Assembly: GCA_037974665.1 (NCBI GenBank)
Contig: CM075767.1
Span: 89,926,644 to 89,990,643 of the forward strand
Length of the DNA stretch: 64,000 bases
From: Ehretia macrophylla
Lineage: Eukaryota > Streptophyta > Magnoliopsida > Boraginales > Ehretiaceae
Reading direction: 5' to 3'
The position numbers were made by a program, and so were the translations under genes. The notes beneath the pieces are model-generated. The model did no database searches and was not told where the DNA came from. It worked only from the letters and a program-made list of their open reading frames with translations. Below are positions 1-64,000 of the stretch, piece after piece (positions within the stretch are counted from its first letter, which is position 1; every line of letters begins with the position of its first letter).

Positions 1-34
1 AAAACGTTCGATTTTGGGCTCCAAAAAAGGGCAC

Positions 35-50
35 AGCGAGCAAGCTCGCT
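35..50. other. Spacer stem-loop, G/C-arm form
   Basis: AGCGAGCAAGCTCGCT: arms AGCGAG and CTCGCT pair completely. Same form at 5,434-5,449, 6,111-6,126, 12,171-12,186 and, with a different loop, 40,067-40,082. Confidence 0.6.
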
Positions 51-299
51 GCCCCCGTAGTAGAGCACTCAGAGAGCTTTCCAACAGTATGCTGTGCGCC
101 GCGAAACTCATTTCGGATCAAAAGTTATAGGCACCGGAGCGACGGAGACCGGGTCAGAAGCCCTACGCCCTCGGTTTGCGGGCCCAGCCTTCACGTGAAG
201 TGAAGTTATCTTGCCCATGGTGCCGTGGGATTCGATAATAGAAATGGGGTGGATAAAGTATCTTGGCAACCCAAACTGGAGGAAAAATAATTGAAAAAG

Positions 300-418
300 G
301 GGGTGCAACATGAGGACTTCCCACGGGGTCACCCATCCTAGTACAACTCTCGCCCAAGTACGCTTAACTTCGGAGTTCTGATGGGATCCAGTGCATTAGT
401 GCTGGTATGATCGTACCA
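300..418 (-). rRNA. 5S rRNA gene, copy 1
   Basis: Full length (119 nt). Plus-strand changes include CCACGGGG, TACAACTC, CAAGTACGC in the A box, CCAGTGC and a 5' end of GTACCA. Its spacer closely resembles that of copy 10. Confidence 0.93.
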
Positions 419-711
419 GTCATGTTAGGGGTAGAATTCCTTTTTGCGTTAACGGTTCACAGTCCCAGCCAAGAGAGATGGCCCATTCAGAAGGCCCAAT
501 GGTCTTAACAACAACCTATCCGCTTCAACAACACAGCATCCTTGCAAGACGTGATATCGACGCATTGTAGTGCCCTCTAATGTCCCGCGAGTAAGGTTGT
601 CGTCCTTTTAACAGCTCACGACGTACGATCCGGGACGGAAAAACAGAGCTTAATAAGAAAAGTGGTCCGAAATTGATGAAAACGTTCGATTTTGGGCACC
701 AAAAAGGGCAC

Positions 712-727
712 AGCAAGTGAGCTTGCT
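712..727. other. Spacer stem-loop, A/T-arm form
   Basis: AGCAAGTGAGCTTGCT: arms AGCAAG and CTTGCT pair completely. The fourth base pair is A-T here where the form at 35-50 has G-C. Same form at 10,154-10,169 and in many later units as AGCAAGCAAGCTTGCT. Confidence 0.6.
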
Positions 728-977
728 GCCCCCATCGTAGAGCTCTCGGAGAGCTGAGCAACAGTATGCTATGAGCCGCGTAACTCCTTACGGTTCAAAA
801 GTTATGGGCACCGGAGCGACGGAGACCCTGTCACAAGCCCTACGCCCTCGGTTTGCGGGCCCAGCCTCCATGTGATGTGAAGTTGTCTTGCCAAGGGTGC
901 CGTGGGATTCGATAATAGAAATGTGGTGGATAAAGTATCTTGGCAACCCTAACCGGACGAAAAAAAAATTGAAAAGG

Positions 978-1096
978 GCGGTGCAACACGATGACTTCCC
1001 AGGGGGTCACCCATCCTAGTACTACTCTTGCCCAAGCACGCTTAACTTCGGAGTTCTGATGGGATCCGGTGCATTTGTGCTGGTATGATCGCACCC
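978..1096 (-). rRNA. 5S rRNA gene, copy 2
   Basis: Full length. Plus strand ACGATGAC, ACTCTTGCCC in the intermediate element and CATTTGTGC; all three are shared with copy 11. The adjoining spacer lacks 13 bp between GGCCCA repeats. Confidence 0.94.
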
Positions 1097-1640
1097 ATCA
1101 TGGTCGGGGTAGAATTCATTTCTGTGTTAACGGTTCACAGTCCCAGCCTAGAGTGATGGCCCAATGGGCTTAACGACTACCCATCTGCTTCAACAACGCA
1201 GTATCCTCGCAAGACGTGATATCGACGCATTGTAGGGCCCTCTAATGTCCCACGAGTAAGGTTCTCATCCTTTTAACAGCTCACGACGTACGATCCGGGA
1301 CGGAAAAACAGAGCAAAACAAGAAAAGTGGCCCGAAACTGATGAAAACGTTCGATTTTGGGCTACAAAATGGGCACAGCGAGCAAGCTAGCTGCCCCCGT
1401 CGTAGAGGTCTCGGAGAGCTTTCCAACTGTATACTGTGCGCCGCGTAACTCCTTACGGATCGAAAGTTATAGGCACCGAAGTGTCGGAGACCTGGTCACA
1501 AGCCCTACGCCCTCGGTTTGCGGACCATCCTCCACGTGAAGCGAAGTTGTCTTGTCCAAGGTGCCGTGGGATTCGATAATAGAAATGTGGTGGATAAAGT
1601 ATCTTGGCAACCCTAACCGGAGGAAAAAAAATTGAAAAGG

Positions 1641-1759
1641 GGGGTACAACACGAGGACTTCCCAGTGGGTCACCTATCCTAGTGCTACTCTCGCCCAAGC
1701 ACGCTTAACTTCGGCGTTCTGATGGTATCCGGTGCATTACTGCAGGTATGATCGCACCC
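1641..1759 (-). rRNA. 5S rRNA gene, copy 3
   Basis: Full length but changed in the C box (CAGTGGGTCACCTATCC), with CGGCGTTC, GATGGTATCC and ATTACTGCAGG. The last is private to copies 3 and 12. Confidence 0.9.
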
Positions 1760-2313
1760 GTCATGTTGGGGGTAGAATTCCTTTTTGTGTTAACGGTTCA
1801 CAGTCCCAGCCTAGAGAGATAGCCCATTCAGAAGGCCCAATGGGCATAACAACCCATCCGCTTCAACAACACAGCATCCCCGCAAGACGTGATATCGACC
1901 CATTGTACCGGCCTCTAATCTCCCGAGAGTACGGTTGTCGTACTTTTAAAGGCTCCCGCCGTACGATCCGGGACAAAAAAACAGAGCTTAATAAGAAAAG
2001 TGGCCCGAAACTGATGAAAACGTTCGATTCTGGCCTCCAAAAAGGGCAGAGTGAGCAAGATGGCTGCCCCGTCGTAGAGCTCTCGGAGAGCTTTCCAACG
2101 GTATGCCATTCGCCGCGTAACTCCTTACGAATCAAAAGTTATGGGCACCGGAGTGATAGAGACCTGGTCCCAAGCACCACACCCTTGGTTTGCGGGCCCA
2201 GCCTCCACGTGAAGCGAAGTTGTCTTGCCCAAGGTGCCGTGGGATTCGATAATAGAAATGTGATGGATAAAGTATCTTGGCAACCCTAACCAGAGGAAAA
2301 AAAATTGAAAAGG

Positions 2314-2432
2314 GAGGTGCAACACGAGGACTTCCCAGGGGGTCACCCATCCTATTACTATTCTCGCCCATGCACGCTTAACTTCGAAGTTCTCATTGGA
2401 TCCGGTGCATTAGTGCTAGTATGAAGGCACCC
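2314..2432 (-). rRNA. 5S rRNA gene, copy 4
   Basis: Full length, heavily changed: CCTATTACTATTC, CCCATGCACGC, CTCATTGG, GCTAGTATGAAGGC. Probably a poorly active or inactive copy. Confidence 0.88.
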
Positions 2433-2989
2433 ATCATGTTGGGGGTAGAATTCCTCTTTGTGTTAACGGTTCACAGTCCCAGCCTAGAGAGATGGCCAAT
2501 TCAGAAGGCCCAATGGGCTTAACAACAACCCATCCGCTTCAACAATGCAGCATCCTCACAAGACATGATATCGACGCATTGTAGGGCCCTCTAATGTCCC
2601 ACGAGTTAGGTTGTCGTCCATTTAACAGCTCACGACGTACGATCCGGGATGGAAAAATAGGGCTTAATAAGAAAAGTGGCCAGAAACTGATGAAAATGTT
2701 CGATTTTGGGCTCCAAAAAGGGGAAAGCGAGCAAGCTTGCTGCCCCTATCGTAGAGCTCTCAGACAGCTTTCCAATGGTATGATGTGCGTCGTGTAACTC
2801 CTTACGGATCAAAGTTATGGGCCCCGGAGCGACAGAGACTTGGTCACAATCCCTACGCCCTCGGTTTGTAGGCGCAACCTCCACGTGAAGCGAAGTTTTC
2901 TTGCCCAAGGTGCCGTGGGATTCAATAATAGAAATGTGGTGGATAAAGTATCTTGGCAAAGCTAACCGGAGGAAAAAAAATAGAAAAGG

Positions 2990-3106
2990 GGGGTGCAACA
3001 CGAGGACTTCCCAGGGGTCACCCATCCTAGTACTACTCTCGCCACAGCACGCTTAACTTCGGAGTTCTGATGGATCCGGTGCATTAGTGCTGGTATGATC
3101 GCCCTC
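2990..3106 (-). rRNA. 5S rRNA gene, copy 5 (117 nt)
   Basis: Two single-base losses, in CCAGGGGTCACCC next to the C box and in GATGGATCC. Also GCCACAGCACGC and a 5' end reading GCCCTC. Confidence 0.87.
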
Positions 3107-3664
3107 GTCATGTTGGGGGTAGAATTCCTTTTTGTGTTAACGGTTCACAGTCACAGCCTAGAGAGATGGTCTATTCAGAAGGCCCAATAGGCTTAACAAC
3201 AACCCATCCGCTTCAACAATGCAGCATCCTCGCTAGACGTAATATCGACACATTATAGGGCCCTCTAATATCCCGCGAGTAAGTTTTTCGTCCTTTTAAA
3301 AGCTCACGACATACGATCCGGGACGGAAAAACAGAGCTTAATAAGAAATGTGGCTCGAAACTGATAAAAATATTTGATTTTGGTCTCCCAAAAGGGCACA
3401 TCGAGCAAGCTTGCTACCTCCGTCGTAGAGCTCTCGGAATGCTTTGCAACGGTATGCTGTGAGCCACGTAACTCCTTACAGATCAAAAGTTATGGGCACC
3501 GGAGTGACGGAGACCTGGCCATAAGCCCTAGGCCCTCGGTTTGCGGGCCCAGCTTCCACGTGAAGCGAAGTTGTCTTGCCCAAGGGGCCGTGGGATTCGA
3601 TAATAGAAATGTGGCGGATAAAGTATCTTGGCAACCCCAACCGGAGGAAAAAAAATTGAAAAGG

Positions 3665-3783
3665 GGAGTGCAACACGAGGACTTCCCAGGGGGTCACCCA
3701 TCCTATTACTACTCTCGCCCAAGCACGCTTAACTTCGGAGTTCTGATGGGATCCGGTGCGTTAGTGCTGGTATGAATGCACCC
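3665..3783 (-). rRNA. 5S rRNA gene, copy 6
   Basis: Full length. Plus-strand changes CCTATTACTAC, GGTGCGTTAG and GAATGCACCC; A box intact. Confidence 0.92.
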
Positions 3784-4341
3784 ATCTTGGTGGGGGTAGA
3801 ATTCCTTTTTGTGTTAACAGTTCACAGTCCCAGCCTATAGAGATGGCCCATTCAGAAGGCCCAATGGGCTTAACAACAACCCATCCACTTCAACAACGCA
3901 GCATCCTCGCAAGACGTGATATCGACGCATTGCAGGGCCCTCTAATGTCCAGCGAGTAAGGTTGTCATCCTTTTAACAGCTCACGACGTACGATCCAGGA
4001 CGAAAAAACATAGTTTATTAAGAAAAGTGGCCCGAAACTGATGAAAATATTCGATTTTGGGCTCCAAAAAGGGCACAACAAGCAAGCTTGCTGCACCCAT
4101 CGTAGAGCTCTCGGAGTGCTTTCCAACGGTATGCTGTGCGCCGCGTTACTCATTACGGATCAAAAGTTATGGGCTCCGGAGCGATGGAGACTTGGTCACA
4201 AGCCCTACGCCCTGGGTTTGCTGGCCCAGCCTCCACGTGAAGCGAAGTTGTCTTACCCAAGGTGCCGTGGGATTCGATAATAGAAATGTGGTGGATAAAG
4301 TATTTTGGCAAGCCTAACCGGAGCAAAAAATATTGAAAAGG

Positions 4342-4460
4342 GTGGTGCAACACGAGGACTTCCCAGGGGGTCACCCATCCTAGTACTACTCTCACCCAAG
4401 CACGCTTAACTTCTTAGTTATGATGGGATCCGGAGCATTAGTGCTGGTACGATCGCACCC
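4342..4460 (-). rRNA. 5S rRNA gene, copy 7
   Basis: Full length. Changes CTCTCACCC (intermediate element), CTTCTTAGTTATG and TACGATC. Confidence 0.91.
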
Positions 4461-5019
4461 GTCATGTTGGGGGTAGAATTCCTTTTTGTGTTAACGGTTC
4501 AGAGTCCCAGCCTAGAGAGATGGCCCATTCAGAAGGCCCAATGGGCTTAACAACAACCCATCCGCTTCAACAACGCATCATCCTCGCAAGATGTGATATC
4601 GACGCATTGTAGGGCCCACTAACGTCCCGCGACTAAGGCTGTCGTCCCTTTAAAAGCTCACGTTGCACGATCCGGTAATGAAAAATAGAGCAAAATTAGT
4701 AAAATGGCCCGAAACTGATGAAAACGTTCGATTTTGGGATCCAAAAAAGTGCATAGCGAGCAAGCTAGCTGCTTCCACCGTAGCGCTCTCGGAGAGCTTT
4801 CCAACGGTATGCTGTGCGCCGCATAACTCCTTACGGATCAAAAGTTATGGGCACTGGAGCGACAGAGACTTGGTCATAAGCCCTACGCCCTCGGTTTGCG
4901 GGCCCAGCATCCACGTGAAGCGAAGTTGTCTTGCCCAAGGTGCCGTGGGATTCGATAATAGAAATGTGGTGGATAAAGTATCTTGGCAACCCTAACCGGA
5001 GGAAAAAAAATTGAAAAAG

Positions 5020-5138
5020 GGGGTGCAACACGAGGACTTCCCATGGGGTCACCCATCCTAGTACTACTCTCGCCTAAGCACGCTTAACTTCGGAGTTCTG
5101 ATGGAATCCGGTGCATTAGTACTGGTATGATCGAACCC
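5020..5138 (-). rRNA. 5S rRNA gene, copy 8
   Basis: Full length. Changes CCATGGGG, CGCCTAAGC, GGAATCC, TAGTACTGG, TCGAACCC. Its spacer shares GCATACTCGC and GTCCTAYGAG with copy 13. Confidence 0.92.
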
Positions 5139-5698
5139 ATCATGTTGGGGGTAGAATTCCTTTTTGTGTTAATAATTCACAGTCCCAGCCTAGAGAGATG
5201 GCCCATTCAGAAGGCCCATTGGGCTTAACAACAACCCATCCTCTTCAACAACGCAGCATACTCGCAAGACACGATATCGACGCATTGTAGGGCACTCTAA
5301 TGTCCTATGAGTAAGGTTGTTGTCCTTTTAACAGATCACGACGTACGATTCGGGATGAAAAAACAGAGCTTAATAAGAAAAGTGGCCCGAAACTGATGAA
5401 AACGTTCGATTTTGGGCTCCAAAAAAAGGGCACAGCGAGTAAGCTCGCTGCCTTCGTCGTAGAGCTCTCGGAAAGCTTTGAAACGGTATGCTGTGCGCCG
5501 CATAACTTCTGACGGATCAAAAGTTATGGGCACCAGAGCGACGGAGACTTGGGCACAAGCCTTACGCCCTCGGTTTGCAGGCCCAGCCTCCACGTGAAGT
5601 GATGTTGTCTTGCCCAAGGTGCTATGGGATTCGATAACATAAATGTGGTGGATAAAATATCTTGGCAACCCTAACCGGAGGAAAGAAAATTGAAAAGG

Positions 5699-5817
5699 GG
5701 GGTGGAACACGAGTATATCCCAGGGGGTCACCCATCCTAGTACTACTATCGCCCAAGCACGCTTAACTTCGGAGTTCTAATGGGATCCGGTGCATTAGTG
5801 CTGGTATGATCGCACCA
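5699..5817 (-). rRNA. 5S rRNA gene, copy 9
   Basis: Full length. Changes GGTGGAACACGAGTATATCC, CTACTATCG, CTAATGGG, 5' end CACCA. The upstream segment is B-like (GATGGCACAATT), as in copy 14. Confidence 0.9.
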
Positions 5818-6375
5818 GTCATGTTGATGGCACAATTGCTTTATGTGTTAACGGTTCACAGTCCCAGCCTAGAGAGATTGCCCATTCAGAAGGCCCAATG
5901 GGCTTAACAACAACCCATCCGCTTTAACAACGTTGCATCCTCGCAAGACGTGATATCGACTCATTGCAGGGCCCTCTAATGTCCCGCGAGTAAGGTTGTC
6001 GTCCTTTTAACAACTCGCGATGACGATCCGGGAAGGAAAAACAGAGCAAAATTAGTAAATTGGATTGAAACTGATGAAAACATTCGATTTTGGGCTCTAA
6101 AAAAGGGCACAGCGAGCAAGCTCGCTGCCTCTGTCGTAGAGCTCTCAGAGAAATTTCCAACGATATGCTCTGCACCGCGTAACTCCTTACGGATCAAAAG
6201 TTATGGGCACCTGAGCGACAAAGACTTGGTCACAAGCCCTACGCCCTTGGTTTGCGGGCCCAGCCTCCCCGTGAAGCGAAGTTGTCTTGCCCAAGGTGCC
6301 GTGGAATTCGATAATAGAAATGTGGTGGATAAAGTATCTTGGCAACCCAAACTGGAGGAAAAAAAATTGAAAAAT

Positions 6376-6494
6376 GAGGTACAACAAGAGAACTTCGCAG
6401 GGGGTCACCCATCCTAGTACAACTCTCGCCCAAGCACGCTTAACTTCGGAGTTCTGATGGGATCCGGTGCATTAGTGCTGGTATGATCGTACCC
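6376..6494 (-). rRNA. 5S rRNA gene, copy 10
   Basis: Full length. Changes at the 3' end (GAGGTACAACAAGAGAAC), TACAACTC and CGTACCC. Counterpart of copy 1 in the nine-unit duplication. Confidence 0.91.
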
Positions 6495-7053
6495 GTCAAG
6501 TTAGGGGTAGAATTCCTTTTTGCGTTAGCGGTTCACAGTCCCAGCCAAGAGAGATGGCCCATTCAGAAGGCCCAATGGTCTTAACAACAACCCATCCGCT
6601 TCAACAACGCAGCATCCTTGCAAGACGTGATATCGACGCATTGTAGTGCCCTCTAATGTCCCGCGAGTAAGGTTGTCGTCCTTTTAACAGCTCACGACGT
6701 ACGATCCGGGACGGAAAAACAGAGCTTAGTAAGAAAAGTGGTCCGAAATTGATGAAAAGGTGCGATTTTGGGCTCCAAAAAGAGCAAACCAAGTGAGCTT
6801 GCTGCCCCCATCGTAGAGCTCTCGGAGAGCTTTGTAACAGTATGCTATGCGCCGCATAACTCCTTACGGATCAAAAGTTATGGGCCCCAGAGCGACGGAC
6901 ACCTGGTCCCAAGCCCTACGCCCTCGGTTTGGGGGACCAGCCTCCATGTGAAGTGAAGTTGTCTTGCCAACGGTGCCCTAGGATTCAATAATAGAAATGT
7001 GCTGGATAAAGTATCTTGGCAACCCTAACCAGAGGAAAAAAAATTTGAAAAGG

Positions 7054-7172
7054 GGGGTGCAACACGATGACTTCCCAGGGGGTCACCCATCCTAGTACTA
7101 CTCTTGCCCAAGCACGCTTAACTTCGGAGTTCTGATGGGATCCGGTGCATTTGTGCTGGTATGATCGCACCC
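7054..7172 (-). rRNA. 5S rRNA gene, copy 11
   Basis: Full length. Carries the same ACGATGAC, ACTCTTGCCC and CATTTGTGC set as copy 2, 6,076 bp away. Confidence 0.94.
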
Positions 7173-7718
7173 ATCATGGTGGGGGTAGAATTCATTTCTG
7201 TGTTAACGGTTCACAGTCCCAGCCTAGAGTGATGGCCCAATGGGCTTAACAACAACCCATCTGCTTCAACAACGCAGCATCCTCGCAAGACGTGATATCG
7301 ACGGATTGTAGGGCCCTCTAATGTCCCGCGAGTAAGGTTGTCTTCCTTTTAACAGCTCACGATGTACGATCCGGGACTGAAAAATAGAGCTTAATAAGAA
7401 AAGTATCCAGAAACTGATGAAAACGTTCGATTTTGGTTTCCAAAAAGGGCACAGCGATCAAGCTCGCTGCCCCCGTCGTTGAGCTCTCGGAGAGCATTCC
7501 AATGGTATACTGTGCGCAGCGTAACTCCTTCCGGATCAAAGGTTATAGGCACCGGAGTGACAGAGACTTGGTCACAAGCCCTACGCCCTCGGTTTGCAGG
7601 CCCAGCCTCCACGTGAAGCGAAGTTGTCTTGCCCAAGGTGCCGTTGGATTCGATAATAGAAATGTGGTGGATAAAGTATCTTGGCAACCCTAACCGGAGG
7701 AAAAAAAAATTGAAAAGC

Positions 7719-7837
7719 GGGGGGCAACACGAGGACTACCCAGGGGGTCACCTATCCAAGTACTACTCTCGCCCAAGCACGCTTAACTTCGGCGTTCTGA
7801 TGGGATCCGGTGCATTACTGCAGGTATGATCGCACCC
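7719..7837 (-). rRNA. 5S rRNA gene, copy 12
   Basis: Full length. Changes GACTACCC, CACCTATCCAAG, CGGCGTTC and ATTACTGCAGG. Counterpart of copy 3. Confidence 0.9.
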
Positions 7838-8386
7838 GTCATGTTGAGGGTAGAATTCTTTTTTGTGTTAATGGTTCACAGTCCCAGCCTAGAGAGATAG
7901 CCCATTCAGAACGCCCAATGGGCATAACAACAACCCATCCGCTTCAACAACGCAGCATCCCCGCAAGACGTGATATCGACACATTGTAGGGTCCTCTAAT
8001 GTCCCGCGAGTAAGGTTGTCGTTCTTTTAAATGCTCACGATGTACGATCCGGGATGAAAAAACAGAGCTTAATAAGAAAAGTGGCACGAAACTGATGAAA
8101 ACGTTTGATTCTGGTCTCCAAAAAGGGCAGAGCGAGCAAGATGGCTGCCCCGGTCGTAGAGAGCTTTCCAACAGTATGGTGTGCGCCGCATAACTCCTTA
8201 CGGATCAAAAGTTATGGGCACCGGAGCGACATAGACTTGGTCATAAGCCCTACGCCCTCAGTTTGTGGGCCCAGCCTCCACGTGAAGCGAAGTTGTCTTG
8301 CCCAAGGTGCCGTGGGATTGGATCATAGAAATGTGGTGGATAAAGTATCTTGGCAACCCTAACCGGAGGAAAAAAAATTGAAAAAG

Positions 8387-8505
8387 GGGGTGCAACACGA
8401 GGACTTCCCATGGGGTCACCCATCCTAGTACTACTCTCGCCCATGCACGCTTAACTTCAGAGTTTTGATGGGATCCGGTGCATTAGTGCTGGTATGATCG
8501 CACCC
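8387..8505 (-). rRNA. 5S rRNA gene, copy 13
   Basis: Full length. Changes CCATGGGG, CCCATGCACGC (shared with copy 4), CAGAGTTTTG. The spacer between copies 12 and 13 lacks 9 bp of the second palindrome (near 8,156-8,166). Confidence 0.92.
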
Positions 8506-9064
8506 GTCATGTTGGGGGTAGAATTCCTTTTTGTGTTAATGGTTCACAGTCCCAGCCTAGAGAGACGGCCCATTAATAAGGCCCAATGGGCTTAACAACA
8601 ACCCATCTGCTTCAACAACGCAGCATACTCGCAAGACGTGATATCGACGCATTGTAGTGCCCTCTAATGTCCTACGAGTAAGGTTGTCGTCCTTTTAAAA
8701 GCTCACGACGAACGATCCGGTACGGAAAAACATAGCTTAATAAGAAAAGTGGCACGAAACTGATGAAAACATTCGATTTTGGGCTCCAAAAAGGGCACAG
8801 TGAGCTAGTTGGCTGCACCCGTCGTAGAGCGCTCGGAGAGCTTTCCAACGGTATGCTGTGCGCCGCGTAACTCCTTACGGATCAAAAGTTATGGGCACCG
8901 GAGCGATGGAGACCTGGTCATAAGCCATACGCCCTCGGTTTGCGAGCCCAGCCTCCCCGTGAAGCGAAGTTGTCTTGCCCAAGGTGCCGTGGGATTCGAT
9001 AATAGAAATGTGGTGGATAAAGTATCTTGGAAACCCTCACCGGAGGAAAAAAAAATTGAAAAAA

Positions 9065-9183
9065 GGGGTGCAACACGAGGACTTCCCAGGGGATCACTCA
9101 TCCTAGTACTACTCTAGCCCAAGCACGCTTAACTTCGGAGTTCTATTGGGATCCGGTGCGTTAGTGCTGGTATGATCGCACGC
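9065..9183 (-). rRNA. 5S rRNA gene, copy 14
   Basis: Full length. C box altered (GGATCACTCATCC), CTCTAGCCC, CTATTGGG, GGTGCGTTAG, 5' end GCACGC. Upstream segment B-like (GAGGGCACAATT). Confidence 0.9.
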
Positions 9184-9741
9184 ATCATGTTGAGGGCACA
9201 ATTTCTTTACGTGCTAACTGTTCACAGTCCCAGCCTAGAGAGATGGCCCATTCAAAAGGCCCAATGGGCTTAACGACAACCCATCCGCTTCAACAACGCA
9301 GCATGCTAGCAAGACAAGATATCGACACGTTGTAGGGCCCTCTAATGTCCCGCGAGTGAGGTTGTTGTCCTTTTTAACAGCTCACGACGTACGATCCGGG
9401 ACGAAAAAACAGAGCTGAATAACAAAAGTGGCTCAAAACTGAAGAAAACGTTCGATTTTGGGCTCCAAAAAGTGCACAGCGAGCAAAGTGCTGCGCCCGT
9501 CGTAGAGCTCTCGAAGAGCTTTCCAACGGTATGTTGTGCGCCGCGTAACGCCTTACGGATCAAAAGTTATGGGCACCGTAGCGATAGAGACTTGGTCACA
9601 AGCCCCACTCCCTCGGTTTGCGGGCCCAGCCTCCACGTGAAGCGAAGTTGTCTTGCCCAAGGTGCCGTGGGATTCGATAATAGAAATGTTGTGGATAAAG
9701 AATCTTGGCAACCCTAACCAGAGGAAAAAAAATTGAAAAAG

Positions 9742-9860
9742 GGGGTGCAACACGAGGACTTCCCAAGGCATCACCCATCCTAGTACAACTCTCGCCCAAG
9801 CACGCTTAACTTCGGAGTTCTGATGGGATCCGGTGCATTAGTGCTGGTATGAACGCACCC
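9742..9860 (-). rRNA. 5S rRNA gene, copy 15
   Basis: Full length. Changes CCCAAGGCATCACCC, TACAACTC, GAACGCACCC. Spacer related to copies 1 and 10 (AATGGTCTT, CCTTGCAAG). Confidence 0.92.
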
Positions 9861-10418
9861 GTCATGTTAGGGGTATAATTCCTTTTTGTGTTAACGGTTC
9901 ACAGTCCCAGCCTAGAGAGATGGCCTATTCAGAAGGCCCAATGGTCTTAACAACAACCCATCTGCTTCAACAACGCAGCATCCTTGCAAGACGTGATATC
10001 GACGCATTGTAGCGCCCTCTAAAGTCCCGCGAGTAAGGTTTTCATCCTTTTAACAGCTCACGACGTACGATCAGGGACGGAAAAATACAGCTTAATAAGA
10101 AAAGTGGCCCGAAATTGATGAAAACGTTCGATTTTGGGTTCCAAAAAGGGCACAGCAAGCGAGCTTGCTGCCCCCGTCGTAGAGCTCTCGGAGAGCTTTG
10201 CAACGGTATGCTGTGCGCCGCGTAACTACATACAGATCAAAAGTTATGGGTACCGGAGCGACGGAGACCTGTTCACAAGCCCTACGCCATCGGTTTACTG
10301 GCCCAGCCTCCACGTGAAGTGAAGTTGTCTTGCCTACAGTGCAGTGGGATTCGATAATAGAAATGTGGTGGATAAAGTATCTTGGCAACCCTAATCGGAG
10401 CAAAAAAAATTGAAAATG

Positions 10419-10537
10419 GGGGTGCAACATGGGGACTTCCCAGGGGGTCACCCCTCCTAGTACTAATCTTGCCCAAGCATGCTTAACTTCGGTGTTCTGA
10501 TGGGATCCGGTGCATTAGTGCTGGTATGATCGCACTC
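10419..10537 (-). rRNA. 5S rRNA gene, copy 16
   Basis: Full length. Changes ACATGGGGAC, CACCCCTCC, ACTAATCTTGCCC, CATGCTT, CGGTGTTC, GCACTC. Its spacer has the same 13-bp loss as copies 2 and 11. Confidence 0.9.
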
Positions 10538-11081
10538 GTCATGGTGGGGGTAGAATTCCTTTGTGTGTTATCGGTTCACAGTCCTAGCCTAGAGAGATGG
10601 CCCAATGGGCTTAACAACAACCCATCCGCTTCAACAACGCAGCATCCTCGCAAGACGTGATATTGACACATTGTAGGGCCCTCTATTGTCCCGCGAGTAT
10701 GTTTTTCGTCCTTTTAAAAGCTCACGACATATGATCCGGGACGAAAAAAGAGAGCTTAATAAGAAAATTGGCCCAAAACTGATGAAAAACGTTCAATTTT
10801 GGGCTCCACAAAGGGCACAACGTGCAAGCTTGCTACCCTCGTCGTAGAGATCTCAGAGAGCTTTCCAACGATATGTTGTACGCCGTGTAACTCCTTACGG
10901 ATCAAAAGTTATTGGCCCCAGAGCGACGGATACCTTGTCATAAGCCCTACTCCCTCGGTTTGCGGGCCCAGCCTCCGTGAAGTGAAGTTGTCTTGCCGAA
11001 GGTGCCGTGGGATTTGATAATAGAAATGTGGCAGATAAAGTATCTTGGCAACCCAAACCCGAGGAAAAAAAATTGAAAAGG

Positions 11082-11200
11082 GGGGTGCAACACGAGGACT
11101 TCCCAGGGGGTCACCCATCCTAGTACTACTCTCGCCCAAGCACGCTGAACTTTGGAGTTCTGATGGGATCCGATGCATTAGTCCTGTTATGATCGCACCC
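11082..11200 (-). rRNA. 5S rRNA gene, copy 17
   Basis: Full length. Changes GCTGAACTTTGGAG in the A box region, CGATGC and GTCCTGTTATG. Confidence 0.92.
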
Positions 11201-11758
11201 ATCATGGTGGGGGTAGAATTCCTTTTTGTGTTTACGGTTTACAGTCCCAGCCCAGAGAGATGGCCCATTCAGAAGGCCCAATGGGCTTAACAACAACCCA
11301 TCCGCTTCAACACCGCAGCATCCTCGCAAGACGTGATATCAACACATTGTAGGGCCCTCTAATGTCCCGCGAGTAAGTTTGTCATCCTTTTAACAGCTCA
11401 CGACGTACGATCTGGGACGGAAAAATAGAGCTAAATTATAAAAGTGGCCCGAAACTGATGAAAATGTTCGATTTTGGGCTCGAGAAAAGGGCACAACAAA
11501 CAAGCTTGTTGCTCCCGTCGTAGAGGTCTGGAGTGCTTTCCAACAGTATGCTGTGCACCGCGTAACTCCTTGCGGATCAAAAGTTATGGGCACTGGAGTG
11601 ACGGAGACCTGCTCACAAGCCCTACGCCCTCGGTTTGCGGGCCCAGCCTCCACGTGAAGCGAAGTTGTCTTGCCCAAGGTGCCGTGGCATTCGATAATAG
11701 AAATGTGGCGGATAAAGTATCTTGGCAACCCTAACCGGAGGAAAAAAAATTGAAAAGG

Positions 11759-11877
11759 AGAGTGCAACACGAGGACTTCCCAAGTGGTCACCCATCCTAG
11801 TACTACTCTCGCCCAAGCACGCCTAACTTCGGAGTTCTGATGGAATCCGGTGCATTAGTGCTGGTATGATCGCACCC
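11759..11877 (-). rRNA. 5S rRNA gene, copy 18
   Basis: Full length. Changes AGAGTGC, CCAAGTGGTC, CGCCTAAC, GGAATCC. Confidence 0.93.
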
Positions 11878-12435
11878 GTCATGGTGGGGGTAAAATTCCT
11901 TTTTGTGTAAATGGTTCACAGTCCCAGCCTAGAGAGATGGCCCATTCAGAAGGCCCAATGGGCATAACAACAACCCATCCGCTTCAACAACGCAGCATCC
12001 TTGCAAGACGTTATTTTGACGCATTTTACGGCCCTCTAATGTCCCGTTAGTAAGGTTGTCTTCCTTTTAACAGCTCACGACGTACGATCCGAGATGATAA
12101 AACAGAACTTAATAACAAAAGTAGCCCGAAACTGATGAAAACGTTCGATTTTGGGCTCCAAAAAGGGCACAGCGAGCAAGCTCGCTGCCCCATTCATAGA
12201 GCTCTCATAGACCTTTCCACCGGTATGTTGTGCGCCGCGTAACGCCTTACAGATCAAAAGTTATGGGCACCGGAGTGACGGAGACCTGGTCAGAAGCCCT
12301 ACGCCCTTGGTTTGCGGGCCCAGCCTCCACGTGAAGCGAAGTTGTCTAGCGCAGGGTGCCGTGGGATTCGACAATAGAAATGTTGTGGATAAAGTATCTT
12401 GGCAACCCTAACCGGAGGAAAAAAAATTGCAGACG

Positions 12436-12554
12436 GGCGTGCAACACGAGGACTTCCAAAGGGGTCACCCATCCTAGTACTACTCTCGCCCAAGCACGCT
12501 TAACTTCGAAGTTCTGATGGGATCCAGTGCATTAGTGCTGGTATGATGGCACCC
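12436..12554 (-). rRNA. 5S rRNA gene, copy 19
   Basis: Full length. Changes GGCGTGC, CCAAAGGGG, CGAAGTTC, CCAGTGC, GATGGCACCC. Confidence 0.92.
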
Positions 12555-13113
12555 GTAATGGTGGGGGTAGAATTCCTTTTTGTGTTAACGGTTCACAGTC
12601 CCAGCCTAGAGAGATGGCCTATTCAGAAGGCCTAATGGGCTTAACAACAACCCATCCGCTTCAACAACGCAGCATCCTCGTAAGACGTGATATCGACGCA
12701 TTGTAGGGCCCTCTAATGTCCAGCGAGTACGGTTGTCGTCCTTTTAACAACTCCCGACTTACGATCCAGGACAGAAAAACAGTGCTTAATTAGAAAAGTG
12801 GCACGAAATTGATGAAAACGTTCGATTTTGGGTTCCAAAAAGGGCACAGCAAGCAAGCTTGCTTCCGTGGTCGTAGAGCTCTCGGAGAGCTTTCCAACAG
12901 TATGATGTGCGCCGCGTAACTCCTTACGGATCAATAGTTATGGCACCAAAGCGACAAATACCTAGTCACAAGACCCACGCCCTCGGTTTGCGAGCCCAGC
13001 CACTACGTGAAACGAAGTTGTCTTGCCCAAGGTGTCGTGGAATTCGATAATAGAAATGTGGCTGATAAAGTATCTTGGCAACCTTAACCGGAGGAGGAAA
13101 AAAATTGAAAAGG

Positions 13114-13232
13114 GGGGGACAACAGGAGGACTTCCCACGGGGTCAACCATCCTAGTACTACTCTCGCCCAAGCACTCTTAACTTCGGAGTTCTGATGGGA
13201 TCTGGTGCATTAGTGTTGGTATGATCGCACCC
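13114..13232 (-). rRNA. 5S rRNA gene, copy 20
   Basis: Full length. Changes GGGACAACAGGAGG, CACGGGGTCAACC in the C box, CACTCTTAAC, TCTGGTGC, GTGTTGG. Confidence 0.9.
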
Positions 13233-13788
13233 GACATGGTGGGGGTAGAATTCCTTTTTATGTTAACGGTTTACAGTCCCAGCCCAGAGAGATGGCCCAT
13301 TCTGAAGGCCCAATGGGCTTAACAGCAACCCATCCGCTTCAACAACGCAGCTTCCTCGCAAGACGTGATATCGACGCATTGTAGGGCCCTCTAATGTCCC
13401 GCGAGTAAGGTTGTCGTCCTTTTAACAGCTCACGACGTACGATCTGGGACGGAAAAACAGAGCTTAATAAGAAAAGTGGCCGAAAACTGATGAAAACGTT
13501 CGATTTTGGGCTCTAAAAAGGGCACAACGAGCAAGCTTGCTGCCCCCATCGTGGAGCTCTTGGAGAGCTTTCCAACGGTATATTGTGCGCCGCGTAACTC
13601 ATTACGGATAAAAAGTTATGGGCACCGGAGCGACGTAGACCTGGTCACAATTCCTACGCCCTCGGTTTTCGGGCCCAACCTCCACGTGAAGCGAAGTTGT
13701 CTGGAACAAGGTGCCGTGGGGTTCGATAATAGAAATGTGGTGGATAAAGTATCTTGGCAACCCTAATAGAGGAAAAAAAATGAAAAGG

Positions 13789-13907
13789 GGGGTGCAACAC
13801 GAGGACTTCCCAGGGGGTCACCCATCCTAGTACTAGTCTCGCCCAAGCACGCTTAACTTCGGAGTTCTAATGGGATTCGGTGCATTAGTGCTGGTATGAT
13901 CACACCC
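13789..13907 (-). rRNA. 5S rRNA gene, copy 21
   Basis: Full length and close to consensus. Changes TACTAGTC, CTAATGGGATTCGG and CACACCC; internal promoter otherwise intact. Confidence 0.94.
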
Positions 13908-14464
13908 GTCATGGTGGGGGTAGAATTCCTTTTTGTTTTAATGGTTTACAGTCCCAGCCTAGAGAGATGGCCCATTCAGAAGGCTCAATGGGCTTAACAA
14001 CAACTCATCCGCTTCAATAACGCAGCATCCACGCAAGACGTGATATCGAATCATTGTAGGGCCCTATAATGTCCTGCGAGTAAGGTTGTCGTCCTTTTAA
14101 CAGCTCACGACGCACGATCCGGGACAGAAAAACAGAGCTTAATAAGAAAAGTGCCCAAAACTGATGAAAACGTTCAATTTTGGGATACAAAAAGGGCACA
14201 GCGAGCAAGCTTGCTTCCTTCGTCGTAGAGCTCTCAGAGAGCTTTCCAACAGTATATTGTGCGCCGCGTAACTCCTTACGGATCAAAAGTTATGGGCACC
14301 AGAGCGACGGAGACCTGGTCACAAGCCCTACGCCCCCGATTTGCGGGCCCAACCTCCACGTGAAGCGAAGTTGTCTTGTCCAATGTGCCGTGGGATTCGA
14401 TAATAGAAATGGGGTGGATAAAGTATCTTGGCAACCCTAACCGGAGGAAAAGAAATTGAAAAGG

Positions 14465-14583
14465 GGGGTGCAACACGAGGACTACCCAGGGGGTTACTCG
14501 TCGTAGTACTATTCTCCCCCAAGCACGCTTAACTTCAGAGTTCTAAGGGGATTCGGTGCATTAGTGCTGGTATGATCGCACCC
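14465..14583 (-). rRNA. 5S rRNA gene, copy 22
   Basis: Full length but C box and intermediate element are badly changed (GGGTTACTCGTCG, TATTCTCCCC), with CTAAGGGGATTCGG. Likely inactive. Confidence 0.87.
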
Positions 14584-15139
14584 GTCATGGTGGGGGTAGA
14601 ATTCCTTTTTGTGTTGACGGTTTACAGTCCCAGCCTAGAGAGATGACCCATTCAAAAGGCCCGATGGGCTTAATAACAACCCATCCACTTCAACAACGCA
14701 CCATCCTCGCAAGACTTCATTTCGTCGCATTGTAGGTCCCTCTAATGTTCTGCGAGTAAGGATGTCGTCCTTTTAACAGCTCACGATGTACGATCTGGGA
14801 CGAAAAAACAGAGCTTAATAAGAAAATTGGCCCGAAACTAATGAAAACGTTCGATTTTAGGCTCCAAAAAGGGCAAAGCGAGCAAGCTTGCTACCCCCGT
14901 CGTAGAGCTCTCAGAGAGCTTACCAACGTTATGCTGTGCGCCGCGTAACTCCATACGGAACAAAAGTTATTGGCCCCGGAGCGACATAGACCTAGTCACA
15001 AGCCCTATGCCCTCGGTTTGCGGGCCCAGCCTCCACGTGAATCGAAGTTGTCTTGCCCAAGGTGCTGTGCGATTCGATAATAGAAATGTGGTGGATAAAG
15101 TATCTTGGCAACCCTAACCGGAGGAGAAAAAATTGAAAA

Positions 15140-15258
15140 GGGGTGTAACACGAGGACTTCCCAGGAGGTCACCCATCCTAGTACTACTCCCGCCCAAGCA
15201 CGCTTAACTTCGGGGTTCTGATGGGATCCGATGCATTAGTGCTGGTATGATCGCACCC
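15140..15258 (-). rRNA. 5S rRNA gene, copy 23
   Basis: Full length. Changes GGGTGTAAC, AGGAGGTC, ACTCCCGCCC, CGGGGTTC, CGATGC. Confidence 0.92.
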
Positions 15259-15816
15259 GTCATGTTGGGGGCAGAATTCCTTTTTGTGTTGACGGTTCAC
15301 AGTCCCAGTCTAGATAGATGGCCCATTCAGAAGGCCCAATGGGCTTAACAACAACCCATCCGCTTCAACAACACAGCATCCTCGCAAGACGTGATATCGA
15401 TGCATTGTAGGGCCCTCTAATGTCCCGCGAGTAGGGTTGTCGTCCTTTTTACATCTCCCGACGTACGATTCGGGATAGAAAAACAGAGCTTAATAAGAAA
15501 AGTGGGCTAAAACTAATGAAAACGTTCGATTTTTGGCTCCAAAAAGGGCACAGCGAGCAAGCTTGCGGCCCCCGTCGTAGAGCTCTCGGAGGGCTTTCCA
15601 ACGGTATGCTGTGCGCTACGTAACTCCTTACAGATCAAAATTTATGGGCACCGGAGCGACGGAGACCTGGTCATATGCCCTACGCCCTCGGTTTGCGGGC
15701 CCAGCCTCCACGTGAACCGAAGTTGACTTGCCCAAGGTGCCGTGGGATACGACAATAGAAATGTGGTGGATAAAGTATCTTGGCAACCCTAACCGGAAGA
15801 AAAAAAATTGAAAAGG

Positions 15817-15935
15817 GGGGTGCAACACGAGGACTTCCTAGGGGGTCACCCATCCTAGTACTACTCTCGCCCAAGCACACTTAACTTCTGAGTTCTGATG
15901 GGATCCGGTGCATTAGTCCTGGTATGATCATACCC
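15817..15935 (-). rRNA. 5S rRNA gene, copy 24
   Basis: Full length. Changes CCTAGGGGG, CACACTTAACTTCTGAG, GTCCTGG, GATCATACCC. Confidence 0.93.
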
Positions 15936-16493
15936 GTCATGGTAGGGGTAGAATTCCTTTATGTGTTAACGGTTCATAGTCTCAGACTAGAGAAATGGCT
16001 TATTCAGAAGGCCCAATGGGCTTAACAACAACCCATCCGCTTCAACAACGCGGCATCCTCGCAAGACGTGATATCGATGCATTGTAGGGCCCTCTAATGT
16101 CCCGCGAGTTAGGTTGTCGTCCTTTTAACAGCTCACGACGTACGATCCGGGACGGAAAAACAGTACTTAATAAGAAAAGTGGCCCGAAACTTATGAAAAC
16201 ATTCGATTTTGGGCTCCAAAAAGGGCATGGCAAGCAAGCTTGTTGTACCTGTCCTGGAGATCTCGGAGAGCTTTCCAACGGTATACTGTGCGCCGCGTAA
16301 CTCCTTATGGATCAAAAGTTATGGGCACCGAAACGATGGAGACCTGGTCACAAACCCTACGGCCTTGGTTTGCGGGCCCAGCCTCCACGTGAAGCGAAGT
16401 TGTCTTGCCCAATGTGCCGTGGGATTCGATAATAGAAATATGGTGGATAAAGTATCCTGGCAACCCTAACTGGAGCAAAAAAAATTGAAAAGA

Positions 16494-16612
16494 GGGATGC
16501 GATACGAGGACTTCCTAGGGGGTCACCCATCCAAGTACTACTCTCACCCAAGCACGCTTAACTTCGGAGTTCTGATGGGATCCGGTGCATTAGTGCTGGT
16601 ATGATCGCACCC
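16494..16612 (-). rRNA. 5S rRNA gene, copy 25
   Basis: Full length. Changes at the 3' end (GGGATGCGATACG), CCTAGGGGG, CCAAGT, CTCTCACCC. The 5' half is consensus. Confidence 0.93.
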
Positions 16613-17170
16613 GTCATGGTGGGGGTAGAATACCTTTTTGTGTTAACGGTTCACAATCCCAGCCTAGAGAAATGGCTTATTCAGAAGGCCCAATGGGCTT
16701 AACAACAACCCATCAACTTCAACAACGAGGCATCCTCGCAAGACGTGATATCGACGCATTGTAGGGCCTTCTAATGTCTCGCGTGTAAGGTTGTCATCCT
16801 TTTAACAGCTCACGACGTACGATCCGGGACGAAAAAATAGAGCTTAATAAGAAAAGTGGTCCGAAACTAATGAAAACGTTCGATTTTGGGCTCCAAAAAG
16901 GGAAGAGCGAGCAAGCTTGCTATCCCCATCGTAGAGCTCTCGGAGAGCTTTCCAACGGTATGCTGTGCGCCGCGTAACTCCTTACGCATCAAAACTTATG
17001 GGCACCGGAGCGACGGAGACCTGGTCACAAGCTCTACGCCCTCGGTTTCCGAGCCCACCCACCACGTGAAGCGAAGTTGTCTTGCCCAAGGTGCCGTGGG
17101 ATTGGATAATAGAAATGTGGTGGATAAAGTATCTTGTCAACCTTAACCGGAGGAAAAAAAATTGAAAAGG

Positions 17171-17289
17171 GGAGCGCAACACGAGGACTTCCCAAGGGGT
17201 CACCCATCCTAGTACTACTCTCGCCCAAGCACGCTTAACTTCGGGGTTCTGATGGGATCCAGTGCCTTAGTGCTGTTATGATCGCACCC
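17171..17289 (-). rRNA. 5S rRNA gene, copy 26
   Basis: Full length. Internal promoter intact. Changes GGAGCGC, CCAAGGGG, CGGGGTTC, CCAGTGCCTTAG, CTGTTATG. Confidence 0.93.
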
Positions 17290-17847
17290 GTCATGTTGGG
17301 GGTAGAATTCATTTTTGTGTTAACGGTTCACAGTCCCAGCCTAGAGAGATGGCCTATTCAGAAGACCCAATGGGCTTAACAACAACCCATCCACTTCAAC
17401 AACGCAGCATCCTCGCAAGACGTGATATCGACCCATTGTAGGGCCCTCTAATGTCCCGCGAGTAAGGTTGTCGTCCTTTTAATAGCACACGACGTACTAT
17501 CCTGGACGGAAAAATAGAGCTTAATAAGAAAAGTGGCCTTGAAACTGATGAAAATGTTCGATTTTGGGATCCAAAAAGGGCACAGTGAGCAAGCTTGCTA
17601 CCCCCGTCGTAGAGCACTCAGAGAGCTTTCCAACGGTATGCTGTGCGCCGCGTAACTCCTTACGGATCAAAATTTATGGGCCCCGGAGAGACAAAGACTT
17701 GGTCACAAGCCCTATGCCTCGATTTGCGGGCCCAGCCTCCACGTGAAGCGAAGTTGTCTTGCCCAAGGTGCCGTGGGATTTGATAATAGAAATGTGGAGC
17801 ATAAAGTATCTTGGCAACCCTAACCGGAGGAAAAAAAATTGAAAAGG

Positions 17848-17966
17848 GGGGTGCAACACGAGGACTTCCCACGGGGTCGCCCATCCTAGTACTACTCTCA
17901 CCCAAGCACTCTTAACTTCGGTGTTCTAATGGGATCCGGTGCATTAGTGCTGGTATTGTCGCACCC
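17848..17966 (-). rRNA. 5S rRNA gene, copy 27
   Basis: Full length. Changes CACGGGGTCGCCC, CTCTCACCC, CACTCTTAAC, CGGTGTTCTAATGG, TATTGTC. Confidence 0.91.
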
Positions 17967-18525
17967 GTCATGGTGGGGGTAGAATTCCTTTTTGTGTTAA
18001 CGGTTAACAGTCCCAGCCTAGAGAGATGGCCTATTCAGAACGCCCAATGGGCTTAACAACAACCCATCCGCTTGAACAACACAACATCCTCGTAATATGT
18101 GAGATCGACGCGTTGTAGGGCCCTCTAATGTCCCGCGAGCAAGGTTTTTGTCCTTTTAACAGCTCACGAAATACGATCTGGGACGGAAAAAATGAGCTAA
18201 AATAGAAAAGTGGACTAAAACTAACGAAAACGTTCGATTTTGGGCTCCAACAAAGGGCACAGGGAGCGAGCTTGCTGCCCCCATCGTAGAGCTCTCGGAG
18301 AGCTTTCCAACGGTATGCTGTGCGCCGCGTAACTCCTTACGGGTCAAAAGTTATGGGCATCGAAGCGACGGAGACCTGGTCACAAGCCCTACGCCCTCGC
18401 TTTGCGGGTCCAGCCTCTACGTAATGGGAAGTTGTCTTGCCCAATGTTCCGTGGGATTCGATAATAGAAATTTGGTGGATAAAGTATCTTGGCAACCCTA
18501 ACCGGAGGAAAAAAAAATTAAAAAG

Positions 18526-18644
18526 GGGGTGCAACATGAGGACTTCCCAGGGGGTCACCCATCGTAGTACTATTCTCTCCCAAGCACGCTTAACTTCGAA
18601 GTTCTGATGGGATCCGGTGCATTAGTGCTCGTATGATCGCACCG
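18526..18644 (-). rRNA. 5S rRNA gene, copy 28
   Basis: Full length. Changes ACATGAGG, CATCGTAG, TATTCTCTCCC, CGAAGTTC, GCTCGTATG, 5' end CACCG. Confidence 0.91.
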
Positions 18645-19202
18645 GTCATGTTGGGGGTAGAATTCATTTTTGTGTTAACGGTTCACAGTACCAGCCTAGA
18701 TAGATGGCCCATTCAGAAGGCCCAATGGGCTTAACAACAACCCATCCGCTTCAACAAAGCAGCTTCCTCGCAAGACGTGATATCGATGCATTGTAGGGCC
18801 CTCTAATGTCCCGCGAGTAAGGTTGCCCTCCTTTTAACAGCTCACGACGAACGATTCGGGACGGAAAAACATAGCTTAATAAGCAAAGTGGGCAGAGACT
18901 AATGAAAATGTTCGATTTTGGGCTCCAAAAATGGCATAGCAAGCAGGCTTGCTGCCCCCGTCGTAAAGCTCTTATAGAGCTTTCCAACGGTATGTTGTGT
19001 CCCGCATAACTCGTTATGGATCAAAATTTATGGGCATCGGAGCGACGGAGACCTGGTCACAAGCCCTACGAGCTCGGTTTGTGGGCCCAGCCTCCACGTG
19101 CAGCGAAGTTGTCTTTCCCAAGGTGCCATGGGATTCGACAATAGAAATGTGGTGGATAAATTATCTTGGCAACCCTAACCGGAGGAAAAAAAATTGAAAA
19201 GC

Positions 19203-19321
19203 GGGGTGCAACACGGGGACTTCCTAGGGGGTCACCCATCCTAGTACTACTCTCGCCCAAGCACGCTTAACTTCAGAGTTCTAATAGGATCCGGTGCATT
19301 AGTGCTGGTATGATTGCACCC
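19203..19321 (-). rRNA. 5S rRNA gene, copy 29
   Basis: Full length. Changes ACACGGGGAC, CCTAGGGGG, CAGAGTTCTAATAGG, GATTGCACCC. C box and A box intact. Confidence 0.93.
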
Positions 19322-19879
19322 GCCATGGTGGGGGCAGAATTCCTTTTTGTGTTAACGGTTCACAATCCCAGCCTAGAGAGATGGCCCATTTAGAAGGCCC
19401 AATGGGCTTAACAACAACTCATCCGCCTCAACAATTCAGCATCCTCGCAAGACGTGATATCGACGCATTGTAGGGCCCTCTAATGTCCCGCGAGTAAGGT
19501 TGTCGTCCTTTTAACAGCTCACGATGTACGATCCGGGACAGAAAAACAGTGCTTAATAAGAAAAGTGGCCCGAAACTAATGAAAACGTTTGATTTTGGGC
19601 TCCAAAAAGCGCAAAGTGGGCAAGCTTGCCACCCTCGTCGTAGAGCTCTCGGACAGCTTTCCAACGGTATGCTATGCGTCGCATAACTCCTTACGGATCA
19701 AAAGTTATGGGCAATAGAGAGACGGAGACCTGGTCACAAGCCCTACGCCCTCGGTTTGCGGGCCCAGCCTACACGTGAAGCGAAGTTGTCTTGCCCATGG
19801 TGACGTGGGATACGACAATAGAAATGTGGTGGATAAAGTATCTTGGCAACCCTAACCGGAGGAAAAAAAATTGAAAAGT

Positions 19880-19998
19880 GAGGGTCAACACGAGGACTTA
19901 CCAGGGGGTCACCCATCCTAGTACAACTCTCGCCCAAGCATGCTTAACTTCGGAATTCTGAAGGGATTCGGTGCATTAGTGCTGGTATGATCGCACCC
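19880..19998 (-). rRNA. 5S rRNA gene, copy 30
   Basis: Full length. Changes GAGGGTCAAC, CTTACCAG, TACAACTC, CATGCTT, GGAATTCTGAAGGGATTC. Confidence 0.91.
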
Positions 19999-20556
19999 GT
20001 CATGTTGTGGGTAGAATTCCTTTTTGTGTTAACGGTTCACAGTCCCAGCCTAGAGAGATGGCCCATTCAGAAGGCCCAATGGGCTTAACAACAACCCATC
20101 CGCTTCAACAACACATCATCCTCGCAAGACGTGATATATACGCATTGTAGGGCCCTCTAATGTCCCGCGAGTAAGGTTGTCGTCCTTTTAACAGCTCACG
20201 ACGTACGATCCCGGACAGAAAAACAGAGCTTAATAAGAAAAGTGGAACGAAACTGATGAAAACGTTCGATTTTGGGCTCCAAAACGGGCACATCAAGCGA
20301 TCTTGCTGCCCCCGTCATAGAGCTCTCGGAGAGCTTTCCAATGGTATTCTGTGCGCCGCGTAACTCCTTAAGGATCAAAAGTTATGGGCACCGGACCGAC
20401 AGAGACCAGGTCACAAGCCCCACACCCTCGGTTTACGGGCCCAGCCTCTACACGAAGCGAATTTGTCTTGCCCAAGATGCCGTGGAACTCGAGAATAGAA
20501 ATGTGATGGATAAAGAATCTTGGCAACCCTAACCGGAAGAAAAAAAATTGAAAAGA

Positions 20557-20675
20557 GGAGTGCAACACGAGGACTTCCCAGGGGGTCACCCATCATAGTA
20601 CTACTCTCGCCCAAGCACACTTAACTTCGGAGTTCTGATGGGATCCAGTGCATTAGTGCTGGTATGATCGCACCC
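20557..20675 (-). rRNA. 5S rRNA gene, copy 31
   Basis: Full length. Changes GGAGTGC, CATCATAGT, CACACTTAAC, CCAGTGC. Its downstream spacer shares unusual variants with the unit of copy 55. Confidence 0.93.
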
Positions 20676-21232
20676 GTCGTGGTGGGGGTAGAATTCATTT
20701 TTGTGTTAACGGTTCACAGTCCCAGCCTAGAGAGATGGCCCATTCAAAAGGCCCAATGGGCTTAACAACAACCCATCGGCTTCAACAACACAGCATCCTC
20801 GCAAGACGTGATATCGATGCATTGTAGGGCCCTCTAATGTCCCGTGAGTATGGTCGTCATCCTTTTAATAGCTCATAACGTACGATCTGGGACAGAAAAA
20901 CAGAGCTTAATAAGAAAAGTGGGCCGAAACTAATGATAACGTTCAATTTTGGGCTCCAAAAAGGGCACAGCGAGCAAGCTTGCTGCCCCTGTCGTAGAGC
21001 TCTCAGAGGGCGTTCCAACGGTATGCTATGCGCCGTGTAACTCGTTATGGATCAAAATTTTTGGGCACTAGAGCGACAAAGACCTGGTCACAAGCCCTAC
21101 GCCCTCGGTTTGTGGGCCCAGCCTCCACGTGAGGCGAAGTTGTCTTGCCCAAGGTGCCGTGGGATTCGACAATAGAAATGTGGTGGATAAAGTATCTTGG
21201 CAACCCTAACCGGAGGAAAAAAATTGAAAAGG

Positions 21233-21351
21233 GGGGTGCAACACGAGGACTTCCCAGGGGGTCACCCATCCTAGTACTACTCTCGTCCAAGCACGCTCAA
21301 CTTCGGAGTTCTGATGGGATCCGGTGCATTAGTGCTGGTATGATTGCACCC
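21233..21351 (-). rRNA. 5S rRNA gene, copy 32
   Basis: Full length, three visible changes (CTCGTCCAAG, CGCTCAAC, GATTGCACCC). Last copy before the first LTR fossil. Confidence 0.94.
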
Positions 21352-21655
21352 GTCATGGTGGTGGCAGAATTCCTTTATGTGTTAACGGTTCACAGTCCCA
21401 GCCTAGGGAGATGGCCCACTCAGAAGGCCCAATGGGCTTAACGACAACCCATCTGCTTGAACAACGCAGCATCCTCGCAGGACATGATATCGACGCATTG
21501 TAGGGCCCACTAATGTCCCGCGAGTAAGGTTGTCGTCCTTTCACCAGCTCACGACGTACGATCCGGGAAGAAAAACAGAGCTTAATAAGAAAATGGCCCG
21601 AAACTGATGAAAACGTTCGATTTTGGGCTCCAAAAAGGGCACAGCCAGCAAGCTT

Positions 21656-21660
21656 GCTGT
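21656..21660. repeat. Left target-site duplication of family I copy 1
   Basis: GCTGT, matching GCTGC at 25,213-25,217 in four of five bases. The uninterrupted unit reads GCTGCCCCCG here. The site adjoins the AGCAAGCTTGCT palindrome of the spacer. Confidence 0.65.
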
Positions 21661-21664
21661 TGTG

Positions 21665-21890
21665 AGGCCCGACCCCGATTTGCGTGCGAAACCTAGCTTC
21701 GGGCGCCCTAACCTAGATTTGCGTGCCATGACCTAGATTTAAGCAATGAGTTCATTTTATGTGCCATGCATTGAATTATGTGCATTCGTTTGGGATTGCG
21801 TGCATTTACTTGAAAAATGTGCGTTCGTCTCGTAGTTCGTGTCCTACCTCGTAGTGCGTGTCCTTGACCTAGGAAAGCATGCCTTCACGC
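21665..21890 (-). repeat. Degenerate short tandem repeats at LTR family I 3' end, short allele
   Basis: About 225 bp of loosely repeated words of roughly 20 bp built on GCGTGC / GTGCATT / ACCTAG, such as TGCGTGCCATGACCTAGATT. On the element strand this corresponds to the GCACG...CTAGG repeats at 31,085-31,600, where the same region is more than twice as long. It accounts for most of the length difference between the two family I copies. Confidence 0.6.
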
Positions 21891-22974
21891 TAATCAAGGA
21901 AATATCTTTCACGAAGCACTAGACTATTAAACAATCCTACAAAATCCACTATCAATATAATAATCCAAATTCCATTCACTAGAAGACAAAAATGCACCAA
22001 ACACTAGACATTCCCTATTCTTTATTCTTTGTCCTTTTTGCATTTTCAACACACAACAATAAACACCCAAAAGATGATAAGAATTCAGCCATTTCATTAG
22101 CCTTGGCTGACCATACCATGGTTTTGCACAAGGTTTGAGCATTTTTTTTTATTCTATTGCATGCAAAGACAAAATATGACATAAGGCATTAAAAAAATTG
22201 CTGAAATTGCTCCCAATTTCTTCACCATTCTCGGCCATAGCATTTTTCCCATGCTTAACATTTCAAATTAAAGCATTTTGAAGACACAAAGCTGAAAATG
22301 GACTGCCCAATGCCGACATGCTCCTCAAAAATTGCCAAGACCTTCATTTGGTTGCCATTTCTCTCATTTCCTCTCAACATCTCTCTCTCACTCTCATTTC
22401 CTCTCTCCATTTCGGTCCTTGGCTGAACTCTCACCACCCTTGCTCATCTTCATCACACCTTGGTCGAACAAGGCAAGCAAATCATCAAGAAAACCAAGCA
22501 AACAGGCTAGAGATCGAAAAACACTCATCCATGTGCATTGAAGCTTCATTTCGGCCTTAGGTAAGCTTCTTGACATTCATTTCTTTTCTTCTAGTTCTAG
22601 CTATGTGCATGCACTAAGAGATTGATCATTAAGCTAGGAAAAATGGAGAAAAACTAGTGAGGTTCTCGGCTAAGCAAGGGAAAGAAGAAGATTTGAGCTT
22701 CAACAAAGGGTCTTGAGCATTTTGTGGTTGATTGCTAAGGTGAGGGTTAAAACCTTTTGAAAACTCTTTAAAAACTCACATGCATGCTCATATATGTGTG
22801 TATTTGCTTCTGTACTTGAGAATATATGGTCGTTCATAAGCTTAAATAACCATGCATGGCAAGATCTTGGCTTGGAAATGATGCTAGGTGAAGTCGAATT
22901 TATGTGACAGCTCTCTGACCAGTCTGTTCGAGGTAAGTTTAGCTAAGAAAATGATGTTTAAAATTCTTGAAAAT

Positions 22975-23325
22975 TGGTGGGTGACTATTTTGGACAGTTT
23001 TGAACATTTTTCCCAGAAATAGGCCGAAGCTAATTCTGACTCTAAGGTCCTAAAAATGGCAAATCAGTAAAATGTGACCAAATCTAGAAATCTGGAAAAA
23101 ATGAATCAGGTTTTGGCAGATGCACTGACCTTGTGGAACGAACCATGTTTGACTTAGTAAATGTTGTCCAAAATGCATGAAATTTGGTGTGATGCTATAT
23201 TTTTCAGTTCTGGACAATTTTTTCAGAAATGGACCAAAGCCAAAACTGACTCTAAGGACCTCAAAAACGTCAATTTATGAAAAGTGTACAAATCTGGACA
23301 GTTTTGTGCTACCTCACTGTTTCCG
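22975..23325 (-). repeat. Imperfect internal duplication in LTR family I copy 1
   Basis: Two related segments of about 120 bp lie about 209 bp apart. Each contains TTTTGGACAG- or TTCTGGACAA-like text, then AGAAATRGRCC, then TGACTCTAAGG and CAAATCTGG. The same pair occurs in reverse order in the partner copy (about 29,640-29,960), so the duplication predates both insertions. No coding potential is seen. Confidence 0.55.
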
Positions 23326-25212
23326 CCATAACTAATGATTCTGAACTCCAATTGATGCAAGGTTTGTCTCTGAGTTTAGTTAACTTCTTAAGCTTTAATT
23401 TGACATCTTATTCACTCAATTTGGAGAATGTTTGCTTACCCGATTGATTGTGAGAAAACAGCCTATTGCAGTGAGTGTTTCACTTAGCTATATGCATGGA
23501 AAACTATTGTAACCTCTCTTGTGGTACTAATTGCTTGGAATTGTGATGTTGGAATATTGCGTGGACTGTGTTGAGTACTTGAGGATGTTTGAATTGAATG
23601 ATGTATGACTCGGGAATGATGTTGAGTTGACTTAGGGTTTGAACACACGATTATGCATGAAACGGAAACCCTAATGGCTAAGTAATCTTACTAAGTGTTA
23701 ATCATTGGATATTGTGTGGAAACTGTACGTTGCGTGGGCTTCCCGTAAATGTGTTATAACTTCAATTATGGTTTTGACCATTGCATGTTGTCAAATAAGC
23801 TTGTCTTGCTACCGAACCCATGTAAATGTTGTTGCATGTCGAATAATTCATATCACTTGATTATATGAGCTTCTTGATGAGTTATATGGCCTGTTTTACA
23901 TGTGTTACCTGGCTGCCCGTTTGATGTTCATATGACTCTATATGCCTTTCAAGTGAAATTACTTGTCTTATCGTGCCTTGTTTGACCACTGGACAACGTG
24001 CGATCTTATAACTGTTCGGAGGCCACCTACTTTGTTGTACTCCTAATGTGATATGTTAAATGTTATAAATGTGCATTGCATACAAGGTTGCAACCTTTCG
24101 TGTGGCATGGTAGCGTTTCACGTCCGCCGGGCGGCATCGGGCTTGCCGGTGTTACCGTGACTACCATGATCCAATTCCCTCTCTCTCTTGGTATTCACCC
24201 TTGGAGAGTTGGGTCGTAGGTTTCGGGGTACATCCGGAGTACACCCAATTGGGAGTGATAAGTGGATTATTGAAGTCGGCCGCAACAATTGATTCAAAAT
24301 TGAAATTGAGAGCAAATGCTCACCGTATCCTTGAAATGATTGGTAATTGTATCCGTTTCTCGATTTGTTTCTTATAATTGCTTACCATATTATTTGTAAT
24401 AGGTGACATGTTTTAAAAAGGGGTTTTCATAAATTGAACCGGAAAATGAGTTTCAAAATTTATTTCTCATTCCCCCTCGCTGTGTTCATAAGGACTCACC
24501 CTCTTTTATCATCTCAGGTGAAGAAGAACAGGCACAGGAGCCCGAGGATAATGTACCTAATGATGAACCCCTGGAGTGATTGCCTGTTACTGTTGTTTTG
24601 CTTGAACGTGACTACTTGTGAACTTTTGCTACTTGAAGACTATTTCCTTTATGTTATTTGTTGCTTGTGATGTAAAAGACCCCCGTTGTAATTTGGGGTC
24701 TAATTTTGGTTTGTACTTATATTAAGTAGACTGATACTAGACATACTATGATCGTTTTTGTTTTTGTTATCATTAGTATCTATCATAGGTTATGATGCTA
24801 GTTAAAGAATAGGCAAATGAACTTATCCAATCTCAACAGGCACTCGCTAATAAGTTAAGATCAATAGGTATATTTTGAAACGAGGATAAATGGACAAACG
24901 AGACATAGTATCATGCTAGGTTATAAATCAAACGGAACATCGAATTAACCAATAGGCAATTCAATTGATGGAATGATAGTAATCTTAGCTGGAATTGAAT
25001 TTGAGATGGTAAATTTCGAGGCTGTTAGAAAATTTAGGTCAAAACAAAGAGCCCAGTTACAGCCGTTATGCTGCAGGATTTCCGAAAAAATTTTGAAGTC
25101 CAGAATAAAAGGTTAAGTGTTAAACCTCCTAGAATGATTAAGAATGTGAAAGGACTTGAATGTTTAGTTCACACCCTAGTCTAACCTTTATAGGACGGGT
25201 TGGGGCATGATA

Positions 25213-25217
25213 GCTGC
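25213..25217. repeat. Right target-site duplication of family I copy 1
   Basis: GCTGC, followed directly by the normal continuation of the 5S spacer (CCCCGTCGTAGAG). Confidence 0.65.
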
Positions 25218-25464
25218 CCCCGTCGTAGAGCTCTCGGAAAGCTTTCCAACGGTATGCTGTGCGCCGCATAACTCCTTATGGATCAAAATTTATGGGCACC
25301 GGAGCGACAGAGACCTGGTCACAAGCCCTACGCCCTCAATTTGCGGGCCCAGCCTCCACATGAGGTGAAGTTGTCTTGCCCAAGGTGCCGTGGGATTCGA
25401 CAATAGAAATGTGGTGGATAAAGTATCTTGGCAACCCTAATCGGAGGAAAAAAAATTGAAAAGG

Positions 25465-25583
25465 GGGGTGCAACACGAGGACTTCCCAAGGGGTCACCCA
25501 TCCTACTACTACTCTCGCCCAAGCACGCTTAACTTCGGAGTTCTGATGGGATCCAGTGCATTATTGCTGGTATGATTGCACCC
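25465..25583 (-). rRNA. 5S rRNA gene, copy 33
   Basis: Full length. Changes CCAAGGGG, CCTACTACTAC, CCAGTGCATTATTG, GATTGCACCC. First copy after the first LTR fossil. Confidence 0.94.
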
Positions 25584-26142
25584 GTCATGGTGGGGGCAGA
25601 ATTCCTTTATGTGTTAACGGTTTACAGTCCCAGCCTAGAGAGATGGCCCATTCAGAAGACCCAATGGGCTTAACGACAACCCATCTGCTACAACAACGCA
25701 GCATCCTCGCAAGACGTGATATCGACGCATTTTAGGGCCCTCTATTGTCTCGCGAGTAAGGTTGTCGTCCTTTTAACAACTAACAACGTACGATCCGGGA
25801 CAGAAAAATAGAGTAAAAATCAGAAAAGTGGACCAAAACTAATGAAAATGTTCGATTTTAGGCTCCAAAAAGGGCACAACGAGCAAGCTAGCTGCCCCCG
25901 TTGTAGAGCTCGCGAAGAGCTTTCCAACGGTATGCTGTGCGATGCGTAAGTCCTTACGGATCAAAAGTTATGGGCACCGGAGCAACAGAGACCTGGTCAC
26001 AAGCCCTACGCCCTCGGTTTACGGGCCCAGCCTCCACGTGAAGCGAAGTTGTCTTGCCCAAGGTGCAGTGGGATTCGACAATAGAAATGTGGTGGACAAA
26101 GTATCTTGGCAACCCTAATCGGAGGAAAAAAAATTGAAAACG

Positions 26143-26261
26143 GGGGTGCAACACGAGGACTTCCCAGGGGGTCACCTATCCTAGTACTACTCTCGCCCAA
26201 GCACGCTTAACTTTGGAGTTCTGATGGGATCTGGTGCATTAGTGCTGGTATGATTGCACCC
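26143..26261 (-). rRNA. 5S rRNA gene, copy 34
   Basis: Full length. Changes CACCTATCC in the C box, CTTTGGAG, TCTGGTGC, GATTGCACCC. Confidence 0.94.
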
Positions 26262-26803
26262 GTCATGGTGGTGGCAGAATTCCTTTTTGTGTTAACGGTT
26301 CACAGTCCCAGCCTAGAGAGATGGCCCATTCAGAAGTCCCAATGGGCTTATCGACAACCCATCTGCTTCAACAATGCATCATCCTCGCAAGACATGATAT
26401 CGACGCATTGTAGGGCCCTCTAATGTCCCGCGAGTAAGGTTGTCGTCCTTTTTACAGCTCACGACGTATGATCTGTTAAGGAAAAAAAGGGCTAAATAAG
26501 AAAAGTGACCCGAAACTGATGAAAACGTTTGATTTTGGGCTACAAAAACGGGCACAGCGAGCAAGCTGGCTGCCCCCGTCGTAGAGCTCTCAGAGTGCTT
26601 TACAACGGTATGCTGTGCACCGCGTAACTCCTTACGGATCAAAAGTTATAGGCATCGGAGCGACGGATACCTGGTCACAAGCCCTGCGCCCTCGGTTTGC
26701 GGGCCCAGCCTCCACGTGAAGCGAATTTGTCTTGCCCAAGGTGCCGTGGGATTCAATAACAGAAATGTGGTGGATAAAGTATCTTGGCAACCCTAACCGG
26801 AGG

Positions 26804-26818
26804 AAAAAAAATTGAAAA
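26804..26818 (-). terminator. RNA polymerase III terminator, subfamily A example (copy 35)
   Basis: Plus-strand AAAAAAAATTGAAAA immediately left of the gene. On the transcribed strand this gives TTTT within 2-3 nt of the gene's 3' end, then a run of eight T. The pattern is repeated beside almost every copy. Confidence 0.85.
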
Positions 26819-26820
26819 GG

Positions 26821-26939
26821 GGGGTGCAACACGAGTACTTCCCAGGGGGTCACCCATCCTGGTACTATTCTCGCCCAAGCACGCTTAACTTCAGAGTTCT
26901 GATGGGATCCGGTGCATTAGTGCTGGTATGATCGCACCC
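26821..26939 (-). rRNA. 5S rRNA gene, copy 35
   Basis: Full length and close to consensus. Changes CGAGTACTT, CCTGGTACTATTC, CAGAG; 5' end and A box intact. Confidence 0.95.
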
Positions 26940-26970
26940 GTCATGGTGGGTGTAGAATTCCTTTTTGTGT
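26940..26970 (-). promoter_or_regulatory. 5S upstream promoter region, subfamily A example (copy 35)
   Basis: On the transcribed strand the base before the gene is C (-1), as is usual for plant 5S genes. At -27 to -23, where plant 5S genes usually have a TATA-like element, this copy has AAAAA (plus strand CCTTTTTGTG, 26,960-26,969). Most subfamily A copies look like this; a few have CCTTTATG. Basal transcription would then lean on the internal A box and C box. Confidence 0.7.
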
Positions 26971-27496
26971 TAACGGTTCACAGTCCCAGCCTTGGGAGAT
27001 GGCCCATTCAGAAGGCCCAATGGGCTTAACAACAACCCATCCGCTTCAACAATGCAGCATCCTCGCAAGACATGATATCAACGCATTGTAGGGCCCTCTA
27101 ATGTCCCGCGAGTAAGGTTGTCGTCCTTTTAACAGCTCACGACGTACGATCCGGGACGGAAAAACAGAGCTTAATAAGAAAAGTGGCCCAAAACTGATGA
27201 AAACGTTCGATTTTGGGATCCAAAAAGGGCAAAGCAAGCAAGCTTGCTGCCCACGTCATAGAGATCTCGGAGAGCTTTCCAACGGTATGCTGTGCGCCGC
27301 GTAACTCCTTACGGATCAAAAATTATGGGCATCGGAGCGACGGAGACTTGGTCACAAGCCCTACGCCCTCGGTTTGCGGGCCCAGCCTCCATGTGAAGCG
27401 AAGTTGTCTTGCCCAAGGTGCCGTGGGATTCGATAATAGAAATGTGGTGGATAAAGTATCTTGGCAACCCTAACCGGAGGAAAAAAATTGAAAAGG

Positions 27497-27615
27497 AGGA
27501 TGCAACACGAGGACTTCCCAGGGGGTCACCCATGCTAGTGCTACTCTCGCCCAAGCACGCTTAACTTCGGAGTTCTGATGGGATCCGGTGCATTAGTGCT
27601 GGTATGATCGTACCC
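27497..27615 (-). rRNA. 5S rRNA gene, copy 36
   Basis: Full length. Changes AGGATGC, CATGCTAGTGCTAC, CGTACCC; A box intact. The second LTR fossil lies 83 bp upstream. Confidence 0.94.
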
Positions 27616-28390
27616 GTCATGGTGGGGGCATAATTCCTTTTAGTGTTAACGGTTCACAGTCCCAGCCTAGAGAGATAGCCCATTCAGAAGGCCCAATGTG
27701 TCACGCCCCAACCCGACCTATAAAGGTTAGACTAGGGTGTGATCTAAACATTCAAGTCATTTCACATTCTTAATCATTCTAGGAGGTTTAACACTTAACG
27801 TTTTATTCTAGACTCCAAAATTTTCCGGAAATCCGGCAGGATAATAGCTGTAATTGGGCTCTTTGTTTTGACCTAAATTTTCTAACAACCTCAAACTTTC
27901 AATTCAAGTTCATTCCCGACTAGAGTTTACTATTTTATCATCAATTGAATTGCTTATTGGTTATTTCGACGTCCCGTTTGATTTATAACCTAGCATGATA
28001 CTATGTCTCGTTTGTCCATTTATCCTCGTTTCAAAATGTACCTGTTGATCTTAGCTTATTAGCGAGTACCTGTTGAGATTGGATAAGTTCAATTGCCTAT
28101 TCCTTAGCTAAGCATCATAACCTATGATAGACACTAGTGTTAATAAAAGCAAAAACGATCATAGTATGTCTAGTATCAGTCTACTTAATATAAGTACAAA
28201 CCAAAATTAGACCCCAAATTACAACGGGGGTCTATTACATCACAAACGATAGATAACGTAAGGGAAATAGTTTTCTAGTAGCAAAAGTTCACAAGTAGTC
28301 ACAATCAAGCAAAATAAGCAATGACAGGCATTCACTCCAGGGGTTCATCATTAGGCACACCGTCCTCGGGTTCTTGTACCTGTTCTTCTT

Positions 28391-28436
28391 CACCTGAGAT
28401 GATAAAAGAGGGTGAGTCCTTATGAACTCAGCGAGG
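28391..28436 (+). other. Conserved LTR module with short hairpin, family I
   Basis: CACCTGAGATG, then GGTGAGTCCTTATGAACTCA and GCGAGGG. GAGT and ACTC can pair around a seven-base loop. The same order of words (CCTGARATG, GAGT...ACTC, GAGGG) occurs in LTR family II at 51,971-52,024 although the surrounding sequence is different. Likely a conserved LTR function such as transcript processing, but that is inference. Confidence 0.5.
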
Positions 28437-31084
28437 GGGAACGAGAAATAAGTTTTGAAACTCATTTTCTGGTTATACTTATGAAATTCCCTTTCTCACA
28501 CATGAATGTAACATAAATACAAGTACATAAATACAAGTACATAATAGGAATACCGATCTTTCCTCCCCGAGGTTCTCTAGGAACCAAGTGGGAGTACTTA
28601 CACACATAATAAAAATGATATGGTGAGCTTTTGCTCTCAGATCAAGTCAAGTAACAAGAGTTGCGGCCGACTTTAATTCATCCCCAAAACACGCCAGGTG
28701 GGTGTACTCCGGATGTACCCCGAAATCCTACGACCCAACTCTCCAAGGGTGAATACCAAGCGAGAGAAGGAATTGGATCATGGTAGTCACGGTAACACCG
28801 GCAAGCCCGATGCCACCCGGCGGACATGAAACGCTACCATGCCACATGAAAGGTTGCAACCTTGTATGCAATGCACATTTATAACATTTAACATATCACA
28901 TTAGGAGGACAACAAAGTAGGTTGCCTCCGAACAGTTATAAGATTGCACGTTGTCAAGTAGTCAAACAAGGCACGATAAGACAAGTAATTTCACTTGAAA
29001 GGCATATAGAGTCATATGATCATGAAACGGGCAGCCATGTAACACATGTAAAACAGGCTATATAACTCATTAAGAGGTCCACGCAATCAAGCGATAAGAT
29101 TATTCAACGTGCAATGATATCAACATGGGTTCGGATGCAAGAAAAGCTTATTTGTCAACATGCAATGGTCAAGATCACTTTTGAAGTTATAAAACATTTA
29201 CGGGCAGCCCACTAAGCATATGATTCCAACACAATATCCAATTGATCAACACCTATTAAGACTATCGAGTCATTAGGGTTCCCATTTCATGCTTAATCAA
29301 GTGATTAAAACCCTAAGTCCACTCGAGATCATTATCAAGTCTTGCATCATTTAATTCAACATCCTCAAGTGCTCACAACAGTCCACATAACATGCCAACA
29401 CCACATTTCCACACAATTAGTGTCACAAGAGAGGTCACAACAATTTTCCAAGCATATGGCTAAATAAAACCTTTACTGCAATAGGCTGTTTTCTCACAAT
29501 CAATAGGATAATCAAACAATCTCCAAATTCAGTAAATAAGATGTCAAATTAAAGCTTAAGAAGTTAACTAAAATCAGAAACAAACCTTGCATCACTTGGA
29601 GTTCAGAATCATTAGTTATAGCCGAAACAGTGAGGTAGCACAAAACTGTCCAGATTTGTACACTTTTCAGAAATTGACATTTTTGAGTTCTTTAGAGTCA
29701 GTTTTAGCTTTGGTCCATTTCTGAAAAAATTGTCCATAACTGAAAAATATAGCAGCACACCAAATTTCACGCATTTTGGACAACATTTACTAAGTCAAAT
29801 ATGGTTCGTTCCACAAGGTCAGTGCATCTGCCAAAACCTGATTCATTTTTCCAGATTTCCAGATTTGGTCACATTTTAATGATTTGCCATTTTGAGGACC
29901 TTAGAGTCAAAATTAGCTTCGGCCTATTTCTGGGAAAAATGTTCAAAACTGTCCAAAATAGTCACCCACCAATTTTCAAGCATTTTCAACATCATTTTCT
30001 TAGCTAAACTTACCTCGAACAGACTGGTCAGAGAGCTGTCATCCATTTCGACTTCACCTAGCATCATTTTCAAGCCAAGATCTTGCCATGCATGGTTATT
30101 TAAGCTTATGAACGACCATATATCTCAAGTGCAGAAGCAAATACACACATTTATGAGCATGCATGTGAAATTTTGAAGAGTTTTCAAAAGGTTTTAACCC
30201 TCACCTTAGCAATCAACCACAAAGATGCATAAAAACTTGTTGAAGCTTCAAATCTCTTCTTCTTCTTGCTTAGCCGAGATTCCAACTAGATTTTCTCTAT
30301 TTTTCCTAGCTTAATGATCAATCTCTTAGTGCATGCATGTAGTTAGAACTTGAAGAAAAGAAATGGAAGCTTAGTAACTCACCTAGGCCGAAAATGAAGC
30401 TTCAATGCACATGCATGAGTATTTTCGAACTCTAGCTTGTTTGCTCGACTTTCTTGATGATTTCTTGACTTGGCTTAGCTAAGTTTTGAAGAAGACAAGC
30501 CAAGGAGATAGAGAACTCAGCCAAGAACCGAAATGGAGAGAGGAAATGAGAGAGAAGTGAGAGAAGTTGAAGGAAATGAGAGAATGTGACAAAAAATATG
30601 ACAAGGAATAAAGCCTTGAGCTTGGTGAATCAGATGCTGCAATTTTTGATGAGCATGTTCAGCCTTGAGCTTGGAGAATCGGATTTTTGTGTCTTCAAGG
30701 TGGAATTTAAAATGTTTAGCATGGGCATGCAAGGGCTGGTCGGAAATGGTGGAGATTTGAGGAGAATTGAGCAATTTTTTATGCATTGTGTAAGTGTTTT
30801 GTCATAGTTTGTCTAGGATTAGGAATAAATTATGCAATGGTAGACTAAATGCACTTAGTGGTCAGCCAAGGGCTTGCAAATTGCTGAAATTTCAGACTCT
30901 ATTTAATATATTATGGATTATAATAAGGGTGAAATTTGAGGTGCATTGGTTTTGGGTGAGAATAAAGAATAAAGAATGTTTAGGTGTTTGTGTAGATTGA
31001 ATTGTTTATTGTTAGTGGATTTTGTAGAGATTTGAATTAGGATTATTTTATAGTTTAGTGCTTTGTGTAGGATGCTTTCTTGAT

Positions 31085-31600
31085 TAACGTGGTGGCACGG
31101 ATTCCTAGGTCTAGGGTACGCACTACGAGGCACGCACCGAAATCAATACGGGGCACGAAACACGAGGTAAACACGAACTACGAGGTAAGACACGAACTTC
31201 TAGACTAAGGCACGTACTTCAAGTCTAATGCACATATTCTAATGCTAACGCACGTAACCCTAGGTTAATGCACATAGACCAATGCACGACACGTAATCCA
31301 ATGCAATGCACGTAAATTAAGGTACGCCTCTTAAACCTAGGTTAAGGCACGTCGTTCAAGGTTAATGCACACGAAATGAAGAGACACACGCAAATTGAGG
31401 TCCTGCATGTAAATTAAGGTCATGGCACATTTATCTAGGTATCGAACGTATATCGAGGATTAGGGTACACAATTCTAGGTTAAGGCACGTATGACGAAGT
31501 ATGCACGAAAACTAAGACGTGGCACATAATCCAAGGTCAGTCATATCATTCTTGGTCTATGGCATGCAAATCGAGGTAATACACGTTATTTAGGGTCGGG
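31085..31600 (+). repeat. Degenerate short tandem repeats at LTR family I 3' end, long allele
   Basis: About 515 bp of diverged words of roughly 20 bp with the theme GGCACGTA..TC.AGGTTAA: GGCACGTACTTCAAGTCTAA, ACGCACGTAACCCTAGGTTA, AGGCACGTCGTTCAAGGTTA and others. It looks like a decayed minisatellite internal to the LTR, ending just before the terminal GGGTCGGGCCTCAC. Confidence 0.7.
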
Positions 31601-32084
31601 CCTCACTATTGGGCTTAACAATAACCCATCTGCTTCAACAACGCAACATCCTCACAAGACGTGATATCGACGCATTATAGGCCCTCTAATGTCCCGCAAG
31701 TAAGGTTGTCGTCCTTTTAACAGCTCACGACGTATGATCCGGGACGGAAAAACAAAGCTTAATAAGAAAAGTAGCCCGAAACTGATGAAAGCGTTCGCTT
31801 TTGGGCTACAAAAGGGCACAGCAAGCAAGCTTACTGCCCACGTCGTAGAGCTCTCGGAGAGCTTTCCAACGGTATGCTGTGCGCCGCGTAACTCCTTACA
31901 GATCAAAATTTATGGGCACCGGAGCGAGGGAGACCTGGTCACAAGCCCTACGCCCTCGGTTTGAGGGCCCAGCCTCCACGTGAAGCGAAGTTGTCTTGCC
32001 CAAGGTGCTGTGGGATTCGACAATAGAAATGTGGGGGATAAAGTATCTTGGCAACCCTATCCGGGGGAAAAAAAATTGAAAAGA

Positions 32085-32203
32085 GGGGTGCAACACAACC
32101 ACTTCCCAGGGGATCACCCATCCTAGTACTACTCTTGCCCAAGTACGCTTAACTTTGGAGTTCTGATGGGATCCGGTGCATTAGAGCTGTTATGATCGCA
32201 CCT
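32085..32203 (-). rRNA. 5S rRNA gene, copy 37
   Basis: Full length. Changes ACACAACCAC, GGGATCACCC, ACTCTTGCCCAAGTACGC, CTTTGGAG, TTAGAGCTGTTATG, 5' end CACCT. Confidence 0.91.
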
Positions 32204-32761
32204 GTCATAGTGGGGGCAGAATTCCTTTTTGTGTTAACGGTTCACAGTCCCAGACTAGAGAGATGGCCTATTCAGAAGGCCCAATGGGCTTAACAACAAC
32301 CCATTCGCTTCAACAACACAGCATCCTCGCAAGACGTGATATTGACGCATTGTAGGGCCTTTTAATGTCCCGCAAGTAAGGTTGTCGTCCTTTTTACAAC
32401 TCACGACGTACGATTCAGGAAAGAAAAATATAGCTTAATAAGAAAAGTCGCCCGAAACTGATAAAAACGTTCGATTTTGGGCTCCAAAAAGGGCATAGCA
32501 AGCAAGCTTGCTGCCTCCGTCGTAGAGCTCTATGAGCGCTTTCCAACGGTATGCTGTACGCCGTGTAACTCCTTACGGATCAAAAGTTATGGGCACCGGA
32601 GCGACGGAGACCTGGTCATAAGCCCTACGCCCTAGGTTTGCGGGCCCAGCCTCCACGTGATGCAAAGTTGTCTTGCCCAAGGTGCCGTGGGATTCGACAG
32701 TAGAAATGTGGTGGATAAAGTTTCTTGGCAACCCTAACCGGAGGAAAAAAACTTGAAAAGG

Positions 32762-32880
32762 GGGGTGCAACACGAGGACTTCCCAGGGGGTCACCCATCC
32801 TAGTACTACTCTCGCCCAAGCACGCTTAACTTCGGAGTTCTGATGGGATCCGGTGCATTAGTGCTGGTACGATCGCACCA
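32762..32880 (-). rRNA. 5S rRNA gene, copy 38 (nearest to consensus)
   Basis: Full length with only two visible changes from the window consensus (GTACGATC and a 5' end reading CACCA). Internal control region fully intact, so a good candidate for a functional gene. Confidence 0.96.
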
Positions 32881-33438
32881 GTCATGTTGGGGGTCGAATT
32901 CCTTTTTGTGTTAACGGTTCACAGTCCCAGCCTAGTGAGATGGCCCATTCAGAAGGCCCAATGGGCTTAACAACAACCCATCCGCTTCAACAACACAGCA
33001 TCCTCGCAAGACGTGATATCGACGCATTGTATGGCCCTCTATTGTCCCACGAGTATGGTCGTCATCCTTTTAACAGCTCACGACGTACGATTCGGGACGG
33101 AAAAACAGAGCTTAATAAGAAAAGTGGCCCGAAACTGATGAAAACATTCAATTTTGGGCTCCAAAAATGGCACAGCAAGCAAGAATGCTACCCCCATCGT
33201 AGAGCTCTCGGAGAGCTTTCCAACGGTATGCTGTGCGCCGCGTAACTCCTTACGGATCAAAATTTATGGGCACCGGAGCGACGGAGACTTGGTCACAAGC
33301 CCTACGCCCTCGGTTTGCGGGCCCAGCCTCCACGTGAAGCGAAGTTGTCTTGCCCCAGGTGCCGTGGGATTAGACAATAGAAATGTGGGGGATAAAGTAT
33401 CTTGGCAACCATAACCGGAGGAAAAAAAATTGAAAAGA

Positions 33439-33557
33439 GGGGTGCAACACGAGGACTTCCCAGGGGGTCACCCATCCTAGTACTACCCTCGCCCAAGCAC
33501 GCTTAACTTCGGAGTTCTGTTGGGATCCGGTGCATTAATGCTGGTATGATCGTACCT
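33439..33557 (-). rRNA. 5S rRNA gene, copy 39
   Basis: Full length. Changes TACCCTCGCC, CTGTTGGG, ATTAATGC, GTACCT. C box and A box intact. Confidence 0.94.
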
Positions 33558-34114
33558 ATCATAGTGGGGGCAGAATTCCTTTTTGTGTTAACGGTTCACA
33601 GTCCCAGACTAGAGAGATGGCCAAATCAGAAGGCCCAATGGGCTTAACAACAACCCATTCGCTTCAACAACACAGCATCCTCGCAAGACAAGATATCGAC
33701 GCAATGTAGGCCCCTCTAATGTCCCGCGAGTAAGGTTGTCGTCGTTTTATCACCTAACGACGTACGATCCGGGACAAAAAAAAAAGCTTAATAAGAAACG
33801 TGGCCCGAAACTGATAAAAACGTTCGATTTTGGGCTCCAAAAAGGGCATAGCAAGCAAGCTTGCTGCCTCCGTCGTAGAGCTCTATGAGCGCTTTCCAAC
33901 GGTATGCTGTGCGCCGCGTAACTCCTTACGGATCAAAAGTTATGGGCACCGGAGCGACGGAGACCTGGTCATAAGCCCTACGCCCTAGGTTTGCGGGCCC
34001 AGCCTCCACGTGATGCAAAGTTGTCTTGCCCAAGGTGCCGTGGGATTCGACAGTAGAAATGTGGTGGATAAAGTATCTTGGCAACCCTAACCGGAGGGAA
34101 AAAAATTGAAAAGG

Positions 34115-34233
34115 GGTGTGCAACACGAGGACTTCCGAGGGGGTCACCCATCCTAGTGCTACTCTCGCCCAAGCACGCTTAAATTCGGAGTTCTTATGGG
34201 ATCCGGTGCATTAGTGCTGGTATGATCGCACCC
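34115..34233 (-). rRNA. 5S rRNA gene, copy 40
   Basis: Full length. Changes GGTGTGC, TTCCGAGGG, AGTGCTAC, TTAAATTCGG, CTTATGGG. Its downstream spacer is nearly identical to that of copy 38. Confidence 0.93.
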
Positions 34234-34791
34234 GTCTTGTTGGGGGTAGAATTCCTTTTGGTGTTAACGGTTCACAGTCCCAGCCTAGAGCGATGTCCCA
34301 TTCAGAAGGCCCAATGGGCTTAACAACAACCCATCCGCTTCAACAATGCAGCATCCTTACAAGACGTGATATCGATGCATTGTAGGGCCCTCTAATGTCC
34401 CACGAGTAAGGTTGTCGTCCTTTTAACAGCTCACGATTTACGATCCGAAACGGAAAAAAAAAAGCTTAATAAGAAAAGTGCCCCGAAATAGATGAAAACG
34501 TTCGATTTTGGGCTCCAAAAAGGGCACAGCAAGCAAGCTTGCTGCCCCCGTCGTGGAGCTCTCGGAGAGCTTTCCAACGGTATGCTGTGCGCCGCGTAAC
34601 TCCTTACGGATCAAAATGTATGGGCACCGGAGCGACGGAGACCTGGTCACAAGCCCTACGCCCTCGGTTTGCGGGCCCAGCCTCCACGTGAAGCGAAGTT
34701 GTCTTGCCCAAGGTGCCGTGGGATTCGACAATAGAAATGTGGTGGATAAAGTATCTTGGCAACCCTAACCTGAGGAAAAAAATTGAAAAGG

Positions 34792-34910
34792 GGGGTGCAA
34801 CACGAGGACTTCCCAAGGGGTCACCAATCCTAGTCCTCCTCTCGCCCAAGCACGCTTACCTTCGGAGTTCTTGTGGGAACCGGTGCATTAGTGCTGGTAT
34901 GATGGCGCCT
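34792..34910 (-). rRNA. 5S rRNA gene, copy 41
   Basis: Full length but heavily changed: CACCAATCCTAGTCCTCCTC, CTTACCTTCGG, CTTGTGGGAACC, GATGGCGCCT. Probably a pseudogene. Confidence 0.87.
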
Positions 34911-35469
34911 GTCATGGTGGGGGCAGAATTCCTTTTTGTGTTAACGGTTTACAGTCCCAGCCCAGAGAGATGGCCCATTCAAAAGGCCCAATGGGCTAAA
35001 CGACAACCCATCTGCTACAACAACGTAGCATCCTCGCAAGACGTGATATCGACGCATTGTAGGGCCCTCTAATGTCCCACAAGTAAGGTTGTAGTCCTTT
35101 TAACAGCTCACGACATATGATCCGGGATGGAAAAACATAGATTAATAAGAAAAGTGGCCCGAAACTGATGAAAACGTTCGATTTTGGCCTCCAAAAAGGG
35201 GACAGCAAGAAAGCTTGCTGCCCCCGTCGTAGAGCTCTCGAACAGCTTTCTAACGGTATGCTTTGCGCCGTGTAACTCCTTACGGATCAAAAGTTATGGG
35301 CACCGGAGCGACGGAAACCTGGTCACTAGCCCTACGCCCTCCGTTTGCGGGCCCAGCCTCCAACTGAAGCGAAGTTATCTTACCCAAGGTGCCGTGGGAT
35401 TCGATAAATAGAAATGTGGTAGGCAAAGTATCATGAAAACCCTAACTGGAGGAAAAAAAATTGAAAAGG

Positions 35470-35588
35470 GGGGTGCAACACGAGGACTTCCTAGGGGGTC
35501 ACCAATCCTAGTACTACTCTCGCCCAAGCACGCTTAACTTCGGAGTTCTGATGGGATCCGTTGCATTAGTGCTGGTATGATTGCACCC
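35470..35588 (-). rRNA. 5S rRNA gene, copy 42
   Basis: Full length. Changes CCTAGGGGG, CACCAATCC in the C box, CCGTTGC, GATTGCACCC. The third LTR fossil lies 485 bp upstream. Confidence 0.94.
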
Positions 35589-36068
35589 GTCATGGTGGGG
35601 GCAGAATTCCTTTTTGTGTTCACGGTTCAGAGTCCCAGCCTATAGAGATGGCCCATTTAGAAGGCCCAATGGGCTTAACGACAACCCATCCGCCTCAACA
35701 ATGCAGCATCCTCGCAAGACGTGATATCGATGCATTGTACGGCCCTCTAATCTCCCACAAGTAGGGTTGTCGTCCTTTTAACAGCTCACGACGTAAGATC
35801 CGGGAAGGAAAAATAAAGCTTAATAAGAAAAGTGGCCTGAAACTGATGAAAACATTCGATTTTGGGCTCTAAAAAGGGCACAGCAAGCAAGCTTGCTGCC
35901 CCCGTCGTAGAGCTCTAGGAGCGCTTTCCAACGGTATGCTGTGCGCCACGTAACTCCTTACGGATCAAAAGTTAAGGCACCAGAGGGACGGAGACCTGGT
36001 CACAAGCCCTACGCCCTCGGTTTGCGGGCCCTGCCTCCACGTGAAGCGAAGTTGTCTTGCCCAAGGTT

Positions 36069-36073
36069 CCATG
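36069..36073. repeat. Left target-site duplication of family II copy 1
   Basis: CCATG, identical to 38,901-38,905. The array reads CCRTGGGATTCGA at this place. Confidence 0.9.
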
Positions 36074-38900
36074 TGTGATAACCCGAACCCGGCATGCATT
36101 TAATAGCACTTGACTGCATTTGATTAAATGTTTAATTAGTTAAATCAACCAAATTGCACTATTTTCATATTTCTCTTGGAAGCATTTAGTAATTATATAT
36201 TGAATAATTAAAGATTATTACCTATTCCTAATAATTATAGTAATTGAATTTCCTTTCTTGTGATTAATTAAGTGTTACCTTAAATGTTAGTGTTTAATTT
36301 TATTTGACTATGTGTTTATATTAACTTTCATTTGTAGCTTAATATTAACTTTATAACTCTTAAAATATTCTGGAAATAGTTAAATTAATCATTCTAAATG
36401 AATATTGAATACCTTGATTGTTTTGATTATTTTAGAAATCGATTTTGGTTGTTTTATGTTAAAATTACTCGATTTTCAAATAAATGAGAAAAGTAACTCC
36501 GAGCCGGAGTAAATTTTAAACTATGATGCTTTCCGAAAATGATATATTTCTTAGATTCTTTGAGAATTAATTGTTATTCTTTTATTGTCGCAACGTGCAT
36601 TGCATATCGAGGGCGTTAGCTAGAAAACGGATTCTAGTCCTCAGCAAATAGTGAAACTAGTATTTAGATGACTTAAATTTTATATTTTAATTATTACTAT
36701 CTAGAATTAATTTAGGTGATAGTTATTTAACTTAAAAATGCACAAAAGTAAGCTATTTTGACTAGTTTTAAGTTGTTTGACCAACATTGACCAAAGCCTT
36801 GACCCTTTTGACCCTTGTCATCTTTTAAATAGCTTAAAATAGCACAAAAATAAAAAAATAAAAAAAACAGAACTGAAAACAGAGCAGCCATGGCCGAAAA
36901 AATAAGGAGAACAAAAAAAAAAAACTCAACTTCAATTCTTCGATTCTTCGCGAGGGCCTCCACGGGGTGGTTTTCGAGGCACTCTACGAGGTTTTCCTAG
37001 CGTCTAGGAGCATCTAAGGTGAGGGTTTCATCGTTATTTGCGGATTTATACGTTGTGTATGTTAACTTTGTCAATTTTTAGATTTATCAGTATATCGTTA
37101 TCTAAAGCGATTTGATGCTTCTAGAATGTTCCTTGGCATTTGTAAAACATGTATTTATAGCTTTGTAACATTTTCTGCGGTTAAATGTTGTGATTGCAAA
37201 TTAAATTGTGAAATGAATAGTGTTTTGTGAATAGTAAAACCTTGAAACGTTGAAATTGCGCTGTTATGCTTTCCGTTGATGTAGAAACGTGCTAGGTATG
37301 CTAGAATGCTAAAATGTGTGGTTTGTTTGGGTTGCGTAGTGAAAAAAACAAGAATTAAGCCTTTGGGAAAGTCGGGGTCGTTTAGGTCGACTTTAGCGTT
37401 TTCTCATTTTGCGTGTTGGCATTGCTTCGGGAAGCCATGGAAGCACTTTTGGTGCGATTATGGCGTTGGTTGGGTGTTTGGTTGTTATAGTTGTAGTTCA
37501 AACGAGAAAGGGGAAAATCGGGGCTTTGCGCGAGTTCTAGTTTAAAGTAAGATTTCGTGGTCTTTAGACGTGGCTTATGGTGACCTAGGAGGGTTGGCGA
37601 AGTCGGTTTTCAGAACTCGCGGCTCGTTTGGAAATGGTAGCGTTTTGATAGTTGGGGCCGATTTGTGTTTTTGTGTGTTTTCTTGTTTTTATGCTTATAG
37701 AATGCTTAGAATTACTTGAAATACTTGTTTGAGTTGTTTTGGATTGAATTGCTTATCAATTGCTGCTATTGCGTGCGAGAATAACCTACCTTGTTATTCT
37801 TTCACGTGTGGCTTTAACGCTTGTTTATCGCCTTGTATCGAGTCTTACATTGCATAGTGTCTCGCGCGTGAGTGATGGGCCTCTCTAGGTAGCCTCGGGT
37901 TGCCAGTGTTGGTTGCTCTAGCTCCGCTGCTATTTCCCTTTTCTCGCTTGGGTTGCCTCCTAGGGAGTTTTGGGTCGTAGGTTGATGGATACTTCCGGGG
38001 TATTCCAAACTGGTGTTATAAGGTGGTTTGGGCCGGCGCGTCATCGTTAATATCATCGGAATCATGATAGGTACATTACTCGCTCGAGTGAACCATAGCC
38101 TTCAAAGTGTGGTATAGCTTTGATTGGTTGTGTTAATGCTTTCTTTAGTTGTTTAATTGTATTGTTGTTTATATTGTATGCCTTTTATTGATTGTATTGC
38201 TTAACGGTACCTATTTGCATTGCACGATCTTCTTTCTCTCCAACTTGATATATGTCTCGCCCTCACAGAGTATACGTGTTGTGTATACTCACTCCTCACC
38301 ACCACATTTCAGGAAATGTCATGTTAGCTGGAAAGTTCGTGATTTCGTGAAAGTTCGTGCCTGAAGAGTTGTCTTGCGTGCCTATGTGGCTTGAGTGTCG
38401 AAGTTGTAAAGATATATGCTTCCTTATGTTGTATGTTTTTATTGTCAAGAAGTTTTTATTTTAAGTTTCATTAGATTGTTGAAGTAGTTTGATAAGTTAG
38501 ATTATGTATTTAGTTAATGTAGCTTAATTTCAATGTATGTTTGTAATGACAAAGGAAAGAGACAGAAAGATATGATAGTCTAACTTATGCAATAGGTTGG
38601 TGTAGTTTAATTACTAAGCATGTGTGTATGGATAAAGGAAGAGTTAGAATAGTCTAGCACTTGAAAATGTATGTATATGTGCTTGTGGTTGCGTGTTGAG
38701 AACAAGGCTCGGATGGTCTTGAGGTGGTTGAATGGTTGGACATGGTATTGGTCCATTTATATGCTGTCGCAGGTTTGCTTTTTGCCTAGAAACAGGGTAG
38801 ACTCCGTCCGTTTTTCCTAAATTTTGCCCGGGTTTGGAATTGGGTTGTGATTAGATTGATTGATAGAACTCCCGGTCTCGAGAGGGATCGGGGTGTCACA
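36074..38900 (-). mobile_element. Solo-LTR-like fossil, LTR family II, copy 1
   Basis: A 2,827-bp insertion in the spacer upstream of copy 42. It starts TGTGATAACCCGAACCCGG and ends GGATCGGGGTGTCACA on the plus strand, with a perfect 5-bp target duplication CCATG on both sides. In the reverse direction it begins TGTGACACCCCGATCCC, a common start for long plant LTRs, so it is called minus. No gag, pol, protease or second LTR is seen; the ORFs present are short and low-complexity. The perfect target duplication and clean ends make it the best-preserved insertion edge in the window. Ty3/gypsy affiliation is likely but not shown by the sequence itself. Confidence 0.85.
38268..38290 (-). other. 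Conserved LTR hairpin, family II copy 1
   Basis: GAGTATAC at 38,268-38,275 and GTATACTC at 38,283-38,290 form a perfect 8-bp stem with a 7-base loop. CACCACATTTCAGGAAATG lies alongside. The identical stem is present in the other family II element. Confidence 0.7.
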
Positions 38901-38905
38901 CCATG
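38901..38905. repeat. Right target-site duplication of family II copy 1
   Basis: CCATG, followed by GGATTCGACAATAGAAATG, the normal 5S spacer. Confidence 0.9.
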
Positions 38906-38977
38906 GGATTCGACAATAGAAATGTGGTGGATAAAGTATCTTGGCAACCCTAACCAGCGGAAAAAAAATTGAAAAGG

Positions 38978-39096
38978 GGGGTGCAACACGAGGACTTCCA
39001 ACGGGGTCACCCATCCTAGTACTTCTCTCGCCCAAGCACGATTAACTTCGGAGTTCTAATGGGATCCGGTGCATTAGTGCTGGTATGATCGCATCC
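38978..39096 (-). rRNA. 5S rRNA gene, copy 43
   Basis: Full length. Changes CCAACGGGG, TACTTCTC, CACGATTAAC, CTAATGGG, GCATCC. Confidence 0.93.
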
Positions 39097-39654
39097 GTCA
39101 AGGTCGGGGTAGAATTCCTTTTTGTGTTAACGGTTCACAGTCCCAGCCTAGAGAGATGACCCATTTAGAAGGCCCAATGGGCTTAACAACAACCCATCCG
39201 CTTCAACAACGCAGCATACGCACAAGATGTGATATCGATGCATTGCAGGGCCCTCTAATGTCCCACGAGTAAGGTTGTCGACCTTTTAACAGCTCACGAC
39301 GTACGATCCGGGACAGAAAAACAAAGCATAAGAAGAAAAGTGGCCCGAAACTGATGAAAACGTTCGATTTTGGGCTCCAAAAAGGGCATAGCAAGCAAGC
39401 TTGCTGACCCCGCCGTAGAGCATCCGGAGTGCTTTCCAACGGTATGCTGTGCGCCGCGTAACTCCTTACGGATCAAAATTTATGGGCACCGGAGCGATGG
39501 AGACCTGGTCACAAGCCCTACGCCCTCGGTTTGAGGGCCCAGTCTCCACGTGAAGCGAAGTTGTCTTGCCCAAGATGCTGTGGGATTCGATAATAGAAAT
39601 GTGGTGGATAAAGTATCTTGGTGACCCTAACCGGAGGAAAAAAAATTGAAAATG

Positions 39655-39773
39655 GGGGTGCAACACGAGGACTTCCCAGGGGGTCACCCATCCTAGTACT
39701 ACTCTCGCCCAAGCACGCGTAACTTCAGAGTTCTGGTGGGATCCGGTGCATTAATGATGGTATGATTGCACCC
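39655..39773 (-). rRNA. 5S rRNA gene, copy 44
   Basis: Full length. Changes CACGCGTAACTTCAGAG, CTGGTGGG, ATTAATGATGG, GATTGCACCC. C box intact. Confidence 0.93.
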
Positions 39774-40331
39774 ATCATGGTGGGGGCAGAATTCCTTTTT
39801 GTGTTAACGGTTCACAGTCCCAACCTAGAGAGATGGCCCATTTAGAAGGCCCAATGGGCTTAACAACAACCCATCCGCTTCAACAACGCAGTATCCTCGC
39901 AAGACGTGATATCGACGCATTATTAGGCCCACTAATGTCCCGCAAGTAAGGTTGTCGTCCTTTTAACAACTCACGACTTACGATCCGGGAAGGAAAAATA
40001 GAGCTTAAAAAGAAAAGTGGCCCGAAACTGATGAAAACGTTCGATTTTGGGCTCCAAAAAGGGCACAGCGAGCTAACTCGCTGCCCCCGTCGTAGAGCTC
40101 TCGGAAAGCTTTCCAACGGTATGATGTGTGCCGCGTAACTCCTTACGGGTCAAAAGTTATGGGCACCGGAGCGACGGAGACCTGGTCACAAGCCCTACGC
40201 CCTCGGTTTTCCGGCCCAGCCTCCACGTGAAGCGAAGTTGTCTTGCCCAAGGTGCCATGGGATTCGACAATAGAATTTTGGTGGATAAAGTATCTTGGCA
40301 ACCCTAACCCGAGGAAAAAAACTTGTAAAGC

Positions 40332-40449
40332 GGGGTGCAACACGAGGACTTCCCAGGGGGTCACCCATCCTAGTATTACTCTCACCCAAGCACGCTTAAC
40401 TTCGGAGTTCTGATGTATCCGGTGCATTAGTGCTGGTATGATCGTACCC
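40332..40449 (-). rRNA. 5S rRNA gene, copy 45 (118 nt)
   Basis: One base lost in GATGTATCC. Also AGTATTACTCTCACCC and CGTACCC. Confidence 0.91.
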
Positions 40450-41008
40450 GTCTTGGTGGGGGTAGAATTCCTTTTTGTGTTAACGGTTCACAGTCCCAGC
40501 CTAGAGAGATGGCCCATTCCGAAGGCCCAATGGGCTTAACAACAACCCATCCACTTCAACAACGCAGCATCCTCGCAAGACGTGATATCAACGCATTGTA
40601 GGGCCCTCTAATGTCCCACGAGTCAGGTTTCTTTCCTTTTAACAGCTCACGACGTACGATCCGGGATGGAAAAATAGAGCTTAATAAGAAAAGTGGCCCA
40701 AAACTGATGAAAACGTTCGATTTTGGGCTCTAAAAAGGGCACAGCAGGCAAGCTTGCTTCCCATGTCGTAGAGCTCTCGGGGAGCTTTCCAACGATACGC
40801 TGGGCGCCGCGTAACTCCTTACGTATCAAAATTTATGGGCACCGGAGCGACGGAGACATGGTTACAAGCCCTACGCCCTCGGTTTGTGGGCCCAGCCTCC
40901 ACATGTAGCGAAGTTGTCTAGCCCAAGGTGCCGTGGGATTCGACAATAGAAATGTGCTGGATAAAGTATCTTGGCAACCCTAACTGGAGGAAAAAAAAAT
41001 TGAAAAGG

Positions 41009-41127
41009 GGGGTGCAAAACGAGGACTTCCAAGTGGGTCAACCATTCTAGTACTACTCTCGCCCAAGCACGCTTAACTTCGGAGTTCTGATGGGATTCAG
41101 TGCATTAGTGCTGGTATGATCGCACCT
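41009..41127 (-). rRNA. 5S rRNA gene, copy 46
   Basis: Full length. Changes GCAAAACGAGG (shared with copy 51), AAGTGGGTCAACCATTC in the C box, GGGATTCAGTGC, CACCT. Confidence 0.92.
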
Positions 41128-41685
41128 GTCATGGTGGGGGCAGAATTCCTTTTTGTGTTGACGGTTCACAGTCACATCATAGTGAGACGGCCTATTCAAA
41201 AGGCCCAATGGGCTTATCAACAACCCATCTGCTTCAACAACGCAGCATCGTCGCAATATGCGATATCGACGTATAGTAGGGCCCTCTAATGTCCTGCGAG
41301 TTAGGTTGTCAACCTTTTAACAGGTCACGACGTACGATCCTGGACAGAAAAACATAGCTTAATAAGAAAAATGGCCCGAAACTGATGAAAACATTCGATT
41401 GTGGGCTACAAAAAGGGTACAACGAGCAAACATGCCGCCCCCGTCCGAGAGCTCTCGGAGAGCTTTCCAACCGTATGCTGTGCGCCGCGTAACTCCTTAT
41501 GGATCAAAATCTATGGGCACCGGAGCGACGGAGACCTGGTCACAAGAGCTACGCCCTGGGTTTGTGGGCCCAGCCTCCACGTGAAGTGAAGTTGTCTTGC
41601 CCAAGGTGCCGTGGGATTCGACAATAGAAATGTGGTGGATAAAGTATCTTGGCAACCTTAACCGGAGGAAAAAAAATTGAAAATG

Positions 41686-41804
41686 GGGGTGCAACACGAG
41701 GACTTCCCAGGGGGTCACCCATCCTAGTGCTACTCTCGCCCAAGCACGCTTAACTTTGGAGTTCTGATGGGATCCGGAGCATTAATGCTGGTATGATCGC
41801 ACCC
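41686..41804 (-). rRNA. 5S rRNA gene, copy 47
   Basis: Full length. Changes AGTGCTAC, CTTTGGAG, CCGGAGCATTAATGC. Counterpart of copy 52. Confidence 0.94.
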
Positions 41805-42362
41805 GTCATGGTGGGGGCAGAATTCCTTTTTGTGTTAACGGTTCACTGTCCCAGCCTAGATAGATGGCCCATTCAGAAGGCCAAATGGGCTTAACCACAA
41901 CCCATCTGCTCCAACAACGCAGCATCCTCGCAAGACGTGATATTGACGCATTGTAGGGCCCTCTAATGTCTCGCGAGTAAGGTTGTCGTCCTTTTAACAG
42001 CTCACGACGTACGATCCGGGAAGGAAAAATAGAGCTCTATAAGAAAAGTGGCCCAAAACTGATGAAAACGTTTGATTTCGGCCTCCAAAAAGGGCACAAC
42101 GAGCAAGATGGCTGCCCCCATTGTAGAGCTCTCGGAGAGCATTGCAACGGTATGCTGTGCGCCGCATAACTCCTTATGGATCAAAACTTAAGGGCACCGG
42201 AGCGACGGAGACTTGGTTACAAGCCCTACGCCCTCGGTTTGTGGGCCCTGCCACCACGTGAAGCGAAGTTGTCTTGCCCAAGGTGCCGTGGGATTCGACA
42301 ATAGAAATGTGGTGGATAAAGTATCTTGGCAACCCTAACTAGAGGAAAAAAAATTGAAAAGG

Positions 42363-42481
42363 GGGGTGCAACACGAGGACTTCCCAGGGGGTCACCCATC
42401 CTAATGCTACTCTCGCCCAAGCACGCTTAACTTCTGAGTTCTGATGGGATCCGGCGCATTAGTGCTGGTATGATCGCACCC
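42363..42481 (-). rRNA. 5S rRNA gene, copy 48
   Basis: Full length, close to consensus. Changes CCTAATGCTAC, CTTCTGAG, CCGGCGC. Internal promoter mostly intact. Confidence 0.95.
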
Positions 42482-43039
42482 GTCATGGTGGGGGCTGAAT
42501 TCCTTTTTGTGTTAACGGTTCACAGTCCCAGCCTAGAGAGATGGCCCATTAAGAAGGCCCAATGGGCTTAACAACAACCCATCCGCTTCAACAACGCAGC
42601 ATCCTTGCAAGACGTGATATTGACAGATTGTAGGGCCCTCTAATGTCTCGCGAGTATGGTTGTCGTCCTTTTAACTGCTCATGAAGTACGATCCAGAACG
42701 GAAAAACAGAGCTTAATAAGAAAAGTGGCCCGAAACTGATGAAAACGTTCGATTTTGGGCTCCAAAAAGGGCACAACCAGCAAGCTTGCGGCCCATGTCG
42801 TAGAGCTCTCGGGGAGCTTTCCAACGGTATGCTGTACACCGCGTAACTCCTTACGGATCAAAAGTTATGGGCACTGGAGCGACAGAGACCTAGTCACAAG
42901 GCCTACGCCCTCGATTTGCGGGCCCAGCCTCCAAGTGAAACGAAGTTGTTTTTCCCAAGGTGCCGTGGGATTCGATAATAGAATTGTGGTGGATAAAGTA
43001 TCTTGGCAACCCTAACCGAAGGAAAAAAAATTGAAAAGT

Positions 43040-43158
43040 GGGGTGCAACACGGGGACTTCCCAAGGGGTAACCCATCCTAGTACTACTCTCGCCCAAGCA
43101 CGCTTAACTTCGTAGTTCTGATGGGATCCGGTGCAAGAGTGCTGGTATGATAGCACCC
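43040..43158 (-). rRNA. 5S rRNA gene, copy 49
   Basis: Full length. Changes ACACGGGGAC, AGGGGTAACCC in the C box, CGTAGTTC, TGCAAGAGTGC, GATAGCACCC. Confidence 0.92.
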
Positions 43159-43716
43159 GTCATGGTAGGGGCAGAATTCCTTTTTGTGTTAACGGTTAAC
43201 AGTCCCAGCATAGAGAGATGGCCCATTCAAAAGGCCTAATGGGCTTAACAACAACCCATCCGCTTCAACAACGCAGCATCCTCGCAAGAAGTGATATTGA
43301 CGCATTGTAGGGCCCTCTAATGTCCCGCGAGTAAGGTTGTCGTCCTTTTAACAGCTCACGACGTACGATCCGGGAAGGAAAAATAGAGCTTAATATGAAA
43401 AGTGGCCCGAAACTGATGAAAACGTTCGATTTTGGACTCCAATAAGGGCACAGCAAGCAAGCTTGCGGCCCATGTCGTAGAGCTCTCGGGGAGCTTTCCA
43501 ACGGTACGCTGTGCGCCGCAAAACTCCTTACGGATCAAAAGTTATGGGCACCGGACCGACGGAGACGTGGTTACAAGCCCTACGCCCTCGGTTTGCGGTC
43601 CCATCCTCCACGTGAAGCGTAGTTGTCTTGCCCAAGGTGCCGTGGGATTCGATAATAGAAATGTGGTGGATAAAGTATCTTGGCAACCCTAACTGGAGGA
43701 AAAAAAATTGAAAAGG

Positions 43717-43835
43717 GGAGTGCAACACGAGGACTTCCCAAGGGGTCACCCATCCTTGTTCTACTCTCGCCCAAGGAAGCTTAACTTCGGAGTTCTGATG
43801 GGATCCGGTGCATTAGTGATGGTATGATCGCACAC
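43717..43835 (-). rRNA. 5S rRNA gene, copy 50
   Basis: Full length. Changes CCTTGTTCTACTC, CCCAAGGAAGCTT in the A box, AGTGATGG, 5' end CACAC. Confidence 0.92.
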
Positions 43836-44393
43836 GTAATGGTGGGGGTAGAATTCCTTTTTCTGTTAACGGTTCACAGTCCCAGCCTAGAGAGATGGCC
43901 TATTCAAAAGGCCCAATGCGCTTAACAACTACCCATCAGCTTCAACAACGCAGCATCCTCGCAAGACGTGATATTCACGCATTGTAAGGCCCTCTAATGT
44001 ACTGCAAGTAAGGTGGTCGTCCTTTTCACAGCTCACGACGTACGATCCGGGACGAAAAAATAGAGCTTTATAAGAAAAGTGGCCCGAAACTGATGAAAAC
44101 GTTCGATTTTGGACTCCAATAAGGGCACAGCAAGCAAGCTTGCGGCCCATGTCGTAGAGCTCTCGGGGAGCTTTCCAACGGTACGCTGTGCGCCGCGTAA
44201 CTCCTGACGTATCAAAATTTATGGGCACCGGAGCGACGGAGACATGGTTACAAGCCCTACGCCCTCGGTTTGTGGGCCCAGCCTCCACATGAAGTGAAGT
44301 TGTCTTGCCCAAGGTGCCGTGGGATTCGACAATAGAAATATGCTGGATAAAGTATCCTGGCAACCCTAACCGGAGGAAAAAAAATTGAAAATG

Positions 44394-44512
44394 GGGGTAC
44401 AAAACGAGGACTTTCGAGGGGGTCAACCATCCTAGTACTACTCTCGCCCAAGCACGCTTAACTTCGGAGTTCTGATGGGATTCGGTGCATTAGTGCTGGT
44501 ATGATCGCACCT
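44394..44512 (-). rRNA. 5S rRNA gene, copy 51
   Basis: Full length. Changes GTACAAAACGAGG, CTTTCGAGGG, GTCAACC, GGGATTCGG, CACCT. Counterpart of copy 46. Confidence 0.92.
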
Positions 44513-45070
44513 ATCATGATGGGGGCAGAATTCCTTTTTGTGTCAACGGTTCACAGTCCCAGCCTAGATAGATGGCCCATTCAGAAGGCCCAATAGGCTT
44601 AACAACAACCCATCCGCTTCAACAACGCAGCATCCTCGCAAGATGTGATATTGACGCATTGTAGGGCCCTCTAATGTCTCGCGAGGAAGGTTGTCATCCT
44701 TATAACAGCTCACGACATACGATCCGGGAAGGAAAAATAGAGCTTAATAAGAAAAGTGGCTCGAAACTCATGAAAACATTCGATTTTGGACTCCAATAAG
44801 GGCACAGCAAGCAAGCTTGCTGCCCCCGTCGTAGAGCCCTAGGAGCACTTTCCAACGGTATGTTGTGCGCCGCATAACTACTTATGGATCAAAAGTTATG
44901 GGCACCGGAGCGACGGAGACCTGGTCACAAGACCTACGCCCTCGGTTTGCGGGACCAGCCTCCACGTGAAGCGAAGTTGTCTTGCCCAAGGTGCCGTGGG
45001 ATTCGACAATAGAAATGTGGTGGATAAAGTATCTTGGCAACCCTAACCGGAGGAAAAAAAATTGAAAATG

Positions 45071-45189
45071 GGGGTGCAACACGAGGACTTCCCAGGGGGT
45101 CACCCATCCTAGTGCTACTCTCGCCCAAGCAGGCTTAACTTTGGAGTTCTGATGGGATCCGGTGCAATAGTGCTGGTATGATCGTACCC
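45071..45189 (-). rRNA. 5S rRNA gene, copy 52
   Basis: Full length. Changes AGTGCTAC, CAGGCTT, CTTTGGAG, GTGCAATAG, CGTACCC. Confidence 0.94.
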
Positions 45190-45746
45190 GTCATGGTAGG
45201 GGCAGAATTCCTTTTTGTGTTAACGGTTCACAGTCCCAGCCTAGATAGCTGGCCCATTCGGAAGGCCCAATGGGCTTAACCGCAACCCATCCACTCCAAC
45301 AACGCAGCATCCTCGCAAGATGTGATATTGACGCATTGTAGGCCCTCTAATGTTTCGCGAGTAAGGTTGTCGTCCTTTTAACAGCTCACGACGTACGATC
45401 CAGGAATGAAAAATAGAGCTTAATAAGAAAAGTGGCCCGAAACTGATGAAAACATTCGATTTTGGACTCTAATAAGGGCACAGCAAGCAAGCTTGCTGCC
45501 CCCGTCGTAGAGCCCTAGGAGCGTTTTCCAACGGTATGCTGTGCGCCGCGTAACTCCTTACGGATCAAAAGTTATGGGCACCGGAGCGACGGAGACCTAG
45601 TCACAAGCCCTACGCCCTCGGTTTTCGGGCCCAGCCATCTAGTGAAGCGAAGTTGTCTTGCCCAAGGTGCCGTGGGATTCTAAAATATAATTGTGGTGGA
45701 TAAAGTATCTTGGCAACCCTAACCGAAGGAAAAAAAATTGAAAAGG

Positions 45747-45865
45747 GGGTTGCAACACGAGGACTTCCCAGGGGGTCACCCATCTTAGTACTACCCTCGC
45801 ACAAGCACGCTTAACTGCTGAGTTCTGATGGGGTCCGGTGCATTAGTGCTGGTATGATCGCACCC
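45747..45865 (-). rRNA. 5S rRNA gene, copy 53
   Basis: Full length. Changes GGTTGC, CATCTTAGTACTACCC, CGCACAAGC, AACTGCTGAG, GGGGTCC. The 5' end is consensus. Confidence 0.92.
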
Positions 45866-46423
45866 GTCATGGTGGGGGCAGAATTCCTTTTTGTGTTAAC
45901 GGTTCACAGTCCCAGCCTAGAGAGATGGACCATTCAGAAGGCCCAATGGGCTTAACAACAACCCATCCACTTCAACAACGCAGCATCCTTGCAAGACGTG
46001 ATATTGACAGATTGTAGGGCCCACTAATGTCCCGCGAGTTTGGTTGTCGTCCTCTTAACAGCTCACGACGTACGATCCGGGAAGGAAAAATAGAGCTTAA
46101 TAAGAAAAATGGCCCGAAACTGATGAAAACGTTCAATTTTCATTTCTAAAAAGGTTAAACCTAGCAAGCTTACTGCCCCCGTCATAGACCTCTAGGAGCC
46201 CTTTCCAACGGTATGCTGTGCGCCGCGTAACTCCTTACGGATCAAAAGTTATGGGCACCGGAGCGACGGAGACCTGGTCACAAGCCTTACGCCCTCGGTT
46301 TGTGGGCCTAGCCTCCACATGAAGCGAAGTTGTCTCGCCCAAGGTGCCGTGGGATTCGATAATAGAAATATGGCGGATAAAGTATCTTGGCAACCCTAAC
46401 CGGAGGAAAAAAAATTTAAAAGG

Positions 46424-46542
46424 GGAGTGCAACACGAGGACTTCCCAGGGGGTCACCCATTCTAGTACTACTCTCGCCCAAGCACGCTTAACTTTGGAGT
46501 TCTGATGGGATCTGGTGCATTAATGCGGGTATGATCGCACCT
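46424..46542 (-). rRNA. 5S rRNA gene, copy 54
   Basis: Full length. Changes GGAGTGC, CATTCTAGT, CTTTGGAG, TCTGGTGCATTAATGCGG, CACCT. Confidence 0.92.
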
Positions 46543-47100
46543 GTCATGGTAGGGGCAGAATTCCTTTTTGTGTTAACAGTTCACAGTCCCAGCCTAGGGA
46601 GATGGCCCATTCAGAAGGCCCAATGGGCTTAACAACAACCCATCCGCTTCCACTACGCAGCATCCTCGCAAGATGTGATATCGTTGCATTGTAGGGCCCT
46701 CTAATTTCCCACGAGTAAGGTTGTCGTCCTTTTAACAGCTCACGACGTACGATCCGGGACGAAAAACAAAGCTTAATAAGAAAAGTGGCCCGAAACTGAT
46801 GAAAAAGTTCAATTTTGGGTTCAAAAACGGGTACATCGAGAAAGCATGCCGCCCCAGTCATAGAGCTCTCGGAGAGCTTTCCAACGGTATGCTGTGTACT
46901 GCGTAACTCCTTACGGATCAAAATTTATGGGCATTGGAGCGACGGAGACCTGGTCACAAGCCCTACGCCCTCGGTTCACAAGCCCAGCCTCTACGTGAAG
47001 CGAAGTTGTCTTGCCCAAGATGCCGTGGGATTCGACAATAGAAATGTGATGGATAAAGTATCTTGGCAACCCTAACCGGGGCAAAAAATATTCAAAATGG

Positions 47101-47219
47101 GGGGTGCAACCCGAGGACTTCGCAGGGGGTCACCCATCCTAGTACTACTCTCGCCCCAGCACGCTTAAATTTGGAGTTCTGATGAGATCCGGTGCATTAG
47201 TGCTCGGATGATTGCACCC
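47101..47219 (-). rRNA. 5S rRNA gene, copy 55
   Basis: Full length. Changes ACCCGAGG, CTTCGCAG, GCCCCAGC, CTTAAATTTGG, GATGAGATCC, CTCGGATGATTG. Confidence 0.9.
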
Positions 47220-47776
47220 GTCATGGTGGGGGCGGAATTCCTTTTGTGTTAACGGTTCACAGTCCCAGCCTAGAGAGATGGCCCATTTAGAAGGCCCAAT
47301 GGGCTTAACAACAATCCATCCGCTTCAACAACGCAGTATCCTCGCAAGATGTGATATTGACGCATTGTAGGGCCCTCTAATGTGTCGCGAGTAAGGTTGT
47401 CATCCTTTTAACATCTCACGACGTACGATCCGGGAAGTAAAAATAGAGCTTAATATGAAAAGTGGCCCGAAACTGATGAAAACGTTCGATTTTGGACTCC
47501 AATAAGGGCACAGCAAGCAAGCTTGCTACCCCCGTCGTAGAGCTCTAGGAGCGCTTTCCAACGGTATGCTGTGCGCCGCATAACTCCATACGGATCAAAA
47601 GTTATGGGCACCGGAGCGATGGAGACCTGGTCACAAGCCCTACGCCCTCGGTTTGTGGGCCCAGCCACCACGTGAAGCGATGTTGTCTTGCCCAAGGTGC
47701 ATTGGCATTCGACAACAGAAATGTGGTGGATAAAGTATCTTGGCAACCCTAACCAGAGGAAAAAAAAATGAAAAGA

Positions 47777-47895
47777 GGGGTGCAACACGAGGACTTCCCA
47801 AGGGGTCACCTATCCTAGTGCTACTCTCACCCAAGCACGCTTAACTTCGGAGTTCTGATGGGATCCGGTGCATTAGTGCTGGTATGATCGCACCC
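47777..47895 (-). rRNA. 5S rRNA gene, copy 56
   Basis: Full length. Changes CCAAGGGG, CACCTATCC, AGTGCTACTCTCACCC; the whole 5' half is consensus. Confidence 0.95.
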
Positions 47896-48453
47896 GTCAT
47901 GGTGGAGGTAGAATTCCTTTTTGTGTTAACGGTTCACAGTCCCAGCCTAGAGAGATGGCCTATTCAGAAGGCCCAATGGGCTTAACAACAACCCACCTGC
48001 TTCGACAACGCAGCATCCTTACAAGACGTGATATTGACACATTGTAGGGCCCTATAATGTCCCGCGAGTATGGTTGTCGTCCTTTTAACAGCTCACGACG
48101 TACGATCCAGGAAGGAAAAATAGAGCTTATTAAGAAAAGTGGCCCGAAACTGATGAAAACGTTCGATTTTGGGCACTAAAAAGGTCAAAGCTAGCAAGCT
48201 TGCTACCCCCGTCGTAGAGCTCTAGGAGCGCTTTCCAACGGTATGCTGTGCGCCGCGTAACTCCTTGCGGATCACAAGTTATGGGCACCGGAGCGACGGA
48301 GACCTGGTCACAAGCCCTACGCCCTCGGTTTGCGGGCCCAACCTCCACGTGAAGCGAAGTTGTATTGCCCAAGGTGCCGTGGGATTCGACAATAGAAATG
48401 TGGGGGATAAAGTATCTTGGCAACCCTAACCGGAGGAAAAAAAATTGAAAAGG

Positions 48454-48572
48454 GGGGTTCAACACGAGGACTTCCCAGGGGGTCACCCATCCAAGTACTA
48501 CTCTTGCCCAAGCATGCTTAACTTCGGAGTTCTGATGGGATCCGGTGCATTAGTGCTGGTATGATTGCACCC
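48454..48572 (-). rRNA. 5S rRNA gene, copy 57
   Basis: Full length. Changes GGTTCAAC, CCAAGT, ACTCTTGCCC, CATGCTT, GATTGCACCC. Confidence 0.94.
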
Positions 48573-49131
48573 GTCATGGTAGGGGCGGAATTCCTTTTTG
48601 TGTTAACGGTTCACAGTCCCAGCCTAGAGAGATGGCCCATTTAGAAGGCCCAATGGGCTTAACAACAACGCATCCGCTTCAACAACGTAGCATCCTCGCA
48701 AGACGTGATATCGATTCATTGTAGGGCCCTCTAATTTCCCACGTGTAAGGTTGTCGTCCTTTTAACAGCTTACGGCGCACGATCCGGGACAGAAAAATAG
48801 AGCTTAATAAGAAAAGTGGCCCGAAACTGATGAAAACGTTCGATTTTGGGCTCCAAAAAGGGCACACCAAGCAAGCTTGCTACCACCGTCATAGAGCTCT
48901 TGGAGACTTTTCCAACGGTATGCTGTGCGCCGCGTAACTCCTTACGGATCAAAAGTTATGGGCACCGGAGCGACGGAGACCTGGTCAGAAGCCCTACGCC
49001 CTCAGTTTGCGGGCCCAGCCTCCATGTGAAGCGAAGTTGTCTTGCCCAAGGTGCCGTGGGATTCGACAATAGAAATGTGGTGGATAAAGTATCTTGGCAA
49101 CCCTAACCAGTGGAAAAAAAAATTGAAAAGG

Positions 49132-49250
49132 GGGGTGCAACATGGGGACTTCCCAGGGGGTCACCCATCCTAGTACTACTCTCGCCCAAGCCTGCTTAAC
49201 TTCAGAGTTCTGATGGGATCCGGTGCATTAGTGCTGGTATGATCGCACCT
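49132..49250 (-). rRNA. 5S rRNA gene, copy 58
   Basis: Full length, close to consensus. Changes ACATGGGGAC, CCTGCTT in the A box, CAGAG, CACCT. Confidence 0.95.
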
Positions 49251-49808
49251 GTCATGGTGGGGGCGGAATTCCTTTTTGTGTTAACGGTTCAGAGTCCCAG
49301 CCTAGAGAGATGGCTCGTTCAGAAGGCCCAATGGGCATAACAACAACCCATCCGCGTCAACAACGTAGCATGCTCGCAAGACATGATATCGACGCATTGT
49401 AGGGCCCTCTAATGTCCCGCGAGTAAGTTTTTTGTCCTTTTAACAGCTCACGACGTACAATCCGGGATAGATAAACATAGCTTAATAAGAAAAGTGGCCC
49501 GAAACTGATGAAAACGTTCGATTTTGGGCTCCAAAAAGGGTACAGAGAGCAAGCTGGCTGCCCCCGTCGTAGAGCTCTCAAAGAGCTTTCCAACGGTATG
49601 CTATGCGCCGCGTAACTACTTACGGATCAAAAGTCATGGGCACCGGAGCGACGGAGACCTGGTCACAAGCCCTACGCCCTCGGTTTGCGGGCCCAGCCTC
49701 CACGTGAAGCAAAGTTGTCTTGCCCAAGGTGCCGTGGGATTCGATAATAGAAATGTGGTGGATAAAGTATCTTGGCAACCCTAACCGGAGGAAAAAAAAT
49801 TGAAAATC

Positions 49809-49926
49809 GGGGTGCAACACAAGGACTTCCCAGGCGGTCACCATCCTAGTAGTACTCTCGCCCAAGCACGCTTAACTTCGTAGTTCTGATGGGATCCGGT
49901 GCATTAGTGCAAGTATGATCGCACCC
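49809..49926 (-). rRNA. 5S rRNA gene, copy 59 (118 nt)
   Basis: One base lost inside the C box (GGCGGTCACCATCC). Also ACACAAGGAC, TAGTAGTAC, CGTAGTTC, TGCAAGTATG. Confidence 0.9.
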
Positions 49927-50484
49927 GTCATGGTGGGGGCGGAATTTTTTTTTGTGTTAACGGTTCACAGTCCTAGCCTAGAGAGATGGCCCATTCAGAA
50001 GGCCCAATGGGCTTAACAACAACGCATCCGCTTCAACAACGCAGCATCCTCGCAAGACGTGATATCGACGCATTGTAGGGCCCTCTAATGTCCCGCGAGT
50101 AAGGTTGTCGTCCTTTTAACAACTCACGACGTAAGATCCGGGACGGAAAAACAGAGCTTGATAAGAAAAGTGGCCTAAAACTGATGAAAACGTTCGATTT
50201 TTTGCTACAAAAAGGGCACAGCGAGCAAGCTTGCTACCCCTGTCGTAGAGCTCTCGGAGAGCTTTCCAACGGTATGCTTTGCGCCGCATAACTCCTTATG
50301 GATCAAAATTTATGGGCACCGGAGCGATGGAGACCTGGTCACATGCTCTACGTCCTCGGTTTGTGGGGCCAGCCTGCACGTGAAGCGAAGTTGTCTTGCC
50401 CAAGGTGCCGTGGGATTCAACAATAGAAATGTGGTGGATAAAGTATCTTGGCAACCCTAACCGGAGGAAAAAATATTGAAAAGG

Positions 50485-50603
50485 GGGGTACAACACGAGG
50501 ACTTGCCAGGGGGTCACCCATCCTAGTACTACTCTCGCCCAACCACGCTTAACTTCGGAGTTCTGATGGGATCCGGTGCATTAGTGCTGGTATTATCTCA
50601 CCC
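50485..50603 (-). rRNA. 5S rRNA gene, copy 60
   Basis: Full length. Changes GGTACAAC, CTTGCCAG, CAACCACGC in the A box, TATTATCTCACCC. Confidence 0.93.
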
Positions 50604-51161
50604 GTCATGGTGGGGGTGGAATTCCTTTTTGTGTTAACGGTTCACAGTCGCAACCTAAAGAGATTGCCCATTCAGAAGGCCCAATGGGCTTAACAACAAC
50701 CCATCCGCTTCAACAACGCAGCATCCTCGCAAGACGTGATATCGACGCATTTTAGGGCCCTCTAATCTCCCGTGAGTAAGGTTTTCGTCCTTTTAACAGC
50801 TCTCGACATACGATCCGGGATAGAAAAACAGAGCTTAATGAGAAAAGTGGCCCGAAACTGTTGAAAACATTCAATTTTGGGCTCCAAAAAGGGCACAGCG
50901 AGAATGCTGGCTGCCCCCGTCGTAGAGCTCTCGGAGAGCTTTCCAATGGTATGTTGTGCTCCGCGTAACTCGTTACGGATCAAAAGTTATGAGTACCGGA
51001 GCGACGGAGACCTGGTCACAAGCCCTATGCCCTCGGTTTGCGGGCCCAGCCTCCACGTGAAGTGAAGTTGTCTTGCCCAAGGTGCTGAGGAATTCGATAA
51101 TAGAAATGTGGTGCATAAAGTATCTTGGCAACCCTAACCGAAGGTAAAAAAATTGAAAAGG

Positions 51162-51279
51162 GGGGTGCAACACGAGGACTTCCCAGGGGATCACCCATCT
51201 TAGTACTACTCTCGCCCTGCACGCTTAACTTCGGAGTTCTGATGGGATCCGGTGCATTAGTGCTGGTATGATCGCACCC
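51162..51279 (-). rRNA. 5S rRNA gene, copy 61 (118 nt)
   Basis: One base lost at the edge of the A box (GCCCTGCACGC), plus GGATCACCCATCTT. Last subfamily A copy; the partial LTR fossil starts 90 bp upstream. Confidence 0.92.
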
Positions 51280-51369
51280 GTCATGGTGGGGGCAGACTTC
51301 CTTTTTGTGTTAACGGTTCACAATCCCAACCGAGAGAGATGGCCCATACAAAAGGCCCAATGGGCTTAA

Positions 51370-52770
51370 TGTAACACCCCGATCCCTCTCGAGACCGGGA
51401 GTTCTATCATTTAATCTAATCACAACCCAAACCAAAACCCCGGCATAATTTTCAGGGAAAACGGACGGAGTCTCCCCTGTTTCTAGGCGAAATGTAAAAC
51501 TTGCGACCGCATATATAAGTGGACCAATACCATGTCCAATCATTCCGAACCACCTCAAGGCCATCCGAGCCTCGGTTCTCAACAATTTAATCTCAGCAAG
51601 TATACATACATTTCCAATTTAAAAGCTAACCTATCTCTTTTCATTTTTGACAAGTACATTCAACTTATCAATTAGACCATACAAAGCTACTACATAAAAT
51701 AAACTATCATGCCATTCTAACTCTTTTCCTTTGGACATTACAGACATGCATTGAAGTTAAGCTATGCTAACTGATTACATAAACTAGCTTATCAATTCAC
51801 CTCAGCTACTTAGCTAAATTTAAATTACACTTCTTTTGACAATAAATACAAACAACATATGAACATACATCTTTACGAACTTCGACACTCTAGCCACATA
51901 GGCACGCAAGACAACTCTTCAGGCAATGAACTTTCACGAAATCACGAACTTTCCAGCTAACATGACATTTCCTGAAATGTGGTGGTGATGAGTGAGTATA
52001 CACAACACGTATACTCAGTGAGGGCGAGACAGATATCGAATTGGAGAGAAAGAAAGTCGTGCAATGCAAATAAGACATTTAAGCAATATAACTGATAAAT
52101 AAGCAATCAAAACAAACAATCAATACAATAAGCAATTACTGAAAGCATTAACACAACCATTCAAAGCTATACCACACTTTGAAGGCTATGGTTCACTCTT
52201 ACGAGCAATATACCATTTCACGAGCGATACATCAATCTCGAGCTTGATGTTGACAACGATGACAATAAGCGCGCATCCACCTTATAACACCAGTTTGGAA
52301 TGCCCCGAAAGTATCCATCAATTCTACGACCCAGACCCCCCTGGGAGGCAACCCAAGCGAGAAAGGGAATACCAGCGGAGCTAGAGCAACCAACACTGGC
52401 AACCCGAGCCTACCCAGAGAGGCCCATCACTCGCGCGCGAGACACTATGCGAAGCAAGACTCGATACAAGGCGATAAACAAGCAATAGCACAACAATACA
52501 AACTAGTGACAACAAATGAGATAGCAAGCAATCACAATCAATACTAACATTCAACTAACTTTTTAAGCATAACAAGCAATAATAACCAACAATAACACCA
52601 ATTAAACAAGTATATCAAGCAACCCTAAGCATTCTATAGGCATAATATCAAGATAACAAGCAAAATCACAAATCGGCCCCAACTATCAAAACACTACCAT
52701 TTCCAAACGAGCCACGAGTTCTGGAAACCGACTTCGCCAATCCTCCTAGGTCACCATAAGGCATGTCTAA
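51370..52770 (+). mobile_element. Partial LTR fossil, LTR family II, copy 2
   Basis: Begins TGTAACACCCCGATCCC directly after the spacer word GGGCTTAA. It runs parallel (inverted, about 85% by eye) to roughly the first half of the family II LTR seen at 36,074-38,900. It ends at about 52,770, where 5S gene sequence resumes directly. It is broken: only part of one LTR is present, with no coding region. No target duplication can be recognised because the right edge is not an element end. The 5S units on its two sides belong to different subfamilies, so this edge is also a rearrangement point of the array. Confidence 0.8.
51994..52016 (+). other. Conserved LTR hairpin, family II copy 2
   Basis: GAGTATAC (51,994-52,001), loop ACAACAC, GTATACTC (52,009-52,016). 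It is preceded by CCTGAAATGTGG and followed by AGTGAGGGCGAG, the same arrangement as the family I module at 28,391-28,436. Confidence 0.7.
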
Positions 52771-52875
52771 GGACCCCGCAGGGGGTCACCCATCCTAGTA
52801 CTACTCGCGCCCAAGCACACTTAACTTCGGAGTTCTGATTGGTTTCGGTGCATTAGTGCTGGTATGATCACTCCC
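52771..52875 (-). pseudogene. 5S rRNA pseudogene, copy 62 (3' end missing)
   Basis: 105 nt remain. The 14 nt encoding the RNA's 3' end are absent, and LTR-derived sequence abuts at GGAC (52,771-52,774). The lost end pairs with the RNA 5' end (helix I), so a normal 5S rRNA could not fold. The downstream terminator is gone too. Other changes: ACTCGCGCCC, CACACTT, GATTGGTTTCGG, GATCACTCCC. First subfamily B copy by its upstream spacer. Confidence 0.92.
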
Positions 52876-53432
52876 GTCATGTTGAGGGCACAATTCCTAT
52901 ATGTGTTAACGGTTCACAGTCCCAGCCTAGAGAGATGGCCCATTCAAAAGGCCTAATGGGCTTAACGACAACCCATCCGCTTCAACAACGTAGTATCCTT
53001 CCAAGACGTGATATCGACATATTGTAGGGCCCTCTAATGTCTCTAGAGTTAGGTTGTCGTCCTTTTAACAGCTCATGACGTACGATCCAGGATGGAAAAA
53101 ATAGAGCAAAAGTACAAAAGTGGCCTGAAACTGATGAAAATGTTCGATTTTGGGCTTCAAAATGGGCACAGCGAGCAAGTTGGCTGCCACCGTCGTAGAG
53201 CTATCAAAGAGCTTTGCAACGGTATGTTGTGCGCTGCGAAACTCCATACGGATCAAAAGTTATGGGCACCGGAGCGACGGAGACCTTGTCACAAACCCTA
53301 CGCCCTCGGTTTGCGAGCCCGGCCTCTACGTGAAGCGAAGTTGACTTGCCCAATGTTTCGTTCGATTTGGTAATAGAGATTTGGTGGATAAAGTATCTTG
53401 CCAGCCCTAACCAGGGCAAAAAAATTAAAACA

Positions 53433-53551
53433 GGGGTGCAACATGAGAACTTCCCAGGGGGTAACCCATCCTAGTACTACTCTCGCCCAAACACGCTTAA
53501 CTTCGGAGTTCTGATGGGATTCGGTGCATTATTTATGGTATGATCGCACTC
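53433..53551 (-). rRNA. 5S rRNA gene, copy 63
   Basis: Full length. Changes ACATGAGAAC, GGGGTAACCC, CAAACACGC, GGGATTCGG, ATTATTTATGG, GCACTC. Confidence 0.91.
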
Positions 53552-54107
53552 GTCAAGTTGAGGGCACAATTCCTTTATGTGTTAACGGTTCACAGTCCCA
53601 GCCTAGAGAGATGGCCTATTCAAAAGTCCCAATGGGCTTAACGACAACCCATCCGCTTCAACAACGCAGCATCCTCGCAAGACGTGATATCGACATGTTG
53701 TAGGGCACTCTGATGTCCCGCGAGTCAGGTTGTCGGCCATTTAACAGCTCACGACGTACAATCCGGGACAGAAAAATAGAGCAAATGAACAAAAGTGGCC
53801 TGAAACTGATGAAAACGTTCGATTTTGGGCTCCAAAAATGGGCACAGTGAGCAAGCTGGCTGCCCCATCGTAGAGCTCTAAGAAGGCATTGCAACGGTAT
53901 GATATGCGCCGCGTAACTCCTTACGGATGAAAAGTTATGGGTACCGGAGCGACGGAGACCTAGTCACAAACCCTACGCCCTCGGTTTGCGAGCCCGGCCT
54001 CTCCGTGAAAGGAAGTTGACTTGCCCAATGTTTCGTGCGATTCAGTAATAGAGATTTGGTGGATAAAGTATCTTGCCAGCCTAACCAGGGCAAAAAAAAT
54101 TGAAAAG

Positions 54108-54227
54108 GGGGTGCAACACGAGGACGTTCCCACGGGGTCACCCCTCCTAGTACTACTCTCGCCCAAGCACGCTTGACTTCGGAGTTCTGATGGGATTCGG
54201 TGCATTATTGAAGGTACGATCACACCC
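54108..54227 (-). rRNA. 5S rRNA gene, copy 64 (120 nt)
   Basis: One extra base in GGACGTTCCC. Also CACCCCTCC in the C box, CTTGACTTC, GGGATTCGG, ATTGAAGGTACGATCAC. Confidence 0.9.
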
Positions 54228-54785
54228 GTCAAGTTGAGGGCACAATTTCTATATCTGTTAACGGTTCACAGTCCCAGCCTATAGAGATGGCCTATTAAAA
54301 AGGCCTAATGGGCTTAACGACAACCCATCCGCTTCAACAACGCAGCATCCTCGCAAGACGTGATATCGACACGTTGTAGGGCCCTCTGATATACCGCGAG
54401 TCAGGTTGTTGTCCTTTTAACAGCTCACGACGTATGATCAGGGACCGAAAAACAGGGCACAAGAAGAAAAGTGGCCTGAAACTGATGAAAATGTTCGATT
54501 TTTGTCTCCAAAAATGTGCACAGCGAGCAAGCTGGCTGCCCCGGTCGTAGATCTCTCAGAGAGCTTTGCAACGGTATGCTGTGCGTCGCGTAATACCTTA
54601 CGGATCAAAAGGTATGGGCACCGGAGCGACGGAGACCTGGTCACAAACCCTACGCCCTCGGTTTGCAGGCCAGGCCTCTACGTCAAGTGAAGTTGTCTTG
54701 CCCAATGTTCCGTGGGATTCGGTACTAGAGATTTGGTTGATAAAGTATCTTGGCAACCCTAACCAGGGCAAAAAAAATTGAAAAG

Positions 54786-54904
54786 GGGGTGCAACACGAG
54801 GACTTCCCAGGGGGTCACCCATCCTAGTACTACTCTCGTCCAAGCATGCTTAACTTCGGAGTTCTGATGGGATCCGTTACATTAGTGTTGGTATGATCAC
54901 ACCA
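54786..54904 (-). rRNA. 5S rRNA gene, copy 65
   Basis: Full length. Changes CTCGTCCAAGCATGC, CCGTTACATTAGTGTTGG, GATCACACCA. C box intact. Confidence 0.93.
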
Positions 54905-55462
54905 GTCATGTTGAGGGCGCAATTCTTATATGTGTTAATGGTTCACAGTGCCAGCCTGGAGAGATGGCCCATTCAAAAGGCCCAATGGGATTAACGACAA
55001 CCCATCCGCTTCCACAACGCTGCATCCTCGCAAGACGTGATATCGACACGTTGTAGGGCCCTCTGATGTACCGTGAGTCAGGTTGTCGTCCTTTTAACAG
55101 GTCATGACATACGATCCGGGACAGAAAAATAGAGCAAAAGAACAAAAGTGGCCTGAAACTGATGAAAATGTTCGATTTTTGGCTCCAAAAATGGGCAAAG
55201 CGAGAAAGCTGGCTGCCCCCGTCGTAGAGCTCTCAGAGAGCTTTGCAACGGTATGCTGTGCGCCGCGTAACTCCTTATGGATCAAAAGTTATAGGCACCA
55301 GAGCGACGGAGACCTTGTCACAAACCCTGCGCCCTCAGTTTGCGTGCCCGGCCTCTACGTGAAGCGAAGTTGTCTTGCCTAATGTTCCGTGGGATTCGGT
55401 ATTAGAGATTTGGTGGATAAAGTATCTTGGCAACCCTGACCAGGGCAAAAAAAATTGAAAAA

Positions 55463-55581
55463 GGGGTGCAACACGAGGTCTTCACAAGGGGTCACCCATC
55501 CTAGTACTACTCTCGCCCAAGCACGCTTTACTTTAGAGTTCTGATGGGATCGCGTGCATTAGTGCTAGTACGCCCTCACCC
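55463..55581 (-). rRNA. 5S rRNA gene, copy 66
   Basis: Full length. Changes AGGTCTTCACAAGG, CTTTACTTTAGAG, GATCGCGTGC, GCTAGTACGCCCTCACCC. Its spacer closely resembles that of copy 70. Confidence 0.89.
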
Positions 55582-56138
55582 GCCATGTTGAGGGCACAAT
55601 TCCTATATGTGTTAACGGCTCACAGTCCCAGTTTAGAGAGATGACCCATTCAAAAGGCCCACTGGCCTTAACGATAACCCATCCGCTTCAACAACGTAGC
55701 ATCCTCACAAGACATTATATCGACATGTTGTAGGGCCCTCTGATGTACCGCGCTTCAGGTTGTCGTCCTTTTAACTGCTCACGACGTACAATCCGGGACC
55801 AAAAACAGGGCAAAAGCAGAAAAGTGGCATGAAACTGATGAAAACGTTCAATTTTGGACTCCAAAAATATGCATAGCTAGCGATCTGGCTGCCCCCGTCG
55901 TAGAGCTCTCGGAGAGCTTTGCAACGGTATGCTGTGCACCGCGTAACTCCCTACGGATCAAAAGTTATGGGCACCGGAACGACGGTGACCTGATCACAAA
56001 CCCTTCGCCCTCGGTTTGCGGGCCCGGCCTGCACGTGAAGCAAAGTTGTCTTGCCCAATGTTCCATGGGATTCAGTAATAGAGATTTGGAGGATAAAGTA
56101 TCTTGGCAACCCTAACCAGAGCAAAAAAAATTGAAAAG

Positions 56139-56257
56139 GGGGTGCAACACGATGACTTCCCAGTGTGTCACCCATCCTAGTACTACTCTCGCCCAAGCAC
56201 GCTTAACTACGGAGTTCTGATGGGATCCGGTGCATTAGTGTTGGTATGATAGCACCT
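56139..56257 (-). rRNA. 5S rRNA gene, copy 67
   Basis: Full length. Changes ACGATGAC, CAGTGTGTCACCC, AACTACGGAG, GTGTTGG, GATAGCACCT. Confidence 0.93.
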
Positions 56258-56814
56258 GTCACGTTGAGGGAACAATTCCTAAATGTGTTAACGGTTCACA
56301 GTGCCAGCCTAGAGAGATGGCACATTCAAAAGGCCCAATGGGCTTAACGACAACCCATCCCCTTCAACAACGCAGCATGCTCGCAAGATGTGATATCGAC
56401 ACGATGGAGGGCCCTGTGATATCCCGCGAGTCAGGTTGTCGTCCTTTTAACAGCTCTCGACGTACGATCCGGCACGAAAAAACAGAGCAAAAGAACAAAA
56501 GTGGCCTGAAAATAATGAAAACGTTCGATTTTGTGCTCCAAAATCGGGCACAGTGAGCAAGCTTGTTGCCCTCGTCGTAGAGCTCTTAGAGTGCTTTGCA
56601 ACGGTATGCTGTGCGCCACGTAACTCCTTACGGATCAAAAGTTATGGGCACCGGAGCGACGGAGACCTGGTCACAAACCCTACGCCATCGGTTTGCGGGC
56701 ACGGTCTCTACGTGAAGCGAAGTTGTCTTGCCCAATGTTCCGTTGGATTTGGTAATAGAGATTTGGTGGATAAAGTATCTTGGAAACCCTAATCAGGGAA
56801 AAAAATTGAAAATG

Positions 56815-56933
56815 GGGGTGCAACACGAGGACATCCAAGGGGGTCACCCATCATAGTACTACTTTCTCCCAAGCACGCTTAACTTCGGAGTTCTGTTGGG
56901 ATCTGGTGCATCAGTGCTGATATGATCGCACAC
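56815..56933 (-). rRNA. 5S rRNA gene, copy 68
   Basis: Full length. Changes GACATCCAAGG, CATCATAG, ACTTTCTCCC, CTGTTGGGATCTGG, CATCAGTGCTGATATG, CACAC. Confidence 0.91.
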
Positions 56934-57474
56934 GTCATGTTGAGGGCGCAAATCCCTTATGTGTTAACGATTCACAGTGCCAGCCTAGGGAGATGGACCA
57001 TTCAAAAGGCCCAATGGGCATAACGACAACCCATCCACTTCAACAACGCAGCATCCTCACAAGACGTGATATCGACACGTGGCAGGGCCCTCTAATGTAC
57101 CACGTGTCAGGTTGTCGTCCTTTTAACGGCACACGACGTACGATCCGGGACGGAAAAATAGTGCAGAAGAAGAAAAGTGGCCTGAGACTGATGAAAACGT
57201 TCTATTTTGTGCTCCAAGAATGGTACACCGAGCACGCTAGCTGCCCCCGTCGTAGAGCACTCAGAGAGCTTTGCAACAGTATGCTGTGCACCGCGTAACT
57301 CCTTACAGATCAAAAGTTATGGGCACCGGAGCAACGGAGACCTGGTCACAAACCCTACGCCCTCGGTTTGCGGGCCCGGCCTCTACGTGAAGCGAAGTTG
57401 TCTTGCCCAATGTTCCGTGGGATTCGGTAATAGAGATTTGGTTGATAAAGTATCTTGGCAACCCTAACCAGGGC

Positions 57475-57489
57475 AAAAAAAATTGAAAA
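57475..57489 (-). terminator. RNA polymerase III terminator, subfamily B example (copy 69)
   Basis: The same double T-run as in subfamily A (TTTTCAATTTTTTTT on the transcribed strand), here preceded by the B-specific CCAGGGC. Confidence 0.85.
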
Positions 57490-57490
57490 G

Positions 57491-57609
57491 GGGGTGCAAC
57501 ACGAGGACTTCCCAGGGGGCCACCCATCCTAGTACTACTCTCGCCCAAGCACGCTTAACTTCGGAGTTCTATTGGGATCCGGTGCATTAGTGCTGGTATG
57601 ATCGCACCC
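57491..57609 (-). rRNA. 5S rRNA gene, copy 69 (near consensus)
   Basis: Full length. Only GGGGGCCACCC in the C box and CTATTGGG differ. It has an intact TATA-like upstream box and terminators, so it is one of the better candidates for an active gene in block 5. Confidence 0.96.
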
Positions 57610-57640
57610 GTCATGTTGAGGGCACAATTCCTATATGTGT
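57610..57640 (-). promoter_or_regulatory. 5S upstream promoter region, subfamily B example (copy 69)
   Basis: Plus strand CCTATATGTG, i.e. CATATAGG on the transcribed strand, with the ATATA at -27 to -23 and C at -1. This matches the expected position of the plant 5S TATA-like box. Thirteen or so of the 17 B copies keep TATAT here; copies 63, 67, 68 and 71 do not. Confidence 0.75.
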
Positions 57641-58166
57641 TAACGGTTCACAGTCCCAGTTTAGAGAGATGGCCCATTTAAAAGGCCCAATGGGCTTAAC
57701 AACAACCCATCCGCTTCAACAACGTAGCATCCTCGCAAGACATGATATCGACACGTTATAAGTCTCTCTGATGTACCGCGAGTCAGGTTGTCGTCCTTTT
57801 AACAGCTCACGACGTACGATCCGGGACGGAATAAAAAGGTAAAAGAAAAAAGTGGCCTGAAACTAATGAAAACATTCGATTTTGGGCTCCAAAATTGGGC
57901 ACAGCGAGCAAGCTGGCTGCCCCCGACGTAGAGCTCTCAGAGAGCTTTGTAACGGTATGCTGTGCGCCGCGTAACTCCTTACGAATCAAAAGTTATAGGC
58001 ACTAGAGCGACGGAGACCTGGTCACAAACCCTACGCCCTCGGTTTGCATGCCCGGCCTCTACGTGAAGCGAAATTGTCTTGCCCAATGTTCCGTGGGATT
58101 CGGTAATAGAGATTTGGTGCATAAAGTATCTTGGCAACCATAACCAGGGCAAAAAAAATTGAGAAT

Positions 58167-58285
58167 GGGGTGCAGCATGAGGACTTCCCAGGGGGTCACC
58201 CATCCTAGTACTACTCTCGCCCATGCACGCATAACTTCGGAGTTCTGATGGAATTCGGTGCATTAGTGCTGGTATGATCGCACCC
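58167..58285 (-). rRNA. 5S rRNA gene, copy 70
   Basis: Full length. Changes GCAGCATGAGG, CCCATGCACGCATAAC in the A box, GGAATTCGG. Confidence 0.94.
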
Positions 58286-58843
58286 GTCATGTTGAGGGCA
58301 CAATTCCTATATGTGTTAACGGTTCATAGTCCCAGTTTAGAGAGATGACCCATTCAAAAAGCCTAATGGGCTTAACGATAACCCATCCGCTTCAACAATG
58401 CAGCATCCTCGCAAGACGTTATATCGACATGTTGTAGGGCCCTCTGATGTACCACGAGTGAGGTTGTCGTCGTTTTAACAGCTCATGACGTACGTTTCGG
58501 GGCGGAAAAACAGGGCAAAAGAAGAAAAGTGGCCTGAAACTGATGAAAACGTTTGATTTTGGGCTCCAAAAAAGGGCACAGCGAGCAAATTGGCAACCCC
58601 CGTCGTAGAGCTCTCAGAGAGCTTTGCAACGGTATGCTGTGCGCCGCGTAACTACTTACGGATCAAAAGTTATGGGCACCGGAGCGACGGAGACCTGGTC
58701 ACAAACCCTACGCCCTAGGTTTGCGGGCCCGGCCTCTATGTGAAGCGAAGTTGTCTTGCCCAATGTTCCGTGGGATTCGGTAATAGAGATTTGGTGGATA
58801 AAGTATCTTGGCAACCCTAACCAGGGCAAAAAAAATTGAAAAG

Positions 58844-58962
58844 GGGGTGCAACACGAGGACTTCCCAGGGGATCACCCATCCTAGTACTACGCTCGCCCA
58901 AGCACGTTTAACTTCGGAGTTTTGATGGGATCCGATGCATTAGTGCTGGTATTATCGCACCC
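58844..58962 (-). rRNA. 5S rRNA gene, copy 71
   Basis: Full length. Changes GGGATCACCC, TACGCTCG, CACGTTTAAC, GTTTTGATG, CGATGC, TATTATCG. Confidence 0.92.
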
Positions 58963-59520
58963 GTCATGTTTAGGACACAAGTCCTTTATGTGTTAATGGT
59001 TCACAGTCCCAGCCTAGAGAGATGGCCAATTCAAAAGGCCCAATGGGCTTAACGATATCCCATCTGCTTCAACAACGTAGCATCATCGCAAGACGTGATA
59101 TTGACGCGTTGTAGGGCCCTCTAATGTCCTGTGAGTAAGGTTATCGTCCTTTTAACAACTCACGACGAACGATCCGGGACGAAAAAACAGGGCAAAAGAA
59201 GAAAAGTGGCCTGAAACTGATGAAAATGTTTGATTTTGGGCTCCAAAAATGGGCACAACGAGCAAACTGGCTACCCCCGTCGAAGAGCTCTCAGAGAGTT
59301 TTATAACGGAATGTTGTGCACCGCGTAACTCCTTATGGATCAAAAGTTATGGGCATCGGAGTGACGGAGACCTGGTCACAAACCCTATGCCCTCGGTTTG
59401 CGGGCCTGGCCTCTACGTGAAGCGAAGTTGTCTTGCCCAAAGTTCCGTGGGATTCAGTAATAGAGATTTGGTGGATAAAGTATCTTGGCAACCCTAACCA
59501 GGGCAACAAAAATTGAAAAG

Positions 59521-59639
59521 GAGGTGCAACACGAGGACTGGCCAGGGGGTCACCCATCCTAGTACTACTCTCGCCCAAGCACGCTTACCTTCAGTGTTCT
59601 GATGGGATGCGGTGCATTAGTGCTGGTATGATCGCACCC
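59521..59639 (-). rRNA. 5S rRNA gene, copy 72
   Basis: Full length. Changes GAGGTGC, GACTGGCCAG (shared with copy 76), CTTACCTTCAGTGTTC, GGGATGCGG. Confidence 0.93.
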
Positions 59640-60192
59640 GTAATGTTGAGGGCACAATTCTTATATGTGTTAACGGTTCACAATCCCAGCCTAGAGAGAT
59701 GGCCCATTCGAAAGGCCCAATGGGCTTAACGACAACCCATCCGCTTCAACCGCGTAGCATCCTCACAAGACGTGATATTGACACGTTGTAGGGCCCTCTA
59801 ATGTCCCACGAGTCAGGTTGTCGTCCTTTTAACAGCTCACGACGTACGATACAGGACGAAAAAATAGAGCAAAAGAACAAATGTGGCCTGAAACTGATGA
59901 AAACGTTCGATTTTGGGCTCCAAAATGGGCACAGCGAGCAAGCTGGCTGCCACCGTCGTAGTGCTCGAGCTTTGCAACGGTATGTTGTGCGTCGCGTCAA
60001 ACCTTACAGATCAAAAGTTATGGGCACCAGAGCGACGGAGACCTGGTCAAAAACCCTACGCCCTTGATTTTCGAGCCCGGCCTCTACGTGAAGCGAAGTT
60101 GTCTTGCCCAATGTTCTGTGGGATTCGGTAATAGAGATTTGGTGGATAAAGTAACTTGGCTACCCTAACCAGGGGAATAAAAAATTGAAAAG

Positions 60193-60311
60193 GTGGTACA
60201 ACACGAGGACTTCCCAGAGGGTAACACATCCTAGTACTACTCTCGCCCAAGCACCCTTAACTTCGGAGTTCTGATGGGATTCGATGCATCAGTGCTGGTA
60301 TGATCGCACCC
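60193..60311 (-). rRNA. 5S rRNA gene, copy 73
   Basis: Full length. C box damaged (AGAGGGTAACACATCC). Also GGTACAAC, CACCCTTAAC, GGGATTCGATGCATCAG. Confidence 0.91.
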
Positions 60312-60869
60312 GTCATGTTGAGGGCACAATTCCTATATGTGTTAACGGTTAACAGTCCCAGTCTAGAGAGATAGCCCATTCAAAATGCCCAATAGGCTTA
60401 ACGACAAACCTTCCGCCTCAACAATGCAGCATCCTCGCAAGACATGATATCGACACGTTGTAGGGCCTTCTGGTGTCCCGCGAGTTAGGTTGTCGTCCTT
60501 TTAACAGCTCACCACGTACGATCCGGGACGAAAAAATAGAGCAAAAGAAAAAAAGTGGCCTGGAACTGATGAAAACGTTCGATTTTGGGCTCCAAAATTG
60601 GCACAATGAGCAAGCTAGCTGCCATAGTCGTAGAGCTCTGAGAGAGCTTTGCAACGGTATGCTGTGCGCCGTGTAACTCCTTACGGATCAAAAGTTTTAG
60701 GCACCGCAGAGACGGAGACCTGGTCACAAACCCTACGCCCTCGGTTTGCCGGCCCGGTCTCTACGTGAAGCGAAGTTGTCTTGCCCAATGTTCCGTGGGA
60801 TTCGGTAATAGAGATTTGGTTGATAAAGTATCTTGGCAACCCTAACCCGGGCAAAAACAATTGAAAAGG

Positions 60870-60988
60870 GGGGTGCAACACGAGGACTTCCTAGGGGGTC
60901 ACCCATCCTAGTACTGCTTTCGCCCAAGCACGCTTAACTTCGGAGTTCTTATGGGATTCGGTGCATTAGTGCTGGTATGATCATTCCC
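60870..60988 (-). rRNA. 5S rRNA gene, copy 74
   Basis: Full length. Changes CCTAGGGGG, TACTGCTTTCG, CTTATGGGATTCGG, GATCATTCCC. A box and C box intact. Confidence 0.94.
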
Positions 60989-61546
60989 GTCATGTTGAGG
61001 GCATAATTCCTATATGTGTTAACGGTTCACAGTCCCAGCCTAGAGAGATGGCCTATTCAAAAGGCCCAATGGGCTTAACGACAACCCATCTGCTTGAACA
61101 ACGTAGCATCCTCGCAAGACATGATATCGACACGTTGTAGAGCCCTCTTATGTCCCGCCGAGTCAGGTTGTCGTCCTTTTAACAGCTCACGACGTCCGAT
61201 CCGGGACGAAAAAATAGAGCAAAAGAAGAAAAGTGGCCTGAAACTTATGAAAACATTCAATTTTGGGCTCCAAAAATGGGCACAGCAAGCAAGCTGGCTG
61301 CCCCCGTCGTAGAGCTCTCAGAGAGCTTTGCAACGGTATGCTGTGCGCCGCGTAACTCCTTACGGATCAAAAGTTATGGGCATAGGAGCGATGGAGACCT
61401 AGTCACAAGCCCTATGCCCTCGGTTTGCGGGCCCAGCTTCTTCATGAAGCGAAGTTGTCTTGCCCAATGTTCCGTGGGATTGAGTAATAGAGATTTGGTG
61501 GATAAAGTATCTTGGCAACCCTAGCTAGGGAAAAAAAATTGAGAAG

Positions 61547-61665
61547 GGGGTACAACACGGGGACTTCTCAGGGGGTCACCCATCCTAGTACTACTCTCGC
61601 CCAAGCACGCTTAACTTCGGAGTATAGATGGGATCCGGTGCATTAGTGCTGGTATAATCGCACCC
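61547..61665 (-). rRNA. 5S rRNA gene, copy 75
   Basis: Full length. Changes GGTACAACACGGGGAC, CTTCTCAG, GGAGTATAGATG, GTATAATCG. Internal promoter intact. Confidence 0.94.
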
Positions 61666-62223
61666 GTCTTGTTGAGGGCACAATTCCTATATGTGTTAGC
61701 GGTTCACAATGCCAACCTAGAGGGATGGCACATTCATAAGGCCCAATGGGCTTAACGACAACCCATCTGCTTTAACAATTCAGCATCCTCGCAAGACGTG
61801 ATATCGACACGTTGTAGGGCCCTTTGATGTACAGCGAGTCAGGTTGTCATCCTTTTAACAGCTCACGACGTACAATCCGGGACGAAAAAACAGGGTAAAA
61901 GAGGAAAAGTGGCCTGAAACGTATGAAAATGTTCTATTTTGGGCTCCAAAAATGGGCACAACGAGCAAGCTGGCTGCCACCGTCGTAGAGCTCTCAGAGA
62001 GATTTGTAACGATATGTTGTGCGCCGCATAACTCCTTACGGATCAAAAGTTATGGGCATCGGAGCGACAGAGACTTGGTCACAAACCCTATGCCATCGGT
62101 TTGCGGCCCCCGCCCCTACGTGAAGCGAAGTTGTCTTGCCTAATGTTCCGTAGGATTCGGTAATAGAGATTTGGTAGATAAAGTATCTTGGCAACCCTAA
62201 CCAGGGGAAAAAAAATTGAAAAG

Positions 62224-62342
62224 GGGGTGCAAGACGAGGACTGGCCAGGGGGTCACCCATCCGAGTACTACTGTCGCCCAAGCACGCTTAACTTCAGAGT
62301 TCTGATGGGATCCGGTGCATTAGTACTAGTATGATCGCACCC
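62224..62342 (-). rRNA. 5S rRNA gene, copy 76
   Basis: Full length. Changes GCAAGACGAGG, GACTGGCCAG, CATCCGAG, ACTGTCG, CAGAG, TAGTACTAGTATG. Counterpart of copy 72. Confidence 0.93.
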
Positions 62343-62900
62343 GTCATGTTGAGGGCACAATTCTTATATGTGTTAACGGTTCACCGTCCCAGCCTAGAGA
62401 GATGGCCCATTCCAAAGGCCCAATGGGCTTAACGACAACCCATCCGCTTCAACAACGCAGCATCCTCGCAAGACGTGATATCGACACGTTGTAGGGCCCT
62501 CTGATGTCCCGCGAGTCAGATTGTCGTCCTTTTAACAGCTCACGACGTATGATCTGGGACGGAAAAATAGAGCAAAAGAAGAAAAGTGGCCAAAAACTGA
62601 TGAAAACGTTCGATTTTGGGCTCCAAAAACAGGCACAGCGAGCAAGCTGGCTACCCCCATCGTAGAGCTCTCAGAGAGCTTTGCAACGCTATGCTCTGTG
62701 CTACGTAACTCTTTACGGATCAAAAGTTATGGGCACCGCAGCGACGTATACCTGGTCACAAATCCTACGCCCTCGGTTTGTCGCCCCGGTCTCTACGTGA
62801 AGCGAAGTTGTCTTGCCCAATGTTCCATGGGATTCGGTAATAGAGATTTGGTGGATAAAGTATCTTGGCAACCCTAACCAGGGCAAAAAAAAATGAAAAG

Positions 62901-63019
62901 GGGGTACAACACGGGGACTTCCCAGGCGGTCACCCATCCTAGTACTACTCTCGCCCAAGCACGCTTAACTTCGGAGTTCTGATGGGATTCGGTGCATTAG
63001 TGCTGGTATGATCGCTCCC
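62901..63019 (-). rRNA. 5S rRNA gene, copy 77
   Basis: Full length. Changes GGTACAACACGGGGAC, CAGGCGGTCACCC, GGGATTCGG, GCTCCC. A box intact. Confidence 0.94.
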
Positions 63020-63576
63020 GTCATGTTGAGGGCACAATTCCTATATGTGTTAACGGTTCACTGTCCCAGCCTAGAGAGATGGCCCATTCAAAAGGCCCAA
63101 TGGGCTTAACGACAACCCATCTGCTTTAACAATGTAGCATCCTCACAAGACGTGATATCGACACGTTGTAGGGCCCTCTGATGTCCCGCGAGTCAGGTTG
63201 TCGTCCATTTAATAGCTCACGACGTACGATCCGGGACGGAAAAATAGAGCAAAAGAACAAAAGTGGCCTGAAATTGATGAAAACGTTCGATTTTGGGCTC
63301 CAAAAAGGGGCACAACGAGCAAGCTGGCTACCCCCGTTGTAGAGCTCTCAGAGAGCTTTGCAACGGTATGTTGTACGCCGCGTAACTCCTTACGGATCAA
63401 AAGTTATGGGCACCAGAGCGACGGAGACCTGGTCACAAACCCTACTTCCTCGGTTTGCGGGCCCGCCCTCTACATCAAGATAAGTTGTCTTTCCCAATGT
63501 TTCGTGGGATTCGGTAATAGAGATTTGGTGGATAAAGTATCTTGGCAACCCTAACTAGGGAAAAAAAATTTAAAAG

Positions 63577-63695
63577 GGGGTGCAACACGAGGACTTCTCA
63601 AGGGGTCACCCATCCTAGTACTACTCTCGCCCAAGCACGCTTAACTTCAGAGTTCTGATGGGATCCGGTGCATTAGTGCTGGTATAATTGCACCC
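63577..63695 (-). rRNA. 5S rRNA gene, copy 78
   Basis: Full length. Changes CTTCTCAAGGGG, CAGAG, GTATAATTGCACCC; C box and A box intact. Last complete copy in the window. Confidence 0.95.
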
Positions 63696-64000
63696 GTCAT
63701 GTTGAGGGCACAATTCCTATATATGTTAACAGTTCACAGTGCCAGCCTAGAGAAATGGCGCATTCAAAAGGCCCAATGTGCTTAACGACAACCCATCCGC
63801 TTCAACAACGCAGGATCCTCGCAAGACGTGATATCGACACATTGTAGAGCCCTCTGATGTACCAAGAGTCAGGTTGTCATCCTTTTAACAGTTCACGACG
63901 TACGATCCGGGACGGAAAAACAGGGCAAAAGATGAAATGTGGCCTGAAACTGATGAAAACTTTCGATTTTGGGCTCCAAAAATGGGCACAGCGATCAGGC

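What the first reader, a model, noticed from the sequence alone, without database searches (positions are those of the whole stretch)
51370..52875. Two 5S spacer subfamilies meet exactly at a partial LTR fossil and a truncated 5S gene
Left of 51,370 every unit is subfamily A; right of about 52,771 every unit is subfamily B, with at least six diagnostic spacer words changed together. The boundary is occupied by a partial family II LTR whose right edge abuts a 5S gene lacking its 3' end. The shared bases GGAC at the joint suggest an end-joining or illegitimate recombination event. Two formerly separate parts of the array, or two arrays, appear to have been brought together here, with the LTR as a bystander or a partner.
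Basis: partly seen in the sequence, partly recalled or inferred. Interest (0 to 1): 0.72.

Follow-up and report, generated by a model that had tools for sequence, protein, structure and literature searches.

The report
Copied deletion scar in 5S arrays
Two kinds of decayed 5S ribosomal-gene repeat meet here because one old deletion removed the long stretch that used to lie between them, and the block carrying that scar was later copied to seven places in this plant's genome.

Summary
The 57 complete units left of the joint are A and the 16 right of it are B. They meet at a family II LTR that keeps 1,409 of about 2,870 bp and abuts a 5S gene keeping 97 of 119 nt; the break is at 52,778|52,779. 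Beyond the window B runs on for 50 kb without A units.

The interpretation changes. The same joint occurs exactly at 7 places on three chromosomes (control 0), so it is not an assembly artefact. Both unbroken partners survive in cis, same order and orientation, at two other loci: the intact solo LTR in A spacer, and the B unit with a complete gene 3' end. They lie 184,668 bp apart on C8 and about 293 kb apart on C10. Ten samples of the C8 interval: nine hold 5S, A in majority, two of them with mixed units; one holds none. So A and B were parts of one array; one deletion, without homology at the break, joined them, and blocks with the scar were then duplicated.

In passing: about 176,000 5S core words in this 1.58 Gb genome (7.5% if each is a 677-bp unit); the window's genes look like unselected relics.

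The parts
300..51369 (-). 5S array of subfamily A (57 complete units, partial units beside insertions, and the left part of the unit split by the joint)
   Evidence: Rfam hits; unit alignment and A/B columns
27699..31609 (.). older insertion ('ins2') in an A unit; its left boundary is found at both pre-deletion loci and near all 7 joint loci
   Evidence: 5S match ends at 27,698 and resumes at 31,610; boundary word in 15 places, 11 of them at these nine loci and 4 elsewhere
36074..38900 (+). insertion 'ins3', family II LTR-like, opposite orientation to the joint LTR; boundary word found only here and at C4:31.44 Mb
   Evidence: 5S breaks at 36,073 and 38,901; LTR match 38,900-37,556 at 80%; boundary word at 2 places
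51162..51369 (-). 5S gene and first ~90 bp of the A spacer, ending in the left TSD copy CTTAA
51370..52778 (-). truncated solo LTR of family II: intact 3' terminus (left edge, TGTAACACC), 5' half lost; 1,409 of about 2,870 bp
   Evidence: intact same-site copies L019, L020, L021, L027 are 2,868-2,872 bp
52778..52779 (.). the deletion joint: LTR ...GGACCCCG | CAGGGGG... 5S
   Evidence: comparison with both unbroken partners on C8; word at 7 loci, control 0
52779..52875 (-). 5S gene lacking its 3'-terminal 22 nt, with unusual letters (CTCGCGCCC, GATTGGTTTC) shared with the unbroken gene on C8 and, with one change, on C10
52876..64000 (-). 5S array of subfamily B, continuing beyond the window

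Best explanation
One deletion by non-homologous end joining, followed by block duplication. (1) An LTR retrotransposon of a very abundant family inserted into the spacer of an A-type 5S unit with a 5-bp target duplication (CTTAA) and was reduced to a solo LTR. The solo LTR and target duplication are shown; LTR-LTR recombination is inferred. (2) In one copy of this array, a break inside the solo LTR was joined, without homology at the break, to a break inside the 3' end of a B-type 5S gene further along the same array. What lay between was lost, about 185-293 kb judged from the two surviving unbroken copies. The two ends and their cis arrangement are shown; whether the loss was within one chromatid or an unequal exchange between copies is not known. 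(3) The scarred block, with at least the ins2 insertion 15-25 kb to its left, was then copied to seven places on C4, C5 and C8. The copies are shown; the copying mechanism is not. (4) The 5S units are no longer homogenised and mutate as apparently unselected relics; copies resemble their counterparts more than their neighbours.
For: The joint word is found at 7 places, all 0 mismatches, reversed control 0. All 7 have A on the left (44-49 A against 2-6 B letters) and B on the right (45-48 B against 1-4 A). The intact solo LTR lies at the same nucleotide, with the right-hand CTTAA, at C10:10.61, C8:40.55, C6:82.50 and C9:15.85 Mb. The unbroken B gene with the same odd letters and a complete 3' end lies at C8:40,735,098 and, over the 121 bases read, at C10:10.3177 Mb. 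On C8 the parent unit and the next two match window units u62, u63 and u64 in register (92.2, 93.9 and 94.2%, against 91.5, 91.1 and 91.0% for the next best); the two units before it have no special partner. The C8 ends lie 184,668 bp apart in the same orientation. Of 10 samples from the LTR rightward to 40.7264 Mb, 9 hold 5S with A letters in majority (L059 and L066 include mixed units) and 1 has no 5S; B is present by 40.7293 Mb. The ins2 boundary is found at both unbroken loci and all seven joint loci, 15-39 kb from the LTR. In the LTR tree of 16 rows the 7 joint copies form one clade, 95/92.
Against: On the left-flank 5S tree the 7 joint copies are not resolved as one clade. The left units of the C8 and C10 copies are not closest to their in-register partner u60; consensus-like u35 and u38 win, 93.2-93.3%. 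Distances from ins2 to the LTR vary, so the blocks have been altered since. Four further ins2 places (C2, C7 twice, C10:26.3 Mb) have neither the joint nor the solo-LTR word. Two other near-matches of the odd gene word (C6:0.71 and C9:18.1 Mb, 2 mismatches) were not read, so other B parents are possible. The A/B border on C8 (2.9 kb) and the C10 interval were not read. The insertion 50 kb right of the joint is not shared with the other joint loci, so how far the copied block reaches to the right is unknown. Long reads were not available.
Confidence: 0.9

Rival explanations
1. Two separate arrays, from different chromosomes, were fused here by ectopic end joining.
For: A and B are clearly distinct blocks, and 5S units are listed on at least 17 of 20 contigs (capped lists).
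Against: The unbroken partners lie in cis, same order and orientation, on both C8 and C10, with B reached after an A-type stretch on C8. An ectopic exchange between two paralogous copies of this same long array cannot be excluded.
Confidence: 0.05
2. Assembly artefact.
For: 5S arrays are hard to assemble; no reads were available.
Against: The identical joint at seven loci whose LTRs differ by 1.8-3.5% from each other; a chimaera would not recur at one base in diverged copies.
Confidence: 0.01
3. Homologous recombination between LTRs, or LTR-to-LTR template exchange, made the boundary.
For: An LTR sits at the boundary; the family is very abundant (8,367 LTR-end words).
Against: The break is inside the LTR and the other partner is a 5S gene; the C8 parent sits in an uninterrupted stretch of B units over the 3.7 kb read, with no LTR and no homology at the break.
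Confidence: 0.02
4. Microhomology-mediated joining through the in-register AGGAC, with the four following bases resolved to the LTR strand.
For: A 5-nt in-register match 4 nt from the break; a run of 5 or more occurs in 1.0% of random pairings (4 or more in 4.8%).
Against: Simple annealing at AGGAC would leave TTCC after it; all 7 joints have CCCG, the LTR letters.
Confidence: 0.2

Closest known systems
Solo LTRs and truncated LTR copies formed by homologous and illegitimate recombination (rice, PMC1940013, passages read)
   Same: Solo LTR with TSD, then partial loss by a non-homologous deletion.
   Different: Here the deletion spans about 185-293 kb of mostly tandem 5S repeats, and its scar was later multiplied to seven loci.
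Massively amplified 5S rDNA of pikes, Esox (PMC5437419; abstract and two discussion sections read)
   Same: Extreme 5S amplification on many chromosomes, blocks of spacer families that may be homogeneous or mixed, some inverted; the authors propose breaks, retroelements or circles for spreading.
   Different: Pike genes show little pseudogenisation and methylation-type changes were not enriched. Here genes are about as diverged as spacers in the window, CG transitions are raised, and the count is about 176,000 core words against >20,000 copies. This is a plant.
Arabidopsis 5S rDNA clusters (PMC9757041, passages read)
   Same: Plant 5S arrays resolved in long-read assemblies, with large copy-number differences between loci.
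   Different: About 4,000 copies on three chromosomes, against roughly 176,000 core words here.
Cassandra retrotransposons (PMC10853983, PMC7215508; search listing and abstract starts only)
   Same: LTR element and 5S sequence side by side.
   Different: No 5S match was found inside this LTR; it merely inserted into 5S DNA.

Membership tests
Solo LTR | TG...CA termini flanked by a short target duplication, no internal region | tested here: met
   Pre-deletion copies: TGTAACACC...ATCACA flanked by CTTAA on both sides in L019 and L021; in L020 and L027 the left copy reads TTTTA
Solo LTR | both termini present in the window copy | tested here: not met
   right half replaced by 5S sequence at 52,779
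End-joining deletion | both unbroken partners known, in cis, same orientation | tested here: met
   C8 and C10
End-joining deletion | little or no homology at the break | tested here: met
   0 nt at the break; AGGAC 4 nt away
Segmental duplication | the same non-homologous junction at several loci in diverged copies | tested here: met
   7 loci; LTR identities among them 96.5-98.2%
Segmental duplication | block ends in unique sequence outside the array | not tested
Cassandra (5S-bearing LTR) | 5S promoter sequence inside the LTR | tested here: not met
   BLAST of a 5S unit against 30 LTR loci (E up to 1e-10) gave matches only in their flanks
Functional 5S rDNA locus | genes conserved above spacer | tested here: not met
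   gene/spacer divergence from consensus 5.2/6.4% (A) and 7.0/6.3% (B); 0 of 73 genes equal to the consensus

The most novel reading that the evidence does not exclude
In this genome 5S rDNA has become a dispersed, decaying satellite that spreads as large multi-unit blocks rather than single units. Nested insertions and this deletion scar work as heritable barcodes, from which the order of block copying between chromosomes can be read.
Probability: 0.6. Interest if true: 0.7.

Novelty: new member of a known kind. Interest (0 to 1): 0.5.

Why it matters
The joint itself is an ordinary kind of event, but both unbroken partners and seven descendants survive in one assembly, so event order, approximate deletion size and break structure can be read directly. 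It shows that a boundary between 5S subfamilies can be a deletion scar rather than a fusion, and that 5S arrays in this plant were copied between chromosomes as large blocks. How 5S arrays change place is an open question (three models are listed in PMC5437419), and these barcodes make it testable.

Tried and rejected
Assembly artefact, LTR-LTR recombination, fusion of unrelated arrays and seven independent events were considered and rejected (see rivals). The reverse direction, in which C8/C10 arose by insertion into the joint, was rejected because it would have to recreate half an LTR, a target duplication and 22 nt of a gene. The 14 loci with a similar LTR edge (GGGCTAAC|TGTAAC) were first taken for the same insertion; the one read (L067) looks like a different insertion at nearly the same place, because its LTR runs into a purine-tract-like stretch (on the other strand), not into 5S. 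Naming the species was not achieved. Eight literature searches, judged by titles and abstract starts, showed neither this genome nor this joint. No firm date is given because no rate is known for this plant; with the grass LTR rate of 1.3e-8 per site and year (recalled), LTR differences of 1.8-3.5% among joint copies would mean roughly 0.7-1.3 million years.

Full report
WHAT IS THERE. The window is C4:89,926,644-89,990,643 of a 1.58 Gb genome in 20 contigs. It is a plant by its 5S sequence (recalled). The window holds 78 5S genes, all on the minus strand, in units of about 677 bp. Aligning the 73 complete units shows two groups that meet at 51,370-52,778: 57 on the left (88.9% mean identity), 16 on the right (88.3%), 85.1% between. 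Thirty-four columns change majority letter, 24 strongly. At those 24 no left unit has fewer than 15 A and no right unit fewer than 20 B; u09, u14 and u27 on the left carry 7-8 B letters. I fetched 80 kb of flanks and typed them. In the 50 kb to the right every unit that could be scored is B, apart from a gap of about 9.5 kb with no 5S, an inserted element. To the left A units mix with units that are B-like in the first third of the spacer, and beyond about -17 kb a third type (C) takes over.

THE JOINT. The LTR's left edge is a true terminus. Four other loci hold the solo LTR at the same nucleotide of the spacer: 2,868-2,872 bp, with CTTAA at the right-hand end in all four; the left copy is CTTAA in two (C8, C10) and TTTTA in two (C6, C9). 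At the C8 and C10 loci the LTR continues GGACCCCGAAACCC where the window has GGACCCCG|CAGGGGG; the C6 and C9 loci read GGACCCTAAAACCC; of the 19 other family copies listed, 15 read GGACCCCGAAACCC exactly. The break is therefore 52,778|52,779, and GGACCCCG is LTR. Against the unbroken 5S parent there is no homology at the break; AGGAC is shared in register 4 nt to the left (a run of 5 or more in 1.0% of 50,000 random pairings).

SEVEN COPIES. The 27-nt joint word, up to 3 mismatches allowed, is found 7 times, all exact, control 0: C4 twice, C5 four times, C8:11.32 Mb once. All seven have A on the left and B on the right. Their LTRs are 96.5-98.2% identical to each other and form one clade, 95/92; the left-flank 5S tree does not resolve that clade. 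The window's closest copy is the inverted one at C4:31.43 Mb (LTR 98.2%), the only other place with the ins3 boundary.

THE UNBROKEN STATE. The truncated gene has unusual letters. A 48-nt word of them, up to 3 mismatches, gives 106 matches. Three are exact: the window, C4:31.43 and C8:40,735,128. Four have 1 mismatch: three joint loci and C10:10,317,741. Four have 2: the two remaining joint loci, and C6:712,289 and C9:18,136,005, which were not read. The C8 place is an unbroken B unit with an intact 3' end; all units in the 3.7 kb read are B. The C10 gene also has its 3' end, in the 121 bases read. The parent and the next two units on C8 match u62, u63 and u64 in register; the two before it have no special partner, as expected if their counterparts were deleted. 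The intact solo LTR lies on the same chromosomes in the same orientation: 184,668 bp from the C8 parent, about 293 kb from the C10 parent (coordinates). Ten 1.4-kb samples of the C8 interval: nine hold 5S with A letters in majority, of which L059 has one part-unit with 4A/4B and L066 (40.7250-40.7264 Mb) has 17A/6B and 8A/5B; one (L061) holds no 5S. A further sample at 40.7293-40.7314 Mb is B. The older insertion ins2 lies left of the LTR at both unbroken loci and at all seven joint loci, at 15-39 kb; its boundary word also occurs at four places without the joint. So the order A - ins2 - A - LTR - A - B existed before the joint, and the joint is a deletion.

HOW IT WORKED. Shown: solo LTR with target duplication, both parents, deletion product, seven copies. 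Inferred: two double-strand breaks, or one unequal non-homologous exchange, sealed by end joining. Not known: within one chromatid or between copies; copying mechanism. C5:70.79-70.81 Mb has the ins2 boundary three times about 8.6 kb apart, so local tandem growth probably also occurs.

SETTING. Within the window units diverge 5-7% from their consensus in gene and spacer alike (A genes slightly less than spacer, B genes slightly more); 0 of 73 genes equal the consensus. Transitions at CG sites are 7-8 times those at A/T sites, and 2-3 times those at other C/G sites. These look like unselected, probably methylated relics; methylation was not measured. Genome-wide, a 45-nt 5S core word with up to 3 mismatches has 176,096 matches, control 0; the same word finds 68 of the window's 78 genes. 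At 677 bp each this would be about 119 Mb, 7.5% of the genome; isolated hits and other 5S-bearing elements were not removed. 8,812 genes (118-nt word) have at most 1 mismatch, none of them in the window.

COMPARISON. Solo LTRs and illegitimate deletions are well known in plants (PMC1940013, passages). Extreme 5S amplification is described in pikes with >20,000 copies and little decay (PMC5437419, abstract and two sections). Eight literature searches listed nothing on this joint by title or abstract start; most listed papers were not opened.

Noticed in passing
whole genome (G000): About 176,000 5S core words (up to 3 mismatches in 45 nt) in 1.58 Gb, roughly 7.5% of the genome if each is a 677-bp unit, and 8,812 near-perfect genes.
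   Followed up: partly
window 300-63695: 5S genes are about as diverged as the spacers, and CG sites show 7-8 times the A/T transition rate (2-3 times that of other C/G sites): relic, probably methylated arrays.
   Followed up: yes
window vs C4:31.43 Mb: Between the same two copies the 5S units differ more (4.4% left, 5.6% right) than the LTR between them (1.8%); cause not settled (CG decay or exchange with neighbours).
   Followed up: partly
C3, C5, C6, C8, C9, C10: 14 loci hold another family II LTR edge at almost the same spacer nucleotide (GGGCTAAC|TGTAAC); the one read (L067) looks like a different insertion. Possible site preference.
   Followed up: partly
window 300-2313 and 6376-8386: Units u01-u03 and u10-u12 match each other best (92-94%): an old duplication of a nine-unit stretch, about 6.08 kb apart.
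   Followed up: no
window coordinates -30,000 to -17,300 (L016, L009): A third unit type, B-like in the first third of the spacer and A-like after it; similar mixed units occur among A units and at C8:40.725 Mb.
   Followed up: partly
C5:70,790,842; 70,799,476; 70,808,106: ins2 boundary three times about 8.6 kb apart, probably a local tandem triplication.
   Followed up: no
C4:90,029,607 (about window +102,964): An element with a GCAAC target duplication sits in the B array; its left edge is otherwise found only at C1:3,553,908.
   Followed up: partly
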